Assembly (NCBI GenBank): GCA_015200345.1
Contig: CP054187.1
Coordinates: 248,001 to 312,000, forward strand
Reading direction: 5' to 3'
DNA: 64,000 bases
From: Planctomycetia bacterium
Lineage (GTDB): Bacteria; Planctomycetota; Phycisphaerae; UBA1845; UTPLA1
Shown: in pieces, positions 1 through 64,000 of the stretch
Layout: each line of letters begins with the position of its first letter
Position numbering within the stretch: the first letter of the stretch is position 1
Translations under genes and position numbers: made by a program
Notes under the pieces: generated by a model
Told to the model about the DNA's origin: nothing
Seen by the model: the letters and a program-made list of their open reading frames with translations, nothing else
Database searches by the model: none

Positions 1-1
1 C

Positions 2-1468
2 TTCGCCGTCTCCACTTCGACGGATTTTGATAACTACGGCGGGGGCATGTCCTGGGGCGATTTCGACAACGATGGCGATTTGGACTGCTTCATCAGCGGC
101 AACACGGCACGGCTTCTGAAAAACAACGACGCCGGCGCCTCGTTCACGGCCGTTTCGCTCGGCGATCTGCGCCGACAGGCCGCGATGGTCGACATCGACA
201 ACGACGGCGATCTGGACGTGTGGGTCGCCACGACCAACGATTTCAGCACCGAGCGCTGCATGCTGAACAGCGGTTCGGCGTCCTTCACCAGCGGCGGCAA
301 TCTTGGTTTCTCCGGCCCCAGCAATAACGAGAATTGTGTCGCGGCCGACGTGAACGCCGACGGCTGGCCCGACGTCGTGATGTTCAGCGAGAATGGAAAC
401 TGGATCGGCCATCACACGGGGTCGACGTCGCCGGCGCTGACGGGCACGAACGCATCTTCGTACGGGCTGCACACATCCGGCCAATATGGCAACGGCGATT
501 ACGCGAGCGCTGGGGATGTGAACAAGGACGGCCGGTTAGACTTTTTCTATCACTACGGCGGCGGACGATTGTTCTGTTCGAATGGAGACGGAACGTACAC
601 GTACAACAACCGGAACATCGGAATCACAACGGGCGAGTCGCTGAAGCTCGGTAGCGCCTGGGGCGATTACGACAACGATGGCGATCTGGACCTGGCCACG
701 GCGCGGATGAGCGAGGCCTGTTCCGGATACCTCTGGCGAAACGATTGCTTCACACCCAACGGTTTCACGGGGAATTTCACGAACGTCACCAGCTCGGCGG
801 GACTGGCGTTGAATACCGTGGTTGATTACGGCCCGGATGACAAACCTGGCACACGGAGCGTTGCCTGGGGCGACTACGACAACGACGGTGATCTGGATCT
901 GTTTATCCTCGGCGCGAAAGGCGCGCACTATCTGTATCAGAATCAGGGCAACGGCACGTTTCAGCGCGTCGCGCATGGCATCAGCACGACGGGAACCTTT
1001 ATCGACTGCTGCTTCGTGGACTATGACAACGACGGTGATCTTGATCTTGCGCTGACACGCGAGAACGGAACGGCCATGCTGTATCGAAATCGGACCAACA
1101 ATGCGAGTTACCTCAAGGTGTGTCTGACCGGTCGCGGCGCCGGCGGCACACCGAAGGATGCCATCGGCACGCGCGTGGAACTGTGGAACGCCGCCGGGAC
1201 GCAGTTGCTCGCGCGGCGCGATATCGGTGTGGCCAGAGGCTACGGCGGCACCGAACCGATCTGGGCACACTTCGGCGGCGTCAATCCTTCGACGGAATAT
1301 CAGCTAAAGGTCTATTTTGCCACGACGACAACCGTCAAGACGGTGCGTCCGGGGGAGACCTCGACGACCATCGGAACCCGTACCATTCCCCAAATGATCT
1401 CCATTTCCGAGTCGTCGCCCGCGACGATTATGAAATGGAAGGAAAACGTGAATAAGCCGGCTCTCTGA
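2..1468 (+). CDS. FG-GAP/VCBS repeat protein with C-terminal ASPIC/UnbV domain (5' partial)
   Basis: The open frame runs off the left edge of the window, so the N-terminus and any signal peptide are missing; the first in-window ATG (47) lies inside the repeats. At least seven calcium-loop motifs of the type DxDNDGDLD are spaced along the first 360 codons, which is the hallmark of FG-GAP/VCBS beta-propeller blades. The last ~110 residues (motifs GxGxxxDAIGTRVEL and ARRDIG) match the ASPIC/UnbV domain usually found after such propellers in exported proteins of Planctomycetota and Bacteroidota. The protein is expected to be extracellular or envelope-located and calcium binding; its ligand is unknown. 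No PEP-CTERM or other sorting tail is visible at the C-terminus (ends KPAL). The next gene, iscR, is separate, with 160 bp between. Confidence 0.85.
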   Translation, partial: FAVSTSTDFDNYGGGMSWGDFDNDGDLDCFISGNTARLLKNNDAGASFTAVSLGDLRRQAAMVDIDNDGDLDVWVATTNDFSTERCMLNSGSASFTSGGNLGFSGPSNNENCVAADVNADGWPDVVMFSENGNWIGHHTGSTSPALTGTNASSYGLHTSGQYGNGDYASAGDVNKDGRLDFFYHYGGGRLFCSNGDGTYTYNNRNIGITTGESLKLGSAWGDYDNDGDLDLATARMSEACSGYLWRNDCFTPNGFTGNFTNVTSSAGLALNTVVDYGPDDKPGTRSVAWGDYDNDGDLDLFILGAKGAHYLYQNQGNGTFQRVAHGISTTGTFIDCCFVDYDNDGDLDLALTRENGTAMLYRNRTNNASYLKVCLTGRGAGGTPKDAIGTRVELWNAAGTQLLARRDIGVARGYGGTEPIWAHFGGVNPSTEYQLKVYFATTTTVKTVRPGETSTTIGTRTIPQMISISESSPATIMKWKENVNKPAL

Positions 1469-1555
1469 CCTTCGGACCGATTTACGGCTGTCACAATGTT
1501 AACTTCTTGTAAAACAGATAGTTATCGCAAAGCAAGCAGCTTCAAGCCTAGTATC

Positions 1556-1590
1556 TTGCTGAAATAGCACTATACCGGTACTATCTTTCT
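1556..1590 (+). promoter_or_regulatory. Putative isc operon promoter with IscR-type operator
   Basis: A weak -35-like TTGCTG (1556-1561) is followed after 17 bp by TACTAT (1579-1584). Across the -10 lies ACTATACCGGTACTAT, an ACTAT direct repeat around a palindromic ACCGGT core. Rrf2/IscR regulators commonly bind imperfect palindromes overlapping their own promoter, so this is a candidate autoregulatory site about 45 bp before the iscR start. The assignment is by position and symmetry only. Confidence 0.4.
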
Positions 1591-1631
1591 CATGGCTGAC
1601 CACAGAACGGGTCGGCCGGAGGAGCCGTTGC

Positions 1632-2114
1632 GTGTTTGCGCTCACAAAACGCACCGATTACGCGATCATCGCGCTGGCGCACATGGCGCAGAATCCCGGG
1701 GCTGTGCACAACGCGCGAGAAATCGCCGAGCGGTTTCGCGTGCCTCCGGCCCTGCTGATGAACGTGCTGAAAGATTTGTGTCACGGCGAGCTGGTGCGAT
1801 CGACTCGCGGCGTGAAAGGCGGTTACTCGCTGGCACTGCCGGCAGATCAGATCACGCTGAACGATATTATCCGCGCGGCCGACGGTCCGGTTCGGTTTGT
1901 GCAGTGTGCCGGCGAGGAGTCCGGTGACGCGGCCTGCGAGTTGATGGCGACGTGCCCGGTGAGCCGACCGGTGCGAAAAGTGCACGACAAACTGACGGAT
2001 TTCCTGGCCACCGTGACGCTGGCGCAGATCGCGCACGACCCGGACTACAAAGATCACTGTGTACATTTATCCCTTGAAGGGACGGCTGTTGCCAAAGGAG
2101 CGACCCCACGATGA
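1632..2114 (+). CDS. iscR: Rrf2-family Fe-S cluster regulator IscR
   Basis: The protein has 160 residues, the normal IscR length. The N-terminal winged helix (residues 1-70, with [11 protein letters not shown] and the wing motif RGVKGGY) is typical of Rrf2 regulators. Three cysteines (C92, C102, C108) and H118 sit where IscR carries its [2Fe-2S] ligands, so it probably senses cluster status rather than being a cluster-less Rrf2 paralogue. The start is GTG at 1632, chosen because a GGAGG at 1618-1622 lies nine bases upstream; the ATG at 1592 is in another frame. Its stop overlaps the iscS start by four bases (ATGA), indicating translational coupling. It is the first gene of a complete isc operon and probably represses it when clusters are sufficient. 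Confidence 0.92.
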
Positions 2115-3325
2115 AGCTGCCGATTTACATGGATCACAACGCGACAACGCCCGTGGATCCGCGGGTGCTCGAAGCGATGCTGCCCTACTTCACGACCAAG
2201 TTTGGAAACGCGGCTTCGCGCAACCATCCCTTCGGCTGGGAGGCCGAGGAAGGCGTCGAACTGGCCCGCCAGCAGGTGGCCGCGGCGATCAATGCGTCGC
2301 CGAAGGAGATCATTTGGACCAGCGGCGCGACCGAGAGCAACAACATCGCGATCAAGGGCGTCGCCCAGATGTATCGCGACAAGGGTAATCACATCATTAC
2401 CCAGGCCATCGAGCACAAGGCGGTGATCGATCCCGCGAAGTACTTGGAGCAGAACGGGTTTCAGGTCACGTTCCTGGAAGTGGACAAGCACGGCATGGTG
2501 CACCCCGAGCAGGTCCGCGAGGCGATGACGGACAAGACGATTCTCGTCTCCATCATGCACGGCAACAACGAGATCGGTACGATCAACCCGATTCGCGAGA
2601 TTGGGAGGCTGTGCAAGGAAAAGGGCGTGCTGTTTCACACCGACGCGTGTCAGACGTTTGCGAAGCTGCCGATCGACGTGGAGGACTGGGGAATCGATCT
2701 GCTGTCGTGTTCGGGACACAAGATTTACGGTCCCAAGGGTGTTGGGGCGTTGTATGTTCGCAGAAAAAAGCCGCGGGTGCGCTGCGAGCCGGTGATCCAC
2801 GGCGGCGGGCACGAGCGCGGCATGCGCAGCGGCACGCTCAACGTGCCCGGAATCGTCGGCATGGGCAAGGCGGCCGAGTTGTGCGTGCAGAACCAGGAGG
2901 AAGAAATCAAGCGGATCAGCGCCCTGCGCGACCGCATGAAGGACGGTCTGTTCAGCCGGCTGGACGAAATTTTTCTGAACGGCCACCCGACGCAGCGGAT
3001 CCCGAACAATCTGAACGTGAGCTTCCTGTACGTCGAGGGCGAGTCGTTGATGATGGGTTTCCACGAGATCGCCGTGAGCAGCGGGTCGGCGTGCACGAGC
3101 GCTTCGCTGGAGCCGAGCTACGTGTTGAAGGCGATCGGCCGGGGCGACGATCTGGCCCACAGCAGCATTCGCTTCTCGCTGGGACGCTTCACGACGGAAG
3201 AGGAAGTGGATTACACCGTGGAGCGCGTGTGCGCGACGGTGGAGAAGCTGCGTGAGATGAGCCCGTTGTACGAAATGGCGAAGGAAGGGATCGACTTGAG
3301 CAAGGTGCAGTGGGCGGCGCACTAA
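2111..3325 (+). CDS. iscS: Cysteine desulfurase IscS
   Basis: A 404-residue PLP enzyme that removes sulfur from cysteine (giving alanine) and delivers persulfide to IscU. Visible signatures are [14 protein letters not shown] at the N-terminus, the PLP lysine in [10 protein letters not shown] (K204), and the catalytic persulfide cysteine in [17 protein letters not shown] (C328, the same number as in E. coli IscS). The long loop around the cysteine and the tail ending VQWAAH are features of the IscS (group I) rather than the SufS type. ATG at 2111 overlaps the iscR stop. Full length and intact. Confidence 0.97.
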
Positions 3326-3386
3326 GTTGACCTTGACTCACGACTACGATGAGAAGCGAATACCAGAAAAAGCAGGAGAACCTGAA

Positions 3387-3794
3387 ATGGCTTACAGCGA
3401 GAAGATCGTGGACCACTATGAGAACCCGCGAAACGTGGGGTCTCTGGACAAGAACGACCCGAAGGTCGGCACGGGCATCGTCGGCGCGCCGGAATGCGGC
3501 GACGTGATGAAGCTCCAGATCAAGTGCGACGACAACGGCAAGATCATCGACGCCAAGTTCAAGACATTCGGCTGCGGCTCGGCGATCGCGTCCAGCTCAC
3601 TGGCGACCGAATGGATGAAGGGCAAGACGGTGGACGAGGCGCTTCAGATCAAGAACACAGACATCGTGAAGGAGCTGTCGCTGCCGCCGGTGAAGATTCA
3701 CTGCAGCGTGCTGGCCGAAGACGCGATCCGCGCGGCGATCAGCGACTACAAGAAGAAGCAGGAGAGCATGGCGGGCGCGACCGCGGCGAGGTAG
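3387..3794 (+). CDS. iscU: Fe-S cluster scaffold protein IscU
   Basis: A 135-residue scaffold on which [2Fe-2S] clusters are built from IscS sulfur. The ligand set is complete and in E. coli-like positions: C37 (in PECGD, with D39), C63 (FGCGSA) and H105-C106. The LPPVK motif at 99-103 is the recognition site for the chaperone HscA, encoded downstream. The start is ATG 3387, preceded by an AGGAG nine bases upstream; the frame is open 20 codons further upstream (TTG 3327), but those residues do not resemble IscU. It lies 61 bp after iscS. Confidence 0.96.
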   Translation: MAYSEKIVDHYENPRNVGSLDKNDPKVGTGIVGAPECGDVMKLQIKCDDNGKIIDAKFKTFGCGSAIASSSLATEWMKGKTVDEALQIKNTDIVKELSLPPVKIHCSVLAEDAIRAAISDYKKKQESMAGATAAR

Positions 3795-3840
3795 CGTGGG
3801 CGCGCCGGCATGGCCGCCGAAGGGGCGCGCGGTCCAGCCA

Positions 3841-3911
3841 CTCGGTTCGATTTCTTGCGCAATTGGTGCTTTGGAAAAATGGATTCGGTTGCTTGCGCAA
3901 TCGGATCCTTG
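3841..3911 (+). repeat. Imperfect direct repeat in the iscU-iscA spacer
   Basis: The 145-bp spacer between iscU and iscA has two imperfect copies, about 40 bp apart, of a TCGGTT...CTTGCGCAAT...CTTGG unit. TTGCGCAA is itself palindromic. The 13-mer TTGCTTGCGCAAT (3889-3901) recurs exactly at about 17037-17049, in another repeat cluster. Function unknown; it could be an mRNA-stability element or a dispersed chromosomal repeat. Confidence 0.5.
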
Positions 3912-3939
3912 GGATAAATGAAACGGGAGTTTGGCGATC

Positions 3940-4269
3940 ATGGTAACGCTGACGGAACGAGCGGCGGCGGAAGTGAAGACAATCATCGACCAGCAGAAGC
4001 TGGAGAGCGAGAAGACCTACCTTCGCGTCGGGGTGAAGGGCGGCGGTTGCAGCGGGTTCTCGTACACGCTCGACCTGACCGAGCAGGTGGGCGAGAACGA
4101 CGAGCAATGGGACGTTCACGGGATCAAAGTGATCTGCGACCCGAAGAGCCAGATTTACCTGGACGGTGTGACCGTGGACTTCAAGGATGAAGTCATGGGC
4201 CGCGGGTTTGTCTTCAACAACCCGAACGCGACGCACACCTGCGGCTGCGGCAGCAGCTTCAGCGCGTAG
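3940..4269 (+). CDS. iscA: Iron-sulfur cluster assembly protein IscA
   Basis: A-type carrier of 109 residues that takes clusters from IscU to apo-proteins. The three conserved cysteines are present: one in GGGCSGFSY and two in the C-terminal CGCGSSF. Start chosen as ATG 3940 because GGGAG at 3925-3929 gives a ten-base spacing, whereas the in-frame TTG at 3931 would sit almost on the Shine-Dalgarno. Fourth gene of the isc operon, full length. An ErpA-type role cannot be excluded from sequence alone, but the operon position favours IscA. Confidence 0.94.
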   Translation: MVTLTERAAAEVKTIIDQQKLESEKTYLRVGVKGGGCSGFSYTLDLTEQVGENDEQWDVHGIKVICDPKSQIYLDGVTVDFKDEVMGRGFVFNNPNATHTCGCGSSFSA

Positions 4270-4351
4270 GTCTTGCGCCGGTGAAATCGACTCGGCGAGG
4301 CGTGGGTCGCAACGGCGGGCCGCCTGCGGCGGACGCGAGGCGAATGCGATC

Positions 4352-4972
4352 ATGACAGCGACCCCATCCAGCGCGGCGGGCACTTGTGGTGTGTGCGAGC
4401 GCCTTCGCAGCGCGCTCCCCCGCGATACGAATTGGAGCGAGCTGCTGTTGCACGTCGAGCGTGCAGACTACTTTGAGATGTTCGGTCTGCGTCGCGCCTA
4501 CCACATCGATCTCGCGGCGCTTCAAGCCGCCTACATGGCGATCAGTCGAAACATTCATCCCGACCGATACGCCATGGCCAGTCCCGCGGAACAGGCGTTC
4601 GCGATGCGTGCTTCGGCAGTTGTCAACCGCGCCTACGAAACGTTGAAAGACGCATTCGCCCGTGCGGAATACCTGCTCGAGTCGGCCGGCGGTCAGAACG
4701 CGGCGCAAGACAAGCGCGTGCCGGCGGATCTGCTCGGCCAGATCATGATGATGCGCGAGGAGCTGGAAGAGGCCCGCGCCGCCGGGGATGAGAAGCGAAT
4801 CCAATCGATACGCGCCGAGGTGCTGGAGCAACGCCGGACCGCTCAATCGACGGTGGCCGAACTATGTCACCGATTGATCGAACAATCGGACGACGTTCGA
4901 GACGAACTGCGATTAAGACTGAACGGACTGAAGTATCTGAACAACCTTTTGAGCACGATTGACGCACCGTAA
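4352..4972 (+). CDS. hscB: J-domain co-chaperone HscB
   Basis: A 206-residue J-protein that presents IscU to HscA. The J domain (about residues 35-105, ADYFEMFGL to ARAEYLLE) contains the essential HPD triad (NIHPDRY), and the C-terminal half is the three-helix IscU-binding region. The N-terminus carries one CxxC pair (CGVC, residues 12-15), unlike the E. coli protein. Some HscB homologues carry paired CxxC zinc motifs, so half of such a motif may be kept here. ATG 4352 starts 82 bp after iscA. hscA begins five bases after its stop. Confidence 0.9.
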
Positions 4973-4977
4973 CGGCC

Positions 4978-6924
4978 ATGACCGCGACGCAGGACGACCT
5001 CATCATCGGCATCGACCTCGGCACGACGTTCAGTCTTGTCGCCTATGCCGATGCGCGCGGGCCGCAGATCATTCGCGACGAAACCGGCGAGGGGCGGTTG
5101 CCATCGGTCATCTGCTTCTCACCCGACGGCCGGGCGACGATCGGCTGGGAGGCGCGGCGGCATGCAGTGGAAAACGCGCAAAACACCGTCTACTCCATCA
5201 AGCGACTGATGGGCCTGGGAATCAAGGATCTTCAAAAGGAGTTGCCGCACCTGGCTTATCACGTCGTGCCTGGCGAGCGCGACACCATCAAGGTGGAGAT
5301 CAACGGCCGCCTCCTGACGCCGCAGGAAATTTCGGCATTGATCCTGCGCGAGTTGGCGCAACGCGCCGAGCGACACCTGAAGCGCCCCGTGCGCAAGGCC
5401 GTCATCACCGTGCCGGCTTACTTTGATGACGCGCAGCGACAGGCGACGCGCGACGCCGCGACGATCGCCGGACTGGAAGCCGTGCGAATCGTGAACGAGC
5501 CGACGGCCGCGGCGCTGGCCTACGGCATCGGCCTGCGCGACGCAACGAGTCCGGCGACCTCCGGCACCGCCCCGCGTAAGACCGGCGGCGCGATATCGAT
5601 CACGGTCGGCGACAAGTCCAAATGCGTCTGTGGCAACACCGGGGCCGCGCTGGTTTCGAACAAGCCGCACACGATTGCGGTGTACGACCTGGGCGGCGGG
5701 ACGTTTGACGTCAGTTTGTTGCGTGTCTCGGGTGAGACGTTCGAAGTCATCGCGACGCACGGCGACACGCATCTGGGCGGCGACGATTTCGACCGCACGA
5801 TCATGGAGCTGGTACAGCGGGAAGTGCGTGAGCAGTTCGGGCTGGACATCGATTCACCGGCGACCAAACAGGCGCTGCGGTCCTTTGCGGAGGAAGTCAA
5901 GATCCGCCTGGGCACGGAAACGGCGGCGAAGCTGGAACTGGATCTGGGTGCGAGTCGCGTTTATCGCAGAACCATCGCGCGAGACGAGTTCGAGAAACTG
6001 ATTGAACCACTCGTTCAGCGGACGATTGCCTCATGCAAACGCGCGCTCGCCGACGGAAAGATGACGGCGAACGAGATTGACGAAGTCGTCATGGTCGGCG
6101 GATCAAGCCGCGTGCCGCTCGTGCGACGGCGCGTTCAGGAGTTCTTCGGGCGCACGCTGTACACGGCGCTGAACCCGGACGAAGTCGTGGCGCTGGGGGC
6201 CGCGGTTCAGGGGCAGGTGCTCTCCGGCGCGCGGCCCGACACGCTGTTGCTGGACGTCACCCCCCTGTCACTGGGAATCGAGACGATGGGCGGAGCGATG
6301 GGCAAGCTCATCCTGCGCAACACGCGTATTCCCTGTCAGGCGTCGGAGCCTTTTACGACCTTCGTCGATGGCCAGACCTCGGTAAAGATCAACGTCCTGC
6401 AAGGTGAGCGGGAGCTGGCGGCCGACTGCCGCAGCCTTGGCGTGTTCGAGCTTCGGGGGATTCCGCCGATGCCGGCCGGGATTCCCAAGATCACCGTGAA
6501 TTTTCTCATCGACGCCAACGGCATTCTGAACGTTTCGGCGCGCGAAGAGCGCAGCGGCGTGGAAGCGTCGATCCAAGTCATCCCCTCGCACGGCCTGACG
6601 CGGGAGGAGGTGCGGCGGATCGAGCTGGATTCGGTGCGTTACGCCCGGGAAGACATGACGGCGCATCGCCTTATCGACCTGCGCAATCAGGTGGAGTTCG
6701 ACACTCACAAGACCGAGCAGACGCTGGCGAAGTTCGGCCATTTGTTGCCGCCCCACGAGCGCGAGACGCTGGAGCAGTCGATCCGGGCGTTGCGCGAAAT
6801 GGCGGCTTCGACGACCGATTGCGACGCGCTGCATCAGGCGCTGGATCGATTCGGGAAATCAACGGAGCACCTCGCAAACCTGGCGATCACCCAGTCGCTT
6901 CGCGAAGTGACCTCAACGAAATAA
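4978..6924 (+). CDS. hscA: Fe-S assembly Hsp70 chaperone HscA, with an unusual insertion
   Basis: A 648-residue Hsp70 whose ATPase cycle drives cluster release from IscU (LPPVK motif). The nucleotide-binding signatures GIDLGTTFS (11-19), [12 protein letters not shown] (235-246) and [10 protein letters not shown] are intact, as is the substrate domain ([16 protein letters not shown]). Residues about 187-231 are an extra segment between [11 protein letters not shown] and the phosphate-2 loop that DnaK and HscA normally lack; it includes a CVC dithiol (216-218). This insert would sit on the surface of actin-like subdomain IIA. Its position in the isc operon separates it from DnaK. Confidence 0.93.
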
Positions 6925-6941
6925 CCTGAACGGAGACGCAC

Positions 6942-7391
6942 ATGGGCGGCCAGAATCCCTACATCAAGGACACCGAGATCGCGCTGCCGAAGCAGCCCTA
7001 CGAGCTGACGATCATCGATGAACAGGGCACGGAACACAGTCTGACCATCGACCCGAAGAAGATCCCCTACGACGATCACGGGCTGCCTGGCTCGATACTC
7101 GATATCTGCATGGCGCACGGCATCGAACTGGACCATGCCTGCGGCGGCGTGTGCGCCTGCTCGACGTGCCACATTCATGTTCTGGAAGGTGCGGCTTCGT
7201 GCAACGAGGCGTCAGAAGAAGAGGACGACCAGCTTGAAGAGGCATACGACCTGAAGTCCAACAGCCGCCTCGGATGCCAGTGCGTGCCGAACGGAACGAT
7301 GCCGGTGAAAGTTCGCATTCCGACGTGGAACCGGAACCTGGCGCGCGAGCCGCACGGTGCCGAGGGAATGACGACGAAGGACAAGGAGTAG
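6942..7391 (+). CDS. fdx: Adrenodoxin-type [2Fe-2S] ferredoxin of the isc system
   Basis: A 149-residue ferredoxin that supplies electrons for cluster assembly on IscU/IscS. Ligands fit the C-x5-C-x2-C-x35-C pattern: C67, C73 and C76 in the CGGVCACSTCH segment and C112 in LGCQC. Extra cysteines at 71, 87 and 114 are unusual. It is longer than E. coli Fdx (111 residues), with an N-terminal extension of about 20 residues and a charged C-terminal tail after residue 130. Seventeen bases separate it from hscA. Confidence 0.92.
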   Translation: MGGQNPYIKDTEIALPKQPYELTIIDEQGTEHSLTIDPKKIPYDDHGLPGSILDICMAHGIELDHACGGVCACSTCHIHVLEGAASCNEASEEEDDQLEEAYDLKSNSRLGCQCVPNGTMPVKVRIPTWNRNLAREPHGAEGMTTKDKE

Positions 7392-7396
7392 CGCCA

Positions 7397-7621
7397 ATGC
7401 CGCAGAAACTAACCTGGCTGGATTCCGAGGACATCGCCCTGGCCCTGCATGAGAAATTTCCCGACCTCGATCCCCTGACGGTGCGGTTTACGGATCTGCA
7501 TGACTGGGTCGTGGCACTGCCGGACTTCGGCGACGATCCGCACAAGTCCAATGAAGCCAAGCTCGAAGCGATCCAGATGGCGTGGCTGGAGGAATACAAG
7601 GACGCGAAGGACGACGAGTAG
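7397..7621 (+). CDS. iscX: IscX (YfhJ) Fe-S assembly accessory protein
   Basis: A 74-residue acidic protein, the last gene of the isc operon. The family pattern LTWxDxEDIAxALxExxPDxDPLxVRFTDLxxWV and the C-terminal EAIQMAWLEEY are clear. IscX binds IscS and iron and modulates desulfurase activity. ATG 7397 has a GGAG eight bases upstream and lies five bases after the fdx stop; the frame is open further upstream but overlaps fdx. Confidence 0.92.
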   Translation: MPQKLTWLDSEDIALALHEKFPDLDPLTVRFTDLHDWVVALPDFGDDPHKSNEAKLEAIQMAWLEEYKDAKDDE

Positions 7622-7712
7622 CGCGCGATTATATTCTACCAACCCGGTACGGGGCGTTAAGAATGATGACCGGTCATTGATGATCGCTCCCGCGAGGCTT
7701 CCCTCCCAGCAT

Positions 7713-9398
7713 TCACGGTCTTGCAGTCTGCGCTTCTTTTTCAAGCCGCCCTTCTCGCTTGACTTCGCCCTTCCGCTTCCAGAATTGCAGATATCCGATC
7801 GAATCGGTTGGTTCGTACCAGGCATGAAGCAGCCTTCCCAAGGGGTCGTCGCCGACCGCCCCGCTGAAAAAATCTCCTGCTGCCGTGATCGCCAGCGCCG
7901 GCTGCGTCGGTTGCGCCAGGACGTCATCCGCCATGATTGCGCGCAGCCGCGGCGAGACGCCGACGTGCATGAGCAGGTAAAACCGTGTCGCGCTACGGCG
8001 CTCCGTGAGAAAGTAAAGCAACCCGCTGTTGCTAAGGTCGAGAATCGTCTCATCCGGTCGGCTATTCGCTTGAATGTAACCACACACCGTTTCAACAAAC
8101 CTCGTCTCTCCCAGAGGCAAATCACACCCCACGCGCTTGACCCTGCATTGCGTGCGCACGCCGCCGACCATGCTGGGTGACAGCCGCGCCGGCACACGGC
8201 TGTTCTCGCCAAGCCCCGTCCAGCGACGCCACGGCCCGCCGACGCCGCCCTCGCCCATTGCCATCAGCATGATCAGACTCGGTGCGATCATCATGATGAC
8301 ACCGATGGACCCGCGTTTCAGGTGCGCCCATCTCCAGTTCGTCTGCGTCCACGACGAGATCGGCAGCAAGACGACCACAGCGAGCATGAGGAACGGCCCA
8401 GCCGCGTAAGCGACGTGCCAATCATCGGGTCGACCAAGAACACTGCCCCAGGATGCCAGCGAGGCGAGCGCCATGAGCATCAGGCCGCTTCGCATGGCTG
8501 CCGGCCATGAACGTCGACGCCACGCGAACACCGCGACGCCGATCGCCGCGAGGGGGATCGAATAATAAAGCATGACGCATTGAAGGCCAGCATAGACAGT
8601 TGGCAAGTCCGGCGCGTCATGGCTCTGCCACGGCCGCGGGTACGTCGCCGGCATGGCTTCTCCGCGCAGGAAGAGTTGCCAGGACACATTCAACCCAAAG
8701 TCACCGAGGATATCGTGCCAAACACACCAGAGCATCAGCGGAAGAAAGCCGATCACCGTACCAGCCAGGAAAGAAATCAATCGCTGCGTGATCTCGCGCG
8801 GGCGAGGCGCGCTGATCGGTCCGAGGTACGCATCCGCCACGCACCACGTCCCGATCGTCAGCAGCGAGAACAGACCGACGTCCAAGCTGTACGTCGCCGC
8901 GAAACTCGTCAGGACACCTGCCTGGAACAACCTGCTCCGTCGCCGGGAATGCAGAAACGCCCCCGCGGCGGCCAGCGCCAGCAGGCCCAGCACATGCCGA
9001 TCGGTGACTTCAACCCAGCAGAGAAGCAGCAGCGCGGCCGCGACCAATGCCCCCTGCCACCGTCGCGTCAGCGTGGCGACGGCAATGATTGCGGTCACCG
9101 TCCCCAGCGGCGGTAGAATCCCGCGGTAAAGAAACGCATTGCTGCCGAGCTTGCGCAGCGCGGCGACGTCCGTGCCGAACCACGCGCACGCCAGAAGCGG
9201 TTTGAGAATGTTTTCACCGAGGCCGTGCTGGACGTAGATGTCGCGAAACGGCAGCTTGCCGTCATGCAGGGCGTCGATGTGTGCCAGCCGCTCGCCTTCA
9301 TGGATGAAGTCCAGTGCGCCGTCGATATCGAGTCGCAGCGCCGCGAAATAGGCCAAAATGCAGATGATCGCAACGCGAAGCGTCATTTGATTGAGCAA
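7713..9398 (-). CDS. Polytopic integral membrane protein (possible GT-C type glycosyltransferase)
   Basis: A 561-residue protein with about ten hydrophobic membrane segments, the first at residues 5-20. A large soluble C-terminal part (about 370-560) follows. An acidic loop after the first helix (FIHEGERLAHIDALHDGK) and the stretch RDIYVQHGLGEN resemble the loop-1 layout of GT-C membrane glycosyltransferases, but I cannot identify a named family. It starts seven bases after the metF stop on the same strand, so the two are probably co-transcribed, without an obvious functional link. The spacer to iscX (7622-7712) has no clear terminator. Confidence 0.6.
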   Translation of the reverse strand: MLNQMTLRVAIICILAYFAALRLDIDGALDFIHEGERLAHIDALHDGKLPFRDIYVQHGLGENILKPLLACAWFGTDVAALRKLGSNAFLYRGILPPLGTVTAIIAVATLTRRWQGALVAAALLLLCWVEVTDRHVLGLLALAAAGAFLHSRRRSRLFQAGVLTSFAATYSLDVGLFSLLTIGTWCVADAYLGPISAPRPREITQRLISFLAGTVIGFLPLMLWCVWHDILGDFGLNVSWQLFLRGEAMPATYPRPWQSHDAPDLPTVYAGLQCVMLYYSIPLAAIGVAVFAWRRRSWPAAMRSGLMLMALASLASWGSVLGRPDDWHVAYAAGPFLMLAVVVLLPISSWTQTNWRWAHLKRGSIGVIMMIAPSLIMLMAMGEGGVGGPWRRWTGLGENSRVPARLSPSMVGGVRTQCRVKRVGCDLPLGETRFVETVCGYIQANSRPDETILDLSNSGLLYFLTERRSATRFYLLMHVGVSPRLRAIMADDVLAQPTQPALAITAAGDFFSGAVGDDPLGRLLHAWYEPTDSIGYLQFWKRKGEVKREGRLEKEAQTARP

Positions 9399-9405
9399 TC
9401 CGGCA

Positions 9406-10317
9406 TCACGCCGGGCGCATGGCGGGCGGCCACAGCGTGCGCAGCGCCGTGAGGATGGTTCGCGTCGCGGCAGATTTGTTCAACGTGTAGAAGTGAATCC
9501 CCGGCGCGCCGCGATTGAGGAGGTCCAGGCACTGCGCCGTCGCGTAAGCGACGCCAAGCGACAGGACGGCATCCTCGTCGTCCTTGAGGCGGTCCAGCTC
9601 GTTGAGCAACGTTGGGGGAATCGTCGCGCCGCACATTTGCGTGAACCGCCGGACCTGCTCGACGTTGGTAATCGGCATGATGCCCGGAATGATCGGCACG
9701 CCGATGCCGATGGCGCGGGCGCGATCGACAAATCTGAAATAATGGCTGTTGTCAAAGAACAACTGCGTGATGAGGAACGCGGCACCGGCTTCCACCTTGT
9801 GCTGGAGATTCTCCAGATCGCGATGGAGATCCCGTGCGCCATCCATCCCGACGCATTCAACGTGTCCTTCCGGATAGCAGGCGCCGCCGATGCAGATCTC
9901 ACGATTCTGCGAGCGGATGAACGCCACCAGCTCGCTCGCAAAACGGAACCCGTCCGCCACCGGTCTGAATTCCGCGTCACCTTTCGGCGGATCGCCGCGC
10001 AGCGCCAGGATGTTTCCGATGCCCGCAGTCGCCAACCGATCGATTACCGCGGCCAACTCATCACGCGTCGAGCCAACGCACGTCAAGTGCGCCATGACTT
10101 CGACGCCATAATGCCGCTGAATCTCCGAAACCAGTTCGATCGTCCGATCGCGCGTGCTGCCGCCCGCGCCGTACGTCACGGAAATAAACGTGGGCGACAA
10201 ATCCCGCAGTGCCCGCACCGTCGCGCGCAACTGCTCGAGTCCTCCGTCCGTTTTGGGCGGGAAGAACTCGAACGAAAAACACGGACGGCCGGTCGAAAGT
10301 AGTTCGCGGATTCTCAT
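9406..10317 (-). CDS. metF: Methylenetetrahydrofolate reductase
   Basis: A 303-residue TIM-barrel flavoprotein that reduces 5,10-methylene-THF to 5-methyl-THF for methionine synthesis. Diagnostic segments are SFEFFPPKTDGG (catalytic Glu near the N-terminus), SVTYGAGGSTRDRT, AHLTCVG, LALRGDPP and ITQLFFDNSHYF. Length matches bacterial MetF and the frame is intact. Cytoplasmic. No riboswitch is evident in the 92 bp separating it from the peroxidase gene upstream. Confidence 0.95.
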   Translation of the reverse strand: MRIRELLSTGRPCFSFEFFPPKTDGGLEQLRATVRALRDLSPTFISVTYGAGGSTRDRTIELVSEIQRHYGVEVMAHLTCVGSTRDELAAVIDRLATAGIGNILALRGDPPKGDAEFRPVADGFRFASELVAFIRSQNREICIGGACYPEGHVECVGMDGARDLHRDLENLQHKVEAGAAFLITQLFFDNSHYFRFVDRARAIGIGVPIIPGIMPITNVEQVRRFTQMCGATIPPTLLNELDRLKDDEDAVLSLGVAYATAQCLDLLNRGAPGIHFYTLNKSAATRTILTALRTLWPPAMRPA

Positions 10318-10409
10318 GCAGAGCAGTGGTCCGTTTCCGGTGATGCGTGTTCAAGTCGAGCGCGGAGGCCCGGTCGTTGATCCATCTTCCTTGCCGAAGC
10401 GCCAAGGCG

Positions 10410-11144
10410 TCAGTCACCTTTCTTCCGGGGTTGAGGTGATTCTTTTTCTGCCTTCGTCTTGTCTTTTGCCGATTTCGCGTCGATTCCAGCGGCGGGCTTC
10501 GGAGCCTTCAGCGCCGTGCTGACGGCCGAGGTTACTTCGTCGCTCATCGGATCCACGCGCGGCTCAAAGCGGCCGATCACTTTCCCGTCGCGCCCGATCA
10601 GAAACTTGTTGAAGTTCCATTTGATTTCACCGCCATGATCGTGCCCGGCGTCCTTCGCCGTGAGGTATTTGAACAGCGGGCAGATGTCCTCACCTTTCAC
10701 GCTCACCTTCGAGAACATCGGGAACGTCACGTCAAACTTCGACGAACAGAACTCCTTGATCTCCTCGTTCGTGCCCGGTTCCTGCGCGCCGAAGTTGTTC
10801 GCCGGGAAGCCGAGGATGACGAACCCTTCATCCTTGTACTGGCGGTAAAGCTCCTCCAGGCCCTTGTATTGCGGCGTCAGTCCGCACTTCGACGCGACGT
10901 TGACGATCATCACGACCTGCCCGTAATAGGCTTGGGCGAGGTTGATTTTTTCTCCATCAATGTTCTTGACCTTGAAGTCCAGTGCTGGCGCGTCCACGTG
11001 GCCTGCCTCTTTCAATTTCCTCGCAGATTGTTTCTTCGACGTTGATTTCTTCTTCGATTGTGAGTCATTCGGACCCGCCAGCACGGGGTACGAGATTAGG
11101 AAGGCCGTTGCGAGTGCTGCCGCCGCGATTACCCTAAGCGTCAT
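10410..11144 (-). CDS. Secreted glutathione peroxidase family protein
   Basis: A 244-residue protein. Residues 1-23 form a signal peptide ending near VLA. A Lys/Ser-rich linker follows, then a thioredoxin-fold peroxidase domain (about 50-210), then a Lys-rich tail. The peroxidatic cysteine is in NVASKCGLTPQY, with the companion motifs FPANNFGAQEPG and WNFNKFLIG giving the usual Cys/Gln/Trp/Asn set. It is cysteine rather than selenocysteine based. Export suggests detoxification of peroxides in the periplasm; most bacterial members use thioredoxin rather than glutathione. Divergent from kdsB. Confidence 0.88.
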   Translation of the reverse strand: MTLRVIAAAALATAFLISYPVLAGPNDSQSKKKSTSKKQSARKLKEAGHVDAPALDFKVKNIDGEKINLAQAYYGQVVMIVNVASKCGLTPQYKGLEELYRQYKDEGFVILGFPANNFGAQEPGTNEEIKEFCSSKFDVTFPMFSKVSVKGEDICPLFKYLTAKDAGHDHGGEIKWNFNKFLIGRDGKVIGRFEPRVDPMSDEVTSAVSTALKAPKPAAGIDAKSAKDKTKAEKESPQPRKKGD

Positions 11145-11392
11145 GGTGCGATTCTCCGAAAGTCCCGTTACTCCACCGTGCGGGATCCAGCCCGCTATCG
11201 AGGGATTCGCTTATTGTAGTAGATTTGATCCGGCAATCCCAGTCGCGTAGACGAACACGGGGAGCGTGTCGCAGGTTCAATGCCCGATTCATCGAGCTTC
11301 AACCTTCATGGGAACCGCGCTTGCCTCATAATGCCGCCTGCCGTCGCACGGCACGCTTGGCACGCGCTCGGCGCAGCGATACGCTGTCCGCC

Positions 11393-12154
11393 ATGAACGC
11401 CGTCGCGATCATTCCCGCCCGCTATGCTTCCACGCGCTTTCCGGCGAAGGCACTCGCGCGCGAGACCGGCAAGTATTTGATCCAGCATGTGTGCGAACAA
11501 GTCGCGCAATGTCGCACCATTCGGCACGTGCTCGTCGCCACCGACGATTCGCGGATCGCCGAGGCGGTACGCTCCTTCGGCGGCGAAGCCGTGATGACGC
11601 GTGTGGATCACCCCAGCGGAACCGACCGTGTCGCCGAGGCGGCGGCGACGTTGGATTGCGACATCGTCGTGAACGTGCAGGGCGACGAGCCGGAGATCGA
11701 GCCGACGGCGATCGACAAGCTGGTTAGCCTGTTCGAAGACCGACCCGATCTGCCAATCGCCACGCTCGCCTGCCCTTTTCCGGCCGACGGCGATCCGCGC
11801 GATCCGAACGCGGTGAAAGTCGTGCTCGCGCAAACCGGCGACGCGCTGTATTTCTCGCGCAGTCTCATTCCATTCCCGCGCGATACCGGAGGCAACCCTT
11901 TCGGCGGTGCGCCGTGCTCACCGGGTGCGTCACCCTGGCACCTGCACATCGGCGTGTATGCCTATCGCCGAAGCTTTCTGTTCGAGCTGGCGAACCTACC
12001 GCCCACGCCGCTGGAGAAACTGGAGAAGCTTGAACAGCTTCGCGTGCTCGAGAACGGTCATCGCATGGCGGTCGCTGTGGTCGCGCAAGCACCAGTCGGC
12101 ATCGACACGCCCGAGGACTACGCAGCGTTTGTTAAGCGTTGTCGCAGCGAATGA
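11393..12154 (+). CDS. kdsB: 3-deoxy-manno-octulosonate cytidylyltransferase
   Basis: A 253-residue enzyme that makes CMP-Kdo from CTP and Kdo for lipid A core synthesis. Start chosen at ATG 11393 because MNAVAIIPARYASTRFPAK matches the family N-terminus; the frame is open about 56 codons further upstream but those residues do not look like protein. Motifs VNVQGDEPEI (metal/CTP), HIGVYAYRR and PLEKLEKLEQLRVLENG are all present. Its presence shows that the host makes Kdo-containing LPS, hence a diderm envelope. Confidence 0.95.
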   Translation: MNAVAIIPARYASTRFPAKALARETGKYLIQHVCEQVAQCRTIRHVLVATDDSRIAEAVRSFGGEAVMTRVDHPSGTDRVAEAAATLDCDIVVNVQGDEPEIEPTAIDKLVSLFEDRPDLPIATLACPFPADGDPRDPNAVKVVLAQTGDALYFSRSLIPFPRDTGGNPFGGAPCSPGASPWHLHIGVYAYRRSFLFELANLPPTPLEKLEKLEQLRVLENGHRMAVAVVAQAPVGIDTPEDYAAFVKRCRSE

Positions 12155-12263
12155 CGCCACCATCCGGCTTCACGCTTTCGCGATGCCGCGTTGAACTAAT
12201 GCGGGACAAGCGCTACACTTCCGGTTGTCGCGCTGCTGGCATGAGTGGATGAGGAGTAATTCC

Positions 12264-13607
12264 ATGGCCGACGCGATGAAGCCCACCAACGTTCTGATCC
12301 TCGGTGCCGCCGGGCGAGATTTTCACAACTTTAACTGCTTATACCGCGACCATGCCGCCTTTCACGTCGTCGGCTTTACCGCGACGCAGATTCCCAACAT
12401 CGAAGGCCGCGTGTATCCACCGGCCCTTGCCGGCCGCCTCTACCCGCAAGGCATCCCAATTTTCCCTGAAGACGAATTGGAATCGCTGATTCGCTCGCAC
12501 CGCGTCGACCTGGCTGTGTTCAGTTATTCCGACGTGCCCTACGCGGAGTTGATGCACCTTTCGGCACGAGCCAACGTTGCCGGGGCGGACTTCGCCCTGA
12601 TCGCGCCGAGGCGAACCATGCTGCCCGCGACCAAGCCGGTCATCGCGGTCTGCGCCGTGCGCACCGGCTGCGGAAAGAGCCAGACCACGCGTGCCATCGC
12701 CGCGACGCTCCAGCGCTTCGGAAAGCGCATCGCCGTCGTGCGCCACCCGATGCCCTATGGTGATCTCTCGCGCCAAGTCTGCCAGCGCTACGCCGAACTG
12801 GCCGACATGGACCGCCACGAATGCACAATTGAGGAGCGCGAGGAATACGAGTTGCACATCCGCGCCGGCAACCTGCTCTTCGCCGGTGTGGACTATCAGA
12901 AAATCCTCGACGCCGCGCAGGCGGAAGCCGACGTGATCCTTTGGGACGGCGGCAACAATGACACGCCCTTCTTCAAACCCGACCTGATGATCACCGTGGC
13001 TGATGCGCATCGCCCCGGTCACGAAGCGGGCTACTATCCCGGCGAGACCAATTTCCGCCTCGCCGATGTGATCCTCATCAACAAAATCAACACCGCCCGT
13101 GCGGAGGATGTCGCCCTCATCGAGGCGAACGCCCGCCGCATGAATCCGAAGGCAACCCTGCTTCGCGCGGACTCGGTCATCGCCTGCGAGCATCCCGATG
13201 CCATCCGCGGCAAACGCGTGCTCGTCGTCGAAGACGGTCCGACGGTGACGCATGGCGAAATGCCCTACGGCGCCGCGCACGTAGCCGCACGCCAATTCGG
13301 TGCGGCGGAAATTGTCGATCCCAGGCCGTTCGCCGCCGGGTCGATACGCAACGTGTTCGCCAGGTACACTCACCTGCGCGATGTGCTTCCCGCAATGGGC
13401 TACGGCCGTGAGCAGATGGCCGACCTTCAGGCAACGATCAACGCGACGCCTTGCGATCTTGTGCTGGTGGGGACGCCGATGGACTTGGTCAAGCTCCTGC
13501 GGCTGAATCGGCCGGCCATGCGGATCGGGTACGATCTGGACGAGCGGACGGCCACAGCGATTGACAATCTGGTACGCGACCGGGTCCGGTCAGGCCCGCA
13601 GGGCTGA
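12264..13607 (+). CDS. Cyclic 2,3-diphosphoglycerate synthetase-like GTPase
   Basis: A 447-residue protein with an N-terminal Rossmann-like segment (NVLILGAAGRDFHNFN, residues 8-23). A P-loop NTPase domain follows, with Walker A AVRTGCGKSQTTR (about residues 130-142) and the later motifs ILWDGGNNDTPF and VILINKINTA. This arrangement matches the family annotated from archaeal cyclic 2,3-diphosphoglycerate synthetase, but the bacterial role is not established. ATG 12264 is chosen over in-frame TTG 12225 because GAGGAG lies seven bases upstream. Confidence 0.78.
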   Translation: MADAMKPTNVLILGAAGRDFHNFNCLYRDHAAFHVVGFTATQIPNIEGRVYPPALAGRLYPQGIPIFPEDELESLIRSHRVDLAVFSYSDVPYAELMHLSARANVAGADFALIAPRRTMLPATKPVIAVCAVRTGCGKSQTTRAIAATLQRFGKRIAVVRHPMPYGDLSRQVCQRYAELADMDRHECTIEEREEYELHIRAGNLLFAGVDYQKILDAAQAEADVILWDGGNNDTPFFKPDLMITVADAHRPGHEAGYYPGETNFRLADVILINKINTARAEDVALIEANARRMNPKATLLRADSVIACEHPDAIRGKRVLVVEDGPTVTHGEMPYGAAHVAARQFGAAEIVDPRPFAAGSIRNVFARYTHLRDVLPAMGYGREQMADLQATINATPCDLVLVGTPMDLVKLLRLNRPAMRIGYDLDERTATAIDNLVRDRVRSGPQG

Positions 13608-13761
13608 TGATCCTTGTTTTGGAATCAGCGGCAAGCGGCCTGTCGGCATTGCCTGCCGATCTCTGGAATCGTGCCCCCTGTCCCGCCATTGCCCGCCAAA
13701 CCGTCGATCCATATATTACGCGGCCGAGCCTTGATAACCTCTCGACTTGGAGCCGCCTGCC

Positions 13762-14694
13762 ATGCCGTCACCGTCCGCCCCCCGCAGTTTCGTCTCGATG
13801 AAAGACCTCTCGCCCGATGATCTGCATCGCGTGCTGGAAAAGGCCGCAAAGGTTAAGAAGAACCCCGGCGAGTTTCGCAGCGCCTTCGCTGGTAAGACGC
13901 TCGCCATGATCTTTCAGAAGCCCAGCCTGCGAACGCGCGTCTCGTTCGAGGCCGGCATGACCCAGATGGGCGGCCATGCGATCTACCTCGCCCCCACCGA
14001 CATCTCCATCGGCCAGCGCGAGACGACCGAGGACATCGCCCTTGTTCTTTCGCGCTTTGTCAATGTCATCATGGCCCGCACGTTCGGCCACGACATCGTC
14101 GTGGACCTCGCCCGGTACGCGACCGTGCCGGTCATCAACGGCCTCTCCGACCACGAGCATCCGTGCCAGATTCTGGCCGACATGCAAACCATCGCCGAAC
14201 GGCGCGGCAATCTCAAGGGCCTGCGCTGGGTCTATTGCGGCGATGGCAACAACGTGGCGCACTCGATCATGCTCGGCGGCGCGCTGGCCGGCATGCACGT
14301 TACGATCATCGCGCCGAAGGGCTACCAACCCAAACCGGAGATTACGGCTGACACCGAGGCGATCGCCAAATCTACCGGCGGCAGCATCACCATCACCGAT
14401 GACATGCCCGGCGCGGCCAAAGGGGCCGACGTCCTTTACACCGACGTCTGGGCCAGCATGGGGCAGGAAGCCGAGGCGGCCGCACGCAAGAAAATTTTTG
14501 CGGGTTACACAATCGACATGAAGGTGCTGTCGCTGGCCTCCCCCGATTGCGTCCTGCTGCATTGCCTGCCGGCGCACTACGGCGACGAGATCACCTATGA
14601 CGTGACCCGCACGAAGAATTCGGCCATCTTCGACGAAGCCGAGAACCGTCTGCACGCACAGAAGGCGATCATGCTGACGCTGTGCGGGATGTAG
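13762..14694 (+). CDS. argF: Ornithine carbamoyltransferase
   Basis: A 310-residue enzyme forming citrulline from ornithine and carbamoyl phosphate (arginine pathway). The carbamoyl-phosphate loop appears as SLRTR in KPSLRTRVSFE (STRTR in most homologues). DHEHPCQ, the ornithine motif DVWASMGQE and the catalytic HCLPAH are present. HCLPAHYGDE differs slightly from the common HCLPAHRG. ATG 13762 has GGAG nine bases upstream and is preferred over TTG 13747. It is convergent with the FHA gene. Confidence 0.93.
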   Translation: MPSPSAPRSFVSMKDLSPDDLHRVLEKAAKVKKNPGEFRSAFAGKTLAMIFQKPSLRTRVSFEAGMTQMGGHAIYLAPTDISIGQRETTEDIALVLSRFVNVIMARTFGHDIVVDLARYATVPVINGLSDHEHPCQILADMQTIAERRGNLKGLRWVYCGDGNNVAHSIMLGGALAGMHVTIIAPKGYQPKPEITADTEAIAKSTGGSITITDDMPGAAKGADVLYTDVWASMGQEAEAAARKKIFAGYTIDMKVLSLASPDCVLLHCLPAHYGDEITYDVTRTKNSAIFDEAENRLHAQKAIMLTLCGM

Positions 14695-14724
14695 CCGGAC
14701 GGCTCTGTGGGAATCGTATCGGGC

Positions 14725-15360
14725 TTATCGCCCGTTGGCGGTTTCATCGTCGTCGTCGGCGATGAGGTCGTCGTCGGAGAGGTCCACGACCTGGTCGACT
14801 TCTTCGAGATCATCGGAATCGACTTCGACCAGTTCATCAATATCGATGTCCGACAGATCGTCGGAGTCCAACTCTTCCAAACCGTCGACGTCGAAGGATT
14901 CTTCGTCGTCGGTAGCGGGTTTGCCGGCCGGTGCGGGCGCCGACGCGGCGGAGGGCTTGGCGGTCTTCCCCGATGTCTGAACGGCCCCCGATGCCGGCGC
15001 GGGCTTGCCGCCGGAACCGTTCGCGGGCGCGGCTGGCTTCGCAGCAACCGGCCGAATCTCCTTCGGCTGGCCGTCGATCTGAACAGTAAAGACAATGGAG
15101 CCGGCGCGGATGTGGTCGCCGGGTTTCACCGTCGCCTGGGCGATCTTTTGATCGTTGACAAATGTCCCGTTTCGACTGGCGAGGTCCTTGACGATGACCT
15201 TGCCGCCCGTGCGGGTGATTTCGCAATGCGTTCGCGAAATTTCATCCAGCGGTATCCGCACGTCGGCATCGGTGCCGCGGCCGATCACCAGCGGCTTGTC
15301 ACCGACGGGAATCTCTTTGCGCACGCCCTTCGGGCTGAACGTCACCAGGGTCACGATCAT
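14725..15360 (-). CDS. FHA-domain protein with acidic tail
   Basis: About 211 residues. The N-terminal forkhead-associated domain (about 1-95) has the phosphothreonine-binding signature: VIGRGTDADVRI, ISRTHCEI, and LASRNGTFVN. It is followed by an Ala/Pro/Lys linker and a strongly acidic C-terminus rich in DD/DE. It probably binds a phosphorylated partner; no kinase or secretion gene is adjacent. Start chosen at ATG 15360 (MIVTLVTFSP); an in-frame TTG at 15402 would add 14 residues. Confidence 0.85.
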   Translation of the reverse strand: MIVTLVTFSPKGVRKEIPVGDKPLVIGRGTDADVRIPLDEISRTHCEITRTGGKVIVKDLASRNGTFVNDQKIAQATVKPGDHIRAGSIVFTVQIDGQPKEIRPVAAKPAAPANGSGGKPAPASGAVQTSGKTAKPSAASAPAPAGKPATDDEESFDVDGLEELDSDDLSDIDIDELVEVDSDDLEEVDQVVDLSDDDLIADDDDETANGR

Positions 15361-15588
15361 ACGAACTTCCCGCGCTGTCGGGGCAACCGGTTGCGTTGAC
15401 AAGGGATTGTATGCTCCACCGCCAAACCCAACTCGAATCTACCCGTTTTCGGCGGCATTATCAAGGCAAATCGGCCGGGGCGGCTGGGCCCCCGAATGGA
15501 CAAATTCACCCGAAAATGCTGAAATTCACGCGCAATCAGGAGGAATCCCCCGAGTCCTGCGGACCGTTCGTCCCGTAAGATACACGCT

Positions 15589-16950
15589 GTGACGATGCCA
15601 TCCGATGAACGCCTTTCCGACCTTCAAGTGTGCGCCGACAAGTCCCGTCCCGCGATCGGCTGGTACGTGCATCTCCCCTTCTGCGCGACCAAGTGCGGCT
15701 ATTGCGATTTCTACTCGCTGCCCACGATTCCCGGACTGATCGACCGACTCGTGGCCGCAATCCAGGCCGAGGCCCGAGCACGCAATCCGGGCCGACTGGT
15801 CGAGACGATTTTCATCGGCGGCGGCACCCCCACCGTGCTGCCCGCCGCAGCCTTGGACGCGATCCTGACTGAGGTCGTCTCGCACACCGGACCCGTCAGC
15901 GAATTCACCGTTGAGGCCAACCCCTCCTCTACCGACGAATTGAAACTCGATCTGCTTCGCCGCCGCGGCGTCAATCGCATCTCCTTCGGCGCGCAATCGT
16001 TTCACCCTGACGACTTGGCGATCCTCGAGCGTGTCCACGATCCCTCGCACATCCGCGAGTCGGTCCGCGCCGCGCGGACCGCCGGGTTTGACAACGTCAA
16101 CCTCGATCTGATCTACGCCATTCCGGGGCAGACCCTCGAACGATGGCGCGACAATCTCCGTCGGGCCATCGATCTGAATACCGAGCATCTATCCTGTTAC
16201 TCGCTCATGTTCGAGCCGGGCACGTCCCTGACGCGGCTGCATCAACAGGGGCGAATGAACCCCGTGGATGAGGAACTCGAAGCGGGCATGTTCGAAATGA
16301 CGATCGACGAACTCGCCGGAGCGGGCTTTGAACACTATGAAATCAGCAACTTCGCGCAACCGGGACGCCGTTGCCAAGCCAATATCATCTATTGGGAAAA
16401 CCGCGAATACCTCGGCGTCGGCCCGTCGGCAGTGTCGTTCCTCGACGGGCTGCGAACAAAGAATGTGCCGGATGTGCGTCGATACGTGGACCACTACGCC
16501 TCCGGTTCCGTTCACGCCCTCGCCCGTGGCCGTGACCGTCCTTCCGACCCGGTCGATGTTTCGGCCGAGAGCAATTCACACGAGAGTGCGCCGCCAGGGC
16601 CAGCTACAAATGTCGTAATCAATTTGGCACCGGTGGGACCGGTCGTGGAAGCGGAGCGGCTTGACGCAATCTCCCACGCCGCCGAAACGGCCGTGCAATG
16701 GCTGCGGCTGACCGAGGGCATCGACTGCGCGGTTTTCGCGGCGCGTACTGGGTTTGATCCGCGCCGACTCTTCGCCGCGGCAATCGACCAATTCGCCCCA
16801 CTCGGCCTGCTGGAGGCAACATCCGATCGGATTCGACTGACACGCCGCGGCTTGCTCGTTGCGAATCGAGTGATGAGCGTGTTTCTGGAGGTGGCTGGAT
16901 CGTCGCATGCGAGACCAGATCGAGCGACGCAGGCAGCGGACGGAAACTAA
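15589..16950 (+). CDS. hemW: Radical SAM heme chaperone HemW
   Basis: A 453-residue radical SAM protein. The HPFCATKCGYCDFYS segment (about 26-40) carries the CxxxCxxC cluster motif followed by phenylalanine, as in HemW rather than the CxC of HemN. IGGGTPT, YxIPGQT and the C-terminal HemN-type winged domain are present. An extra loop of about 40 residues (around 310-350, Pro/Ser rich) precedes that domain. HemW is thought to insert heme rather than oxidise coproporphyrinogen. GTG 15589 and ATG 15595 are both possible starts. Confidence 0.9.
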   Translation: MTMPSDERLSDLQVCADKSRPAIGWYVHLPFCATKCGYCDFYSLPTIPGLIDRLVAAIQAEARARNPGRLVETIFIGGGTPTVLPAAALDAILTEVVSHTGPVSEFTVEANPSSTDELKLDLLRRRGVNRISFGAQSFHPDDLAILERVHDPSHIRESVRAARTAGFDNVNLDLIYAIPGQTLERWRDNLRRAIDLNTEHLSCYSLMFEPGTSLTRLHQQGRMNPVDEELEAGMFEMTIDELAGAGFEHYEISNFAQPGRRCQANIIYWENREYLGVGPSAVSFLDGLRTKNVPDVRRYVDHYASGSVHALARGRDRPSDPVDVSAESNSHESAPPGPATNVVINLAPVGPVVEAERLDAISHAAETAVQWLRLTEGIDCAVFAARTGFDPRRLFAAAIDQFAPLGLLEATSDRIRLTRRGLLVANRVMSVFLEVAGSSHARPDRATQAADGN

Positions 16951-16967
16951 TAGTTCAGCTGTTACAA

Positions 16968-17048
16968 GTAGATTTGCTTACACAGAAGGATACTTTGTTT
17001 ACAGGGAGGAGACTTTGTTTACACGGTACAAGGAGATTTGCTTGCGCA
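16968..17048 (+). repeat. Tandem 20-bp degenerate repeat between hemW and tRNA-Asn
   Basis: Four imperfect units near GGAGAYTTTGYTTACAC begin at about 16968, 16988, 17008 and 17032, giving a period of 20, 20 and 24 bp. The last unit runs into TTGCTTGCGCAAT, which also occurs in the iscU-iscA spacer. The rest of the 267-bp gap holds only a weak hairpin (CAGGG/CCCTG near 17107-17130). The role is unknown. Confidence 0.6.
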
Positions 17049-17217
17049 ATCCGCCCCTTGCGAGGCCGCTTGCTTGCTATTTGATCTGCCTTTTGATGAA
17101 TGCGGACCTGACAGGGCTTTTTTCATAAAACCCTGATAAAAAGGGCTACAGGAAGCCGCCTTCCTGGCCGCTGGACATCTCCGGGAAATGCGGTATATAT
17201 GGGTGATCGGCTATCAA

Positions 17218-17289
17218 TCCCCGATAGCTCAATGGTAGAGCGAGCGGCTGTTAACCGCTAGGTTGCAGGTTCGAGTCCTGCTCGGGGAG
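17218..17289 (+). tRNA. tRNA-Asn (anticodon GTT)
   Basis: A complete 72-nt cloverleaf. The acceptor stem TCCCCGA (17218-17224) pairs with TCGGGGA (17282-17288). The D arm is GCTC/GAGC. The anticodon arm is AGCGG-CTGTTAA-CCGCT, placing GTT at 17250-17252. The T arm is GCAGG-TTCGAGT-CCTGC, and G at 17289 is the discriminator base. CCA is not encoded. It stands at the boundary between chromosomal genes and the accessory island. Confidence 0.97.
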
Positions 17290-17297
17290 GTCTTTGA

Positions 17298-17324
17298 GCC
17301 ACCGCGAAATGCGGTGGCTTTTTT
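17298..17324 (+). terminator. Rho-independent terminator after tRNA-Asn
   Basis: A perfect 8-bp stem GCCACCGC/GCGGTGGC with the 5-nt loop GAAAT is followed by six T residues. It lies nine bases after the tRNA. Confidence 0.9.
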
Positions 17325-17693
17325 GTTAACGGCTCGACGCGTTTCGGCCGCGCCGGGCCGTCGCCACAACTCGGCCAACCACGCGACCTTGCGCCCCACC
17401 CGCCACGCGGCCGTGCTCTCTGTTTTGATCGCCGCGTTCGACGGCCCGAACGTAAACCCAAGGTTCTCGTTCGATCCCCCGCTCGGCGCTCTCAAACTCG
17501 CTGCCTCTCGCGGTTAACACCCCGGATTGGTTAACGCGGGGTTACGTTCGCGGCCCGAAGACAGATCGAACCCGTTTTGCGTACATATCAGATAGGCCGT
17601 CGCGTTGAGACGACGCCAGTCATCGACATCTCGCCGGACGACCGGCCGGGCGCGGAGCGCACGTCGGCGTGGGCCAGCACGGAGGCAGCGCCC
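17325..17693. other. 369-bp gene-free stretch at the start of the accessory island
   Basis: I see no convincing coding sequence here. The word GTTAAC occurs three times (17324-17329, about 17513 and 17530). This is the region where the left attachment junction of the serine-recombinase element would be expected, but I cannot identify attL without the right end. Confidence 0.4.
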
Positions 17694-17918
17694 ATGCGAC
17701 CCGCGCCCGACGACCCGTCCACTCTCTCCCCACATCAGCGCCTGCGCGAGCTGACGGCCATCCTGGCTCGCAGAATTCATCGCTTACGCGCCCGGCCGCC
17801 AGTCCCTGCGGAAATCTGCAAGATTCCGGCGGAATTGTCGCAAACCGGCCTTGATCCGGGCGCGAGGACTTGCCCTCATGGGGTCGTGGCGTCGCCACGC
17901 GAGAACGGAGATCGATGA
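17694..17918 (+). CDS. Small hypothetical protein upstream of DUF2924 gene
   Basis: A 74-residue basic protein starting at ATG 17694, with GGAGG about eight bases upstream. The segment HQRLRELTAILARRIHRLRAR suggests one amphipathic helix; the rest is Pro/Arg rich. Its stop is immediately followed by the DUF2924 start, so the two genes and the recombinase form one operon. I associate comparable short proteins with this class of recombinase operon, but no function is known. Confidence 0.55.
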   Translation: MRPAPDDPSTLSPHQRLRELTAILARRIHRLRARPPVPAEICKIPAELSQTGLDPGARTCPHGVVASPRENGDR

Positions 17919-18425
17919 ATGCCGATCGATGTTGACACGGCGGTAAAGACGCTGAACCGCATGACGGTGACGCAGCTCCGCGAGCGCTACGCCGAGGTCT
18001 TCGGCGAGGCGACGCGGTCGTTCAACAAGCAGCATCTGGTCAAGCGGATCGCCTGGCGGCTCCAGGCCATCCACGAGGGTGACCTATCCGAGCGGGCACG
18101 CCGCCGCGCCGGCGAACTGGCCAACGACGCCGATCTGCGCATCCGGCCGCCGGCCGCGCCGCCAGACTCGGGCGGCAACGGAGGGGTCGCCACGTCGCCG
18201 TTTCGTGTCGAACCAGACGACCGCCTGCCGATGGCGGGCACGCTGCTGAAGCGCGAGTACAAGGGCCAGACCGTCCAGGTCCGGGTCCTGTCCGAGGGAT
18301 TCGAGTTTGAAGGCGACGTCTACCGGTCGCTGTCCGCCGTGGCCCGCAAGGTCACCGGCGCGCACTGGAACGGTTATCACTTCTTCGGCCTGCCCAAGCC
18401 CGGAAAGGAGGTCGCCGCACCATGA
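17919..18425 (+). CDS. DUF2924 family protein
   Basis: A 168-residue protein. The N-terminal helical part includes LRERYAEVFGEATRSFNKQHLVKRIAWRLQ; the C-terminal part has LKREYKGQTVQVRVLSEGFEFEG and FRSLSAVARKVTGAHWNGYHFFGL-like sequence, the standard DUF2924 layout. Members are nearly always encoded directly before a large serine recombinase and may be a DNA-binding partner of it. Its stop overlaps the recombinase start by four bases. Confidence 0.85.
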   Translation: MPIDVDTAVKTLNRMTVTQLRERYAEVFGEATRSFNKQHLVKRIAWRLQAIHEGDLSERARRRAGELANDADLRIRPPAAPPDSGGNGGVATSPFRVEPDDRLPMAGTLLKREYKGQTVQVRVLSEGFEFEGDVYRSLSAVARKVTGAHWNGYHFFGLPKPGKEVAAP

Positions 18426-20023
18426 AGCGCAACGGCAACGGAAACGGCAACGGGAAGGCCCGGACGACGCAGCAAATCCGCTGCGCCATCTACACGCGCA
18501 AGAGCACCGAGGAGGGCCTGGAACAGGAATTCAACTCCCTGGACGCCCAGCGCGAATCCGCCGAGGCCTACGTCGCCAGCCAGCAGCATGAAGGGTGGGC
18601 CTGCCTTTCCGACCGCTACGACGACGGCGGCTTCACCGGCGCGAACATGGAGCGGCCGGCTTTGAAGCGCCTGTTCGAGGACATTGAGGCCGGCCGGATC
18701 GACTGCGTGGTGGTCTACAAGGTGGACCGCCTGAGCCGGTCCTTGTTGGACTTCGCACGGATGATCGGGACGTTCGAGAAGTGTCGCGTCTCGTTCGTCT
18801 CGGTGACGCAACAGTTCAACACCACGCACTCGATGGGTCGGTTGACGCTGAACATCCTGCTGTCGTTCGCTCAGTTCGAGCGAGAGATCATCTCCGAACG
18901 GACGCGCGACAAGATCGCTGCGGTCCGGCGCAAGGGGAAATGGGCCGGCGGGATGCCGGTGCTGGGCTACGACGTGGACCCGCACGGGTCGAAGCTCGTC
19001 GTCAACGCCGAGGAAGCCGAGCGGGTGCGGGCGATCTTCGCCGAGTATCTCCAGCGGCAATCGCTTATCCAGACGGCTCAGGTGCTGAACGAGCGCGGGT
19101 GGAAGACGAAGCGCTGGACGACGCACAAGGGCCACGAGCGCGGCGGCAAGCCGTTCGACAAGAACATCCTGCTTCGACTACTGACCAACGTCGTGTACCT
19201 CGGAAAGGTTCGCTACAAGGACGAGGTCCACGCCGGCGAGCATGAGGCGATTGTCGACGACGACCTCTGGCAGCGCGCCCAACGGATGCTGCGGGTCAAC
19301 GGCCGCACGGGCGGCATGCACATCCGCAACAAGTACGGCGCGCTGCTGAAGGGACTGGTCCACTGCAAGCCGTGCGGGTGCGCCATGATGCATACGTACA
19401 CCAGCAAGGACAACCGGCGCTACCGCTATTACGTCTGCGGCACCGCCCAGAAGCAGGGCTGGCACGCGTGTCCATCAAAGTCGCTGCCCGCCGAAGAGAT
19501 CGAGCGGTTCGTCGTGGACCAGATTCGGGCGATCGGCAAGGACCCGGCCATCATGGGGATGGCGCTGGAACAGGCCCGGGCGCAGCAAGAGGAGCAAGTT
19601 GCGGGATTGGAGGCCGACGCCCGGATCGTCGAACGCGACGTTGGCCGGCTGCACGTGGAGATCGCCAAAGCCGCCGCCGCCGCCGCGACAAACGGCCACG
19701 CGGCGGTACGGCTGGCCGAGTTGCACGAGCAACTGCGGGAGGCCGAACAACGCCTCACCGAGCTGCGCGACGATCTCGCCCGGGCGCGGCGGCAGATGGT
19801 CAGCAAGCGAGAGGTCGACTCGGCCTTGGAGGCATTCACGCCGCTGTGGGACACGCTCAGCCCACGTGAGCAGGCCCGCGTCCTGCGGCTGTTGGTGAAA
19901 CGAGTCGACTACGACGGCGCGAACGGCAAGGTCGCGGTCACGTTCCACGCGAACGGGATCAGGGCGTTGGGCCAGGACGACCTCGCCGACAGTCTGGAGA
20001 TGGACGAATGCCCGACAGCGTGA
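18422..20023 (+). CDS. Large serine recombinase (site-specific integrase)
   Basis: A 533-residue recombinase. The resolvase domain (about 18-165) has the catalytic serine in YTRKSTEEG and the conserved arginines of DRLSRS and SERTRDKIA. The recombinase domain follows, then a zinc ribbon (CKPCGCAMM ... CPSK, about 315-355) and a coiled coil rich in Glu/Arg (about 380-470). All parts of a phage-type large serine integrase are present and the frame is intact, so it may still be active. It is the presumed mobiliser of the island that starts after tRNA-Asn. Confidence 0.93.
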   Translation: MKRNGNGNGNGKARTTQQIRCAIYTRKSTEEGLEQEFNSLDAQRESAEAYVASQQHEGWACLSDRYDDGGFTGANMERPALKRLFEDIEAGRIDCVVVYKVDRLSRSLLDFARMIGTFEKCRVSFVSVTQQFNTTHSMGRLTLNILLSFAQFEREIISERTRDKIAAVRRKGKWAGGMPVLGYDVDPHGSKLVVNAEEAERVRAIFAEYLQRQSLIQTAQVLNERGWKTKRWTTHKGHERGGKPFDKNILLRLLTNVVYLGKVRYKDEVHAGEHEAIVDDDLWQRAQRMLRVNGRTGGMHIRNKYGALLKGLVHCKPCGCAMMHTYTSKDNRRYRYYVCGTAQKQGWHACPSKSLPAEEIERFVVDQIRAIGKDPAIMGMALEQARAQQEEQVAGLEADARIVERDVGRLHVEIAKAAAAAATNGHAAVRLAELHEQLREAEQRLTELRDDLARARRQMVSKREVDSALEAFTPLWDTLSPREQARVLRLLVKRVDYDGANGKVAVTFHANGIRALGQDDLADSLEMDECPTA

Positions 20024-20511
20024 CGGTCGAGTTCAAGGTGCATTTCGGGCGCGGCCCGGCCGGACGACGCGAGGCACGGCTCGGCGACGCGCCGGACGCG
20101 ACCGCCGTGCCCGCGGGCAGCGTGCCCCGCGTGGCCCGATTGATGGCCTTGGCGATCCGTTGCGAAGAACTGGTCCGTCGTGGCGGCATCACAGACTACG
20201 CCGAGCTGGCCGAACTTGGCCACGTTACGCGGGCACGGATGACGCAAATCATGAACCTGCTCAACCTCGCGCCCATCATCCAGGAGGAGATTCTGTTCCT
20301 GCCCCGCACGACCAGCGGCCGCGACCCGGTCGGCGAACGCGACCTTCGGCCGATTACGTCCGTCGTCGACTGGCGTGAACAAAGACGGTTGTGGAAAGCT
20401 CTCTCTGCCAATACCACGTCACGCGGGCTTCGGGGGGTGCCCGACCCCAAAGGCCGCCGCCCGTCCCAGACGCACGCCGTGCTTCTCGCTCGCGTGCCTG
20501 CGGCCGTATAA
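20008..20511 (+). CDS. Small HTH protein of the recombinase operon
   Basis: A 167-residue protein overlapping the recombinase end by 16 bases. The central part (GGITDYAELAELGHVTRARMTQIMNLLNLAP, about 60-90) is a helix-turn-helix of the type seen in phage and transposon regulators, preceded by ARLMALAIRCEELV. The last 50 residues are low in conservation signals. It probably regulates the element or assists the recombinase. Confidence 0.7.
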   Translation: MPDSVTVEFKVHFGRGPAGRREARLGDAPDATAVPAGSVPRVARLMALAIRCEELVRRGGITDYAELAELGHVTRARMTQIMNLLNLAPIIQEEILFLPRTTSGRDPVGERDLRPITSVVDWREQRRLWKALSANTTSRGLRGVPDPKGRRPSQTHAVLLARVPAAV

Positions 20512-20703
20512 TGCATGGCTGCTGCCTAAAACTCTATCCAGCCTGATCTTGCAGCATAACGGTGCGTGCCAAGCACGACCTTTGTTGAGGATGCCCAGGC
20601 GATGGGCCACACGCGACTCGGAGATCTTCCACGGACACGAAAATGGCAGGAGGTCATTGGCCTCGTCGCCGCTGGTGCCGGCGCGGAGTAAATCGCCAAC
20701 GCT

Positions 20704-21384
20704 GTGATTCGGGCCGCTGAGACCGGCCTCATGGCGGCGGCCCACCATACGGGCCTCGTCGAAGCACTTTGGTCCCTCACGCAGATCACGCAGGCCGCGC
20801 GGGAGAAGGATTTCGCCGCTGGACTCCGCGCCCGCGGATTCGAGGTCCCTGACAACCCCAGCCTGCCCGCGATCCTCAGCGCCGTTTCCGCTGCGGTGGA
20901 CCGGAGCATGCCGAATAACAGGGGCCGCACGGACCTGGGCGAAATGGCGCACAGCGCCGCCGTTGAGACCACAAACCGCATCGTGACCGAACGAGTGTCT
21001 TCATTGTTCGGCGCGACCGCTCAGGACGTCCAGCGAGCGTTCCACGACCTCGGCACCGAAAAGAACTTCGGCGAGTTGGGGAAGCGATTCTTCGGACAGG
21101 TGATGAACAAGGTGCTCCAGTTCTACGTGAGCCGGGAAAGCGCGAATCACGTTGGCCACGGCCAACGCTTCGCCAACCTCGCGGCGAAGGCCGCATTCGA
21201 CGATGCAATGAATACGCATTGCCGCCAAGCGTCCGTGATCGTCGAAAAGTTCGCCGGCGAGTGGCAGTCGAAGCAGAAGTGGGAGAAGCGAGACACCGGC
21301 GGCATCACGCGCGACGATGTGGGCAGGTTCGCCCACGTCGCGATGAAAAAGATGATCGCTGAGCTGAAGGAGGGGAATAAATGA
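20704..21384 (+). CDS. Partner protein of the QueC-like gene; N-terminus cut off by an in-frame TAA
   Basis: The intact part encodes 226 residues, mostly helical, of no family I recognise. The same frame is open upstream from GTG 20566 to a TAA at 20689-20691. Read through, the segment KWQEVIGLVAAGAGAE-stop-IANAVIRAAETGL looks like continuous protein with a glutamine (CAA) changed to TAA. The original gene was therefore probably 20566-21384 (about 272 residues). Its stop overlaps the start of the QueC-like gene (ATGA), so the pair is translationally coupled and likely works together. Confidence 0.6.
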   Translation: MIRAAETGLMAAAHHTGLVEALWSLTQITQAAREKDFAAGLRARGFEVPDNPSLPAILSAVSAAVDRSMPNNRGRTDLGEMAHSAAVETTNRIVTERVSSLFGATAQDVQRAFHDLGTEKNFGELGKRFFGQVMNKVLQFYVSRESANHVGHGQRFANLAAKAAFDDAMNTHCRQASVIVEKFAGEWQSKQKWEKRDTGGITRDDVGRFAHVAMKKMIAELKEGNK

Positions 21385-23408
21385 ACCCTCCTGAAATGCT
21401 GTTCCTATGCAACGAGGCCGCCGCGGGCCATACCGGTTCCTCAGCCGGGGTAACGAAGCTCCGCACCGCGGGATCAGGCAAGAACGTGCGGCTGGAACTC
21501 GACGAGGTCGGCCGGCAGCTCAACCGCAACATAGCACCGGCGCTGATCGATCTGGTTGAAATCGCATCGCTTGTCTACATCGCCGACCAAGTCCAGCATC
21601 GCGGTGCGGATGAGGTCGAGAACATGGGCGCGACTTGGCGTCGCCGAATGCGGTTTGAGATTCCGGTGCGGGTGCCGTCGCTCTGGCGGACAGCGGAAAT
21701 CAGTGATTCGCTGGTCGAGCTGCTGAGCTTCCTGTCGGAGGACGAGTACGACTTCACCTTCACGCAATACAAACACCCTCCGGCGCTGGACGCATACCTC
21801 AGCTTTGGGAAACTTGCGGCGGAGACGCCTCCGGAAACAGTGGTGCTCTTCTCCGGGGGGCTCGATTCACTTGGAGGGGTGCTCGAGGAAGTGGTGCGAG
21901 ACAAGCGCTCGGCGCTTCTGATTACGCATGAACCGACGACCAAGCTGCGCGGGCGGCATCGCACGCTGCGTAGCATGGTTGCCAACGCTACCGACGGGCC
22001 AGTGCCGCAGTTCATCACCGTCCGCGTCAACAAGAAAGACCAGAAGGAACGCGAGTACACGCAGCGAGCCAGGTCCTTTCTGTATGCGTCGTTGGCTGTC
22101 GCCGCCGCCCGCATGGCGGATCTGAACGCAATCCGATTCTTCGAGAATGGCGTCGTAAGTCTCAACCTTCCCGTGTCGCCGCAGGTTGTGGGGTCGCGCG
22201 CCACCCGAACCACGCACCCCCGAGTGCTGGCCTGCATGCGGCGGCTGTTCTCCTCGATCACGGGCGGTGAATTCACAGTCAATAACGGATTCCTTTGGAA
22301 AACCAAGTCGGACATCGTGGCTGACATTGTGAAGGGCGGCCAGGGATCGATGATCGAGTGGTCCACAAGCTGCACACACACGTGGACATATCGGAAGGAC
22401 AAGCCGCACTGCGGCATCTGCTCGCAGTGCATCGACCGCCGGTTCGCGGTGCTAGCCAACAACGCCGGCCAGTTCGAGCCTGCCGAAAAATACCGCCATC
22501 ACCTGTTGACGGAGGCACGCGACGAGGGCGAGTCACGCATAATGCTGGCCTCATACCTGGAGACGGCGCAGCAAGTGGCAGACATGGACATCACGGCCTT
22601 CTGCAACCGCTTCGGCGAAGCCGCCCGTGCGTTTCCATATCTGGGTATGCCCCCGGATGACGCGGCGAACAGTATCTTCGATCTATACAAGCGCCACGCG
22701 CGACAGGTGATGTCTGTGATCGAAGCCGAGGGCAAGGCACACATGTCCGAGATACGCAAGCGCTCGCTGCCGCCGACCTGCGCCTTGCGGTTGGTTCACG
22801 ACCCGAATCCCAACACGACGAACATTGTCGCGCCCTCCGTCAGTGGATCGGTCGCGCCCGCACCTCCATCGCATCAGCTTGCCCAAGAGGGCCAAGCGTG
22901 GCTGCTTCGGTTTGAAGGCATCGACAAACGCTTCGAACTCAGCGTTGGAATGGTCTACCTCCACGCGATGCTGTCCATGCCCAACAAATCCTTCACGGTC
23001 GCAGAGCTCTATTCGATTGCTCGACCGCACATGAAGAATATCCCCTCCGCTCGATCGGAAGCCGCATTCGATGAGAAGGCCGCTCGCGCGTACTGGCAGC
23101 GACTCACCGAGTTAGACGCCGAGATCGCCGCCGCCGAAAAGGGTCAGGACACGACGGCGATGCGAGTCGCCGAGAACGAGAAGGCTCGTCTTTTGACAGA
23201 ACTGAAGGCCGCAAGGTTTGCAGGCCGACCCAAAATCGAGAGCGCTGACCACAAACGTCTGCGCGACCGCGTTCGAAACGCTGTCGACCGTACGATCAAG
23301 ATTATCAAGAAGTACCACTCCAGCGCCGGTGCTCATCTCGACGAGGCCATATCACGCGGTTCCGTAATGACGTACGCGCCAGCGGAAATCCCGCCGTGGA
23401 TATTTTGA
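21381..23408 (+). CDS. QueC-like PP-loop ATPase with extra C-terminal domain (candidate defence protein)
   Basis: A 675-residue protein. The N-terminal ~140 residues are unassigned. A QueC-like adenine-nucleotide alpha hydrolase domain follows, with the PP-loop FSGGLDSLGG (about 155-164) and a zinc cluster made by CTHTW ... CGICSQCIDRR (about 330-355). QueC makes 7-cyano-7-deazaguanine; relatives fused or paired with other domains occur in anti-phage systems such as Qat (QatC) and type IV CBASS. The last ~180 residues include a winged-helix-like part (FTVAELYSIARP) and a charged coiled coil. No other queuosine or Qat gene (QatA, QatB, QatD) is nearby, so this is probably a different system. 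Confidence 0.7.
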   Translation: MNPPEMLFLCNEAAAGHTGSSAGVTKLRTAGSGKNVRLELDEVGRQLNRNIAPALIDLVEIASLVYIADQVQHRGADEVENMGATWRRRMRFEIPVRVPSLWRTAEISDSLVELLSFLSEDEYDFTFTQYKHPPALDAYLSFGKLAAETPPETVVLFSGGLDSLGGVLEEVVRDKRSALLITHEPTTKLRGRHRTLRSMVANATDGPVPQFITVRVNKKDQKEREYTQRARSFLYASLAVAAARMADLNAIRFFENGVVSLNLPVSPQVVGSRATRTTHPRVLACMRRLFSSITGGEFTVNNGFLWKTKSDIVADIVKGGQGSMIEWSTSCTHTWTYRKDKPHCGICSQCIDRRFAVLANNAGQFEPAEKYRHHLLTEARDEGESRIMLASYLETAQQVADMDITAFCNRFGEAARAFPYLGMPPDDAANSIFDLYKRHARQVMSVIEAEGKAHMSEIRKRSLPPTCALRLVHDPNPNTTNIVAPSVSGSVAPAPPSHQLAQEGQAWLLRFEGIDKRFELSVGMVYLHAMLSMPNKSFTVAELYSIARPHMKNIPSARSEAAFDEKAARAYWQRLTELDAEIAAAEKGQDTTAMRVAENEKARLLTELKAARFAGRPKIESADHKRLRDRVRNAVDRTIKIIKKYHSSAGAHLDEAISRGSVMTYAPAEIPPWIF

Positions 23409-23412
23409 ACCC

Positions 23413-23452
23413 GCTACGCCAAATGTAGCCGCTCGCTACACCGGATGTAGCC
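23413..23452 (+). repeat. Two tandem 18-bp palindromic units
   Basis: CGCTAC-rCCrrA-TGTAGC occurs twice (23413-23430 and 23435-23452) with 15 of 18 bases identical and a 22-bp period. Each unit can fold as a 5-bp stem. It lies directly after the QueC-like gene and could mark its end or an insertion border. The rest of the gap to 23577 shows nothing else. Confidence 0.5.
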
Positions 23453-23576
23453 CTCTTGCTTGCGGAGCGGCTGCCCGGCAGCAGTCTCCGATCAAGACGA
23501 GCGTCCTCGGGAAGAGCCGATCGCCGGGCCCAGCTTCCCAGGACAAGAAGGCCGCTGTGGCGGCGCGAGGTATTAC

Positions 23577-23906
23577 ATGGATGTTCCAACGAAGGCAACT
23601 CTGTCACCAAGTCGTCAGCGCCTGCTGGAGACGATGCAGGCAATCAACTTCGGGCGGATCGAGCAGTTGTCGGTCGCAGAAGGCGAGCCCGCGTTCGATC
23701 CGCCGCCCAGGGTCATCCGCGAGGTCAAGTTCGGCGCGGAGAACGGCGAGAGGCCGGAGTTGTCTCTGGACGACTTCCTGCTGAAGACCGAAGTGCAGGA
23801 GCTGTTCGAGGCGCTCACCGAGATCCGAGATGGGGTCATCGAGCGCGTCGAGGTTCGCCACGGCCTGCCGTTCCGAATGATCGTCGCCGAGTGCTGTGAT
23901 CTGTAG
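23577..23906 (+). CDS. Small conserved-looking hypothetical protein
   Basis: A 109-residue acidic protein starting at ATG 23577 (MDVPTKATLSPSRQRLLE). The frame is open upstream but with implausible sequence. The segment IEQLSVAEGEPAFDPPPRVIREVKFG suggests a compact domain. I recall comparable short proteins beside sigma-factor genes in planctomycete integrative elements, but no function is known. Confidence 0.55.
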   Translation: MDVPTKATLSPSRQRLLETMQAINFGRIEQLSVAEGEPAFDPPPRVIREVKFGAENGERPELSLDDFLLKTEVQELFEALTEIRDGVIERVEVRHGLPFRMIVAECCDL

Positions 23907-24103
23907 CCTGCGGTCGCCGCAACAACACGAAACCAAGAGTCCATCGTAACCAACTGATATCGCTCAACTGAACAGCCGCGAAGCGGAGTCGTTGAGGGTG
24001 TCGCCGACACGGCGATTCTCTCGCGACTCCGTCGCGCGGCCATGCGCCCTGCCGTTCGGTCGGCACCCACCGGCACCCGCTCCTCGGCTTCGAGGAGTCC
24101 ATC

Positions 24104-24658
24104 ATGGGTCTCGACCCGAAAGCACTTGAATATGCCAATGAAATCATCCGCCACAAAGCCCGTCAGCTCGCCCGCAAGTCTGGATTCAGCCCGTCCGACC
24201 GCGAAGACATCGAGCACGAACTACTGATAGCGATCCTCGAGCGCTGGCCCGCATTCGATGCGAGCCGCGCATCGGGGAAGACGTTCATCGCGCGGATCGT
24301 CGAACACAAGGCGGTGTCGCTCGTCCGCTCCCACCGAGCGGCCAAGCGCGGCGTCGGTCAGTGCGCGCCGCTGCACAGCGATACGAATGGCAGCGCGTGC
24401 GACTTCGACGAGGAACTCGTCCGTTCACGTCGGGGCCTGAAGACCAGGTCGATCATCGAGGCCCTCTGCCTCCGAATGGACCTGGCCGACGTGATGGCCG
24501 ACCTGCCGCCTGATCTGCGGTGCCTCTGTCAGCGTCTCATGCGTGGATCGGTGTCGGCCGCTGCTCGGGATTCCGAGACACGGCGGACCACGCTCTATCG
24601 CGCCATCCGCGAATTGCGCCGGCGACTCGAAGAGGCCGGACTCCACGAGTACCTGTGA
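24104..24658 (+). CDS. ECF-like RNA polymerase sigma factor of the element
   Basis: A 184-residue protein. Region 2 is seen in DREDIEHELLIAILERWPAFDASRASGKTFIARIVEHKAVSLVRS; region 4 in DLPPDLRCLCQRLMRGSVSAAARDSETRRTTLYRAIRELRRRL, an HTH of the sigma-70 r4 type. It likely directs host polymerase to promoters of the replication module downstream. Start ATG 24104 follows GAGGAG. No anti-sigma factor is visible. The 197-bp gap before it holds no gene. Confidence 0.78.
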   Translation: MGLDPKALEYANEIIRHKARQLARKSGFSPSDREDIEHELLIAILERWPAFDASRASGKTFIARIVEHKAVSLVRSHRAAKRGVGQCAPLHSDTNGSACDFDEELVRSRRGLKTRSIIEALCLRMDLADVMADLPPDLRCLCQRLMRGSVSAAARDSETRRTTLYRAIRELRRRLEEAGLHEYL

Positions 24659-24726
24659 CCGCGCCGTCAACTCGCCGGCGTTTTGCGTATGTAACCCGTA
24701 GGGACAACACGCAAGGGAGGAATGCG

Positions 24727-25044
24727 ATGAAAACGGAAGTCCTTCGGTACACGTTTGCGTCCTCGGTCTGCATGCGCGAGGTCGAGGAGACGCTGCTTCT
24801 GGCCGTCCTGGCGGTCGAGAGCCTGTTCGGCGAATCGACCGTCCGGCTCGACGCGTCGTACTCGGTGGATGCTCCGCGCCGCTCCTGCGCCATCGACGCG
24901 AGCACGGAAGTGGGCCGCTCGCTCAGTCGCGTATTCACCGGCTTCATCACTCGTGAGTTCGGCGGCGACGCGTTCGGCATCCACCGCGGGGATTCCGCGT
25001 CAGGGGCGAAGGATACGGCCGCATGCGCCGCGGCCGCCTGCTGA
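24727..25044 (+). CDS. Small hypothetical protein (replication-module leader gene)
   Basis: A 105-residue protein starting at ATG 24727 with a strong GGGAGG eight bases upstream. It has a recognisable alpha/beta pattern: LRYTFASSVCMREVEETLLLAVLAVESLFGES, then CAIDASTEVGRSLSRVFTGFITREFG. I recall similar short proteins preceding the Sak4-like ATPase in related elements. No function is known. Confidence 0.6.
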   Translation: MKTEVLRYTFASSVCMREVEETLLLAVLAVESLFGESTVRLDASYSVDAPRRSCAIDASTEVGRSLSRVFTGFITREFGGDAFGIHRGDSASGAKDTAACAAAAC

Positions 25045-25049
25045 AAACC

Positions 25050-25205
25050 ATGCGCGAATCACCACAAGACGACAAGCGGTTGCCGCTCGTGCGGCTGGGC
25101 CAAGGCGACTACGTGAAGGACATCTATCCCGAGGACTTGAACCATGAAACGCGAGGAGAAGATCGCATGGCAGGCCTGTTGAAACAAGTTCAACGCGGCG
25201 TATAG
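25050..25205 (+). CDS. Short ORF ending at the amber codon that interrupts the Sak4-like ATPase
   Basis: A 51-residue frame beginning MRESPQDDKRLPLVRLGQGDYVKD. It overlaps the previous gene and is in the same frame as the ATPase behind it, ending at TAG 25203-25205. Its last 12 codons (from ATG 25167, with GAGGAG nine bases upstream) read MAGLLKQVQRGV and look like the true N-terminus of the ATPase. The upstream 39 codons may be an independent small gene. Confidence 0.4.
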   Translation: MRESPQDDKRLPLVRLGQGDYVKDIYPEDLNHETRGEDRMAGLLKQVQRGV

Positions 25206-25226
25206 CCCGCGCCGCGGCGCGCCCTG

Positions 25227-25997
25227 GTGTACGGCACGCATGGCATCGGCAAGTCGACATTCGGCTCGATGGCTGAGCGGCCAGTGTTCATCCAGACCGA
25301 AGACGGCCTGGGCGGAATCGACTGCGAGAGGTTCCCGCTGGCCGCGTCGTACGGCGACGTGATCAGCGCACTGTCGGCGCTGTACGGCGAAGAGCACGAA
25401 TACAAAACGGTCGTCGTTGACAGCCTCGATTGGCTCGAGCGGCTGATCTGGTCGAAGGTGTGCCAGGATCGCGGCGTCGCGTCCATCGAGGACATCGGCT
25501 ACGCCAAGGGCTACGTCTTTGCCATCACGCATTGGCGCGAAGTCCTGGCCGGCCTCGATGCGCTGCGCAACGAGCGCGGAATGACGATCATCCTGATCGC
25601 CCACGCCCAGATCGAGAAGTTCGCCAGCCCCGAGACGGACACCTACGACCGCTACTCGCCGCGCCTGCACAAACAGGCCTCGGCGCTGGCGCAGGAATGG
25701 TGTGACGAAGTTCTGTTCGCCACGTACTCGGTTCACACCAAGGCGACCGACGAAGGCTTCGGCCGCAAACGTGTCCAAGGCATCGGCACAGGCGAGCGGA
25801 TCATCCGCACGACCGAGCGCCCGGCGCACGTCGCCAAAAACCGCCTCGGCCTGCCCGACCAATTCCCGTTGGACTGGCGCACCTATGGAGCGTTCGCCAA
25901 GGGCGACGAGCAGGCGGCGCTGGCGGCAATCCGCGAATACTGGCCCGACTACGGCAAGTCGGAAGAGCAAGAGCAACCCGCTGAACAAGGAGCGTAA
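25227..25997 (+). CDS. Sak4-like RecA-fold ATPase (phage recombination), N-terminus disrupted
   Basis: The open part encodes 256 residues with Walker A in YGTHGIGKSTFG, Walker B in TVVVDSLDWLE and FIQTEDGLG after strand 2, typical of the AAA_24/Sak4 single-strand annealing ATPases of phages. In-frame sequence upstream (ATG 25167, MAGLLKQVQRGV) continues through TAG 25203 into PAPRRALVYGTHG. The original gene was therefore probably 25167-25997 with one nonsense codon at residue 13. A GTG restart at 25227 would lack the strand before the P-loop, so function is doubtful unless the TAG is suppressed. Neighbours DUF669 and RusA fit recombination-dependent replication. Confidence 0.8.
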   Translation: MYGTHGIGKSTFGSMAERPVFIQTEDGLGGIDCERFPLAASYGDVISALSALYGEEHEYKTVVVDSLDWLERLIWSKVCQDRGVASIEDIGYAKGYVFAITHWREVLAGLDALRNERGMTIILIAHAQIEKFASPETDTYDRYSPRLHKQASALAQEWCDEVLFATYSVHTKATDEGFGRKRVQGIGTGERIIRTTERPAHVAKNRLGLPDQFPLDWRTYGAFAKGDEQAALAAIREYWPDYGKSEEQEQPAEQGA

Positions 25998-26002
25998 ACG
26001 TC

Positions 26003-26461
26003 ATGTCCAACTTGAACGGATTCAATGCAAACGAAGTGGAACCCGCCGTTGGGTTCGATCCAATCCCCGCCGCAAAATACCTGGCGGTCATCACCGAAAG
26101 CGAGATGAAGCCGACCAAGTCGGGCGTGGGCAAGTTCCTGCAGCTCACGTTTCAGATCCTCGAGGGCGAATTCAAGGGCCGCCTGGTCTGGGCCCGGCTC
26201 AATCTCGACAACCCCAATGCGACGACGGTCAAGATCGCGCGCGGGGAGCTGTCGGCGATCTGCCGCGCCGTCGGCGTCATGGCCCCGAAGGACTCCATCG
26301 AGCTGCACAACCTACCGCTGGTGATCACCGTCGCGCACAAGAAGCGGCAGGACACAAGCGAGATCACGAACGTCATCAAGGGCTACGCGAAGAAGGACGC
26401 GGCCGCGTCGAAGGCCACGGGGATGCCAGGCAACAACGGGAAAGCGCCGTGGAAGAAGTGA
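26003..26461 (+). CDS. DUF669 family protein (probable phage ssDNA-binding protein)
   Basis: A 152-residue protein. The N-terminal FNANEVEPAVGFDPIPAAKYLAVITESEMKPTKSGVGKFLQLTFQI, then GRLVWARLNLDNPNATTVKIARGELSAICRAVGV, is the DUF669 pattern. DUF669 proteins are encoded next to Sak4-type ATPases and are thought to bind single-stranded DNA (OB fold). Ends in a basic tail (NNGKAPWKK). Five bases after the ATPase. Confidence 0.82.
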   Translation: MSNLNGFNANEVEPAVGFDPIPAAKYLAVITESEMKPTKSGVGKFLQLTFQILEGEFKGRLVWARLNLDNPNATTVKIARGELSAICRAVGVMAPKDSIELHNLPLVITVAHKKRQDTSEITNVIKGYAKKDAAASKATGMPGNNGKAPWKK

Positions 26462-26808
26462 CGCGGGTGTACGAGCTGCCGTACCCACCGTCGGTCAATC
26501 ACTACTGGCGGCGCGTGGGCTGGCGGACGCTGATCAGCCGCGAGGGAAGGCGCTACCGCAGGGATGTGGTGGCGCTCCTCGCGGCGTCGCGGGCTAGGCC
26601 GATGCGCGGTGCGCTCATCGTGCGCGTAAAGGTCTTTCCGCCCGACGGCCGGCGGCGAGACCTCGACAACCTACAGAAGGCCCTTCTTGACGCCCTCGAA
26701 CGCGGCGGCGCGTTCGCCGACGACAGCCAGGTCGCGCGGCTCGAAGTGGAACGCGCCGACATCGTGCCCGGCGGCAAGGTCATCGTGGAGATCGCGGAGC
26801 GAACGTAA
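26449..26808 (+). CDS. RusA-like Holliday junction resolvase
   Basis: A 119-residue nuclease. YPPSVNHYWRR at the N-terminus and the acidic set RRDLDNLQKALLDAL ... FADDSQVARL match RusA; these aspartates bind the catalytic metal. The start is GTG 26449 or GTG 26458, the latter overlapping the DUF669 stop as GTGA. It resolves recombination intermediates during phage-type replication. Confidence 0.87.
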   Translation: MEEVTRVYELPYPPSVNHYWRRVGWRTLISREGRRYRRDVVALLAASRARPMRGALIVRVKVFPPDGRRRDLDNLQKALLDALERGGAFADDSQVARLEVERADIVPGGKVIVEIAERT

Positions 26809-28482
26809 ATGGAGTTGCGACCGTACCAACGCCAGGCCGTCGAGGCCGTGTACGACTTCCTGCGCACGCGGGACGACAATCCGTGCGTGGTGATCCCTAC
26901 CGCCGGCGGCAAGACGCCGGTGATGGCCACGATCTGCCGCGATGCCGTGCAGCTCTGGGAAGGCCGTGTGCTGATCCTCGCGCACGTCAGAGAGCTGCTC
27001 GAGCAGGCGGCCGAGAAACTGCACCTCGTCGCGCCAGACCTGCCGGTCGGCATCTACTCGGCGGGGCTGAAGCGCCGTGACTTGGGCTACGCCGTCACCA
27101 TCGCCGGCATCCAGTCGATCTACGAGAAGGCATGCGATGTCGGGACGGTCGATCTGGTCATCGTCGACGAGGCCCACCTGATCCCGCCCGACGGCGAGGG
27201 AATGTACCGCACGTTCCTGACGGACGCCCGAAAGATCAATCCACAACTCCGGGTGATCGGCATGACGGCCACGCCGTTCCGGATGAAGAGCGGGATGATC
27301 TGCGCGCCGGAAAACATCCTCAATGCGGCCTGCTTCGAGATCGGCGTCCGCGAGCTGATCGTGCAGGGCTTCCTGTGCCCGCTGCGGACGAAGGCGGGAA
27401 CGCAGCGCCCCGACTACGACCAGCTCCACGTGCGCGGCGGTGAATATGTCGCCGGCGAGGTCGAGGACTTGATGGACGAGGACAACCTCGTCCTGTCGGC
27501 CTGCCGCGAGATCGTCGAGCACACGCAGGGCCGAAAGAGCGTGCTGATCTTCGCGTCGGGCGTCCGGCACGGCCAGCATGTTTGTCGCGTCATGGTGGAG
27601 CGGCACCAGGTCGAGTGCGGCTTCGTCTGCGGAGAGACGCTGCCGTTCGAGCGCGACAATCTGCTGAAGCGGTTCCGCGATGGCGCGCTGAAGTACCTCT
27701 GCAACGTCAACGTCCTGACCACCGGATTCGACGCGCCCAACATCGACTGCGTAGCGATGGTGCGCCCGACGCTCTCGCCGGGCCTGTATTACCAGATGGT
27801 CGGACGCGGCTTCCGGTTGCATCCGGGCAAGGCCGATTGCCTCATTCTGGACTTCGGCGGCAACGTGCTGCGGCACGGCCCGGTCGATCAGCTTCGCGTC
27901 AGCCCTTCGGCGAACGGCAACGGCGAAGCGCCGGCGAAAGAGTGTCCGCAGTGCCACGCGATCATCGCGGCCGGTTACGCCAACTGCCCGGAATGCGGCC
28001 ACGAGTTTCCGGATCGCAACCACCGCAAACACGAGGCCACGGCCAGCAGCGAGGGGATTCTCTCCGACCAGACGACGCGGACCGAGCATGATGTCACCGA
28101 CGCCTTCTACAGCGTTCACATCAAGCGGGGTGCGCCGCCCGATGCGCCGCGCACCATGCGCGTCGATTACCGCGTCGGCTTCAACGAGTACGTCTCCGAG
28201 TGGGTCTGCTTCGAGCACACGGGTTTCGCGCGCCAGAAGGCCGAGCAATGGTGGGCGCGGCGCTCGAATGAACCGGTGCCCGCGAACGCGGATGAAGCGG
28301 TCGAGTTGGCGGACGCCGGCGCGCTGACTCCGACATCGGAGATCACGGTCGAGCGCAAGGCTGGCGAGAAGTTCGACCGCGTCGTGGCGTACCGCCTGGG
28401 CGAAAAGCCGCCGCGCCTCGATTCCGAAGAAGGCCTGCCTGAGGAAATACCCGTCGTCGAAAACGAGGAGGTGCCGTTTTGA
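26809..28482 (+). CDS. SF2 (DEAD-box-like) helicase with C-terminal zinc ribbon
   Basis: A 557-residue helicase. Motif I PTAGGKT (about 30-36), motif II VDEAH, motif III TATPFR, motif VI QMVGRGFRLHPGK. A CPQC ... CPEC zinc ribbon occurs at about 380-403. The architecture is that of phage/plasmid replication helicases of the ResIII/UvsW type. Starts at ATG one base after RusA ends; its stop overlaps the primase start. Confidence 0.88.
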   Translation: MELRPYQRQAVEAVYDFLRTRDDNPCVVIPTAGGKTPVMATICRDAVQLWEGRVLILAHVRELLEQAAEKLHLVAPDLPVGIYSAGLKRRDLGYAVTIAGIQSIYEKACDVGTVDLVIVDEAHLIPPDGEGMYRTFLTDARKINPQLRVIGMTATPFRMKSGMICAPENILNAACFEIGVRELIVQGFLCPLRTKAGTQRPDYDQLHVRGGEYVAGEVEDLMDEDNLVLSACREIVEHTQGRKSVLIFASGVRHGQHVCRVMVERHQVECGFVCGETLPFERDNLLKRFRDGALKYLCNVNVLTTGFDAPNIDCVAMVRPTLSPGLYYQMVGRGFRLHPGKADCLILDFGGNVLRHGPVDQLRVSPSANGNGEAPAKECPQCHAIIAAGYANCPECGHEFPDRNHRKHEATASSEGILSDQTTRTEHDVTDAFYSVHIKRGAPPDAPRTMRVDYRVGFNEYVSEWVCFEHTGFARQKAEQWWARRSNEPVPANADEAVELADAGALTPTSEITVERKAGEKFDRVVAYRLGEKPPRLDSEEGLPEEIPVVENEEVPF

Positions 28483-30923
28483 TCGATGCCCCTCGTGTCG
28501 CGCCGACGATCCGCCGGTTCCTCGAGCTGCTGTTCCAGCCGGGGGACGTATTCGAGGTCCGCGTGCCGGATTGCCGTGAGCGCCGCGATGCCCGGTACGC
28601 ATTCACCTGCTCGGGCTACTTCACCTTCGAGACGATGGATGCGGCGGTCGCCGGGATCGTGGAACTGGATCGTTCGGCCATTGCCCCCGGCATCTATGTG
28701 ACGATCAATCCCGTTGCGCCGGCGCTTCTGGCCCGCGCCGCCAACCGAATCAAGCCCCGGGCGCGCGAAACGACGCAGGACAAGGACATCCTACGTCGCT
28801 GCTGGTTGCTGATCGACGTCGACCCTGGCCGGCCGGCGGGCGTCAGCGCCACCGAAGCCGAACTGGCGCTGGCGCACACGAGGGCCCGCGCGATCACCGA
28901 GTATCTGGCATCGGCAACATGGCCGGTCCCGATTCTGGCCATGTCAGGGAATGGCTACCACTTGCTGTACCACATCGACCTGCCGGCGGACGACGGCGGG
29001 TTGGTCAAGGGCGTCCTCGCGGCGCTGGCCGATCGATTCAGCGACGACGTCGTCGTGGTGGACCGCGCGGTCCACAACCCGGCGCGGATCGTCAAGGTAA
29101 TCGGGACGGTCTCCCGCAAGGGCGATGAGCTTCGCGGTGCGGCCGGTCAAGACGACCGTCCACATCGACGGTCCGAGTTCGTCGAAGTGCCCGAGCAGCT
29201 CGTCGCCGTACCCGAGGAACTCCTACGGGCCGTGGCGAACGCCAAGGACGGCTCGGACGACGCGGCACGGGCCAACGTCGCGGCCCCCGTGGCCAACGTG
29301 GGCGGCGACAACGGCCGGTTCGACTGCACCCCGGCTGGCGTCCGGGCCTGGCTCGAGGCCCGACGCGTGACCGTGAAGGGCGAGCGCCGCAACGGCGACA
29401 AAACGCTGCTCCTTTTGGAGCGCTGCCCGATCAACCCGGAAATCGTCTCCAACGGCGGCTCCGACATCGCCGTGATGGTCGGCGACGACGGCATGCTCGC
29501 TTACTGCAACAAGCACAATCGCGGTCAGGCGTACACATGGCACGACCTGCGACGGGCGCTTGATCCGGAATACGAAGCCCGCGCAGCCGATGACGGCAGC
29601 GTCGATCTGTCCGCGTTCGGCGTCTCCGCGCACGACGCGCCGCCAGCCAGCGCGGGTGACACGCAACCGATCGATCCCGGCCCATTGCCTGAAGAACTCC
29701 TGCGCATCCCCGGTTTCGTGAGCGAGGTGATGGACTTCTGCCTGGAGACCGCGCCCTACCCGAATCTGGCACTGGCGTTCGGCGGCGCGCTGGCGTTGCA
29801 GGCGTTCCTGGCCGGCCGCAAGGTGCGCGATCCCGGCGACAACAGGACCAACATATATGTCCTGGCCCTGGCGCATTCCTCCGCCGGCAAGGATGCACCT
29901 CGCAAGCTCAATACGCAGATCATCAATGCAGTGGGGTTCGCCCGCTGCCTTGGCGAACGCCTGGCCTCGGGCGAGGGCGTGCAGGATGCGCTCTTCGCCG
30001 ATCCGGCCATGCTGGTCCAGACGGACGAGATCGACAGCATGCTCCAGTCGATCAACAAGTCCCGCGATGCCAGGCACGAGAGCATGATGAGCACGCTGCT
30101 GACGCTGTACTCATCGTCGAACAGCGTGTATCCGATGCGCCGCAAGGCGGGGAAGGAATACCCCGGCGTCATCGACCAACCGTGCCTAGTCATCTTCGGC
30201 ACGGCGATTCCCAACCACTACTACGAGGCCCTTTCGGAGCGGATGCTCACGAACGGATTCTTCGCCCGCATGCTGATCCTCGAGGCAAGCCAGCAGAGAC
30301 GGGGCCAGGAATCATCAATCCGCGAACTGCCGCCACGCATCACGGCGACGGCGAAGTGGTGGGCGGAATACCGTCCCGGCGCTGGCAATCTTGCGGGTTG
30401 TCATCCCGCGCCCGCCATCGTCGAGCAGACGGAGGATGCGCGACGGGTGCTGGCGGAGACGCGCGAGGAGGCGGACGCGGAGTACAACAAGGCCCAATCC
30501 GCGCAGGACGCCGTCGGAACAACGGTCTGGGGTCGGGTCAGCGAGCAGGCGCGAAAACTCTCCCTGATCTACGCGGTCAGCGAAAACCACGTCGAGCCGC
30601 GCATCGGCGTCGAGGCGGCCCGCTGGGCGTCGCGTCTCGTCACGCACCAGGTCCGGCGGATGCTCTTCATGGCCGCCGGCCACGTGGCCGAGAACCCGTT
30701 CCATGCCGATTGCCTGCGATTGCTGAAGAAACTGCGCGAAGCGCCAGACCACGCCCTGCCCCACCACGTGCTGCTCAAACGCATGAAGACCGACGCCAAG
30801 AGCTTCCGCGAGCTGATCGAGACGCTCGTGCAGCGCGGCGACGTCGTGATCGACGCCGTGGCGACCGAGGGCCGGACCAGGACCGTGTATCGCTTGGTGG
30901 GGAACGAAGGTGAACAAGCGTGA
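28479..30923 (+). CDS. AEP-type primase fused to a DUF3987-like domain
   Basis: An 814-residue replication protein. The N-terminal archaeo-eukaryotic primase domain has LLIDVDPGRP (DxD metal motif, about 107-116), SGNGYHLLYH (second motif, about 148-157) and NPARIVKVIGT. A linker follows, then a domain from about 400 onward (LALAFGGALALQAFLAGRKV ... SSAGKDAPRKLN) like DUF3987, which is often joined to primases in phages and plasmids. It overlaps the helicase by four bases and completes the replication module. Confidence 0.8.
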   Translation: MIDAPRVAPTIRRFLELLFQPGDVFEVRVPDCRERRDARYAFTCSGYFTFETMDAAVAGIVELDRSAIAPGIYVTINPVAPALLARAANRIKPRARETTQDKDILRRCWLLIDVDPGRPAGVSATEAELALAHTRARAITEYLASATWPVPILAMSGNGYHLLYHIDLPADDGGLVKGVLAALADRFSDDVVVVDRAVHNPARIVKVIGTVSRKGDELRGAAGQDDRPHRRSEFVEVPEQLVAVPEELLRAVANAKDGSDDAARANVAAPVANVGGDNGRFDCTPAGVRAWLEARRVTVKGERRNGDKTLLLLERCPINPEIVSNGGSDIAVMVGDDGMLAYCNKHNRGQAYTWHDLRRALDPEYEARAADDGSVDLSAFGVSAHDAPPASAGDTQPIDPGPLPEELLRIPGFVSEVMDFCLETAPYPNLALAFGGALALQAFLAGRKVRDPGDNRTNIYVLALAHSSAGKDAPRKLNTQIINAVGFARCLGERLASGEGVQDALFADPAMLVQTDEIDSMLQSINKSRDARHESMMSTLLTLYSSSNSVYPMRRKAGKEYPGVIDQPCLVIFGTAIPNHYYEALSERMLTNGFFARMLILEASQQRRGQESSIRELPPRITATAKWWAEYRPGAGNLAGCHPAPAIVEQTEDARRVLAETREEADAEYNKAQSAQDAVGTTVWGRVSEQARKLSLIYAVSENHVEPRIGVEAARWASRLVTHQVRRMLFMAAGHVAENPFHADCLRLLKKLREAPDHALPHHVLLKRMKTDAKSFRELIETLVQRGDVVIDAVATEGRTRTVYRLVGNEGEQA

Positions 30924-30976
30924 ACGAAGCGGTGAACGAAGTCGTGGGGAACAAAGGGAAAGATGGGTGAACGAAG
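30902..30976 (+). repeat. Iteron-like direct repeats at the end of the primase gene
   Basis: Six copies or near-copies of TGAACGAAG lie within 75 bp (starts near 30901, 30911, 30921, 30933, 30948 and 30968) and run past the primase stop at 30923. Short regularly spaced direct repeats next to a replication gene can be an origin. Confidence 0.4.
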
Positions 30977-31489
30977 ATGTGTAGGCCGCGCCGCGAGTTA
31001 CGTGCTTCTTTCCCTCTTTCACCCGCACGGCGTGCGGGCATGAATACATATTACTTCTCTTCTTCTTTCTCTCTTTCACCCGCTACCCGCACGCGCACCT
31101 GCACCCGCGCACGCGCGTACGCGAGGGGAAGGGGTGAAGGAGGGAAGGAAGTTGGGTCCTACCTGGCCCAAGTCGCCAGCCGAGGCCCGCGGGAACAGCC
31201 ACGAATCCAGACAGAGTTTGTTGCGCTTGGCCGATCCCCAGCCAGGCCGCCACGGGGCGCGCCCCGTTGGGCCGTGGGCCAACGGACGCCGCCGGTGCGT
31301 CCTGGCCTACGCCTTGGCCGCCCCGTTGGCCCCGGGGCGGCCCACGTTGGCGCCCGGGCGACGCGGCGCGGACGAGCCGGGCGTTTCTACGGCCTCGGCG
31401 GCCCTGTTGCGACGTGGGCCAACGGGGCGCGTCTTGGGCGAACCGGCGGCTGGGACGCCGTCGGATAGGGCGATGACAAGGAGGTCAAC
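30977..31489. other. GC-rich non-coding stretch with inverted repeats
   Basis: I see no believable gene. There is a hairpin CCCGCAC-GGC-GTGCGGG near 31022-31038. Two copies of a CTCTTTCACCCGC phrase are present (about 31013 and 31071). From about 31255 to 31430 several CCGTTGG/CCAACGG inverted words occur. A GGAGG-type site just before 31490 serves the next gene. Confidence 0.45.
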
Positions 31490-32860
31490 GTGAACATCGA
31501 ACTGCGGCCGCTGGCCGCGATCAAGCCGTATGAGAAAAACCCGCGGATCAACGACGCGGCGGTAGACGCCGTCGCCGAGTCGATCCGGCGGTTCGGGTTC
31601 CGCCAGCCGATCGTGGTGGACGCCGATGGCGTCATCGTCTGCGGGCATACGCGCTATCGCGCGGCGCAGAAGCTGGGCCTGGCCGAGGTGCCGGTCCACG
31701 TGGCCACGGACCTGACGCCGGAGCAGATCCGGGCGTACCGCATCGCCGACAACAAGACCGCCGAGCTGGCGGAATGGAACCTGGAGCTCCTGCCGATCGA
31801 GCTGGCCGAGCTGAAGGACGCCGGCATCGACTGGTCGCTGCTGGGGTTCGACGCCGACGAGCTGGCCGTCATGCTCGACCCCGGCGTGAAGCCGGGGCTG
31901 ACCGACCCGGACGACGTGCCCGAGCCGCCGGACGAAGCCATCACCCAGCCGGGCGACCTGTGGATTCTGCGCAACGCGGACGGCATCGAGCACCGACTGG
32001 TCTGCGGCGACAGCGCATCCGCGGCGGACGTGGACCTGCTTCTGGCCGTCGATCCCGTGAAAGCTCTTGAGTTGCCAGCCGGCTCAGACGTCAAACCGAA
32101 GCTGTTGCCGATCCACCTGATCAACACCGACCCGCCTTACAACGTCCGCGTCGAGCCGCGCAGCAACAACGCCATCGCGGCGGGCCTCTCGTCGTTCGGT
32201 ACGCCCGATGCACTCACGCACCACCAGGGGTTCGACCTGGCGCGCCGCCCGGAGATCGCCAAGCCAACGCACGCCAAGCTGCGGCCCAAAGACCGGCCGC
32301 TGGCCAACGACTTCGTGAGCGACGCCGAGTTCGACCGGCTGCTGCACGCGTGGTTCGGCAACATCGCCCGCGTGCTCGCGCTCGGTCGCGGCTTTTACAT
32401 CTGGGGCGGGTACGCCAACTGCGGCAACTACCCACCGGTGCTGAAGGCCTGCGAACTGTATTTCTCGCAGGCGATCATCTGGGTCAAAGAGCATCCGGTC
32501 CTGACCCGCAAGGACTTCATGGGCAACCACGAGTGGTGCTTCTACGGCTGGAAAGAGGGCGCCGCCCACCGGTACTTCGGCCCCAACAACGCGGTGGGCG
32601 TCTGGCCGACAAACCGACCCGCGTATAAACCGGGTCAAAGCCACGAGTTGCGATACTTGCCTGCCTGTGCGTCGCATGCGGACAGGCCCCAGCCCCCGCG
32701 CCGGTCCTCCCCCAAAAAAAAATCTCTACAACGCCCGAAAAACCTTGATAATTGGGGGGGGGGGGGCGGGGGTACAATGGCGGGTAGGAGCGCGCCAGGT
32801 TCATGGCCTGGCGCGAGGGCAGGAGGAGCTCTCAGCTCGCAAAACGCATCACATTATTGA
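31490..32860 (+). CDS. ParB-nuclease / DNA methyltransferase fusion, C-terminally truncated
   Basis: The reading frame is 456 residues. Residues 1-95 are a ParB/sulfiredoxin-type domain (KPYEKNPRIND, VVDADGVIVCGHTRYRAA, ADNKTAE). From about 165 a beta-class DNA amino-methyltransferase begins with motif IV TDPPYN (about residue 213). Phage-like sequence stops at about NNAVGVW (near 32607); the last ~80 residues are Pro/Gly/Ser-rich read-through of non-coding DNA. Beta-class enzymes carry the S-adenosylmethionine motif I (FxGxG) C-terminal to motif IV, and it is missing here. The methyltransferase is therefore probably inactive, cut by the DNA that brought the DGR. Confidence 0.75.
   Translation: MNIELRPLAAIKPYEKNPRINDAAVDAVAESIRRFGFRQPIVVDADGVIVCGHTRYRAAQKLGLAEVPVHVATDLTPEQIRAYRIADNKTAELAEWNLELLPIELAELKDAGIDWSLLGFDADELAVMLDPGVKPGLTDPDDVPEPPDEAITQPGDLWILRNADGIEHRLVCGDSASAADVDLLLAVDPVKALELPAGSDVKPKLLPIHLINTDPPYNVRVEPRSNNAIAAGLSSFGTPDALTHHQGFDLARRPEIAKPTHAKLRPKDRPLANDFVSDAEFDRLLHAWFGNIARVLALGRGFYIWGGYANCGNYPPVLKACELYFSQAIIWVKEHPVLTRKDFMGNHEWCFYGWKEGAAHRYFGPNNAVGVWPTNRPAYKPGQSHELRYLPACASHADRPQPPRRSSPKKKSLQRPKNLDNWGGGGGGTMAGRSAPGSWPGARAGGALSSQNASHY
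32745..32778 (+). promoter_or_regulatory. Promoter-like element with a G13 tract in the spacer, before the DGR target gene
   Basis: TTGATA (32745-32750) and TACAAT (32773-32778) are good -35 and -10 matches but are 22 bp apart. The spacer holds 13 consecutive G (32754-32766), a C and five more G. An A9 run lies upstream (32714-32722). Slippage of the G tract would change the spacing, the classic layout of a phase-variable promoter; a spacing of 17 would need five fewer G. Confidence 0.5.
32791..32815 (+). promoter_or_regulatory. Strong hairpin in the 5' UTR of the DGR target gene
   Basis: CGCGCCAGG (32791-32799) pairs perfectly with CCTGGCGCG (32807-32815) across a 7-nt loop. It lies between the putative -10 and the start codon at 32871 and has no T run, so it may be an mRNA-stability or control element rather than a terminator. 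Confidence 0.5.
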
Positions 32861-32870
32861 GGAGTGAATT

Positions 32871-33875
32871 ATGAAAGGCATCATGAGACTTCTGGCGGCG
32901 GTGGTGGTCTGCGCGGGCGCGGCCGGCGCGCGGGCGAGCATCGTCATCGACACCGTCCCCGTCGGCAACGCCGGCAACGCGGGGGACACGCGGTACGACG
33001 TTGGCGGTTATGGCGCGGTCGGCTACGCGTTCAACATGGGCAAATTCGAGGTGACGGCCGGTCAGTACACCGCGTTCCTCAACGCCGTGGCCGCGACGGA
33101 TACCTACGGGCTGTACAACACGGACATGGGAAGCTTTCCCAACCTTGGCGCCAACATTCAGCGCAGCGGCTCGTCGGGCAGCTACACCTACAGCGTGGCG
33201 GCGGACTGGGCCAACCGGCCGGTGAACTACGTCTCCTGGGGCGACGCGGCGCGGTTCGCTAACTGGCTGCACAACGGCCAACCGACGGGGGCGCAGGGGC
33301 TGAGCACCACCGAGGACGGCTCGTACTTCCTCAACGGGGCGACGAGCAATGCGGCGCTCATGGCCGTCACGCGAAAGCCCAACGCTACCTGGGTGATTCC
33401 CAGCGAGGACGAGTGGTACAAGGCGGCGTACCACAAGAACGACGGCGTGACCGGCAACTACTGGGACTACCCGACCGGCACGAACGCGGTCCCCAACAAC
33501 GGGAACCCCGGAGGCGATACCGGCAACTCGGCGAACTTCTACGATGGCGATTCCACGATCGGAGGCCCCTACTGGCGGACGAACGCGGGGTTCTTAGGGC
33601 TTTCCGACAGTCCGTACGGCACGTTCGACCAGGGCGGGAACGTGTGGGAGTGGAACGAGGCGAACCTCTTCGGTTCGTCTCGCGGGTTTCGGGGCGGATC
33701 GTTCAACGCCAACGACCTCTACCTGCACGCGTCGTACCGCAACGGCAACAACCCGACGGTCGAGTACTACAGCATCGGGTTCCGTGTCTCCGAGGTTCCT
33801 GAGCCAGGCAGCCTGGCGATGCTGGCCTTCGCAGGAGTAGGGATGCTGGTCAGGCGAAGGGGGCTGGGACGATAG
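32871..33875 (+). CDS. DGR target: secreted FGE/C-type-lectin-fold protein with variable repeat and PEP-CTERM tail
   Basis: A 334-residue protein. Residues 1-23 are a signal peptide. The formylglycine-generating-enzyme/sulfatase-modifying-factor fold runs from about 30 to 307 (KFEVTAGQYTAFLN, NRPVNYVSWGDAARFANWL, VIPSEDEWYKAAYH, QGGNVWEWNE, RGGSFNANDL, IGFRVS). This is the C-type-lectin-like scaffold used by many DGR targets. Codons 267-307 (33670-33793) align to the template repeat downstream, with changes at template adenines. The C-terminus VPEPGSLAMLAFAGVGMLVRRR is a PEP-CTERM exosortase signal: PEP motif, one membrane helix, arginine cluster. The likely product is a surface-displayed, hypervariable binding protein. 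RBS GAGGAG ahead of ATG. Confidence 0.93.
   Translation: MKGIMRLLAAVVVCAGAAGARASIVIDTVPVGNAGNAGDTRYDVGGYGAVGYAFNMGKFEVTAGQYTAFLNAVAATDTYGLYNTDMGSFPNLGANIQRSGSSGSYTYSVAADWANRPVNYVSWGDAARFANWLHNGQPTGAQGLSTTEDGSYFLNGATSNAALMAVTRKPNATWVIPSEDEWYKAAYHKNDGVTGNYWDYPTGTNAVPNNGNPGGDTGNSANFYDGDSTIGGPYWRTNAGFLGLSDSPYGTFDQGGNVWEWNEANLFGSSRGFRGGSFNANDLYLHASYRNGNNPTVEYYSIGFRVSEVPEPGSLAMLAFAGVGMLVRRRGLGR
33670..33793 (+). repeat. DGR variable repeat (VR)
   Basis: The 124-bp segment aligns without gaps to the template repeat at 35431-35554 (offset 1761). There are 15 differences. Fourteen are at template A (33679, 33708, 33709, 33717, 33718, 33720, 33735, 33744, 33745, 33759, 33760, 33765, 33768, 33772) and one is a G-to-T at 33689. 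The last 20 bp (33774-33793) are identical and would be the initiation-of-mutagenic-homing region. Confidence 0.95.
33803..33817 (+). promoter_or_regulatory. Hairpin downstream of VR (candidate retrohoming cruciform)
   Basis: GCCAGG (33803-33808) and CCTGGC (33812-33817) form a 6-bp stem with a CAG loop, nine bases after the VR end. DGR homing in the Bordetella phage system depends on a hairpin or cruciform just after the homing site. Here it overlaps codons for the PEP motif (PGSLA). Confidence 0.6.
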
Positions 33876-33906
33876 CCCTTTGTCCTTTGTCTCTTTTACC
33901 CTTTAT

Positions 33907-33954
33907 CCGGGGCGGGCGCCGGCCCGCCCCGGTCCTTCGCCGCCGAAGGCGGCG
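33907..33954. terminator. Two strong hairpins between target gene and avd
   Basis: The first is CCGGGGCGGGC/GCCCGCCCCGG (33907-33932, 11-bp stem, loop GCCG). The second is CGCCGCC/GGCGGCG (33938-33954, loop GAA). No T run follows directly, so they may attenuate rather than end transcription, separating a high level of target mRNA from avd-rt. Confidence 0.45.
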
Positions 33955-33973
33955 CGCGAATTTATTTTGAGCC

Positions 33974-34381
33974 ATGCGCACGCGCCGCATCAGCGAGGAT
34001 TCCCGCAACGAGCCTCCCGTTCTGCTGGTCAAGTGGTACGACGTGACGAAGTGGCTGCTGGAGCGCGTGGACAACTTCCCGAAGAACCAGCGGTTCATTT
34101 TCGGCCAGCGGATTGCCGACCGAACGTTGAACGTCCTGGAAGTGCTGGTGGAAGCGGCTTACTCCGCCCGCAAGGTGGACCTTCTGGCGCGGGCCAACCG
34201 TCACATCGAGGTGTTGCGCTGGCTGATCCGCATGGCCACCGACCGCAAGCTGCTCACGCCGCGGCAGTACGAGTATTGCTGCATGGGCCTCAACGAGTGC
34301 GGCCGGATGGTCGGGGGCTGGTGGAAACAGGCGGCGGCGAAGGAGCGAAACGCCTATGCACCGCGTGAAGAACCTCTTTGA
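33974..34381 (+). CDS. avd: DGR accessory protein, Avd-like four-helix bundle
   Basis: A 135-residue helical, basic protein. YDVTKWLLERVDNFPKNQRFIFGQRIADRTLNVLEVLVEAAYSARK and HIEVLRWLIRMATDRKLLTPRQYEYCCMGLNECGRMVGGWWK follow the heptad pattern of the Avd/bAvd family. Avd forms a pentameric barrel that binds the DGR reverse transcriptase and template RNA and is required for mutagenic homing. It overlaps the RT gene by 26 bases. Confidence 0.85.
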   Translation: MRTRRISEDSRNEPPVLLVKWYDVTKWLLERVDNFPKNQRFIFGQRIADRTLNVLEVLVEAAYSARKVDLLARANRHIEVLRWLIRMATDRKLLTPRQYEYCCMGLNECGRMVGGWWKQAAAKERNAYAPREEPL

Positions 34382-35417
34382 GCAGGTCTGCTCGATGCGG
34401 AACCTCCACCTTGCGGCCAGGGAGGCCCTGCGGGGCAAGCGGACGCGCCTGCCCGGGGCGCGCTTCTTCGGCGAACAGGAAAAGGAACTGGCGGCCCTGC
34501 ACGAGGAATTGTCTTCCGGGACCTATCGGCACGGCGCTGATCGCTACTTCTGGATTCACGATCCCAAGGAACGGCTGGTGGCGGCGGCGCCGTTCCGCGA
34601 CCGGGTGGTCCATCACGCCATCGTGCGGGTCATCGAGCCGATTTTCGAGAAGCGATTCATCGAGGACTCCTACGCCTGCCGCACCGGCAAGGGCACGCAC
34701 GCGGCCATGCGGCGGGCGCTACACTTCGCTCGCGGGCATCGCTACGCGCTGAAGTGCGACGTGTTGAAGTTCTTCCCGAGCGTCGACCAGCAGGTGCTGT
34801 TGGGCTTGGTCGGTCGCGTGATCGCCGACCGGGAGGTTCTCGAGCTGCTGGGGCGCGTGTTGGCCAGCCACGCCGACGCAGAGTTCCCCGAGTGGCGGCC
34901 GAGAGGCGGGCTGTTCGATTACGAAATCCGCCGGACGGGCCTGCCGATCGGCAACCTGACCAGCCAGTTCCTGGCGAATGTGTACCTGAATCCGCTGGAC
35001 CACTTCGTCAAGCACGAGCTGCGCGTAAAGGGGTATGTCCGGTACATGGACGATTTTCTGCTGTTCGGCGACGCCCGCGCCGCGTTGAAGGGCTGCGGCG
35101 CGAGGATCAAAGACAAGTTGTCCGAGATGTGCCTGCGGATGCACCCGGACAAGTATCGTCTACTGCCGACGGACAAGGGCGTGGACTTTGCGGGGTTCGT
35201 GGTGTTCGCGGACGGGCGGGTGCGGGTCCGATCCTCGTCGGTGCGGCGCTTTGATCGGCGCTATCGCCGGATGCTGTGGGAGGTAAATCGCAAACGGCGC
35301 GTCCCTGCCGACCTGACCATGCGCGTGCGGGCTTGGGGCGCTCACGTCGCCCACGCGCAGAGCTACGGGCTGCGCGCGGACGTGCTGGGCCGCCGGAGGA
35401 AGGCTCTCTGTGGGTGA
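34356..35417 (+). CDS. DGR reverse transcriptase
   Basis: A 353-residue RNA-directed DNA polymerase. Motif 1-2 region DPKERLVAAAPFRDRVVHHAI, motif 3 LKCDVLKFFPSVD, motif 4 GLPIGNLTSQFLANVYLNPLD, catalytic YMDD in YVRYMDDFLLFG, and a thumb region up to the C-terminus. The IGNLTSQ form of motif 4 (in place of the QG of retroviral and group II RTs) is the diagnostic of DGR enzymes, which copy template RNA with errors at adenines. There is no maturase or endonuclease domain. Intact, with the template repeat 13 bp behind it. Confidence 0.95.
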   Translation: MHRVKNLFEQVCSMRNLHLAAREALRGKRTRLPGARFFGEQEKELAALHEELSSGTYRHGADRYFWIHDPKERLVAAAPFRDRVVHHAIVRVIEPIFEKRFIEDSYACRTGKGTHAAMRRALHFARGHRYALKCDVLKFFPSVDQQVLLGLVGRVIADREVLELLGRVLASHADAEFPEWRPRGGLFDYEIRRTGLPIGNLTSQFLANVYLNPLDHFVKHELRVKGYVRYMDDFLLFGDARAALKGCGARIKDKLSEMCLRMHPDKYRLLPTDKGVDFAGFVVFADGRVRVRSSSVRRFDRRYRRMLWEVNRKRRVPADLTMRVRAWGAHVAHAQSYGLRADVLGRRRKALCG

Positions 35418-35430
35418 CCGGGAAGCGACA

Positions 35431-35554
35431 TCGGTTCGTATCGCGGGTTGCGGGGCGGATCGTTCAACAACAACGACAACAACCTGCACGCGTCGAACCG
35501 CAACAACAACAACCCGACGAACGAGAACAACAACATCGGGTTCCGTGTCTCCGA
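35431..35554 (+). repeat. DGR template repeat (TR)
   Basis: Non-coding 124-bp donor copy of the VR. It is adenine rich at the right codon positions: read in the VR frame it has 14 AAC codons, nine of which differ in the VR (GCC, CTC, TAC x4, GGC, GTC, AGC). Of 36 A in the TR, 14 are changed in the VR; of 88 other bases, one is changed. AAC is the codon that gives the widest amino-acid range by adenine mutagenesis without producing stops. Confidence 0.95.
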
Positions 35555-35806
35555 AGCCCCTGAAACTCAGGCGGCGCAAGCCTGCGGCCTGATCCGGGCG
35601 GGAGGACAAAGCTCGCCCGGCCGAGCCGTGCTCAGGGACCACCCGGTCGTCCGGCGTGCCCGCTGCAACCGTGCAAAGCCTTGGCCAAGCATGGGCGAAG
35701 CGGGCAGGCGAAGAAGAAGGCCCGGCCGTGGTGAGTAGCAACAGCGAAAGGCGCGGCCGGGCCGCTATTTTCGTCAGCATAATCTCCAGCCTCTCTTGGC
35801 CAGTGC

Positions 35807-37054
35807 GTGACGCGCGAACGCATTCTCGCCGGCGCGATCCTCGGCCTGGCCGGGCCCGGGCGCAAGATCGCCGGGTTGATGACGCTGACGGTCGTGCGCC
35901 CCGACGACCTTGCCGACCGCATCCTCGACCGCGATAAGCATCCGCAGTGGCAGGGCGAGCGGACCAAGATGGTCTACGCCTGGCCGACGAACGAGGCGCT
36001 GTGGGCGCGCTACGCCGAGCTGTGGCGCGAGGGAATGCGGGCCGATCGGGGCATCGCCGACGCGACCGAGTTCTACCGCGCCAACCGTGAGGCGATGGAC
36101 GAGGGAGCTGTCGTCGCCTGGCCGCAACGGCACCATCCCGACGAGCTGTCGGCCATCCAGCACGCGGTGAATCTGAAACTGGATCGCGGCGAGGCGGCGT
36201 TCTGGGCGGAGTATCAGAACGAGCCGCTGCCCGAGGAGCAGGTCGACGATGATCTGCTGACCGCCGACCAGATCGCCGCGAAGGTCAATGGCCTGAAGCG
36301 TGGCGAGGTGCCGCTCGGCGCGACGGCGCTGACCATGTTCATCGACGTGCAGGGGAAGGCGCTGTTCTGGCTCGTGGCCGCGTGGGAGGACGACTTCACC
36401 GGCTACGTCATCGACTACGGCACGGAGCCGGAGCAGAAGGAGGCGTACTTCACCCTGCGCGACATCCGTCGCACGTTGACCAGCACCGCATCCCGCGCCG
36501 GGCTGGAAGGCGCGATCTACGCCGGGCTGGAACGCCTCTGCGACCGGACGCTCGGCCGCGAGTGGCGGCGCGACGCTGAGGGCGACCAGGGAGGAAGCCC
36601 GAAGGCGGTGGTGCGGATCGACCGCTGTTTGATTGACGCAAACTGGGGCAGCTCGTCGGACGTCGTGTATCAGTTCTGCCGGCAATCGCAGTACGCCAGC
36701 GTCGTCATGCCGTCACACGGGCGCTACGTCGGGGCGTCGTCGATCCCGTTCTCTGAATACCGTCGCAAACGCGGCGACCGCGTAGGCCTGAACTGGCGCA
36801 TCCCGGTCATCACCGGCAAGCGTGCCACGCGACATGTCGTGTTCGACACGAACTACTGGAAGTCCTTCGTCCATGCCCGGCTCGCCGTCCCGATGGGCGA
36901 CCCCGGCTGCCTGTCGTTGTACGGCCGCAAGCCCGAGGCGCATCGCCTGATCGCCGAGCACCTGACCGCCGAGTACCGCGTGAAGACCGAAGGGCGCGGG
37001 CGCACCGTCGACGAGTGGAAGCTGCGCGTCGCGCAAAGTCGGCGGAGCCCTTGA
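35807..37054 (+). CDS. Phage terminase large subunit, truncated at both ends
   Basis: A 415-residue frame holding the middle and nuclease part of a GpA-like large terminase (KMVYAWPTNEALWARYAELW, AAFWAEYQNEPLPEE, FIDVQGKALFWLVAAWEDDFTGYVIDYGT, GRTVDEWKLR). The N-terminal ATPase with Walker A, about 250-300 residues, is absent; phage-like sequence begins at about 35805, just after the DGR block. The C-terminus breaks off after VDEWKLR, where about 40 more residues are usual, and the restriction module follows. A packaging motor cannot be made from this. Confidence 0.8.
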   Translation: MTRERILAGAILGLAGPGRKIAGLMTLTVVRPDDLADRILDRDKHPQWQGERTKMVYAWPTNEALWARYAELWREGMRADRGIADATEFYRANREAMDEGAVVAWPQRHHPDELSAIQHAVNLKLDRGEAAFWAEYQNEPLPEEQVDDDLLTADQIAAKVNGLKRGEVPLGATALTMFIDVQGKALFWLVAAWEDDFTGYVIDYGTEPEQKEAYFTLRDIRRTLTSTASRAGLEGAIYAGLERLCDRTLGREWRRDAEGDQGGSPKAVVRIDRCLIDANWGSSSDVVYQFCRQSQYASVVMPSHGRYVGASSIPFSEYRRKRGDRVGLNWRIPVITGKRATRHVVFDTNYWKSFVHARLAVPMGDPGCLSLYGRKPEAHRLIAEHLTAEYRVKTEGRGRTVDEWKLRVAQSRRSP

Positions 37055-37130
37055 AGGCTTCCCGGTTCACAACCGATCGGGTATCCTGGTCCACGACTCG
37101 AACTGCACGAATTGCGGGAGAAGCGAAGGC

Positions 37131-38717
37131 ATGGCGGTTTGCGACCCGATACCCGTGATCGACCTGTTCGCGGGACCGGGCGGGCTGGGCGAGGGCTTCA
37201 GCGCTGCCCGCTTCCGCGGCCAGCACATCTTTCGCATCGCCCTCTCGATTGAAAAAGACCCGCACGCCCACGCCACGCTCATGCTGCGGGGCTTCTTCCG
37301 CCAGTTTACGGGCCGTCGCGTTCCAGAGGCCTATTACGAACATCTGCGCGGCGAGCTGGCTCGTGATGACCTGTACGCCCGTTACCCGGCCGAGGCACAG
37401 CGTGCCGCCCAGGAGGCGTGGCACGCGGAACTCGGCGGTGCATCGGCGCCGCCGGACCTCGTGCGCCGACGGATCCGCCAATCGCTGGCCGGAGCGAAAG
37501 CGTGGGTGCTCATCGGCGGTCCGCCGTGCCAGGCCTACTCGATCGCCGGCCGGTCGCGGAACCGCGGAATACGTGGATACGCGCTCGAGCGGGACGGTCG
37601 TCATCGCCTGTACGAAGAATACCTCCGCATCGTCGCGGACCTGTGGCCACCGGTCTTTGTGATGGAGAATGTCAAGGGCCTGCTGTCAACAACGATCCGG
37701 GGTGAGCTGCTGTTTGAACGCATGTGCGATGATCTTAGTGATCCGGCCCGTACCCGGCCGCGCCAGAAGCGGCGACGGTATCGCATTCTTTCACTCGGGG
37801 AGAAGGTGGAACGGAGCCCGTTCGATGGCGACTCCGTCCAGAGCTTTGTGGTCCGTGCTGAACGCCACGGGATTCCACAAGCCCGACATCGCGTAATCCT
37901 GCTTGGAATTCGGGAGGACCTGGGGGACATAACACCGCCAGTACTGCGAAGTCAAGAAGCAGTCCCCGCCGATGCCGTCCTGCAAGGACTTCCCCGGTTG
38001 CGTAGCGGTCTGTCGAGAGCATCGGGACGTATGTCGAAGTACGCAGGCGGCCAGGACGTCTGGCTCAACGCTATAAAACGTGAGATTAACAGCAGGTGGG
38101 TTGACGGAAACCACGGAATCGACAATAGGGAAACTGTCCGTGAACTCATCCGCTCAACCATCAAAGAACTGTGTGTTCCACCGGCGGATCGAGGTGCGGA
38201 GTTCGTCCGCGGACAGGTCACCGTCAACTACGAGCCGGAATGGTTTCTGGATGACAGGATCGGTGGAGCATGTAACCACGCTTCGCGGGCACATATGGAC
38301 CGTGATCTGCACCGCTACCTGTTCGCAGCGTGCTACGCGGCGGTCAATCACCGGTCGCCGCGGATGAAGGACTTCCCGCCCGATCTGCAGCCGAATCACC
38401 GCAACGTGGCTGCGGCGATCAACGGCGGTTACTTTGACGACCGTTTCCGTGTGCAGCTCAGGAACGAGCCAGCAACGACAATTACCAGCCACATCCATAA
38501 GGACGGCCATTACTACATTCACCCGGATCCGTCACAGTGCAGAAGCCTCACCGTCCGCGAAGCGGCGCGGATTCAGACATTTCCCGATAACTATTACTTC
38601 ACAGGGTTGCGCTCGCAGCAGTACATTCAGGTCGGAAACGCGGTGCCTCCTCTGCTGGCGCGCCAGATCGCGGAGGTCGTGTACGGCGTGCTGCGCGGGG
38701 CCGGGATGACAGGCTGA
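37131..38717 (+). CDS. C5-cytosine DNA methyltransferase
   Basis: A 528-residue enzyme. Motif I DLFAGPGGLGEGF (11-23), catalytic cysteine C133 in GGPPCQAYS (motif IV), ENV of motif VI, QARHR of motif VIII, QVGNAVPP of motif X. The target-recognition region is long. It starts an operon with vsr one base behind, typical for a type II-like modification enzyme whose deamination damage is repaired by Vsr. Intact. Confidence 0.93.
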   Translation: MAVCDPIPVIDLFAGPGGLGEGFSAARFRGQHIFRIALSIEKDPHAHATLMLRGFFRQFTGRRVPEAYYEHLRGELARDDLYARYPAEAQRAAQEAWHAELGGASAPPDLVRRRIRQSLAGAKAWVLIGGPPCQAYSIAGRSRNRGIRGYALERDGRHRLYEEYLRIVADLWPPVFVMENVKGLLSTTIRGELLFERMCDDLSDPARTRPRQKRRRYRILSLGEKVERSPFDGDSVQSFVVRAERHGIPQARHRVILLGIREDLGDITPPVLRSQEAVPADAVLQGLPRLRSGLSRASGRMSKYAGGQDVWLNAIKREINSRWVDGNHGIDNRETVRELIRSTIKELCVPPADRGAEFVRGQVTVNYEPEWFLDDRIGGACNHASRAHMDRDLHRYLFAACYAAVNHRSPRMKDFPPDLQPNHRNVAAAINGGYFDDRFRVQLRNEPATTITSHIHKDGHYYIHPDPSQCRSLTVREAARIQTFPDNYYFTGLRSQQYIQVGNAVPPLLARQIAEVVYGVLRGAGMTG

Positions 38718-38718
38718 G

Positions 38719-39240
38719 ATGGACCGAATAACAGAGGAACGGCGGCGCTGGAACATGTCGCGGATTCGCGGCCGCGACACCGGGCCGGAGAAGGTCGTGC
38801 GGTCGCTGCTGCATCGCATGGGCTGCCGCTTCCGCCTTTACAGACGTGATCTGCCGGGTTGCCCGGATATAGTGCTCCCGAAGCACCGCAGCGTGGTCTT
38901 CGTGCATGGTTGCTTCTGGCATCGTCATGCTCGGTGCAGATTCTCTTACACGCCCAAAAGTCGCGTCGGCTTCTGGTCGGCGAAATTCGCCGAGAACGTC
39001 AGGCGCGATACCCGCGTACGGCGTGCCTTGCGAAATCTGGGTTGGCGCGTTATCATCGTATGGGAATGCCAGACGGCCAATCCGCAAGTGCTGGTGACCA
39101 AACTGGCACGGGCTTTCGAGCAAAAGGAGCGATCACGTGCGGGAACGCATCCGGTCGTTGGTGAAAAACGCCGATCGTGCTGCTGCCGCGCGATGGCTGC
39201 GGCAGACCGTCAGAACCATCGGTCCGGGGTTTCATTTTGA
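38719..39240 (+). CDS. vsr: Very short patch repair endonuclease
   Basis: A 173-residue Vsr nuclease. MSRIRGRDTGPE at the N-terminus, catalytic Asp in PGCPDIVLPK (D50), zinc and active-site residues in VFVHGCFWHRHARC, then KFAENVRRD and LGWRVIIVWEC. It nicks at T:G mismatches arising from 5-methylcytosine deamination; in some systems Vsr-fold proteins are the restriction nuclease. The C-terminal 30 residues overlap the next gene and may be extra. Confidence 0.92.
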   Translation: MDRITEERRRWNMSRIRGRDTGPEKVVRSLLHRMGCRFRLYRRDLPGCPDIVLPKHRSVVFVHGCFWHRHARCRFSYTPKSRVGFWSAKFAENVRRDTRVRRALRNLGWRVIIVWECQTANPQVLVTKLARAFEQKERSRAGTHPVVGEKRRSCCCRAMAAADRQNHRSGVSF

Positions 39241-39445
39241 TACGGCCCCAGGCGAGTACGTTGACGAAACAGCCACCCCGACGTTCCGACCTGCCGAGGC
39301 CCAACGTCTTGTCCGAGATCTCAAGCGTGCATCCGCCCTGCTGGGGCGCAGCGCTTTTGAGGATCTGTGCCTTCAAGCGGTTTGGAGAGGCCTCGGGCTC
39401 CGCTATGACCCCGCGCTAGCCCGGCTCGTCTCACTGGGCAGGTGA
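39137..39445 (+). CDS. Hypothetical protein of the restriction module
   Basis: A 102-residue basic protein starting at GTG 39137, with AAAGGAG upstream and overlapping the vsr end in another frame. No recognised domain; RxxxLVKNADRAAAARWLRQTVRTIGPGFHFDT could be a small alpha/beta domain. Its end overlaps the convergent gene by 15 bases. Confidence 0.5.
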   Translation: MRERIRSLVKNADRAAAARWLRQTVRTIGPGFHFDTAPGEYVDETATPTFRPAEAQRLVRDLKRASALLGRSAFEDLCLQAVWRGLGLRYDPALARLVSLGR

Positions 39446-40177
39446 CCATATTCGCGCTGACTGACCGCCCTTGAACCTGTCAAATTCATGAGGCAGCATT
39501 TCGAAGAGCTGAGACTCGTCCAGCGCATGCAGGTCGAACGTTCTGTCCAGCTGCATGATAACGTCCCCCAGTCGGCGTGCACTTCCGGTTCCCTTGCCGC
39601 CCGCTCCTCGACGCAGCGAGCCGTCTCCGTCGCAATAGAGTCGCGTTGCGGTGCCGACGATCGCCCGGCTTGTGACCAGCTGCGGGCGGGCTGCGATCTG
39701 TTCAGCCACGTCTCCCGGAGCGTGGAGGGGCTGACAGAGAACGCACATGGCCCGCTGTGAATGGTCGCTGTGCGCAGCATAGATGAGGTAGGGGCCCAGC
39801 AGCAGGTGTCGGTAGTACCGGCGGGCGCTGTCAATTCTTGGTATCCAGCGGGCCCGCTCTCCCGGACTTCGGCAGCCGTCCGGTTCAGCCGGGGAGAGCT
39901 GATCGAACCAGAACAGCGCCAGCCACGCCCACAAACCGGCGTCGCGCTCCGGCTCGCGCAGGCCGGACCCGGAGAGCCGCTGGTACAGGTACTGCGCAAG
40001 CTCGAACCGGCGCGGAAACGACCGGCGCTCCACCTCAATCCGGACCTCGAGGGCGTCGGACGTCGCCGGATCAGTCAGAAGCGACTCCGGGTACGGCTCC
40101 GTCGTTTGGGTGGTGAGCGAGTCAAGAAAAGCCTCCATGCGCCGAATGCCTTCCTCGTTCAGGCGGCGCAGTTCCAT
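39431..40177 (-). CDS. DUF6339-like protein of the restriction module
   Basis: A 248-residue protein starting at ATG 40177 after a strong GGAGGAG. The sequence FELAQYLYQRLSG, LWAWLALFWFDQL, YYRHLLLGPYLIYAAH, LCQPLHAPGDVAEQIAAR and GKGTGSARRLGDVIMQLDRTFDLHAL resembles the family I know as DUF6339, found beside Vsr, Dcm and Z1-type restriction genes. Function unknown; the family name is from memory. Confidence 0.6.
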   Translation of the reverse strand: MELRRLNEEGIRRMEAFLDSLTTQTTEPYPESLLTDPATSDALEVRIEVERRSFPRRFELAQYLYQRLSGSGLREPERDAGLWAWLALFWFDQLSPAEPDGCRSPGERARWIPRIDSARRYYRHLLLGPYLIYAAHSDHSQRAMCVLCQPLHAPGDVAEQIAARPQLVTSRAIVGTATRLYCDGDGSLRRGAGGKGTGSARRLGDVIMQLDRTFDLHALDESQLFEMLPHEFDRFKGGQSARIWSPAQ

Positions 40178-40179
40178 CT

Positions 40180-40956
40180 TTACTCCTCCTCCCTGTACCA
40201 TTCCCGGAACCGTCCGGCTATCTGAGCCTTGCGGCAGAAGGCAGCGACCGCATCATCGATCCATCGTTCCACCTCACCGTCCTCGGAACGCGGTGGTGCC
40301 CCCGCCGCGCCCGGCAGCCCAGCGGCGAATCGCAGCCACTGAGTCCGCCAGTCTTCCACGTCGTCCAAGTCAGTGTGTTTCTCAACGAGCACGATATGCT
40401 TCAGAATCGAACGGAAAATCTCGGGCAGTGCGAGCGTCACGAACTCCCGCGTGCCGGGCAGCGAACGCCAGTCCGGGACGAGATGACGGCTTACCTTGAG
40501 AACCGGCGGGCCTGATTCGTCGAACTCCAGTCGCCAGACTTCGTCCCGGAAATCGCCCTGGTCGATAGCCAGAAGCGAGCGTTTCTCACGCTCCTTCACC
40601 GCACGCGGGCGAATGCCGTCCGCATGCGCGAAAATCCGCGCGGGGCGGTTTCCGCCCGCGGCGCTGGGGACCTCTACAACTTTCACACGGAACAGAACGC
40701 CCTCGGTCGACCCGAAGGCGCTCAGCCGCCGATCCGGCGGTGGCCGGAGTTCTCCGACTGTGCCGAAGTCGAACCGCTGCCAGGCTGTCTGCCGGTATGC
40801 CTCGATGAACACCCGGGCATCGGAGGGCAGCCGATACCGCGCCAGCGAAAGCGTCGCATCAACGGAAGGCACTTCGTCGCCGTTGGTCTGGATCCGGATC
40901 CCGATATCGTCGCGACGGATACGACGACGCCCTGTGTAGTTCAGTCGTCTGATCAT
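40180..40956 (-). CDS. Hypothetical protein of the restriction module
   Basis: A 258-residue protein beginning MIRRLNYTGRRRIRRDDIGIRI. No recognised domain. A C-terminal helical part includes FRSILKHIVLVEKHTDLDDVEDWRTQWLRFAAGL. It lies two bases before the DUF6339-like gene and overlaps the GHKL ATPase by four bases, so all three are one operon. Confidence 0.6.
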   Translation of the reverse strand: MIRRLNYTGRRRIRRDDIGIRIQTNGDEVPSVDATLSLARYRLPSDARVFIEAYRQTAWQRFDFGTVGELRPPPDRRLSAFGSTEGVLFRVKVVEVPSAAGGNRPARIFAHADGIRPRAVKEREKRSLLAIDQGDFRDEVWRLEFDESGPPVLKVSRHLVPDWRSLPGTREFVTLALPEIFRSILKHIVLVEKHTDLDDVEDWRTQWLRFAAGLPGAAGAPPRSEDGEVERWIDDAVAAFCRKAQIAGRFREWYREEE

Positions 40957-42911
40957 CGCGCGGCCCCCGTCGCACCTTCGGTCAGGGGAGTGTCAGTTTC
41001 TTCGCCCTCTGGGAAGTTTACTCGGACATACAGATCGCGGTTCTGGTCAAAGCCTGTGACTTCGATCCGGAAGTCCTCGCCCGTCAGCCGCACCTGCAAC
41101 TGATTGGCCGAAACCGTGACCTGCTCCGCGCTCTCCAGGACAATCTCGATCGGCGGCTCAGCGAGATCGAAGTCAGCGGGGTGATACTTCTTCAGCGGGC
41201 TCCCCCGCGTCGTGTCGTAGGCCACTCGCACGTCAAGCGCTGTCGGCAGCGGCGCAGCCCCGGGGTTGTCGCGCACGATGCGGAACCCGCCAGGAGCGTG
41301 TTCAATCCGGTACGGCTGCGGTCGGCCCTGCGGCTGTGGCGGGACAGGTCGCTCGACTTCACGGCCTTCGTCCGTGCCGCCGTCTTCCTCGGGCAGCCCT
41401 TCATCCAGCGGAGGTGTCGGAAAGAAATCGGCCAGGGTGAGCCAGTCCCGTTCCTGGCGCGCCCGGCTAAGAATGTCAAGGATCTCGGCGGGCGCGGTAC
41501 TGACAAAGTTGATTACCTCTTTTCCGTTTTCATATTTGTGCCTGAAGTTTCTCGAATCCGGCGACCAATGCGTGTGAGCCGGTGTCTCCGCATCACCGAG
41601 CATCGATGAAAGGCTTTCATCGTCGATCACAACCAGTGCGTGAACGCTGTGCCCTTTTACGCGCCTTTTCCGTACCTTGGGTATGATGAGTCCGCCCCGG
41701 ACGAAGACAGGCGGGTATCCCTGTCCGTCCCGGTCGAGACGGACATACACGAGAAAGTTTGAATCTCGCACGGTTCCGCGACGCTCCCGGACAACGAGAG
41801 GAATGCGGAAGACAAGCAGTTCGCTCCGCTGATAGCACCTGGCCAGCTCTTCCAAGCTGCCCTCCCGGAAGATTGAATCCGTCCATCGCGGCGGCTCGTC
41901 GGGCCGTAGCAGCGTCATGATCCGGGACTCGGGCGAGGTCTGGGCATCAATGGCAAACTGAATCAGAGATCGCAGTTCGCTTCCGAGGCCCGCACGATCC
42001 TCTTCGGCGGCGCAGCCGAGAAGCGTGTCGGGGTCGAGCCGCACAGCTCCGCCTTCCGGAGAGTTGATCGCGACGGTGAGCCTTCCGGTGAGGATCGGCC
42101 AGAAGTATTCCCGGACGACCGCCGAACGGATCGCCTCCACCGTGATCTCGTCATCAACGTACGGGAGCACGACGGACAGGCCGGGGTTATCCGGGGCACG
42201 GGCGATGCGGAAATCGCGGCGGAACTGAGCGAGCGTGCCGGCATCTTCCACCGGCAGAATAAAATCGTCCGCCTCGACCAGACCGAATCGGCCGTAGGGC
42301 TGGTATTCGTCGCCGTTGACCTTGTGCGTGAGAAGAAAACAGCGACCGATCAGGTGGGTGGCGCGATCGCTGTTTCGTACGGACAGCGCCAGAAAGCTGT
42401 TGATCCGGCTCGCACGGTTGAACACGCTCTTGCCGACGCCCCATCGTCCGCCTTCCTGGCCCGCCTTGCCGGACAGACCATTCGCCCGGAAAAACGCGAA
42501 GAAGTCATCCCGCTCATCCTCGTCCGGCGTGGTGCCGCGACGCGGATCGCCTTCGAGGCCGCGGGTGCCGAAATCCTCGACGACCGCGAAGCGGCATGCC
42601 TGCGGGCAGGGCGGGACATCGCGCAGACCGCTGCGCCGCGCCCGCAGGTGCGGCCAGAGGCCGGCGAACCAATGTCGGGCACGGTCGGTGGCCAGACCTT
42701 CGCCGGAAGACAGGTAGAATCGCACATCAACGGGGCCGCTGCCCACCCGGGCATCCAGCGAGTTCTGGATCGCCTCACGCACGAGCGATGCGGCCGGCCC
42801 CCTGCGGCGCTCATCGGGATCGGCGGCTTCGTCGAAGAACTCCCCCTGAATGGGGTCGGCGACCTCGTCGGATCGTTCGCGCCGCTTGAAGTGCCAGCCC
42901 GGATTGAACAT
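40953..42911 (-). CDS. GHKL (MORC/Hsp90-like) ATPase of the restriction module
   Basis: A 652-residue protein. Start ATG 42911 with GGGAG eight bases upstream. The ATP site is clear: N-box E46xxxN50xxD53 (in LVREAIQNSLDA), G1 box D113FGTRG118, and a glycine-rich lid GGRWGVGK (154-161). Iyer, Abhiman and Aravind (2008) described MutL/MORC-type GHKL ATPases in prokaryotic restriction systems with Dcm, Vsr, SF2 helicase and Z1 proteins. The helicase and Z1 genes are not seen here. Role inferred: ATP-driven gate or motor that activates cleavage. Confidence 0.8.
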   Translation of the reverse strand: MFNPGWHFKRRERSDEVADPIQGEFFDEAADPDERRRGPAASLVREAIQNSLDARVGSGPVDVRFYLSSGEGLATDRARHWFAGLWPHLRARRSGLRDVPPCPQACRFAVVEDFGTRGLEGDPRRGTTPDEDERDDFFAFFRANGLSGKAGQEGGRWGVGKSVFNRASRINSFLALSVRNSDRATHLIGRCFLLTHKVNGDEYQPYGRFGLVEADDFILPVEDAGTLAQFRRDFRIARAPDNPGLSVVLPYVDDEITVEAIRSAVVREYFWPILTGRLTVAINSPEGGAVRLDPDTLLGCAAEEDRAGLGSELRSLIQFAIDAQTSPESRIMTLLRPDEPPRWTDSIFREGSLEELARCYQRSELLVFRIPLVVRERRGTVRDSNFLVYVRLDRDGQGYPPVFVRGGLIIPKVRKRRVKGHSVHALVVIDDESLSSMLGDAETPAHTHWSPDSRNFRHKYENGKEVINFVSTAPAEILDILSRARQERDWLTLADFFPTPPLDEGLPEEDGGTDEGREVERPVPPQPQGRPQPYRIEHAPGGFRIVRDNPGAAPLPTALDVRVAYDTTRGSPLKKYHPADFDLAEPPIEIVLESAEQVTVSANQLQVRLTGEDFRIEVTGFDQNRDLYVRVNFPEGEETDTPLTEGATGAAR

Positions 42912-42952
42912 CAGTAATCTCCCGTCACGAAGCCACTTTCGAAAAACGCATG

Positions 42953-43399
42953 TCAGCCCGGCTCTCCATGCCGCGACCGTAAGGGAGCGGCTTCTCCATG
43001 ATCGCGCGACAGGAACGCGGGTTCGCGAATCGAACACGCCTGCTCACGCGCGCGGCGCGGATCATTCGCGCAACCGTAGGACACGAACTCCAGTCCCCAC
43101 GACCAGCCTCCGCCGTCCGGCGTGGTGAGAAACCCCCGTCTGTCGAACCGCGTCCGCCACTGCTGGCCGAGGTTGCGCGCCCGCCAACCGCCCTCGACGG
43201 CGAAGGCCTCATGCCGCTTCGTCTCATACGCCGCGCGGATGCCCGACCAGGCCGCGGCGCTCTGCCCCTGCGGCACACGGCCGTCAAATGGCCCGTCATC
43301 GGCTGGCCCGGTCGCCGTGCTGGCGTTGGCCATCAATAGGGCAAGGGTCAGGGAAACAACAAAAGACCGACGAGTCGAAAGGATGCGTCCACGTCGCAA
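42953..43399 (-). pseudogene. N-terminal fragment of a secreted FG-GAP-type protein
   Basis: A TTG start at 43399 with GGAGG six bases upstream opens a frame with a signal peptide (RSFVVSLTLALLMANAST). It is followed by AAWSGIRAAYETKRHEAFAVEGGWRARNLGQQWRTRFDRRGFLTTPDGGGWSWGLEFVSYG-like sequence, split across about 70 residues. I recall this as the N-terminal domain that precedes FG-GAP repeats in planctomycete proteins. After about 43075 the sequence is unrelated, so the repeats are lost. Confidence 0.5.
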
Positions 43400-43616
43400 G
43401 GCAGTCCTCCGGAGAATAGAGGCGACCGTCAGGCGATGAAACGATGGATCGTCCAGGTTCACGGCGCCTGAACGGCCATCACGATAACCGAAGAGGGTGG
43501 TCGAACTCAAGCGGAAGCCCCGTCTTGACAGGAGCCGGGCACCGCGAGCCGCCGTGTCGCTACAGCGACCCATATCGCCGGACGCTGCGGATTCACACCA
43601 AGCATGTGGCCACGGA

Positions 43617-43696
43617 CCCTTGACACGCCGCGTGCCGCTTTGCGGCATCGGTCGCAGAGCGACCGCCGGGCTTCGCCCGAAGCGGCGAGTCAAGGG
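43617..43696. repeat. 80-nt cloverleaf-like inverted-repeat element
   Basis: The outer stem CCCTTGAC-A-CGCCGC (43617-43631) pairs with GCGGCG-A-GTCAAGGG (43682-43696): 14 bp with one A/A mismatch. Inside are three hairpins with 3-nt loops: TGCCGC/GCGGCA (43633-43647), GGTCGC/GCGACC (43650-43664), CGGGC/GCCCG (43667-43679). It has no coding content. It lies in the 353-bp gap between the secreted-protein fragment and the GIY-YIG gene. Confidence 0.75.
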
Positions 43697-43752
43697 CGGA
43701 GGGCTGAGACGTGACGAGCGAGAGCGATAACGGCTGGCCATTGACACGCGGC

Positions 43753-44028
43753 TCAGGCAAAAGGAGCGAGCCGATCTCGCGGAAAGCGCTGAATCAGCAA
43801 TTCAATCGTTTTGCGGCGCGTCCGGCCGAGTTTCAAGGAACGCTCCTTTTGCCTGGCCTGATCCGGCGTCTGGAACTCCTCAAACCAAACCAGCTCCACC
43901 GGAAGGCGCGGCTTCGTCGCCCGGACTTGGCCCGCTCGGTGCAGAGCCAGACGCCGGATCAGATCGTTCGTGCTGCCGTAGTAATACCGCCCGTCATGGC
44001 AGCGCAGGATGTATGCGTAGGCGGGCAT
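43753..44028 (-). CDS. GIY-YIG endonuclease
   Basis: A 91-residue single-domain nuclease. YAYILRCHDGRYYYGSTNDL carries the GIY-YIG pair (as YIL and YYG), and the helix following has RRLALHRAGQ with the catalytic arginine and ELVWFEEF with the metal glutamate. It is of the UPF0213/YhbQ size class. Host-type or mobile; opposite in strand to the phage genes. Confidence 0.85.
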   Translation of the reverse strand: MPAYAYILRCHDGRYYYGSTNDLIRRLALHRAGQVRATKPRLPVELVWFEEFQTPDQARQKERSLKLGRTRRKTIELLIQRFPRDRLAPFA

Positions 44029-44053
44029 GGTCACAGATAGGAAGGCACGAACG

Positions 44054-44215
44054 ATGCCGCGTGTCAATGGCTGGCCGGAATACAAGAAGGCTGTGCTCTG
44101 GCGACTGGACGACCTGGACAAGCGGATCAGCGCCATCGACCGCAAGCTGTGGGGCGTGATGGCCGGCGTGGTCTTTGTCGGACTGAAGGCGGTCTTTGAC
44201 ATCATCGTGAAGTGA
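44054..44215 (+). CDS. Small membrane protein of the phage block (holin- or XhlA-like)
   Basis: A 53-residue protein: a short charged coiled coil (VLWRLDDLDKRISAIDRKLW) followed by one C-terminal membrane helix (GVMAGVVFVGLKAVFDIIV). This layout is that of XhlA/haemolysin-type phage lysis accessory proteins. Start ATG 44054. Confidence 0.6.
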   Translation: MPRVNGWPEYKKAVLWRLDDLDKRISAIDRKLWGVMAGVVFVGLKAVFDIIVK

Positions 44216-44218
44216 CGC

Positions 44219-44641
44219 ATGAGCACGATCCTCGACATCTCCGACGCCGTGACCAGCAGCCTGAATGCCGGGCCGTTCGACCCGGCGCTGAACGCCGAGC
44301 GGCGCTATCAGCCGGCCTTCGACCTGGCGGACCTGGCGGCGCTGAAGGTCAGCGTGGTGCCCAAGTCGGTGACGATCAGCAACGCCACGCGGACGGACGG
44401 CTATTTCGACTGCGCCGTTGATATCGGCGTGCAGAAGAAGATTACGGACGACGCGGAGATTGATGCGCTGGTGAACCTTATTGAAGAAATCGCCGACCAC
44501 CTGCGGCAGAAGCGTTTAGACGATGCGCCCGAGGCGGCGTTCGTCTCGATTGCCAATGAGCCGGTGTTCGCCCCCGAGCACCTGGATACTCAACGGGTGT
44601 TCACCAGCGTCCTGACCGTGACGTATCGGGTGCGGAGGTGA
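44219..44641 (+). CDS. Phage virion protein, probable tail terminator / neck type
   Basis: A 140-residue protein starting three bases after the small membrane protein. ILDISDAVTSSLNAG at the N-terminus and an alpha/beta pattern with VTVTYRVRR-like end (SVLTVTYRVRR) resemble tail-terminator proteins. Assignment rests on size, pattern and position before tail-tube genes. Confidence 0.55.
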   Translation: MSTILDISDAVTSSLNAGPFDPALNAERRYQPAFDLADLAALKVSVVPKSVTISNATRTDGYFDCAVDIGVQKKITDDAEIDALVNLIEEIADHLRQKRLDDAPEAAFVSIANEPVFAPEHLDTQRVFTSVLTVTYRVRR

Positions 44642-44647
44642 GCGACC

Positions 44648-44971
44648 GTGGCCCCGGTCTTCATCCGCTCGATCACGTTGTCGTCCACATGGCAGAAGCT
44701 GGCGGCCACGCGGACTGTGCTGACCGCCGCGATCACCACGGCCTCGACCAATGCGCAGAACGCGCAGTTCCGCGTGGATGGCGGCCCCACGGTGCTCTGG
44801 CCGGCCGGCGTGTCGGCCACGCTGATCGGCGTGGACCTGTCGCGGATCGAGGTCAAGGGCACGTCGCCGGACTCGGTGCTGGTGACCGGCGGAGTATCGC
44901 GGAATGTGATCAGGCTGCCGCCCCCGCCGGGCGGCGGCGGGTCGGACGCGTTCTTCGGGATGGGTTTCTGA
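44648..44971 (+). CDS. Phage structural hypothetical protein (paralogue A)
   Basis: A 107-residue beta-rich protein from GTG 44648 with STWQKLAATRTVLTAAITT, FRVDGGPTVLWPAGVSATLIGVDLSRIEVKG. Its body is a clear paralogue of the next gene. A Pro/Gly tail follows. Possibly a small virion decoration or tail-completion protein. Confidence 0.55.
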   Translation: MAPVFIRSITLSSTWQKLAATRTVLTAAITTASTNAQNAQFRVDGGPTVLWPAGVSATLIGVDLSRIEVKGTSPDSVLVTGGVSRNVIRLPPPPGGGGSDAFFGMGF

Positions 44972-44984
44972 GCGGGATGCGGCG

Positions 44985-45236
44985 ATGCGCAACATCTTCA
45001 TGAAGTCGTACACCATCTCGGCCAACTGGCAGAAGCTGGCCGACACGCGGACCGTGCTGGTCGCCACGCTCATCGCCAGCCCGCTGAACGCCGGGGCGCT
45101 CCAGGTGCGGGTGGATGGCGGCCCGACGTCGCTGTGGTCCAAGGGCGTGTCGGCGACGTTGTTCGGCGTGGACATCTCGCGGATCGAGGTCAAGGGCAAC
45201 GCCGGCGACATGGCGCTGGTGGTGGGAACGGGATAG
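44985..45236 (+). CDS. Phage structural hypothetical protein (paralogue B)
   Basis: An 83-residue protein aligning along its length with the preceding gene (SANWQKLADTRTVLVATLI, VRVDGGPTSLWSKGVSATLFGVDISRIEVKG), so the two arose by tandem duplication. Function unknown. Confidence 0.55.
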   Translation: MRNIFMKSYTISANWQKLADTRTVLVATLIASPLNAGALQVRVDGGPTSLWSKGVSATLFGVDISRIEVKGNAGDMALVVGTG

Positions 45237-45253
45237 TCGCACGGAGGTGACGC

Positions 45254-45544
45254 ATGGCGATCAAGCTGGGCATGGATGCCCGACTGAACTACAAGGCCGG
45301 CGGCCAGGGGGGCGGCGGGGCCTGGACGGAACTGGCCAATGTCAAGGACGTGACGCTGAGCCTCGAAACGGGCGAGGCCGACGTCACCACCCGCGCCAAT
45401 TCCGGCTGGCGGGCGATTGTCGCCACGCTGAAAGAGGCATCCGTCGAGTTCGAGATGGTCTGGGACACGGCCGACGCCGGGTTCACCCGTCAGAAGCGAG
45501 TGCCGTTCACGTGGGGACGGGACGCGATTCGGGAGCGAGCGTAG
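45254..45544 (+). CDS. Phage tail tube-like protein, C-terminally truncated
   Basis: A 96-residue frame. WTELANVKDVTLSLETGEADVTTRANSGWRAIVATLKEASVEFEMVWDTADAGF-type sequence is the N-terminal part of a tail tube protein. At about 45483 the match ends (MVWDTADAGFT) and unrelated codons follow to a stop, where about 50 further residues would be expected. The inserted minus-strand block begins here. Confidence 0.65.
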   Translation: MAIKLGMDARLNYKAGGQGGGGAWTELANVKDVTLSLETGEADVTTRANSGWRAIVATLKEASVEFEMVWDTADAGFTRQKRVPFTWGRDAIRERA

Positions 45545-45563
45545 ATGCCCATGCCGATGAGCC

Positions 45564-46484
45564 CTAGGGCAAGTCCAGCCGATAGAACTTCGCTCTTAGG
45601 ACTAGCGGGAGCGTAGCCCAGGTGGGCGAAGACCCTTCATGCGTCATCACGTTTCTAAGGCTCCTCGTGTCTTGCACGAGCGCAATTTCGGATGCGTCCT
45701 TTTCCGTAAAGATACCGCACTCTTCGCATGCGATGAGAAGATCAAGATTAGATTTGAGGGCGTCCGGCTTGTTCTCTCTCTCGATTGCCGTCAGCACGGC
45801 ACTTCGGATTTCGCTTCGCGGTATTCCATGCCGCACGGCTTGACGGACGACCCACCCGCGATCAAGAATCTTGCTGCCTGATTTCAGATATGCGATGAGG
45901 TTGGCGGGCGGCGTTTGAAGCTGAATCTTCTCGGCAAGCGTCCTTAAGAATCGGGTTCGTGGATCGTCTTCTTTCAATGTCTCGGCGGTGCGTTGTATCC
46001 ACTCCGCGAATGCCGCATCTCCCAGGGTCGCGAGCGACTCCATTGCCGGATGCAGCCGCTCGCCTTTCCATGCCTCGGCCACTTCATGGAGAAGCGCCTT
46101 GCGGCCTTTCTGGTCGGCCACGTAGACAATCAGCACACAGGCTTCGTTGACAACCGTATCATTCGCTGCGTTCCGGATGACGCGCAGGAGATAATCCTGG
46201 ATTAGCGCGTTGTCCTTGGCGAGATGGATCATAGCGCGAAGCGCGATTACCCCTATGGACGGATCAACGCCATCGCGGGAAGCGATAGCCCGTAATCTGT
46301 TGGTGACAGCATTCGCCTCCGTTCCCGATCGCACGCAGTCCATGCTTGAGTTGATGTACGCGAGGTCCTCATTCGGGTCTGGACGGTCATCGCTGAACGC
46401 GATTTGAGCTTGAGACACGGTCCCTGCTGCGAACAGAAGGGCGAGACAGGCTCGGAGCGGTTGTTTGGTTCTTTCGGTGGTCAT
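45564..46484 (-). CDS. Secreted HEAT-repeat-like hypothetical protein
   Basis: A 306-residue protein from ATG 46484 with a signal peptide (LRACLALLFAAGTVSQA). The mature part is all-helical with repeating pairs (GVIALRAMIHLAKDNALIQDYLLRVI; LHPAMESLATLGDAAFAEWI), suggestive of HEAT/ARM-like repeats. The start overlaps the stop of the upstream protease fragment (ATGA). Not phage-like; it interrupts tail genes. Confidence 0.6.
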   Translation of the reverse strand: MTTERTKQPLRACLALLFAAGTVSQAQIAFSDDRPDPNEDLAYINSSMDCVRSGTEANAVTNRLRAIASRDGVDPSIGVIALRAMIHLAKDNALIQDYLLRVIRNAANDTVVNEACVLIVYVADQKGRKALLHEVAEAWKGERLHPAMESLATLGDAAFAEWIQRTAETLKEDDPRTRFLRTLAEKIQLQTPPANLIAYLKSGSKILDRGWVVRQAVRHGIPRSEIRSAVLTAIERENKPDALKSNLDLLIACEECGIFTEKDASEIALVQDTRSLRNVMTHEGSSPTWATLPLVLRAKFYRLDLP

Positions 46485-46830
46485 GGCGGTAGGCACCCCT
46501 GATTTAGGTTACGAATCTGCTGTTGCACCGTGGTCGGGACCTGTGCCGGCCTCTTTCCATTATAGACGCCCTGACAAGGGCCGGCGAGCAATATATCGCC
46601 ACCAATGCAGAGATTCTGTGGACAAGGATTCGCGGGTGTTGCACTCGGATGTGCGGCATCCCCTAGGCGTTGTAACCAATGGCAGACAACCTCATGAGTA
46701 AGCGTCTTGCGATCCCGAATCTGGTTGGGGTCGGTCGGGTTTGTGCAACTCGTGAGGGCGAGATCGTTGATAAAGACGAAATCCGGAATGCCCATCTGGT
46801 TCGGCGGTATCGTCGCCCCCGCCAAACTGA
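46481..46830 (-). pseudogene. C-terminal fragment of a secreted zinc-metalloprotease-like protein
   Basis: About 115 residues with HEVVCH (an HExxH zinc motif), several cysteines (CTNPTDPNQ, NPCPQNLC, GPCQG) and a C-terminus NLNQGCLPP. The N-terminal part is gone: near 46830 the sequence changes to the antisense of a phage gene. It was translationally coupled to the HEAT-like gene. The protease call rests on the single motif. Confidence 0.4.
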
Positions 46831-47015
46831 ACAAGCCCACCGAGGCCCCGCGCGTGTTGGAGCATGGCGGCACGACCACCGTCACGAAGTTCACGCGCGG
46901 CCGGCTCCGCAAGCGCCGCGTCCGAGTCAGGGCAAGGCCCTTCATGGGGCCTGCCCTCGAGAAGGAGCGCCCGAAACTGTCGAGACTCTGGGCCGGAAGC
47001 GTGCGGGGAGGGTAG
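46830..47015 (+). pseudogene. C-terminal fragment of a phage neck/tail gene
   Basis: About 60 codons in frame to TAG at 47013-47015: PTEAPRVLEHGGTTTVTKF then RRVRVRARPFMGPALEKERPKLSRLWAGSV. RPFMGPAL is typical of the end of HK97-gp10-like or minor tail proteins. The beginning is lost to the inserted block on the left. It abuts the tape measure gene. Confidence 0.5.
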
Positions 47016-47019
47016 GTGA

Positions 47020-49016
47020 GTGGCCAACACGCAGGGCATCCGCGCCGGTCGGGCGTTCATCGAACTCGGCGTGAGCGACAAGCTCACCAAGGGCCTGCGT
47101 GCTGCGCAGAAGCGGCTCGAAGCCTTCGGCGCGGGCCTGCGTTCCATCGGCACGCGAATGACCGCCCTCGGCGCGGGCATCCTCGCGCCCCTGGCCGCCA
47201 GCGCGAAGACGTTCGCCAACATGGGCGACAGTCTCGACGAGATGTCGGCGCGGACCGGCGTCAGCGTCGAAGCCCTGTCGGAGTTGGGGCTGGCCGCCGA
47301 GCTGTCCGGCGCGGACTTGGAGACGCTGTAGATCGGCCTGCGCAAGATGCAGAAGGCCATCACCGAGGCCGCCGGCGGATCGAAGAGCGCCATCGACGCC
47401 CTCGCCCAGCTCGGCCTGAACGTGCAGGACCTGGTCAATCTCTCCCCCGAGCAGCAATTCAAGCTGATCGCCGACCGGATCAGCAAGATCGAGGACCCCA
47501 TGCGCAAGGCGGCGCTGGCGATGGAGATCTTCGGCAAGAGCGGCACGCGCCTGCTGCCCATGATCCAGGATGGCGCGAAGGGACTCGAGGCGTTCCAGGA
47601 ACAGGCCCGGCGATTGGGCCTGACCATTTCCACCCAGACGGCCAAGGATGCGGCGCTGCTGGCAGACAGCCTGGACATCTTGTGGCGCGTCTTGAAGCAA
47701 GGCGTCTTCATCATCGGCTCGGCGCTGGCCGGGACGGTCCGCGACCTGGCCAACGCCGTCACGCGGACGGTGGTCACCATCACCAACTGGATCAAGCAGA
47801 ACCGCGAGTTGGTGGTCTGGGTCGCCAAGGTTGCGGCGGTTGTCGCCGTCGCCGGCGTGACGCTGATAGCTCTGGGCTACCTCGTCTCCGGCATCGCGGC
47901 GGCATTCGGCACGCTGGCGGCAATTGCCTCAGGCGTGGCACCGTGCTGGGCGTTGTCGGCTCGGTGCTGGCGGCGATGGTGTCACCCATCGGGCTGGTCA
48001 TCACCGCCGCCGTAGCCTTGGGCGGAACACTGCTGGTCGTCTCCGGCGCTGGCGCGGATGCGCTGGCGTGGCTGGGCGAGCAATTCCGTTCCCTGCGGGA
48101 CACGGTCATGAAGGTCGTCGGTGGGATTGCAGACGCCCTGGCCGCCGGCGACATCGCCCTGGCCGCGCAGATCCTCTGGCTCTCGCTGAAACTCGCCTGG
48201 CAACAGGGCGTGGCGGCGCTGAACCGCGTGTGGCTGGAGGCCAAGCGGTTCTTCATCTCCACCGCGCAGAAGATGTGGTTCGGCGCGCTCGCTACAGCCG
48301 AGACCGTATTCCACGTCCTCGAGGTCGCCTGGATCGAGACGACCGCGTTCCTGTCAAAGACCTGGACCAGCTTCACGTCCGGCTTCCAGAAGGCCTGGAA
48401 CACGGCCATCAACTGGACCACCAAGCGGCTGCTGGAACTGTGGGGCCTGTTCGACGAGACGCTCGACGTGGAAGCGGCCCAGCGGATGGCCGACCAGGAC
48501 CTGGCCGACCTGAACGCCGAGATCGACCACCAGCGCGAGGCGGCCCTGGCCCAACGAGAGGCGCAGCGAAAGCAGCAGCGCGATCAGGCCAGTGAAGAAC
48601 ACGACGCCGCGCTCGCCGAGATCGGCCGGCAGCTCGACGAGGCCGAGAAGCGCCTGGCGGGCGAGACCGACGCGAAGGTTGCCGAGACGCGCCGCGCCCT
48701 GGCCGAGGCCCGGCGCCAGCTCGACGAGGCCATCGCCCAGGCGAAGAAGCGCCGCCACGAAGCGGAGCAGGCCGGCGGCCCACCGCGCCGCAGGCTGGGC
48801 GATCCGCTCGAAGGTCTCGAAGACCGTCTGGCCGGCATCGGCGATGCCCTGGCGCAGAAGATCAGCGTCACCGGCACGTTCAGCGCCGCGGCCGTGCACG
48901 GCCTGGGCACCGGCGGCGATGCGATGGAGCGCACCGCGCGGGCCACGGAACAGACCGCCCGCCACACGAAGCGCCTGGCCGAGGCCGCGTCCATCGGCGG
49001 GCTGACGTTCGCGTAG
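47020..49016 (+). pseudogene. Phage tail tape measure protein, broken by a stop codon and a frameshift
   Basis: Three consecutive open pieces read as one protein of about 665 residues. Piece 1 runs from GTG 47020 to TAG 47329-47331 (AELSGADLETL-stop). Piece 2 continues in the same frame (IGLRKMQKAITEAAGG) to about 47935. Piece 3 continues in the -1 frame (GTVLGVVGSVLAAMVSPIGLV) to 49016. Features are the N-terminal GSL-type helix, two hydrophobic segments and a long Glu/Arg/Gln coiled coil (about 47480 onward in codon space). The tail cannot be built, unless both lesions are sequencing errors. Confidence 0.8.
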
Positions 49017-49149
49017 TCAAGCGTGCGGGCATGAACGGAGTCATGCGAGGCCCGTCACCGTCGAGGAGAAGTTCGAGAGCCGGCTGGTCACGACGGGCAA
49101 CAATCCGTCGGCCGAGCTGCGCTACGTCATTCGCGGCACGAATGATGAC

Positions 49150-49857
49150 GTGCAGGCCCGCGGCGCGCTGGCGGCGGCCGCACCGGCCACGTTCGACCTG
49201 AACGGCAACGGCCTCTTCTTTCTTCCGCGCGACAGTCTGTCCATCGAACCCGTCGGCGATCAACTGTGGGAGGGCGTCGCCCGCTACTCGAACAGCGCCC
49301 CGCAGACCGACGAGAGCGTCTTCGCCTTCGATACCGGCGGCGGCACGCAGCACATCACGCAGAGCCTCCAGACTGTCGGGGCCTACGGATCGCCAGGTCA
49401 GGCCGCGCCCAATTTCAAGGGGGCCATCGGCGTCACCGCCGACAGCGTCGAGGGCGTCGACATCACGGTGCCCGTCTATCAGTTCTCGGAGACGCACTAC
49501 CTCGACGACGCCTATGTGACGCCGGCCTACAAGGGCACGCTGTTCGCCTTGACCGGCAAGGTCAACGGCGGAGGTTTCAAGGGTCTTGACCGGGGCGAGT
49601 GCCTTTTCCTCGGCGCTTCCGGCTCCAAACGCGGCTCAGGCGACTGGGAAATCAACTACCGCTTCGCCGCCAGTCCCAACGTCACCGGCCTGAACGTCGG
49701 CGACATTTCCGGCATCAATAAGAAGGGTTGGGAATATTTGTGGGTTCGCTACATGGACACCGAGGACACCTTCGCCAAGGCGCTGGTGAAAAAACCCGTC
49801 GCCGTCTACATAGAACAGGTCTATCCCTACGGCAACTTCGGCGGCCTGGGCATCTGA
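49150..49857 (+). CDS. Phage tail-associated hypothetical protein
   Basis: A 235-residue frame from GTG 49150. The same frame is open upstream to about 49045 with plausible protein (RPVTVEEKFESRLVTTGNN), but no start codon is present there, so the N-terminus may be damaged. Contains FDLNGNGLFFLPRDSLSIEPVGDQLWEGVARY and KKPVAVYIEQVYPYGNF. A beta-rich protein, probably of the tail tip; family not recognised. Confidence 0.55.
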   Translation: MQARGALAAAAPATFDLNGNGLFFLPRDSLSIEPVGDQLWEGVARYSNSAPQTDESVFAFDTGGGTQHITQSLQTVGAYGSPGQAAPNFKGAIGVTADSVEGVDITVPVYQFSETHYLDDAYVTPAYKGTLFALTGKVNGGGFKGLDRGECLFLGASGSKRGSGDWEINYRFAASPNVTGLNVGDISGINKKGWEYLWVRYMDTEDTFAKALVKKPVAVYIEQVYPYGNFGGLGI

Positions 49858-49867
49858 GGAGGAAGCG

Positions 49868-50205
49868 ATACCCACGCTCAAACACGTCCGCCCCGGCGAT
49901 CCGCTGACCATCCCGGCATCGACGTTCAACACGTTCGTCGATGCTGCGCGGGACTTTCAAGAGCGGCAGCGTAACCGCAGCCGCGATGCCCAGCGCGACT
50001 TTCGGCAGAACGGCATCGTCCTGATCCGCAATGACAGCGGCGGCGACCTGGGGCGCTTCGACATCTTGGGCATCGAAGGGCCGATAATCGACCCCATCGT
50101 GAACTCCAACGCCTTCAAGGAGCGTGTCTCGCTGCGCGGCATCGTTCCGCTACGGCGACATCGAGGGCGCTTCGCCGTGCTACTCGAGCCGATCGCGGCC
50201 TGTCG
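49868..50205 (+). pseudogene. Phage tail gene fragment lacking a start codon
   Basis: After GGAGGA the reading frame PTLKHVRPGDPLTIPASTFNTFVDAARDF begins with ATA (49868-49870) where a start is expected. The frame ends in phage-like HRGRFAVLLEPIAA at about 50205 and then runs into transposase sequence. So it has probably lost its start and certainly its C-terminus. Confidence 0.5.
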
Positions 50206-50416
50206 CCGCCGCGGCATCCTGCCGCTGCTCGGGCGGCCACGCGTTGGGCACGGCAGTGGGCTGGGCGTATTCCGGTATGTCGTCGAGAGTTGCATGTCGT
50301 GGTTCAGCAACTTCCGACGCCTGAAACTGTGCTATGAAAGGACCGGTGAACACTTTCAAGTCTTCCACGAACTGGCCGCCGCACTCATTCTCGCCAAAAA
50401 GCTCGGATGGACGTGA
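50206..50416 (+). mobile_element. C-terminal fragment of an IS5-family transposase
   Basis: About 70 codons: LGRPRVGHGSGLGVFRYVVE, SWFSNFRRLKLCYER, FQVFHELAAALILAKKL. YVVE...SWF..FRRL..CYER is the end of the DDE domain of IS5-type transposases. The rest of the transposase and both inverted repeats are absent. Confidence 0.7.
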
Positions 50417-50424
50417 CTGGTTTT

Positions 50425-50630
50425 GAAACAGCTCCTAAGGATGAATACCGAGTTACTTCCCGCATTCGACGCCGCCAGATCCACGTGCCCGTCAAGGTCG
50501 AGGTCCACGGCCACCACATCGCTCGGGCCGGTGCCGGCGACGAGGTCGGCGGCGACGACGTTAAAGCCGCCATTTCCATCGTTCTGGCGGATTCTGATCA
50601 TGTTCCCGGAATCTAGAGCGACGGCCAGGT
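50425..50630 (-). pseudogene. FG-GAP/VCBS repeat fragment
   Basis: Minus-strand codons give LAVALDSGNMIRIRQNDGNGGF then DVVAVDLDLDGHVDLAASNAGSNSVFIL, i.e. about one and a half FG-GAP blades with the DLDLDGHVD calcium loop. No start or stop in keeping; a gene piece carried between the IS5 fragment and the lon fragment. Confidence 0.6.
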
Positions 50631-51204
50631 CGGCGACGTGATGAAGGAGTCCGCCCAGACCGCTTACTCGCTCGTCCGCAGCAACGCCGCGCGGCTTGGC
50701 ATCGACCCCAAGCGCTTCGCCGAGTCCGACGTCCACATTCACGTCCCCGCCGGCGCCGTCCCCAAGGACGGCCCCAGTGCCGGAATCGCCATGTACGCCG
50801 CGCTCGTCTCGCTGCTCACCGCCCGCGCCTGCCGCAGCGACGTCGCCATGACCGGCGAGTTCACCCTGCGCGGGCTCGTCCTGCCGATCGGCGGACTGAA
50901 GTCCAAGGTGCTCGCCGCGCACCGCGCCGGCATCCGAATGATCCTGATTCCGAAGCGCAACGAGAAGGACCTGGTCGACGTCCCGGCCGACATCCGCCGG
51001 CAGCTTTCGTTCAAGCCGGTGGAGAACGTTGAGCAGGCGCTCGCTGCGGCCTTGGATCGCAGGCCCGGTTCCCCGCGCCGCCGCAAGGCCCGCCCCCGCA
51101 CACCGCGGTCGACGCTCCCGCGGCGGGTTGAAAAAAGAAGGCCAGCGGGAAATGCGAGCCGGGTGTCCCCGGAAAGCCCCTTGCACAACCAGAAAACGCA
51201 GTAG
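50626..51204 (+). pseudogene. Lon protease C-terminal fragment
   Basis: About 190 codons carry the Lon proteolytic domain: GDVMKESAQTAYSLVRSNA, the catalytic serine in KDGPSAGIAMY, and the catalytic lysine in GLKSKVLAAHRAG, then a basic tail. The N-terminal substrate-binding and AAA+ domains (about 600 residues) are missing. The left junction with the FG-GAP fragment falls in GCCAGGTCGGCGAC, which both genes could share as microhomology. Not a functional ATP-dependent protease. Confidence 0.8.
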
Positions 51205-51214
51205 TGACAGACCA

Positions 51215-52540
51215 CTAGCGCGGCAGTTCGGTCGCCCTGCTCACTGCTACGCCGATGTGGCGCGCCGCCCACTCCATGGCTCTTCGAGTGCCTGAGTCCT
51301 TTTCCGTGGCCAGCAGGCGAGCTACTTCGTCTCGCAAACCCGCCGATGCTCTCCGTCGCAAAGCGGCGACAGCGCGAGCCCAAAGGTTCTTCAGTTTCGC
51401 GGTCACAAGGCCGGCGGTGGCGATGCGAGTCAGCTCGGCATCAACGGCCCGAACCACGGCGACGGAGACACGTGGCCGCTCGAGGATGCGACGATACGTA
51501 ATCAGAAGAACGGCAACGAGTTGTCGGTCGACGCAGCGATCGCCGGAACCAGCGGCAATATCAGCGGAAAGCCGCGTGATTTCGTCTGCATCACGAACGC
51601 CCCTTCGAGCCAACCGGCGCAGGTGGTTGATCTGTGCTCGGGCCGTCTTGAACGCGGGTTCCGACAGCCGTATGTCGCGCTCCGGGCAATCATCATCATC
51701 TTCGCGAGCACGGGCGCCCCCATTTCCGTGCGCCTTCACTTCTTGCAATAATGACGAAACGGCTTCAATCTCATCATCCGCTGTCCGCATCAAAACCGCT
51801 TCCAGTGCGGTGCGCCGGCTGCCGGTGAATGATTCCGCCATCGTTCCTAGCCGTTCAGGCGTAACGGAATCGGCCATGACGAGGCTCAGCAACTCGACAA
51901 ACTCCAAGTCCTCTGCCCGAATCGATTCGGTCAATTGCTCGACAGACACACCGTGCATTTCACTTACCTGGGCGACCACCTCGGGGGTCCAGATCGTCGT
52001 CTGACTGGACGAACACCGCGACGCCAGCTCCTCCAACAACTCCTGAACCTCACCATCGCCCGCTCGAGCGACGCGAACGAGAGCGCCTGCCACGGGTGCC
52101 AGTGCGTCTGGAAGAACTTCAGGATAGCTGCTGGACTCCACCTCCGAGAGGCCGCCCGTCCGGCAGAACTCTAAGAGACTCGACCGAATGGCGTCGGAGA
52201 TCACTTCATCCGGTTTCCGTCTCTGATCATCGGCGATCGCCTGGATCACAAGCAGCAGGCTGTGCTGAAAATCAAAGTTGAGTGCTGGATTACCCCAGTC
52301 TTCCCACAACGCCGAACAGAGTCCACGAACGCTTTCGGGGTCGATGTTTTCAAAGCTGGTCAGTTCCGTGATCCGTTGATTCATCGCCTGAATCGCATCG
52401 CCCATGTCCGACGTGTATTCACCGGGCACCGCTCGGGGGACGCGGCCTGACGGAGGCCAAGCGCTAGCATTCGCCATTGGGACCGAGACCGAGGAAAGAC
52501 TCAATACGCCCAAAACTCTGCACGTAATGGTACTCGACAT
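51215..52540 (-). CDS. Secreted hypothetical helical protein
   Basis: A 441-residue protein from ATG 52540, after GGAGGAAGAAC. A signal peptide spans about 1-27 (VLGVLSLSSVSVPMANASA). The mature part is helical with an acidic segment (AREDDDDCPERD) and repeated Ala/Arg/Leu helices towards the C-terminus. No family recognised. It shares general style with the secreted HEAT-like protein at 45564-46484. Preceded by a gene for a small Cys-rich secreted peptide, 66 bp upstream on the same strand. Confidence 0.55.
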   Translation of the reverse strand: MSSTITCRVLGVLSLSSVSVPMANASAWPPSGRVPRAVPGEYTSDMGDAIQAMNQRITELTSFENIDPESVRGLCSALWEDWGNPALNFDFQHSLLLVIQAIADDQRRKPDEVISDAIRSSLLEFCRTGGLSEVESSSYPEVLPDALAPVAGALVRVARAGDGEVQELLEELASRCSSSQTTIWTPEVVAQVSEMHGVSVEQLTESIRAEDLEFVELLSLVMADSVTPERLGTMAESFTGSRRTALEAVLMRTADDEIEAVSSLLQEVKAHGNGGARAREDDDDCPERDIRLSEPAFKTARAQINHLRRLARRGVRDADEITRLSADIAAGSGDRCVDRQLVAVLLITYRRILERPRVSVAVVRAVDAELTRIATAGLVTAKLKNLWARAVAALRRRASAGLRDEVARLLATEKDSGTRRAMEWAARHIGVAVSRATELPR

Positions 52541-52606
52541 GTTCTTCCTCCACGGACCGCGTATCCATGAGCAAAGGGCGTTCACATGGTGCGATCACCT
52601 TCACCT

Positions 52607-52861
52607 TCACCAGGGAATTGTCCTGCAAAGCGCGAAGCATCCGCGCCTGCAGGCAGCCCGCGCAATGGGGTTGGGAATCAGATTACAGGCAATCAAGCAC
52701 GCCCGAACACAAAGCGGTCCCGCCTCGGAGTCGCCGTAACCGATTTCGAGCGCAACTCGTGGCTCTTCCGCAACAACCTGCAGCGTCGGTCCAAACACGA
52801 ACACGCACACGAGACACAAGCAAACCGTAAGCAAGCATAAACTCAATGGTTTCGACCGCAT
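52607..52861 (-). CDS. Small secreted cysteine-rich peptide with twin CX3CX3C motifs
   Basis: An 84-residue precursor from ATG 52861 with GGAGG seven bases upstream. The signal peptide or membrane helix is LCLLTVCLCLVCVFVFGPTLQVVAEE. The C-terminal part holds CVRACLIAC and CRRGCFALC, two CX3CX3C motifs separated by 11 residues with a PNP turn, predicting a disulfide-clamped helical hairpin. Function unknown; the small size and export could suit a peptide toxin or a structural surface peptide. Confidence 0.6.
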   Translation of the reverse strand: MRSKPLSLCLLTVCLCLVCVFVFGPTLQVVAEEPRVALEIGYGDSEAGPLCVRACLIACNLIPNPIARAACRRGCFALCRTIPW

Positions 52862-53212
52862 GGGAATCCTCCGTACCGGCCGTTCAGTTCCGCGTCGGGC
52901 TCCGCCCCGTTTGGGGGCGTCGCGGCCCCCACGCCATGCGCGATCCACGCCGCGAACGCCGCGGCGCACGCGGGCAAGCGCGATCTGAAACGTCGCGTGG
53001 CGATGTCGTCTGGGATTCGAACCGAAGAACGGAAGCAACCGACCGTTCACGACCATAACTCCTCCTCGTCGCCGCCGGTTCAGGCGCGAGCAGGAATACG
53101 TCACAAACGCCCTGCGGACCGCCTGCGAGGCGTCCATGAGCACCTGATAATATACCCCTCCCCCCCCACCGCCGTGTCAAGACCTTTCGCAGATTTTTTT
53201 CAACCGGCTGGA
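52862..53212. other. 351-bp gap without a clear gene
   Basis: Holds the upstream region of the Cys-rich peptide gene (minus) and, at about 53156-53168, a pyrimidine run with eight C in a row. The glycosyltransferase frame remains open through it but gives no plausible protein before about 53190. Confidence 0.4.
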
Positions 53213-54406
53213 ATGGCCTTCGGGGCCTGGGGCTGCATGTTGTCTCACATCATACTGGAAGCGGCGTTGATGGACGGCCTCGATCAGCGTGGCGGCGTGC
53301 TCCTCGTTCTGGAGGATGACGCCCTCTTTCCCCCGGACTTCGCGGAAAAAGGCCAGCGGTTCATCGCCGCACTGCCGCGCGATTGGGAGCAGGTCTATTT
53401 CGGCGGCCAACATCGGGGCATGCGCGTTCGTCCCCCCAAGCGGATCAACGACGAGGTGATCCGGCCCTTCATGGTCAATCGCACGCAGGCCTACGCCGTG
53501 CGCGGTTCGTTCATCCTCACGCTGTACCGCCATCTGTGCGACTGGCCGACGCATTCGCGGCATCCTCGGCACCACGTCGATCATCGCATGGAGCTGCTGC
53601 ACAGCACGGGCCGACACAACGTCTATGCCCCGACGCGCTGGATCATCGGCCAGGCCGGCGGCAAGAGCGACGTCTGCGGCCGCGTGGCCCAGGACCGCTT
53701 CTGGAACTTCCACGTCGCCGGCCGCCGCCGCATGAAACCGTCCGGCACGGCCCGCAAGCCGCCGGTGTGGGTCATTGGCCTGCACCGCTCGGGCTCTTCG
53801 GTGACCGCCGGCATCCTGCACAAGCTCGGCGTCAACATGGGCAATCGCCTGATCGGCTACGAGAATCGCGGCACCGGCGGCTTCGAGGCCCGGGGCCTGG
53901 CGAAGATCTGCGAGCGGGCCTACCCGTTCCCCGCGACCGAGCCGGCCGTCGATCCGGCCGTGACGAAGCGCCAGCTCCGCGCCTGGCTTGATCACCGCCT
54001 GCGCGAGGCCGCCCATCGCGGCACCGTAGCCGGCGGCAAGTACCCGCACCTGTGCTTCCTTGTAGACGTGCTGCTGGAACTGGAACCGGAGAGCCGCTTC
54101 ATCCACATCGACCGCCCGCTCGACGAGTCGATCTGCTCCCTCACCGACCGCTCCACGAAGGCACGCGGCTGGCTCCGCGCAACGCCGAATCAGTGCGAAC
54201 AGCTCCAACGCGCCCTCAATGCCGCCAAACGTGACGCGCTGGCGAAAGTCTCACCGGATCGCGTGCTCACGATTCGCTATCACGACCTGCTTGCCGATCC
54301 GGCCTCACACGTCGACGGAGTGATGGAATTCTTGAGCCTCGCCGTCCGCCCGGAGCAGCGCCAGGCGGCGATTGCCCTCGTGGAGCCTCACCGCAAGACC
54401 CATTGA
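53213..54406 (+). CDS. Glycosyltransferase (GT25-like) – sulfotransferase fusion, N-terminally short
   Basis: About 397 residues from ATG 53213. The first ~160 residues resemble the catalytic middle of GT25-type glycosyltransferases (GCMLSHIILEA, LLVLEDDALFPPDF, NRTQAYAVRG). GT25 proteins begin about 60 residues earlier, so the N-terminus seems lost at the junction near 53190. From about 175 a sulfotransferase begins with the PAPS P-loop GLHRSGSSVTAGIL and has the 3'-phosphate region RFIHIDRPLDESICSL. It could modify a glycan or a phage/cell surface; soluble. Confidence 0.65.
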   Translation: MAFGAWGCMLSHIILEAALMDGLDQRGGVLLVLEDDALFPPDFAEKGQRFIAALPRDWEQVYFGGQHRGMRVRPPKRINDEVIRPFMVNRTQAYAVRGSFILTLYRHLCDWPTHSRHPRHHVDHRMELLHSTGRHNVYAPTRWIIGQAGGKSDVCGRVAQDRFWNFHVAGRRRMKPSGTARKPPVWVIGLHRSGSSVTAGILHKLGVNMGNRLIGYENRGTGGFEARGLAKICERAYPFPATEPAVDPAVTKRQLRAWLDHRLREAAHRGTVAGGKYPHLCFLVDVLLELEPESRFIHIDRPLDESICSLTDRSTKARGWLRATPNQCEQLQRALNAAKRDALAKVSPDRVLTIRYHDLLADPASHVDGVMEFLSLAVRPEQRQAAIALVEPHRKTH

Positions 54407-54451
54407 CTGTGCATTGCGGAGTCTGAATCTGCGAGACACGATGCCCACTAA

Positions 54452-57400
54452 TCAAACTAGCGCCTCGCTGCAAACAATCCTTGGGTTTGCGTGGTCCTGA
54501 AGCGCCACACTTCTGCGATCCGCGATCTCTCGCATGTTATGCTGGTGGTAGATTCGCGCCAGGTTCTTCAAGAGCGATTCGCCCATCACTCCATTTCGTC
54601 GCAAGATATTCAGCTCCCTGTTTATCGCGGTCGTGATCGGCTGGCGAAAGGACGCCTCCAGAACGTTAATCTGTGCCTTCGTGTCCTCGTCACGAATCCC
54701 GCCGAAGAGCGTGCGCAGCTCCCGCAGGATGTACCGTTGTGCAATCGTGAGGGAAAGCGTGTGCTCACGCTCCGATTGCCGGTGCCGGACTTCCTCTGCG
54801 AAACGGCGAAGCACCCGCATGACTGCCGCGTTGTATTCCATAGGAAGCGGCGCAGCAGAAGCATCCGGTGTACATTTGAGTTTTGCCAGAATCCGTGGAA
54901 TCTCGCGTGAAACAACTTCGCCACTCTCGTCTACCAGGAACAGCTGCTGATAACGACCGGCTTGGCAAAGCGCGAACAGCCCTTTTGCATCGCTCGACAT
55001 GGCACTGCGGATGCCGTCTCGAAGGTCCCCAATTCGCTCGTACTCCCCAGGATTCTCGCTGCGAAGCTGTCGCAGCAGCTCCTCCGCCTCATTCAAATCA
55101 ATGAATTCCTCTTCTTCCTCCTCGAACAAGCTCAGTTGCCCGCCCTTCTGTTCGTAAATTGCGTACATCGCCTCTTCGTTGAGTCGCTCGGCCGGATCGA
55201 GAATCGCGGCGTCCTCGCCGATTGAGTCGTGAATTTCCTGAATTCGATTCCGGAGCTTCTCGCGTAGCCGAAGCGTCCGTTCAATTCCTGTCTCCGGCAA
55301 GAAGTTATAGCCGAAAATCACGTCGTGCTCCGATCCAATCCGATCAATTCGACCGAAGCGTTGAATCAACCGCACAGGATTCCAGTGCAGGTCGTAGTTC
55401 ACAATCGTGTTGCAGTCCTGTAGATTGAGACCCTCCGCAAGCACGTCCGTCGCCACGACCAACATTAACTCCGCTTCGCCCGATGCAAACCGATATTCGG
55501 GATTGGCCTTCGGTGCAAAACGACCGACGACGCGCGTTTTGCTCTTGTCGCCGCTGAAAATTACGTCGATGTCGTGTCGCTTCTGTCCCGGATTCACATT
55601 CTCATACACATACCGGGCCGTGTCCGCGTACTGCGTGAAAATGAGGCACTTACCGTCCTTCAATGGCGTCCGTCCAAGATGGCGCAGCAAAGTCTGCAGT
55701 TTTGCATCCTTGTCGGGCGTAATGGGGGCGACCAGCGCAAGAATCTTGCGGAGCAAAGCAATGTCGTGCTCGATGTCCCTTGACAAGCGGTCCAGGTCGA
55801 AATCACCCGCATCGTATCGCATGGGCAGGCCGCGCAACGCGTCAAGAATCTCCGCCTCTTCGAGATGATCGGACTCGTAAAGGATGGCCTGCGCGTCCTC
55901 ACCCGCCGGAACGAACCCTTCGCCCGTTGCTGCTAGAAACACTTCATGCACGCGGAGCAGACGACGCACCGTTTCCCGGAAGGCATAGACGCTTGACTCG
56001 AATCGCTTGAACAGCAGAATGCGAATCAAGCCACGCAGATTAGCGCCGGCCCGATGCAAGCTGGCATACGGTTCACGATCTCGCTTTCGTTCAATGACAT
56101 AGTGCCAGAGGCCATACCGCGCATACGACAACTCGCCCTCCAGCGGCACGGCCAACTGGGAACGCCGTGACTTTCCGAGATAGCCGCGAAGCTCTTGGTA
56201 CAGGCCCTGGTAGGTCTCCTCAATGCTGTACTCAACGGTCTTCAATTCGCGGCGTGGAAAAAACTGGTGCCGACCGGCGACGAGCACGTATGCCCGTCGC
56301 TTGCCGTCCAGGTAATCCTTGAATTGCGATGGATCAACCGGTTCATGCGTCTTCGAGTCAAAACCGTACCAGCGGAGAATATGGTTCCGCGTTCGGCGAA
56401 TGAGAACGTGTGCGAGCAAGTCTGGAAGCTTCTTCTCGCCGCGCTCCACCAGGCGAAAAAACTCGCGCAGGTTGGGAGGGTCAACTGGCAAGTCGGTTAC
56501 GTCGTCCTGATGGAACAATTTGATCTGGTGATAGACATCATGTGCGCTTTTGTTACGCGGGGTTGCCGTAAGGAAGCATGTCCGTCGTCCTGTGGCCAGG
56601 AAGCCCTCGACGAGCTTGTAGCGTTGCGTGTCGGGATGTCTGAGGTTGTGGCTTTCATCGATGAGAACAAAATCGCGGTCGCGGTACTTTATGTCTTCCA
56701 AAAGGAAGTTCACCGAACCATTCGATTCCTCTCGCAGAAGCCCCATCGAGAGAACGCGAGCGTTCAGGTGATAAACTTCGTTGTACGTCTCCCACATATC
56801 GACCAGGGGGGCCGGACAAATAATGAGTGGTCGTGCGTGCTCGGTGCGCTCAAAATGCTTGAGGATCGCTGCACCGATGTAGGACTTGCCGAGCCCGACG
56901 ACGTCTGAAATGAAAACGCCGCCGACGTCGCGGATCACTTGGAGCGCCTGTCTTACTGCGACTCGCTGAAAATCGGCGAGCCGAGCGGTAATCTCGTCAT
57001 CCCAGAGGATTTCACGGTCTTCGCCGCCCTCCAGGCGATCCTTGACCAGCGAGTACAGGGTCTTCATGTAAATGTCGTACGGCCGCACCGCAGCGACGGC
57101 CCAGGACTCGCGCATCTCGGCCATCAACGCTTCGTCGAATTCCTGCGACTCCCCCCAAAGCGCCTCAAACCAGTTGACCAACTGTTCATGATTCGCATTG
57201 CCGTGGACCACAACGTTTAGTTCGGTATTGTGCGTTACACCGGCGAGCGTGAGGTTCGACGATCCGACAATTGCGATACCGTTTTCCTGCCGGTCCGTCG
57301 GTCTTCCACCGCGGTCAAATACCTGTCCGTAGTCGAAGATGTAGGCTTTGGCATGAAGCCTTCCCTTCGTGTAGACCTTCACTTTCAATCGCTTCTCTTC

Positions 57401-57784
57401 AATCATCCGAACAAGCTCGCGGACGAGGGCCTGGCCGTCATCGGTCTGATCCATGAGTTCCACGGCGGTGCGGAGGTTCTCGGATGTCTCGGTTGTCATC
57501 TGGCGCACGTCCGTGCGCTTTGGATATGCTTGCGCCTCGGCGGCGTCGGCGACGAGATCAAGTCGGTGGTAGCCTTCGGCGAGCTGTTCAAGGGTCTGTC
57601 GGTTGGTCGTGTTTCCGATCAACAGGCGAAGCTCCTTTACGTTGCGAAGCTGTCCCGCAATTGCCGTCAACCCGGAAACGAAGAAATAGCCAACCGCGAA
57701 GCGCGCCGCTTCGGTCGTGCCCAGAATTCGGTTGATCTGGTCGACTAGTCGTTGGTCCCTGTTGTCGATGATGTCGTGGCTCAT
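54452..57784 (-). CDS. PLD-nuclease-domain SNF2-type helicase
   Basis: An 1110-residue protein. Residues 1-200 are a phospholipase-D-type domain with one HKD motif (H144xK146x4D151) and SSNLTLAG, used by nucleases. From about 270 an SF2/SNF2 ATPase follows: Walker A SDVVGLGKSYIG, DESH box (LIDESHNLRHP), TATPRNKS, and motif VI IQRFGRIDRIG near 820. The C-terminal 250 residues are helical. Such PLD-helicases occur in defence islands and are assumed to cut foreign DNA. It overlaps the sigma-fusion gene by four bases (ATGA), so they are co-translated. Confidence 0.85.
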   Translation of the reverse strand: MSHDIIDNRDQRLVDQINRILGTTEAARFAVGYFFVSGLTAIAGQLRNVKELRLLIGNTTNRQTLEQLAEGYHRLDLVADAAEAQAYPKRTDVRQMTTETSENLRTAVELMDQTDDGQALVRELVRMIEEKRLKVKVYTKGRLHAKAYIFDYGQVFDRGGRPTDRQENGIAIVGSSNLTLAGVTHNTELNVVVHGNANHEQLVNWFEALWGESQEFDEALMAEMRESWAVAAVRPYDIYMKTLYSLVKDRLEGGEDREILWDDEITARLADFQRVAVRQALQVIRDVGGVFISDVVGLGKSYIGAAILKHFERTEHARPLIICPAPLVDMWETYNEVYHLNARVLSMGLLREESNGSVNFLLEDIKYRDRDFVLIDESHNLRHPDTQRYKLVEGFLATGRRTCFLTATPRNKSAHDVYHQIKLFHQDDVTDLPVDPPNLREFFRLVERGEKKLPDLLAHVLIRRTRNHILRWYGFDSKTHEPVDPSQFKDYLDGKRRAYVLVAGRHQFFPRRELKTVEYSIEETYQGLYQELRGYLGKSRRSQLAVPLEGELSYARYGLWHYVIERKRDREPYASLHRAGANLRGLIRILLFKRFESSVYAFRETVRRLLRVHEVFLAATGEGFVPAGEDAQAILYESDHLEEAEILDALRGLPMRYDAGDFDLDRLSRDIEHDIALLRKILALVAPITPDKDAKLQTLLRHLGRTPLKDGKCLIFTQYADTARYVYENVNPGQKRHDIDVIFSGDKSKTRVVGRFAPKANPEYRFASGEAELMLVVATDVLAEGLNLQDCNTIVNYDLHWNPVRLIQRFGRIDRIGSEHDVIFGYNFLPETGIERTLRLREKLRNRIQEIHDSIGEDAAILDPAERLNEEAMYAIYEQKGGQLSLFEEEEEEFIDLNEAEELLRQLRSENPGEYERIGDLRDGIRSAMSSDAKGLFALCQAGRYQQLFLVDESGEVVSREIPRILAKLKCTPDASAAPLPMEYNAAVMRVLRRFAEEVRHRQSEREHTLSLTIAQRYILRELRTLFGGIRDEDTKAQINVLEASFRQPITTAINRELNILRRNGVMGESLLKNLARIYHQHNMREIADRRSVALQDHANPRIVCSEALV

Positions 57785-59163
57785 TGGGATGCCATCTTAT
57801 CTGAGGAAGCCGCATAATCCCAACCGTTGCGGACATTCGATAGCAGTCGCTGAATCTTCGCCATCGCGCCGACCTCGATTTGTCGCACACGCTCCCGCGT
57901 CAGACCGAGCTGCTGTCCAAGCTCCTCGAGCGTCGGGGCTTCACCCCCGTCGGCCAGCCCAAGTCGATGCCGAATGATCGTGGCGTCGCGCTCGCGCAGC
58001 GTGCCCAACGCGTTCTCCAGCGTTCGCTCAAAGTCCTCGCGTTCGATTCGCGTACTTGGATGGTCGTCTGGGTGCGGTGTCGAGACACTGGAGAGTCCAA
58101 TGGTTTGTTCGCGGACATGGACGCCGGTTCGAAATGCAGCCCGCGCATGTCGAAGGTGACGCGCCTGTTTTCGGCTCAGCCCCAGCTCGCGATCAACGCG
58201 GCGCGGCGTGGGCGGCGCAGCCGGATCGCGAGTCAAACGCCGCTCGGCTTGCTTCCAACGCGCGTGCAGCTCGAACAGGTATGCCGGGACCGTGATCAGA
58301 AGCGGTTGTTCGAGCACGGCGCGAGCGAGGACTTGTCGAATCCAATAGGTCGCATACGTCGAAAGCCTCGCCCCCTTGGTCGGATCGAATCGATCAACCG
58401 CGAGAATCAGGCCGATACAGCCCTCCTGGATCAGGTCATCCAAGTCGAGCCCTCGCCCCCGATACTGCTTGGCGACGTGGATGACGAGACGAAGATTGGA
58501 GCAGATCAGTCTTAGGCGTGCATCTTGATCGCCGTCGACCCGCCAACGCAGGCCAAGCTCTTCTTCCTCCGTGTCGGACAGCAACGCCCATTGGCCGATC
58601 CTACGCATGAACACGGCGAGCGGCTCGTCGCGGCGGCGTTCACGCCGGCGCTTCGGGAGACGGCTGAATACGTGGTCCAGCTTGTCTACGATGTCCAATG
58701 CCGACAGCTCGTCGCCCGTGGTCGGGTTGTATGCCGAGATCGCCGTGAGCATTCCGGCCAAACGGTCCAGCCCGTAAGCGTCCGCATCAACCAAGAGTCG
58801 GCACGTTGCGTTGGACGCTGCTGTCCCGTTTCGCCAACAGAAGTCCATTTCACTATCGCCCTGGTTCGAGAAGACCGCCAGGACGGAAGGCCACGCTCGC
58901 GCCAAACAGTCGAGCACCGGTTCCTCTAACCCGTGTTGAAGGTCGGAGATGGGCAACCGCACATGGCAGACGAAAACTTGGTCGCGCCGCGCCAGAATGC
59001 AGCAGTCCGCGATGTTCGATCTGCGGTGTTCGGCCAGCACCGTGAACGGGACCGGTTGGTTCACGCGGTCGAAGCCGAGCAGCTCCCAGAACAGGCGCTT
59101 GAGGAACGGCTCGCCCCGCGTGGTCGTTAGCAATCGCACAATGTCATTGGCCAGCGCTGCCAT
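57781..59163 (-). CDS. Sigma-70 factor fused to an N-terminal restriction/methyltransferase-type domain
   Basis: A 460-residue protein. The N-terminal ~165 residues (FLKRLFWELLGFDRVNQPVPF ... WPSVLAVFSNQGDSEMDFCWRN) resemble the small domain that starts many type I/IIG DNA methyltransferases and restriction proteins. From about 195 a full primary-type sigma factor follows: region 2 NLRLVIHVAKQYRGRGLDLDDLIQEG, GARLSTYATYWIRQ, region 3, and region 4 LRERDATIIRHRLGL with TLEELGQQLGLTRERVRQIE. Sigma factors are not normally fused to such domains. Its placement between Mrr_N and PLD-helicase genes suggests that it controls, or is part of, a defence system. Confidence 0.8.
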   Translation of the reverse strand: MAALANDIVRLLTTTRGEPFLKRLFWELLGFDRVNQPVPFTVLAEHRRSNIADCCILARRDQVFVCHVRLPISDLQHGLEEPVLDCLARAWPSVLAVFSNQGDSEMDFCWRNGTAASNATCRLLVDADAYGLDRLAGMLTAISAYNPTTGDELSALDIVDKLDHVFSRLPKRRRERRRDEPLAVFMRRIGQWALLSDTEEEELGLRWRVDGDQDARLRLICSNLRLVIHVAKQYRGRGLDLDDLIQEGCIGLILAVDRFDPTKGARLSTYATYWIRQVLARAVLEQPLLITVPAYLFELHARWKQAERRLTRDPAAPPTPRRVDRELGLSRKQARHLRHARAAFRTGVHVREQTIGLSSVSTPHPDDHPSTRIEREDFERTLENALGTLRERDATIIRHRLGLADGGEAPTLEELGQQLGLTRERVRQIEVGAMAKIQRLLSNVRNGWDYAASSDKMASQ

Positions 59164-59184
59164 CTTTCATTCCCACATCGGCTT

Positions 59185-59781
59185 TCAGGCCACGGCTCCG
59201 GTCACGTCGCCCTTCGCCAGCGCCCGACGACCGGCTTCCGTCAATTCCCAGACCCCTCGCGGCGAGTCGGCCTTGAGCAGACCGTCCTTGACCATCGCGT
59301 TGCGCGCCCACTGCGCCGCGTTGCGCCAGCGGGGCATGTCGGGACTCGACGCGAGCGGATCGTAGTCCACCTCCTTGAGGACCGGTTTCATCAGTTTCCC
59401 GACGCGGTCGATCACGTCGGCGACTTTTCCCGATCCGCTCAATTCGCTCAGCGCCCTCATAATCGGTTGCTGATACATCGCCTCGGGCGTCCGCTGGCCG
59501 CGCCGCAGCCGGCCCAGATCGCGGCGATTGGCCCTCGTTTCCTCGTCCTCCTGGCTCTCGGCGGCGGCGGCCAGTACTGCCCATTCCTGTCGAAGCGCCG
59601 CAACGCGGTCGCGGAAGGCCGTAATGGTCCCCGCCCTCTCCAGGGCTTCTTTGGCCCGGTCGTAGTCGCGCGCCTCGAACGCCCGCGCGCCGACGTTATT
59701 GACGAAGTCGATCTCCGCCTCCACCTCTTCCAGCAACATTTCGAAGGCCGAGGCAACGTTTGACGGGTTATTTTCGATCAT
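59185..59781 (-). CDS. Mrr_N-type winged-helix protein
   Basis: A 198-residue protein from ATG 59781 (MIENNPSNVASAFEMLLEEV). The first ~90 residues form a coiled-coil helical region. The C-terminal half (MYQQPIMRALSELSGSGKVADVIDRV ... WRNAAQWARNAMVKDGLLKADSPRGVWELTEAGRRAL) is the winged-helix domain found at the N-terminus of Mrr restriction proteins. No nuclease domain is attached. It precedes the sigma fusion by 21 bp on the same strand. Confidence 0.7.
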   Translation of the reverse strand: MIENNPSNVASAFEMLLEEVEAEIDFVNNVGARAFEARDYDRAKEALERAGTITAFRDRVAALRQEWAVLAAAAESQEDEETRANRRDLGRLRRGQRTPEAMYQQPIMRALSELSGSGKVADVIDRVGKLMKPVLKEVDYDPLASSPDMPRWRNAAQWARNAMVKDGLLKADSPRGVWELTEAGRRALAKGDVTGAVA

Positions 59782-59798
59782 GATTGCGACCCACCATG

Positions 59799-60182
59799 TT
59801 ACGGAACGACGTCCATAGGCTCCCAAACCGTCAATCCGTTGATGTGTGCGAAGTCGCCATCCTTGGTCGCGATGTTCAAAATTGGCGCGGAATGCCGGTT
59901 CATGTTTCCGACGTGCAACGAGTCGCCCGTCATCAGGCCGTGGTTCTGACGCTCTACCTTCGACTCGACGAGCAACTTCCGCGTAATCGGCATGACTTGG
60001 ACGCCCAGCGCCAAGACTTGCTCGAGCTGGGTCTGGCAGTCCGTCAGTTGGCCTCCAATCGACCGATTCGCCACAAGTGCCTGTTTGAGCAAGGTCGCCT
60101 TGCGACTGGCGATGAGCCGCTTGCTCGCTGCCTCATACAACATGAGCTTGTGCAGCATGTCCGACAGTACCTGAGTGTTCAC
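59799..60182 (-). CDS. PIN-domain protein, N-terminally truncated
   Basis: A 127-residue frame. VNTQVLSDMLHKLM-type N-terminus and the end LMTGDSLHVGNMNRHSAPILNIATKDGDFAHINGLTVWEP match the middle and C-terminal parts of VapC-like PIN ribonucleases, with the late acidic residues TGD and TKDGDF. The first strand with the DTN motif is absent, and upstream DNA (to 60240) shows similar residues only in another frame. Probably a decayed toxin gene. No antitoxin gene is seen. It lies 17 bp before the Mrr_N gene. Confidence 0.55.
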   Translation of the reverse strand: MNTQVLSDMLHKLMLYEAASKRLIASRKATLLKQALVANRSIGGQLTDCQTQLEQVLALGVQVMPITRKLLVESKVERQNHGLMTGDSLHVGNMNRHSAPILNIATKDGDFAHINGLTVWEPMDVVP

Positions 60183-60254
60183 GAAGCCCGTGACTTCGCC
60201 GGTTGTCCTGGTTCAGCGTGAAATGAAAAACGTCGAGGTCTGAGTTACGTACAC

Positions 60255-60381
60255 TCCGGGAGACCGTCTCCCGGATTTGATCGCTCACTCGCGCTTCGAT
60301 GGTTCGCGGCTGCGCCGCGAGGGATTTATCGCTTGGGTGCCAATCCTGATGACAAGATGGGGGCGGTCTTTTGACCGCCCC
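60255..60381. repeat. Cluster of three perfect inverted repeats
   Basis: TCCGGGAGAC-C-GTCTCCCGGA (60255-60275), TCGCGGC-TGC-GCCGCGA (60304-60320), and GGGGCGGTC-TTTT-GACCGCCCC (about 60359-60381). They lie in the non-coding gap between the PIN fragment and the IS3 element. Confidence 0.6.
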
Positions 60382-60509
60382 GGCCATCAGTCTTGGCCCC
60401 TGGGTCGGCGCTCGGGTCGCTTCCCAGCGTTGCCCTATCCTCCGCCCAGATCGTGCATCATCGTACTGATTCATCGTACACCTGCAATCGCCCCAGATCG
60501 TTATCCGGC

Positions 60510-61445
60510 TCATGCCACGGCTCTGTCGTGCTGGGCGGCCCGTGCCAACCGACGACGCTCTCGCGCCGCCTCCAGCTTGCGATCCCGCTCGGCAAAGATC
60601 ATCGACTTCCGTGCAGCCAGCTTGTCGGCCGGCGTCACGTAGCCGATGGCGCTGTGCAGCCGCACCGCGTTGTAATGCTCGACGTAGCGGCCGATGATCC
60701 GTCGGGCGTCCTCCAAGCACAGCGGCGTGCCCGGCCGAATGCACTCCGATTTCAGGGACTTGTGCCAACGCTCGATCTTGCCATTGCTCTGCGGGTAATA
60801 GGGCGATGTTCGCACGTGCGTCATCCCGCAGATGCGGATGAACTCCTTGAAGTCCTTGGCGATAAACTGCGGGCCGTTGTCACTGATGATCCGCGGCGCG
60901 ACGCCGGGGATCTTCTCCCGCGCCGCCTGTAGAAGAATCTCCACGTCCGCTTCACGCATGGATTCACGCAGGTCCCAGTGCACGATCGAGCGGCTGTAGC
61001 CATCCAGCAGGCTGCACAGGTAATAGAACGTCCCGCACACGTTGATGTAGGAGATATCCACATGCCAGTGCTCGTGGGCTTGCAGGGGAGGCACGAAGCC
61101 CGTGCCCTTGCGCGACGGCTTGCGGTTCCAGCGCCCCAGCCGCCCCGCCGCCTTCAGCACGCGGTACACGCTCGAGGGACTCACCGCCACAAGGTCTCGG
61201 TCCAGCATCATGAACGCCTGCCGGCGATAGCCTTCCAACCGGTGCTGATCATCGAAGTCCAGAATGGCCTGCCGCTCCCACGCTTCCAGCCAGTGATCGC
61301 GCGGCACCTTGGCATTGTGCTCGTTGGCCTTCCCGTAGCGCTGTCGCCAGTTGTGAAACTTGGAGGGCGAGACCCCCAGCCAGACGGTCATCCGATTCAC
61401 GGCGAGCTCCGTCTTGTCCGACCAGCGATTCACGAAGTCCACCAC
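60510..61445 (-). CDS. IS3-family transposase OrfB (DDE integrase)
   Basis: A 311-residue protein (or the C-terminal part of an OrfAB fusion) with the rve catalytic core: first Asp in HEHWHVDISYINV, second in RIISDNGPQF, Glu in SNGKIERWHKSLK, and the ending YNAVRLHSAIGYVTPAD. N-terminal HTH region WLGVSPSKFHNWRQRYG. The frame is open upstream of its GTG (61445) as far as the A8 slippery site, so it is probably made by frameshifting from orfA. Confidence 0.92.
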   Translation of the reverse strand: MVDFVNRWSDKTELAVNRMTVWLGVSPSKFHNWRQRYGKANEHNAKVPRDHWLEAWERQAILDFDDQHRLEGYRRQAFMMLDRDLVAVSPSSVYRVLKAAGRLGRWNRKPSRKGTGFVPPLQAHEHWHVDISYINVCGTFYYLCSLLDGYSRSIVHWDLRESMREADVEILLQAAREKIPGVAPRIISDNGPQFIAKDFKEFIRICGMTHVRTSPYYPQSNGKIERWHKSLKSECIRPGTPLCLEDARRIIGRYVEHYNAVRLHSAIGYVTPADKLAARKSMIFAERDRKLEAARERRRLARAAQHDRAVA

Positions 61446-61480
61446 CTCATCCCGCGTGTCGTGCGGCGTCCATTCGCCGT

Positions 61481-61798
61481 TCAGGCTTCCCCAAGACTTT
61501 TTTTTAACGCCACGTGCTCCTCCATCAGCTCGGCCAGGACCTCGTCCTTACGCCGCACCTTGGCCTCCAGGGCCTCGATCCGCCGGGCCTCGGCGGACTG
61601 CTGACGTGACGACTTGGCTCGCGGCTGCTCGAACACCGCCGCCCCTTCCTCAAACAGCTTTTTCTGCCACTGGTAGAACACCGTGGGCTGGATGCCGTGC
61701 TTCTCACAAACCTCCGAGACCGGCGCCTGCTCGATCAAGTGCTCCCGCAAAATCGCCATCTTCTCCGCCCCTGTGAAATTCCGTCGCGCTCTGGACAT
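61481..61798 (-). CDS. IS3-family OrfA (HTH_Tnp_1)
   Basis: A 105-residue DNA-binding protein. FTGAEKMAILREHLIEQAPVSEVCEKHGIQPTVFYQWQKKLFEEG is the transposase-8 type HTH; RRIEALEAKVRRKDEVLAELMEEHVALKK is the leucine zipper. Near its end is a run of eight A (minus strand, complement of 61496-61503). A -1 slip there continues as KKSWGSLNGEW into the orfB frame, the usual programmed frameshift of IS3 elements. Confidence 0.92.
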   Translation of the reverse strand: MSRARRNFTGAEKMAILREHLIEQAPVSEVCEKHGIQPTVFYQWQKKLFEEGAAVFEQPRAKSSRQQSAEARRIEALEAKVRRKDEVLAELMEEHVALKKSLGEA

Positions 61799-61969
61799 GG
61801 AAAACTCCTACGTTGAGTGTCCGAATAGGTGTAACCCAAACGGTCGAGTTCTCCAATTCCGACTGAAGCAGGACAACTTCTTCATCAGAAAACTCCTCCC
61901 GCCAGAGGCGGGTCTGATGACCGAAATCTAACAGGATTCTCTCGTTTTGAATGGACCAAAATCTGGGGG

Positions 61970-62030
61970 GAAGGTCAGCCGGTTTTCAAGTGATAATCAC
62001 TGGACGGTTTTGAGTGATAACTGACAGTTA
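61970..62030. mobile_element. Remnant of an IS21-like element end
   Basis: On the minus strand the stretch reads TGTCAGTTATCACTCAAAAC, then a second TTATCACTTGAAAACCGG. This double repeat (GTTTTGAGTGATAA and GTTTTCAAGTGATAA on the plus strand) is the kind of multiple terminal repeat that IS21-family elements carry. No istA/istB coding sequence is next to it. The preceding 61834-61969 has no gene. Confidence 0.4.
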
Positions 62031-62040
62031 CGAGTCCTCG

Positions 62041-62682
62041 TCAAATCCCCGAGTCGATCGCGTTCGCCCGGGGATGGCCCCACATCGGTAGTCCGCTTTC
62101 CAGCTCAACGCCGAGCGCATCGGCGACGCGATTGATGTAATTGAAGTATGCGATGACCTGTACGGCGTCGTGAATCGCAGCGTCGGACCAGCCGGCGGTC
62201 CGGAGGCGGTGCACATCGTTTTGGCAGCAGCTTGCAGGAACGCGTGTAATTTTTTCCGCGTATTCAAGGATCACGCGTACTTTGTCGGAGACCGGACATC
62301 CCCGCCAATCGCTGACCGCCTGATGAACGAAAGCATCACAGCCGGCGGGTGGAATCGGCCCGGCAGTGCCTGCTTCAACCAACCCGGCCGAATCTTTTTC
62401 GACCTCAACACGGAGGTCGTTGGCGTGCGCCTGCACTCAGTAATGGCACCCGTTCGTTTTGCTCACGACGACCGCCAGCAGTTCGCGCAGGGCGCGAGGC
62501 AATTCCGACGGGCCGAACATCACCGCCTGATATAGGCCTATGCCGGACTTCAGGACCGGCGCATTAAGGCTCTGTGCGCGCACGATGTTGAAGACCCGGC
62601 CTGCGCGGCGATGCGCCGCATCGTAAAGCTGCTTTAAAGGTCCGTTTGCATCTTCATCGCCAATCGTTCTGATCCATGCCAT
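62041..62682 (-). CDS. AhpD-like peroxidase-related selenoprotein (in-frame TGA = Sec)
   Basis: Read through one TGA (62437-62439), the frame gives 213 residues of a carboxymuconolactone-decarboxylase/AhpD-like protein: RALRELLAVVVSKTNGCHY-U-VQAHANDLR, then DAAIHDAVQVIAYFNYINRVADALGVE. The AhpD active site is CxxCxxxH, and here C79, TGA82 and H86 fall exactly on it, so the second cysteine is replaced by the TGA codon. Both halves are intact, in one frame and well conserved. ATG 62682 has GAGGAG nine bases upstream. Conventional annotation would split it at 62436/62437. It lies 38 bp after the glycosyltransferase gene. Confidence 0.8.
62400..62439 (-). promoter_or_regulatory. Candidate bacterial SECIS element
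   Basis: Seventeen bases after the TGA (62439-62437) a perfect 7-bp stem CGACCTC/GAGGTCG (62419-62413 with 62406-62400) encloses the loop CGTGTT. Bacterial SECIS elements lie directly behind the Sec codon, with the apical loop about 16-37 nt away and a G among its first two bases; here the distance is 24 and the second base is G. Confidence 0.65.
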
Positions 62683-62720
62683 GTCACTTACTCCTCACGC
62701 TACGGCATTCCCTATCCGAA

Positions 62721-64000
62721 TCAGACCAATAACTCGGTCTCGGGCTTTGCTGCAGAATATCCTCGAAACTCTCGACTAATCGGCTCGGAAGAGTCGGCGC
62801 CGGCTTGTGCCAATTCTGGCGTACTTGAGTCGAATCCAGAGGACCGCTTGTTTCGCAGCCGCCACAAGAGCTTTGGAGGGAAACCACACAAGTAGCCCAG
62901 TATGCATAGCTGGTTCACTATGACAGTCCTAAGGACTCCGTCGCGCACCCAGCGCCGTGCAGAAGTACGTACTGTGCGACCCGAAAGTCTGACTTTGCCA
63001 TGCCGGCGGATTCGACGAACGAATTCGAAATCCTCCATGACGGGCAGCTCGCGAAAACCTCCGACGCGTCGAAAGGTGCCGGTACGAACAGCAATTGCCT
63101 GATCGCCATACGGCATGCCCAACCATTTCGAGCGGAAGTTGGCGAGAAACTCGATGCAGCGCAAGCGGGGCGAGCGATGATCTATCCCAAGCCGAAAGGC
63201 GGCTAGCGTAACACCAGGCACGGAAAGGAGACGAGCCGCTTCCAGGTCGGCCTGCGGAGGAAGGCGGGTGTCGGCGTGAAGAAACAGGAGTAGTTCTCCT
63301 CGCGCAATTGCGGCGCCAGCGTTCAACTGGGCCGCCCGTCCGCTCGGCACTGAGACCACGGTGGCACCGAGCATTCGAGCCAGGGCGACGGTTCCATCGG
63401 TGCTCCCGCCGTCGGCAACGATAATTTCGATTTCAGGGCTCGTTGGAATGCTTGTGATGCAATCGGCAAGGAGCTGTGCTTCATTCAGCGTGGGAATGAT
63501 GACGCTTAGCCGCGGGGCCGATCCGTCTCGAATCAGCGCTTCGCACGCATGAGGGAATTCCGCCAGGTCGCGGGGTTCGTCGATGTCGGACAGAACATCC
63601 AAATTGTGTACGGACAGACCTTGATCCGCGGCGCGTTTCATCGTCTGGGCATGTACACGGGACGATCCCCAATCGATTTCGTGGAACAGGCCAGCGCAGG
63701 AGCGGCGCAGGCCGATCAAGTAATATCCGCCATCGCGCGCCGGTCCAAGTACGACGTCGTGGTCACGAAGCGCGGCGAAAGCGGACTCAAGATGATCGGC
63801 ACCAAGCAACGGGCAGTCGCTGCCGATGACCAATGTTGAATGTGCGCCGCGCTCAAACGAATCGACGAAGGCTTCATGAATCCGTTTGCCGAGATCGCCG
63901 CGATGTTGACGCAGATAGAGGCGCCCGGCTCCAAACGTATCACGCATGCGAGCATGATCACCCCCGTCAAATCGAATTTCGATGGAGCAAGTTCGATGCG
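62721..64000 (-). CDS. Two-domain glycosyltransferase: DUF2064 (TIGR04282-like) + GT2 (TIGR04283-like), 5' partial
   Basis: The frame continues past the right edge (IRFDGGDHAR precedes the ATG at 63947), so the N-terminus is outside. The first part (to about 63535) is a DUF2064/TIGR04282-type nucleotidyl- or glycosyltransferase: IGSDCPLLG, GPARDGGYYLIGL, DIDEPRDL. The second part is a GT-A family 2 enzyme: LSVIIPTLNEAQLL, EIIVADGGSTDGT, FLHADTRLPP, GGFRELPVMEDFEF. These two are often adjacent genes in bacteria with unknown sugar substrates; here they are fused. The C-terminus has a hydrophobic segment (VIVNQLCILGYLCGFP). Confidence 0.85.
   Translation of the reverse strand, partial: HRTCSIEIRFDGGDHARMRDTFGAGRLYLRQHRGDLGKRIHEAFVDSFERGAHSTLVIGSDCPLLGADHLESAFAALRDHDVVLGPARDGGYYLIGLRRSCAGLFHEIDWGSSRVHAQTMKRAADQGLSVHNLDVLSDIDEPRDLAEFPHACEALIRDGSAPRLSVIIPTLNEAQLLADCITSIPTSPEIEIIVADGGSTDGTVALARMLGATVVSVPSGRAAQLNAGAAIARGELLLFLHADTRLPPQADLEAARLLSVPGVTLAAFRLGIDHRSPRLRCIEFLANFRSKWLGMPYGDQAIAVRTGTFRRVGGFRELPVMEDFEFVRRIRRHGKVRLSGRTVRTSARRWVRDGVLRTVIVNQLCILGYLCGFPPKLLWRLRNKRSSGFDSSTPELAQAGADSSEPISREFRGYSAAKPETELLV

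What the first reader, a model, noticed from the sequence alone, without database searches (positions are those of the whole stretch)
32745..35554. Complete diversity-generating retroelement in the accessory island
The target gene, Avd-like gene, DGR-type RT (IGNLTSQ motif, YMDD) and adenine-rich template repeat are all present in that order. VR and TR align over 124 bp without gaps. Fourteen of 15 differences are at template adenines (14 of 36 A changed; 1 of 88 other bases). Nine of the 14 AAC codons of the TR are altered in the VR, none to a stop. The 20 bp at the VR 3' end are identical to the TR, as expected for the homing site. All parts are intact although the surrounding prophage is decayed, which suggests recent activity or selection.
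Basis: partly seen in the sequence, partly recalled or inferred. Interest (0 to 1): 0.93.

Follow-up and report, generated by a model that had tools for sequence, protein, structure and literature searches.

The report
Surface-lectin-rewriting retroelement in a prophage
A complete gene-rewriting cassette (a diversity-generating retroelement) sits in a planctomycete prophage remnant, and its template and target gene differ almost only at template adenines; the target is predicted to be a lectin-like protein anchored on the cell surface, and a long run of G in its likely promoter would let cells switch it on and off as well as rewrite it.

Summary
Confirmed: target gene, avd, RT and template repeat (TR) are intact and in order. 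Over 124 bp, 14 of 36 template adenines and 1 of 88 other bases differ from the variable repeat (VR). New here: (1) the target has a formylglycine-enzyme/C-type-lectin fold with a PEP-CTERM sorting tag right after the VR; the genome has an exosortase and 35 such tags. The tag puts the conserved homing-type hairpin about 150 bp from the VR. (2) Behind the TR lies a covarying three-hairpin RNA without an Rfam match. (3) A 13-G run, the genome's longest, lies in the likely target promoter; runs of 9 or more recur before 6 of 36 relatives, and in 77 viral loci all 7 lie just before such a gene. (4) The cassette recurs in viral contigs beside head genes; between two near-identical viral contigs of a relative, 21 of 24 differences fall in the VR while the TR is identical. 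Verdict: a real DGR, a new variant, predicted to diversify an exosortase-anchored, possibly phase-variable surface lectin carried by phages. Homing, anchoring and switching are inferred.

The parts
32745..32778 (+). Putative phase-variable promoter: TTGATA (32745-32750), 13-G run (32754-32766), TACAAT (32773-32778); present spacer 22 nt
   Evidence: Sequence. Longest G/C run of the genome; similar runs before relatives. Promoter activity not tested.
32871..33875 (+). Target (variable protein, VP): hydrophobic N-terminus, FGE-sulfatase/C-type-lectin fold, VR, PEP-CTERM tag
   Evidence: PF03781 7.8e-21 and PF07589 over cut-off; Foldseek best hit 2y3c Treponema denticola variable protein 1.
33670..33793 (+). 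Variable repeat (VR)
   Evidence: 14 of 36 A vs 1 of 88 non-A differ from TR.
33774..33793 (+). 3' end of VR identical to TR (homing-site-like 20 bp)
33795..33872 (+). PEP-CTERM sorting tag (VPEPG...RRRGLGR) right after the VR
   Evidence: PF07589, TIGR02595; exosortase elsewhere in the genome.
33907..33932 (.). 11-bp GC hairpin with GCCG loop, seen only in this cassette of the ten aligned
33938..33954 (.). Conserved 7-bp hairpin with GNA loop (likely homing hairpin), about 150 bp after the GFRV of the VR
33974..34381 (+). avd
   Evidence: NF033474 4.2e-31 over cut-off; phrog_3206 'Avd protein of DGR'
34356..35417 (+). Reverse transcriptase (IGNLTSQ, YMDD)
   Evidence: phrog_1423 6.6e-109; nearest solved 8ub7
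35431..35563 (+). Template repeat (TR)
   Evidence: 129 of 133 bases identical in G050; other cassettes
35586..35771 (+). Structured RNA downstream of TR: three main hairpins, the last followed by a T-rich stretch
   Evidence: 39 pairs, 17 with changes on both sides, 0 of 500 shuffles reach it; model R1 147.8 bits here (the window is in its training set)

Best explanation
This is a complete diversity-generating retroelement whose reverse transcriptase (with Avd) likely copies an adenine-rich template RNA, with errors at adenines, into the 3' part of a gene for a predicted exosortase-anchored surface protein of C-type-lectin fold. Shown by sequence: parts, order, adenine-limited divergence, the PEP-CTERM tag right after the VR, the covarying RNA after the TR, the 13-G run before the gene, and relatives of the cassette next to phage head genes. 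Inferred: the transcript from TR through the three-hairpin RNA is the template and priming RNA; cDNA homes to the VR using the shared 3' end and the GNA hairpin that lies beyond the tag; the protein is exported, exosortase removes the tag and leaves the variable face on the outside of the cell; slippage of the G run changes the promoter spacer and so switches or tunes expression; phages carry the cassette as a passenger (lysogenic-conversion) module, and here it survives in a decayed prophage. What the variable face binds is unknown; other cells, particles or incoming phages are the likely ligands.
For: VR/TR statistics. Avd and RT families. VP fold and tag; exosortase 1.2e-54 and 35 PEP-CTERM tags in the genome. 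Similar cassettes at unrelated sites with nearly the same limits: among host genes in G050 and G021, before phage head genes in L037 and L049, behind a terminase in L035. Covariation: 93.7% of cells paired, 17 pairs changed on both sides, 0 of 500 shuffles. Viral contigs L261-L263: 21 of 24 (4,496 bp, L261/L262) and 21 of 28 (5,638 bp, L261/L263) mismatches lie in the VR, TR identical; R1 RNA right after their TR (4.5e-12). G runs of 9 or more: 6 of 36 VP upstream windows and none in 165,243 bp of the rest of those loci; in 77 viral loci (792,970 bp) all 7 such runs lie just before a VP. RT under purifying selection against G050 and L049.
Against: No expression, homing or localisation data. 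The hairpin is farther from the VR (122-150 bp) than the 4-34 bp reported for phage DGRs, and longer spacers lowered homing in the Bordetella phage (PMC3240598 passages); L035 and G021 lack it in the same perfect form. In the window the promoter spacer is 22 nt, not near 17. Homopolymer length is unreliable in assemblies, and the G050 run abuts a gap of N. Most VP relatives have no G run: 30 of 36 and 20 of 27 viral ones. Only one VR/TR state is held for this genome, so current activity here is unproven. L262 and L263 share one VR although a longer alignment of the two is only 95.8% identical. Signal peptide judged by eye. The PEP-CTERM tag of L261 scores below the Pfam cut-off, and those of L024 and L025 are seen by eye only.
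Confidence: 0.8

Rival explanations
1. The cassette is an inactive relic: a DGR stranded in a dead prophage, with the VR fixed at its last state.
For: Phage neighbours are truncated. Decayed cassettes exist elsewhere: part of TR and the RNA kept without RT in L174, L188, L192; RT with an internal deletion in L036. Only one VR state is known here.
Against: VP, avd and RT are open, and RT is under purifying selection against G050; VR and TR differ at only 1 of 88 non-adenine positions, which a long-dead pair would not keep.
Confidence: 0.15
2. The target is a phage structural protein (head decoration or receptor-binding) like other phage DGR targets, not a host surface protein.
For: In viral contigs it sits among head genes: portal relatives before and S49-type head protease relatives after it in L198, L203, L204, L208, L213, L217, L226 (7 of 77 loci; identities 22-34%); L049 and L037 have a portal gene next.
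Against: PEP-CTERM tag and hydrophobic N-terminus fit export and exosortase, not virion assembly; a host paralogue without DGR lies elsewhere in the genome, and 52 of 114 genomes of the order have family members; no match at 1e-5 in 50,697 phage records.
Confidence: 0.1
3. The G run is a neutral compositional accident or an assembly artefact, and the promoter is not phase variable.
For: Spacer of 22 nt is off the usual 17; G17 in G050 touches an N gap, as two-colour sequencers can produce (recalled); L205 has a similar upstream sequence without the run; most relatives have no run.
Against: Five runs of 10 or more in the whole 3.88 Mb genome, this the longest; in 77 viral loci all 7 runs of 9 or more lie before a VP; L261 reads TTGACT-17-CACAAA with the run inside the spacer and own-genome L134 TTGACA-18-TAGAAC.
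Confidence: 0.3

Closest known systems
Treponema denticola variable protein 1 (TvpA, 2y3c) DGR
   Same: VP of formylglycine-enzyme/C-type-lectin fold; best Foldseek hit of our model; cell-surface target (recalled, lipoprotein)
   Different: Anchored by an N-terminal lipid (recalled); here a C-terminal PEP-CTERM tag follows the VR
Legionella LdtA DGR (title seen in a reference list; rest recalled)
   Same: Surface-displayed DGR target on a mobile element
   Different: Lipoprotein; no PEP-CTERM tag or poly-G run that I recall
Bordetella phage BPP-1 mtd-avd-TR-brt
   Same: Avd, RT, adenine mutagenesis, hairpin downstream of VR (PMC3240598 passages); RT nearest solved relative (identity of 8ub7 recalled)
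   Different: Target is a tail protein with VR at its end, hairpin a few bp from VR; TR lies between avd and RT (recalled). Here TR follows RT and the RNA lies behind it
Cellular DGR targets of Roux et al. 2021 (PMC8144416; section 8 read, passages of section 9)
   Same: C-type lectin VR domain, mostly membrane-anchored cellular targets
   Different: There anchors or signals are N-terminal in most clusters, and VRs typically C-terminal, which the authors ascribe to intergenic homing elements; here 28 translated codons separate VR and stop
Neisseria-type poly-G promoter phase variation (recalled)
   Same: G run inside or next to the -35/-10 spacer of a surface-protein gene
   Different: Not tested here; joined to a DGR target

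Membership tests
Diversity-generating retroelement | RT of the DGR group | tested here: met
   phrog_1423 6.6e-109; 8ub7 6.8e-45 against 2.5e-20 for a group II intron RT (that 8ub7 is a DGR RT is recalled); IGNLTSQ motif. No tree built.
Diversity-generating retroelement | TR/VR pair differing at template adenines | tested here: met
   14/36 A vs 1/88 non-A
Diversity-generating retroelement | Accessory protein Avd | tested here: met
   NF033474 107.3 bits, cut-off 80
Diversity-generating retroelement | VR in a C-type-lectin fold | tested here: met
   PF03781, Foldseek 2y3c E 4.8e-6, TM 0.43-0.50; model confidence low in the VR
Diversity-generating retroelement | Homing hairpin close downstream of VR | tested here: inconclusive
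   Conserved GNA hairpin present but at about +150 against 4-34 bp in phage DGRs
Diversity-generating retroelement | Mutagenic retrohoming occurs | not testable with these tools
   Only indirect: VR-limited differences in L261 against L262/L263
PEP-CTERM/exosortase substrates | PEP-CTERM tag at the C-terminus | tested here: met
   PF07589 21.2 bits, cut-off 20.7; TIGR02595 22.4, cut-off 16
PEP-CTERM/exosortase substrates | Exosortase in the same genome | tested here: met
   PF09721 1.2e-54, one match
PEP-CTERM/exosortase substrates | N-terminal signal peptide | not tested
   By eye: MKGIMRLLAAVVVCAGAAGARA; no predictor at hand
Poly-G phase-variable promoters | G run between -35 and -10 | tested here: inconclusive
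   TTGATA-22-TACAAT with G13 inside; spacer longer than 17
Poly-G phase-variable promoters | Run length varies and changes expression | not testable with these tools
   No reads, no reporter

The most novel reading that the evidence does not exclude
A phage-borne two-layer diversification system: a DGR rewrites the binding face of an exosortase-anchored surface lectin, while a poly-G promoter switches the same gene on and off; phages of planctomycetes and verrucomicrobia hand this module to their hosts as a rapidly changing surface coat. The anchor was fitted between VR and homing hairpin, breaking the rule that VRs end their protein.
Probability: 0.45. Interest if true: 0.86.

Novelty: new variant of a known kind. 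Interest (0 to 1): 0.72.

Why it matters
If true, one gene combines on/off switching with targeted protein rewriting. My term searches found no paper with 'diversity-generating retroelement' and 'PEP-CTERM', 'exosortase' or 'slipped-strand'; 26 papers hold it with 'phase variation', of which I saw 20 as a listing only, so a prior report of the combination is not excluded. It would be a DGR target that uses the exosortase route, would show that a translated tag may lie between VR and homing hairpin, and gives a covarying RNA that marks this DGR group even where no RT is found. The near-identical viral contigs make DGR activity testable in existing read sets.

Tried and rejected
Rejected: several VRs of this TR in the genome (itself, one VR, and 26 matches at E 0.038 or worse). 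Rejected: a known RNA family (Rfam at E 0.1 over 30000-38000 gave only a weak microRNA match, 0.055, outside the RNA). Rejected: group II intron. Rejected: this RNA as a part of all DGRs. R1 over 61 sources (the window, loci with other RTs, loci of the VP family, neighbouring stretches; eight of the nine training loci left out) found at 1e-3 or better only the window and L034; L015 has 0.0021. In 114 genomes R1 hits 14 at E 0.01 or better, 9 of them at 1e-9 or better (stricter filters).

Dropped or failed: alignment A4 held a wrong row (an RT piece) and was not used. One search crashed after 2 of 8 comparisons on an N; only those two are quoted. The 0.62 threshold hides weaker placements, so it is no census of VR imprints; without gaps the VR of G050 scores only 58/84 there because of a length change. 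L150's G10 has no -10-like hexamer and counts in the 6 of 36 all the same; G050 and L156 share a promoter and are not independent. The 36 loci are those in hand with the upstream part present and duplicates left out; L011, looked at, was left out and has no run; L027 and L049 are cut before the promoter. One search used a filter for adenine-limited pairs and found none in several loci (for example L026, L028, L035, L036, G021a); the tail that it prints for some viral loci is in a doubtful frame. In one search L035 shows another 6-bp hairpin at +17, inside the tag's coding part, and G021 only an AT-rich one at +138.

Names: G handles bear none; G050:C25 equals JALHJL010000015.1 by length and coordinates (titled Phycisphaerales MAG), which suggests our order.
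Full report
WHAT IS THERE. The window is G000:C1:248001-312000 of a 3.88 Mb single-contig genome. Its order also contains the Phycisphaerales MAG 7-NCT_044 (G050, same contig and coordinates as L023). The region holds, on the + strand, VP 32871-33875, avd 33974-34381, RT 34356-35417 and TR 35431-35563. The genome gives one match to this RT and one VR.

THE TARGET. VP has an FGE-sulfatase domain (7.8e-21) and a PEP-CTERM tag just over its cut-off. The tag begins two residues after the GFRV that ends the VR. The genome has one exosortase match (1.2e-54) and 35 PEP-CTERM matches, all over cut-off, those of VP and its paralogue among them. The AlphaFold model (mean pLDDT 69, pTM 0.76, weak in the VR) finds Treponema variable protein 1 first (2y3c, E 4.8e-6, TM 0.43-0.50) and then mostly formylglycine enzymes. 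A paralogue 58% identical at C1:604387-605364 has no DGR within the locus held. The family is common: 52 of 114 genomes of the order have a member at 1e-50, while 8 of 61 genomes, our own included, have a match to this RT at 1e-30, some only 40-46% identical. So the cassette seems to have taken over a host-type surface protein (inference).

THE CASSETTE AS A UNIT. DNA homology to G050 runs from 32893 to 35764 and to G021 from 32945 to 35764 (about 75-76% identity) and stops there. In G050 the surroundings include an M28 peptidase, PhzF and RNase-H-like genes, with a DUF3150 gene and an AAA-lid fragment nearest to the cassette; in G021 a GH36-type enzyme. In viral contigs L037 and L049 portal, protease and major head genes follow directly. 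In L035 a 752-residue terminase precedes it, with a UPF0236 protein (transposase-like, recalled) between. In the window it lies between a ParB-methylase that has lost its C-terminal part and a terminase that aligns only from residue 298 of that relative, so its arrival or a later rearrangement removed phage DNA (inference). Of 77 viral loci with VP relatives, 23 have a PEP-CTERM-like tail by pattern and 5 have Avd or RT; in 7 a portal relative lies before and an S49-type protease relative after the VP, at 22-34% identity.

TEMPLATE AND VARIATION. The TR shares 129 of 133 bases with that of G050, 104 in one run, while RT genes share 805 of 1,044. Against 120 bases of the window TR (84 non-A, 36 A), the TRs of G050, L037, G021 and L049 keep 83, 80, 79 and 65 non-A and 35, 35, 34 and 32 A, while VRs keep fewer A: this VR 81/84 and 22/36, L035 80/84 and 15/36, L165 79/84 and 16/36, and L148, without RT in the locus held, 77/84 and 18/36. 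Ungapped scores are lower for the VRs of G050 (58/84, one codon longer), G021 (68/84) and L049 (67/84). Distant cassettes against their own TR: L024 16 of 38 A and 0 of 87 non-A, L025 25 of 37 and 2 of 88, L049 17 of 34 and 0 of 89. Best evidence for activity comes from a relative (RT 51% identical): viral contigs L261 and L262 differ at 24 of 4,496 aligned bases, 21 of them in the VR; L261 and L263 at 28 of 5,638, 21 in the VR; the TR is identical in all three. L262 and L263 share one VR although their longer alignment is 95.8% identical. RT of window and G050: dN 0.135, dS 0.98; window and L049: 0.28 and 1.44.

HAIRPIN AFTER THE TARGET. Between VP and avd a 7-bp hairpin CGCCGCC-GNA-GGCGGCG is kept in W, G050, L024, L025 and L165, 122-150 bp after the GFRV; L049 has a 10-bp hairpin with GTTA loop at +127. 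L035 and G021 show no such perfect hairpin there (L035 has a 6-bp one at +17, G021 an AT-rich one at +138). In the two Verrucomicrobiales VPs without tag (L026, L027) a 6-7-bp hairpin with GGA/GAA loop lies at +47/+49 (all). Guo et al. report 7-10-bp stems with GRNA loops 4-34 bp from the VR in phage DGRs, and that longer spacers lower homing (PMC3240598, passages). Roux et al. hold that VRs are typically C-terminal because homing elements need to be intergenic (PMC8144416, section 8). Here a 25-35-codon tail lies between VR and hairpin. That this hairpin serves homing is inferred.

RNA AFTER THE TEMPLATE. Some 185 nt behind the TR (35586-35771) form three main hairpins. On nine sequences 93.7% of cells pair, 17 of 39 pairs show changes on both sides, no shuffle of 500 reaches any of the five measures, and sliding the partners drops pairing to 39-43%. 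The structure was derived from the same alignment, which favours it somewhat. Model R1 finds it right behind the TR of L261-L263 (4.5e-12), in L034 (2.6e-11), and in 14 of 114 genomes of the order at 0.01. In three G042 loci it stands with a partial TR and no RT, and G042 gave no RT at 1e-30: a likely scar of lost cassettes. Its likely role is the 3' part of the template RNA (inference).

THE G RUN. 104 bp before the VP start is a run of 13 G, followed by C, five G and TACAAT, preceded by TTGATA. The genome has five runs of ten or more G/C in all, this the longest; another (L134) reads TTGACA-18-TAGAAC with G11 inside, before a secreted-looking protein. In 36 VP loci, 6 of the 300-bp upstream windows hold a run of nine or more, all G on the coding strand, against none in the remaining 165,243 bp of those loci. 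A -10-like hexamer follows within 0-9 bases in W, L156, L036 and L142, in G050 only beyond an N gap, and none in L150. In 77 viral loci (792,970 bp) all seven runs of nine or more lie 32-99 bp before the start of a VP match, in L196, L198, L210, L226 and L261-L263; the last three are near-identical contigs, and 20 of the 27 viral VPs looked at have no such run. Of the loci with a run, W, G050, L210 and L261-L263 have both Avd and RT. I read this as promoter phase variation; it is untested, and the window's 22-nt spacer may be an off or weak state.

LITERATURE. In the held library no paper has 'diversity-generating retroelement' with 'PEP-CTERM', 'exosortase' or 'slipped-strand'. 'Homopolymeric' gives 3, the two listed being about virus mutation (listing only). 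'Phase variation' gives 26 (20 listed), judged by listing only. Subscription papers are largely missing there.

Noticed in passing
window 37131-39240: C5-cytosine methyltransferase followed by a Vsr mismatch endonuclease, directly after the truncated terminase.
   Followed up: no
window 17218-23408: tRNA-Asn near an integrase of the invertase type (phrog_95, phrog_125) and a QueC-like gene: possible left end of the prophage.
   Followed up: no
window 47016-49013: Tape-measure-like protein (phrog_4200, 3.2e-5): tail genes may remain, although relatives of the L037/L038 portal and capsid proteins were not found in the window at 1e-6.
   Followed up: partly
L134 (G000:C1:3518055-3518065): Own-genome promoter-like TTGACA, 18-nt spacer with G11, TAGAAC before a secreted-looking protein: a second candidate poly-G switch.
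   Followed up: partly
L174, L188, L192 (G042): Cassette remnants keeping TR from base 76-83 to 133 plus the RNA, without RT in the locus: similar breakpoints inside the TR.
   Followed up: partly
L146, L148, L149: VP relatives without RT in the locus held that match the window TR at 69-77 of 84 non-A positions but only 18 of 36 A: orphaned or remotely rewritten targets.
   Followed up: partly
L043 8395-8520: The G050 VR is one codon longer than its TR in the AAC-rich part, as if the template slipped.
   Followed up: partly
L026, L027: Verrucomicrobiales VPs of this clade lack the PEP-CTERM tag and end right after the VR.
   Followed up: partly
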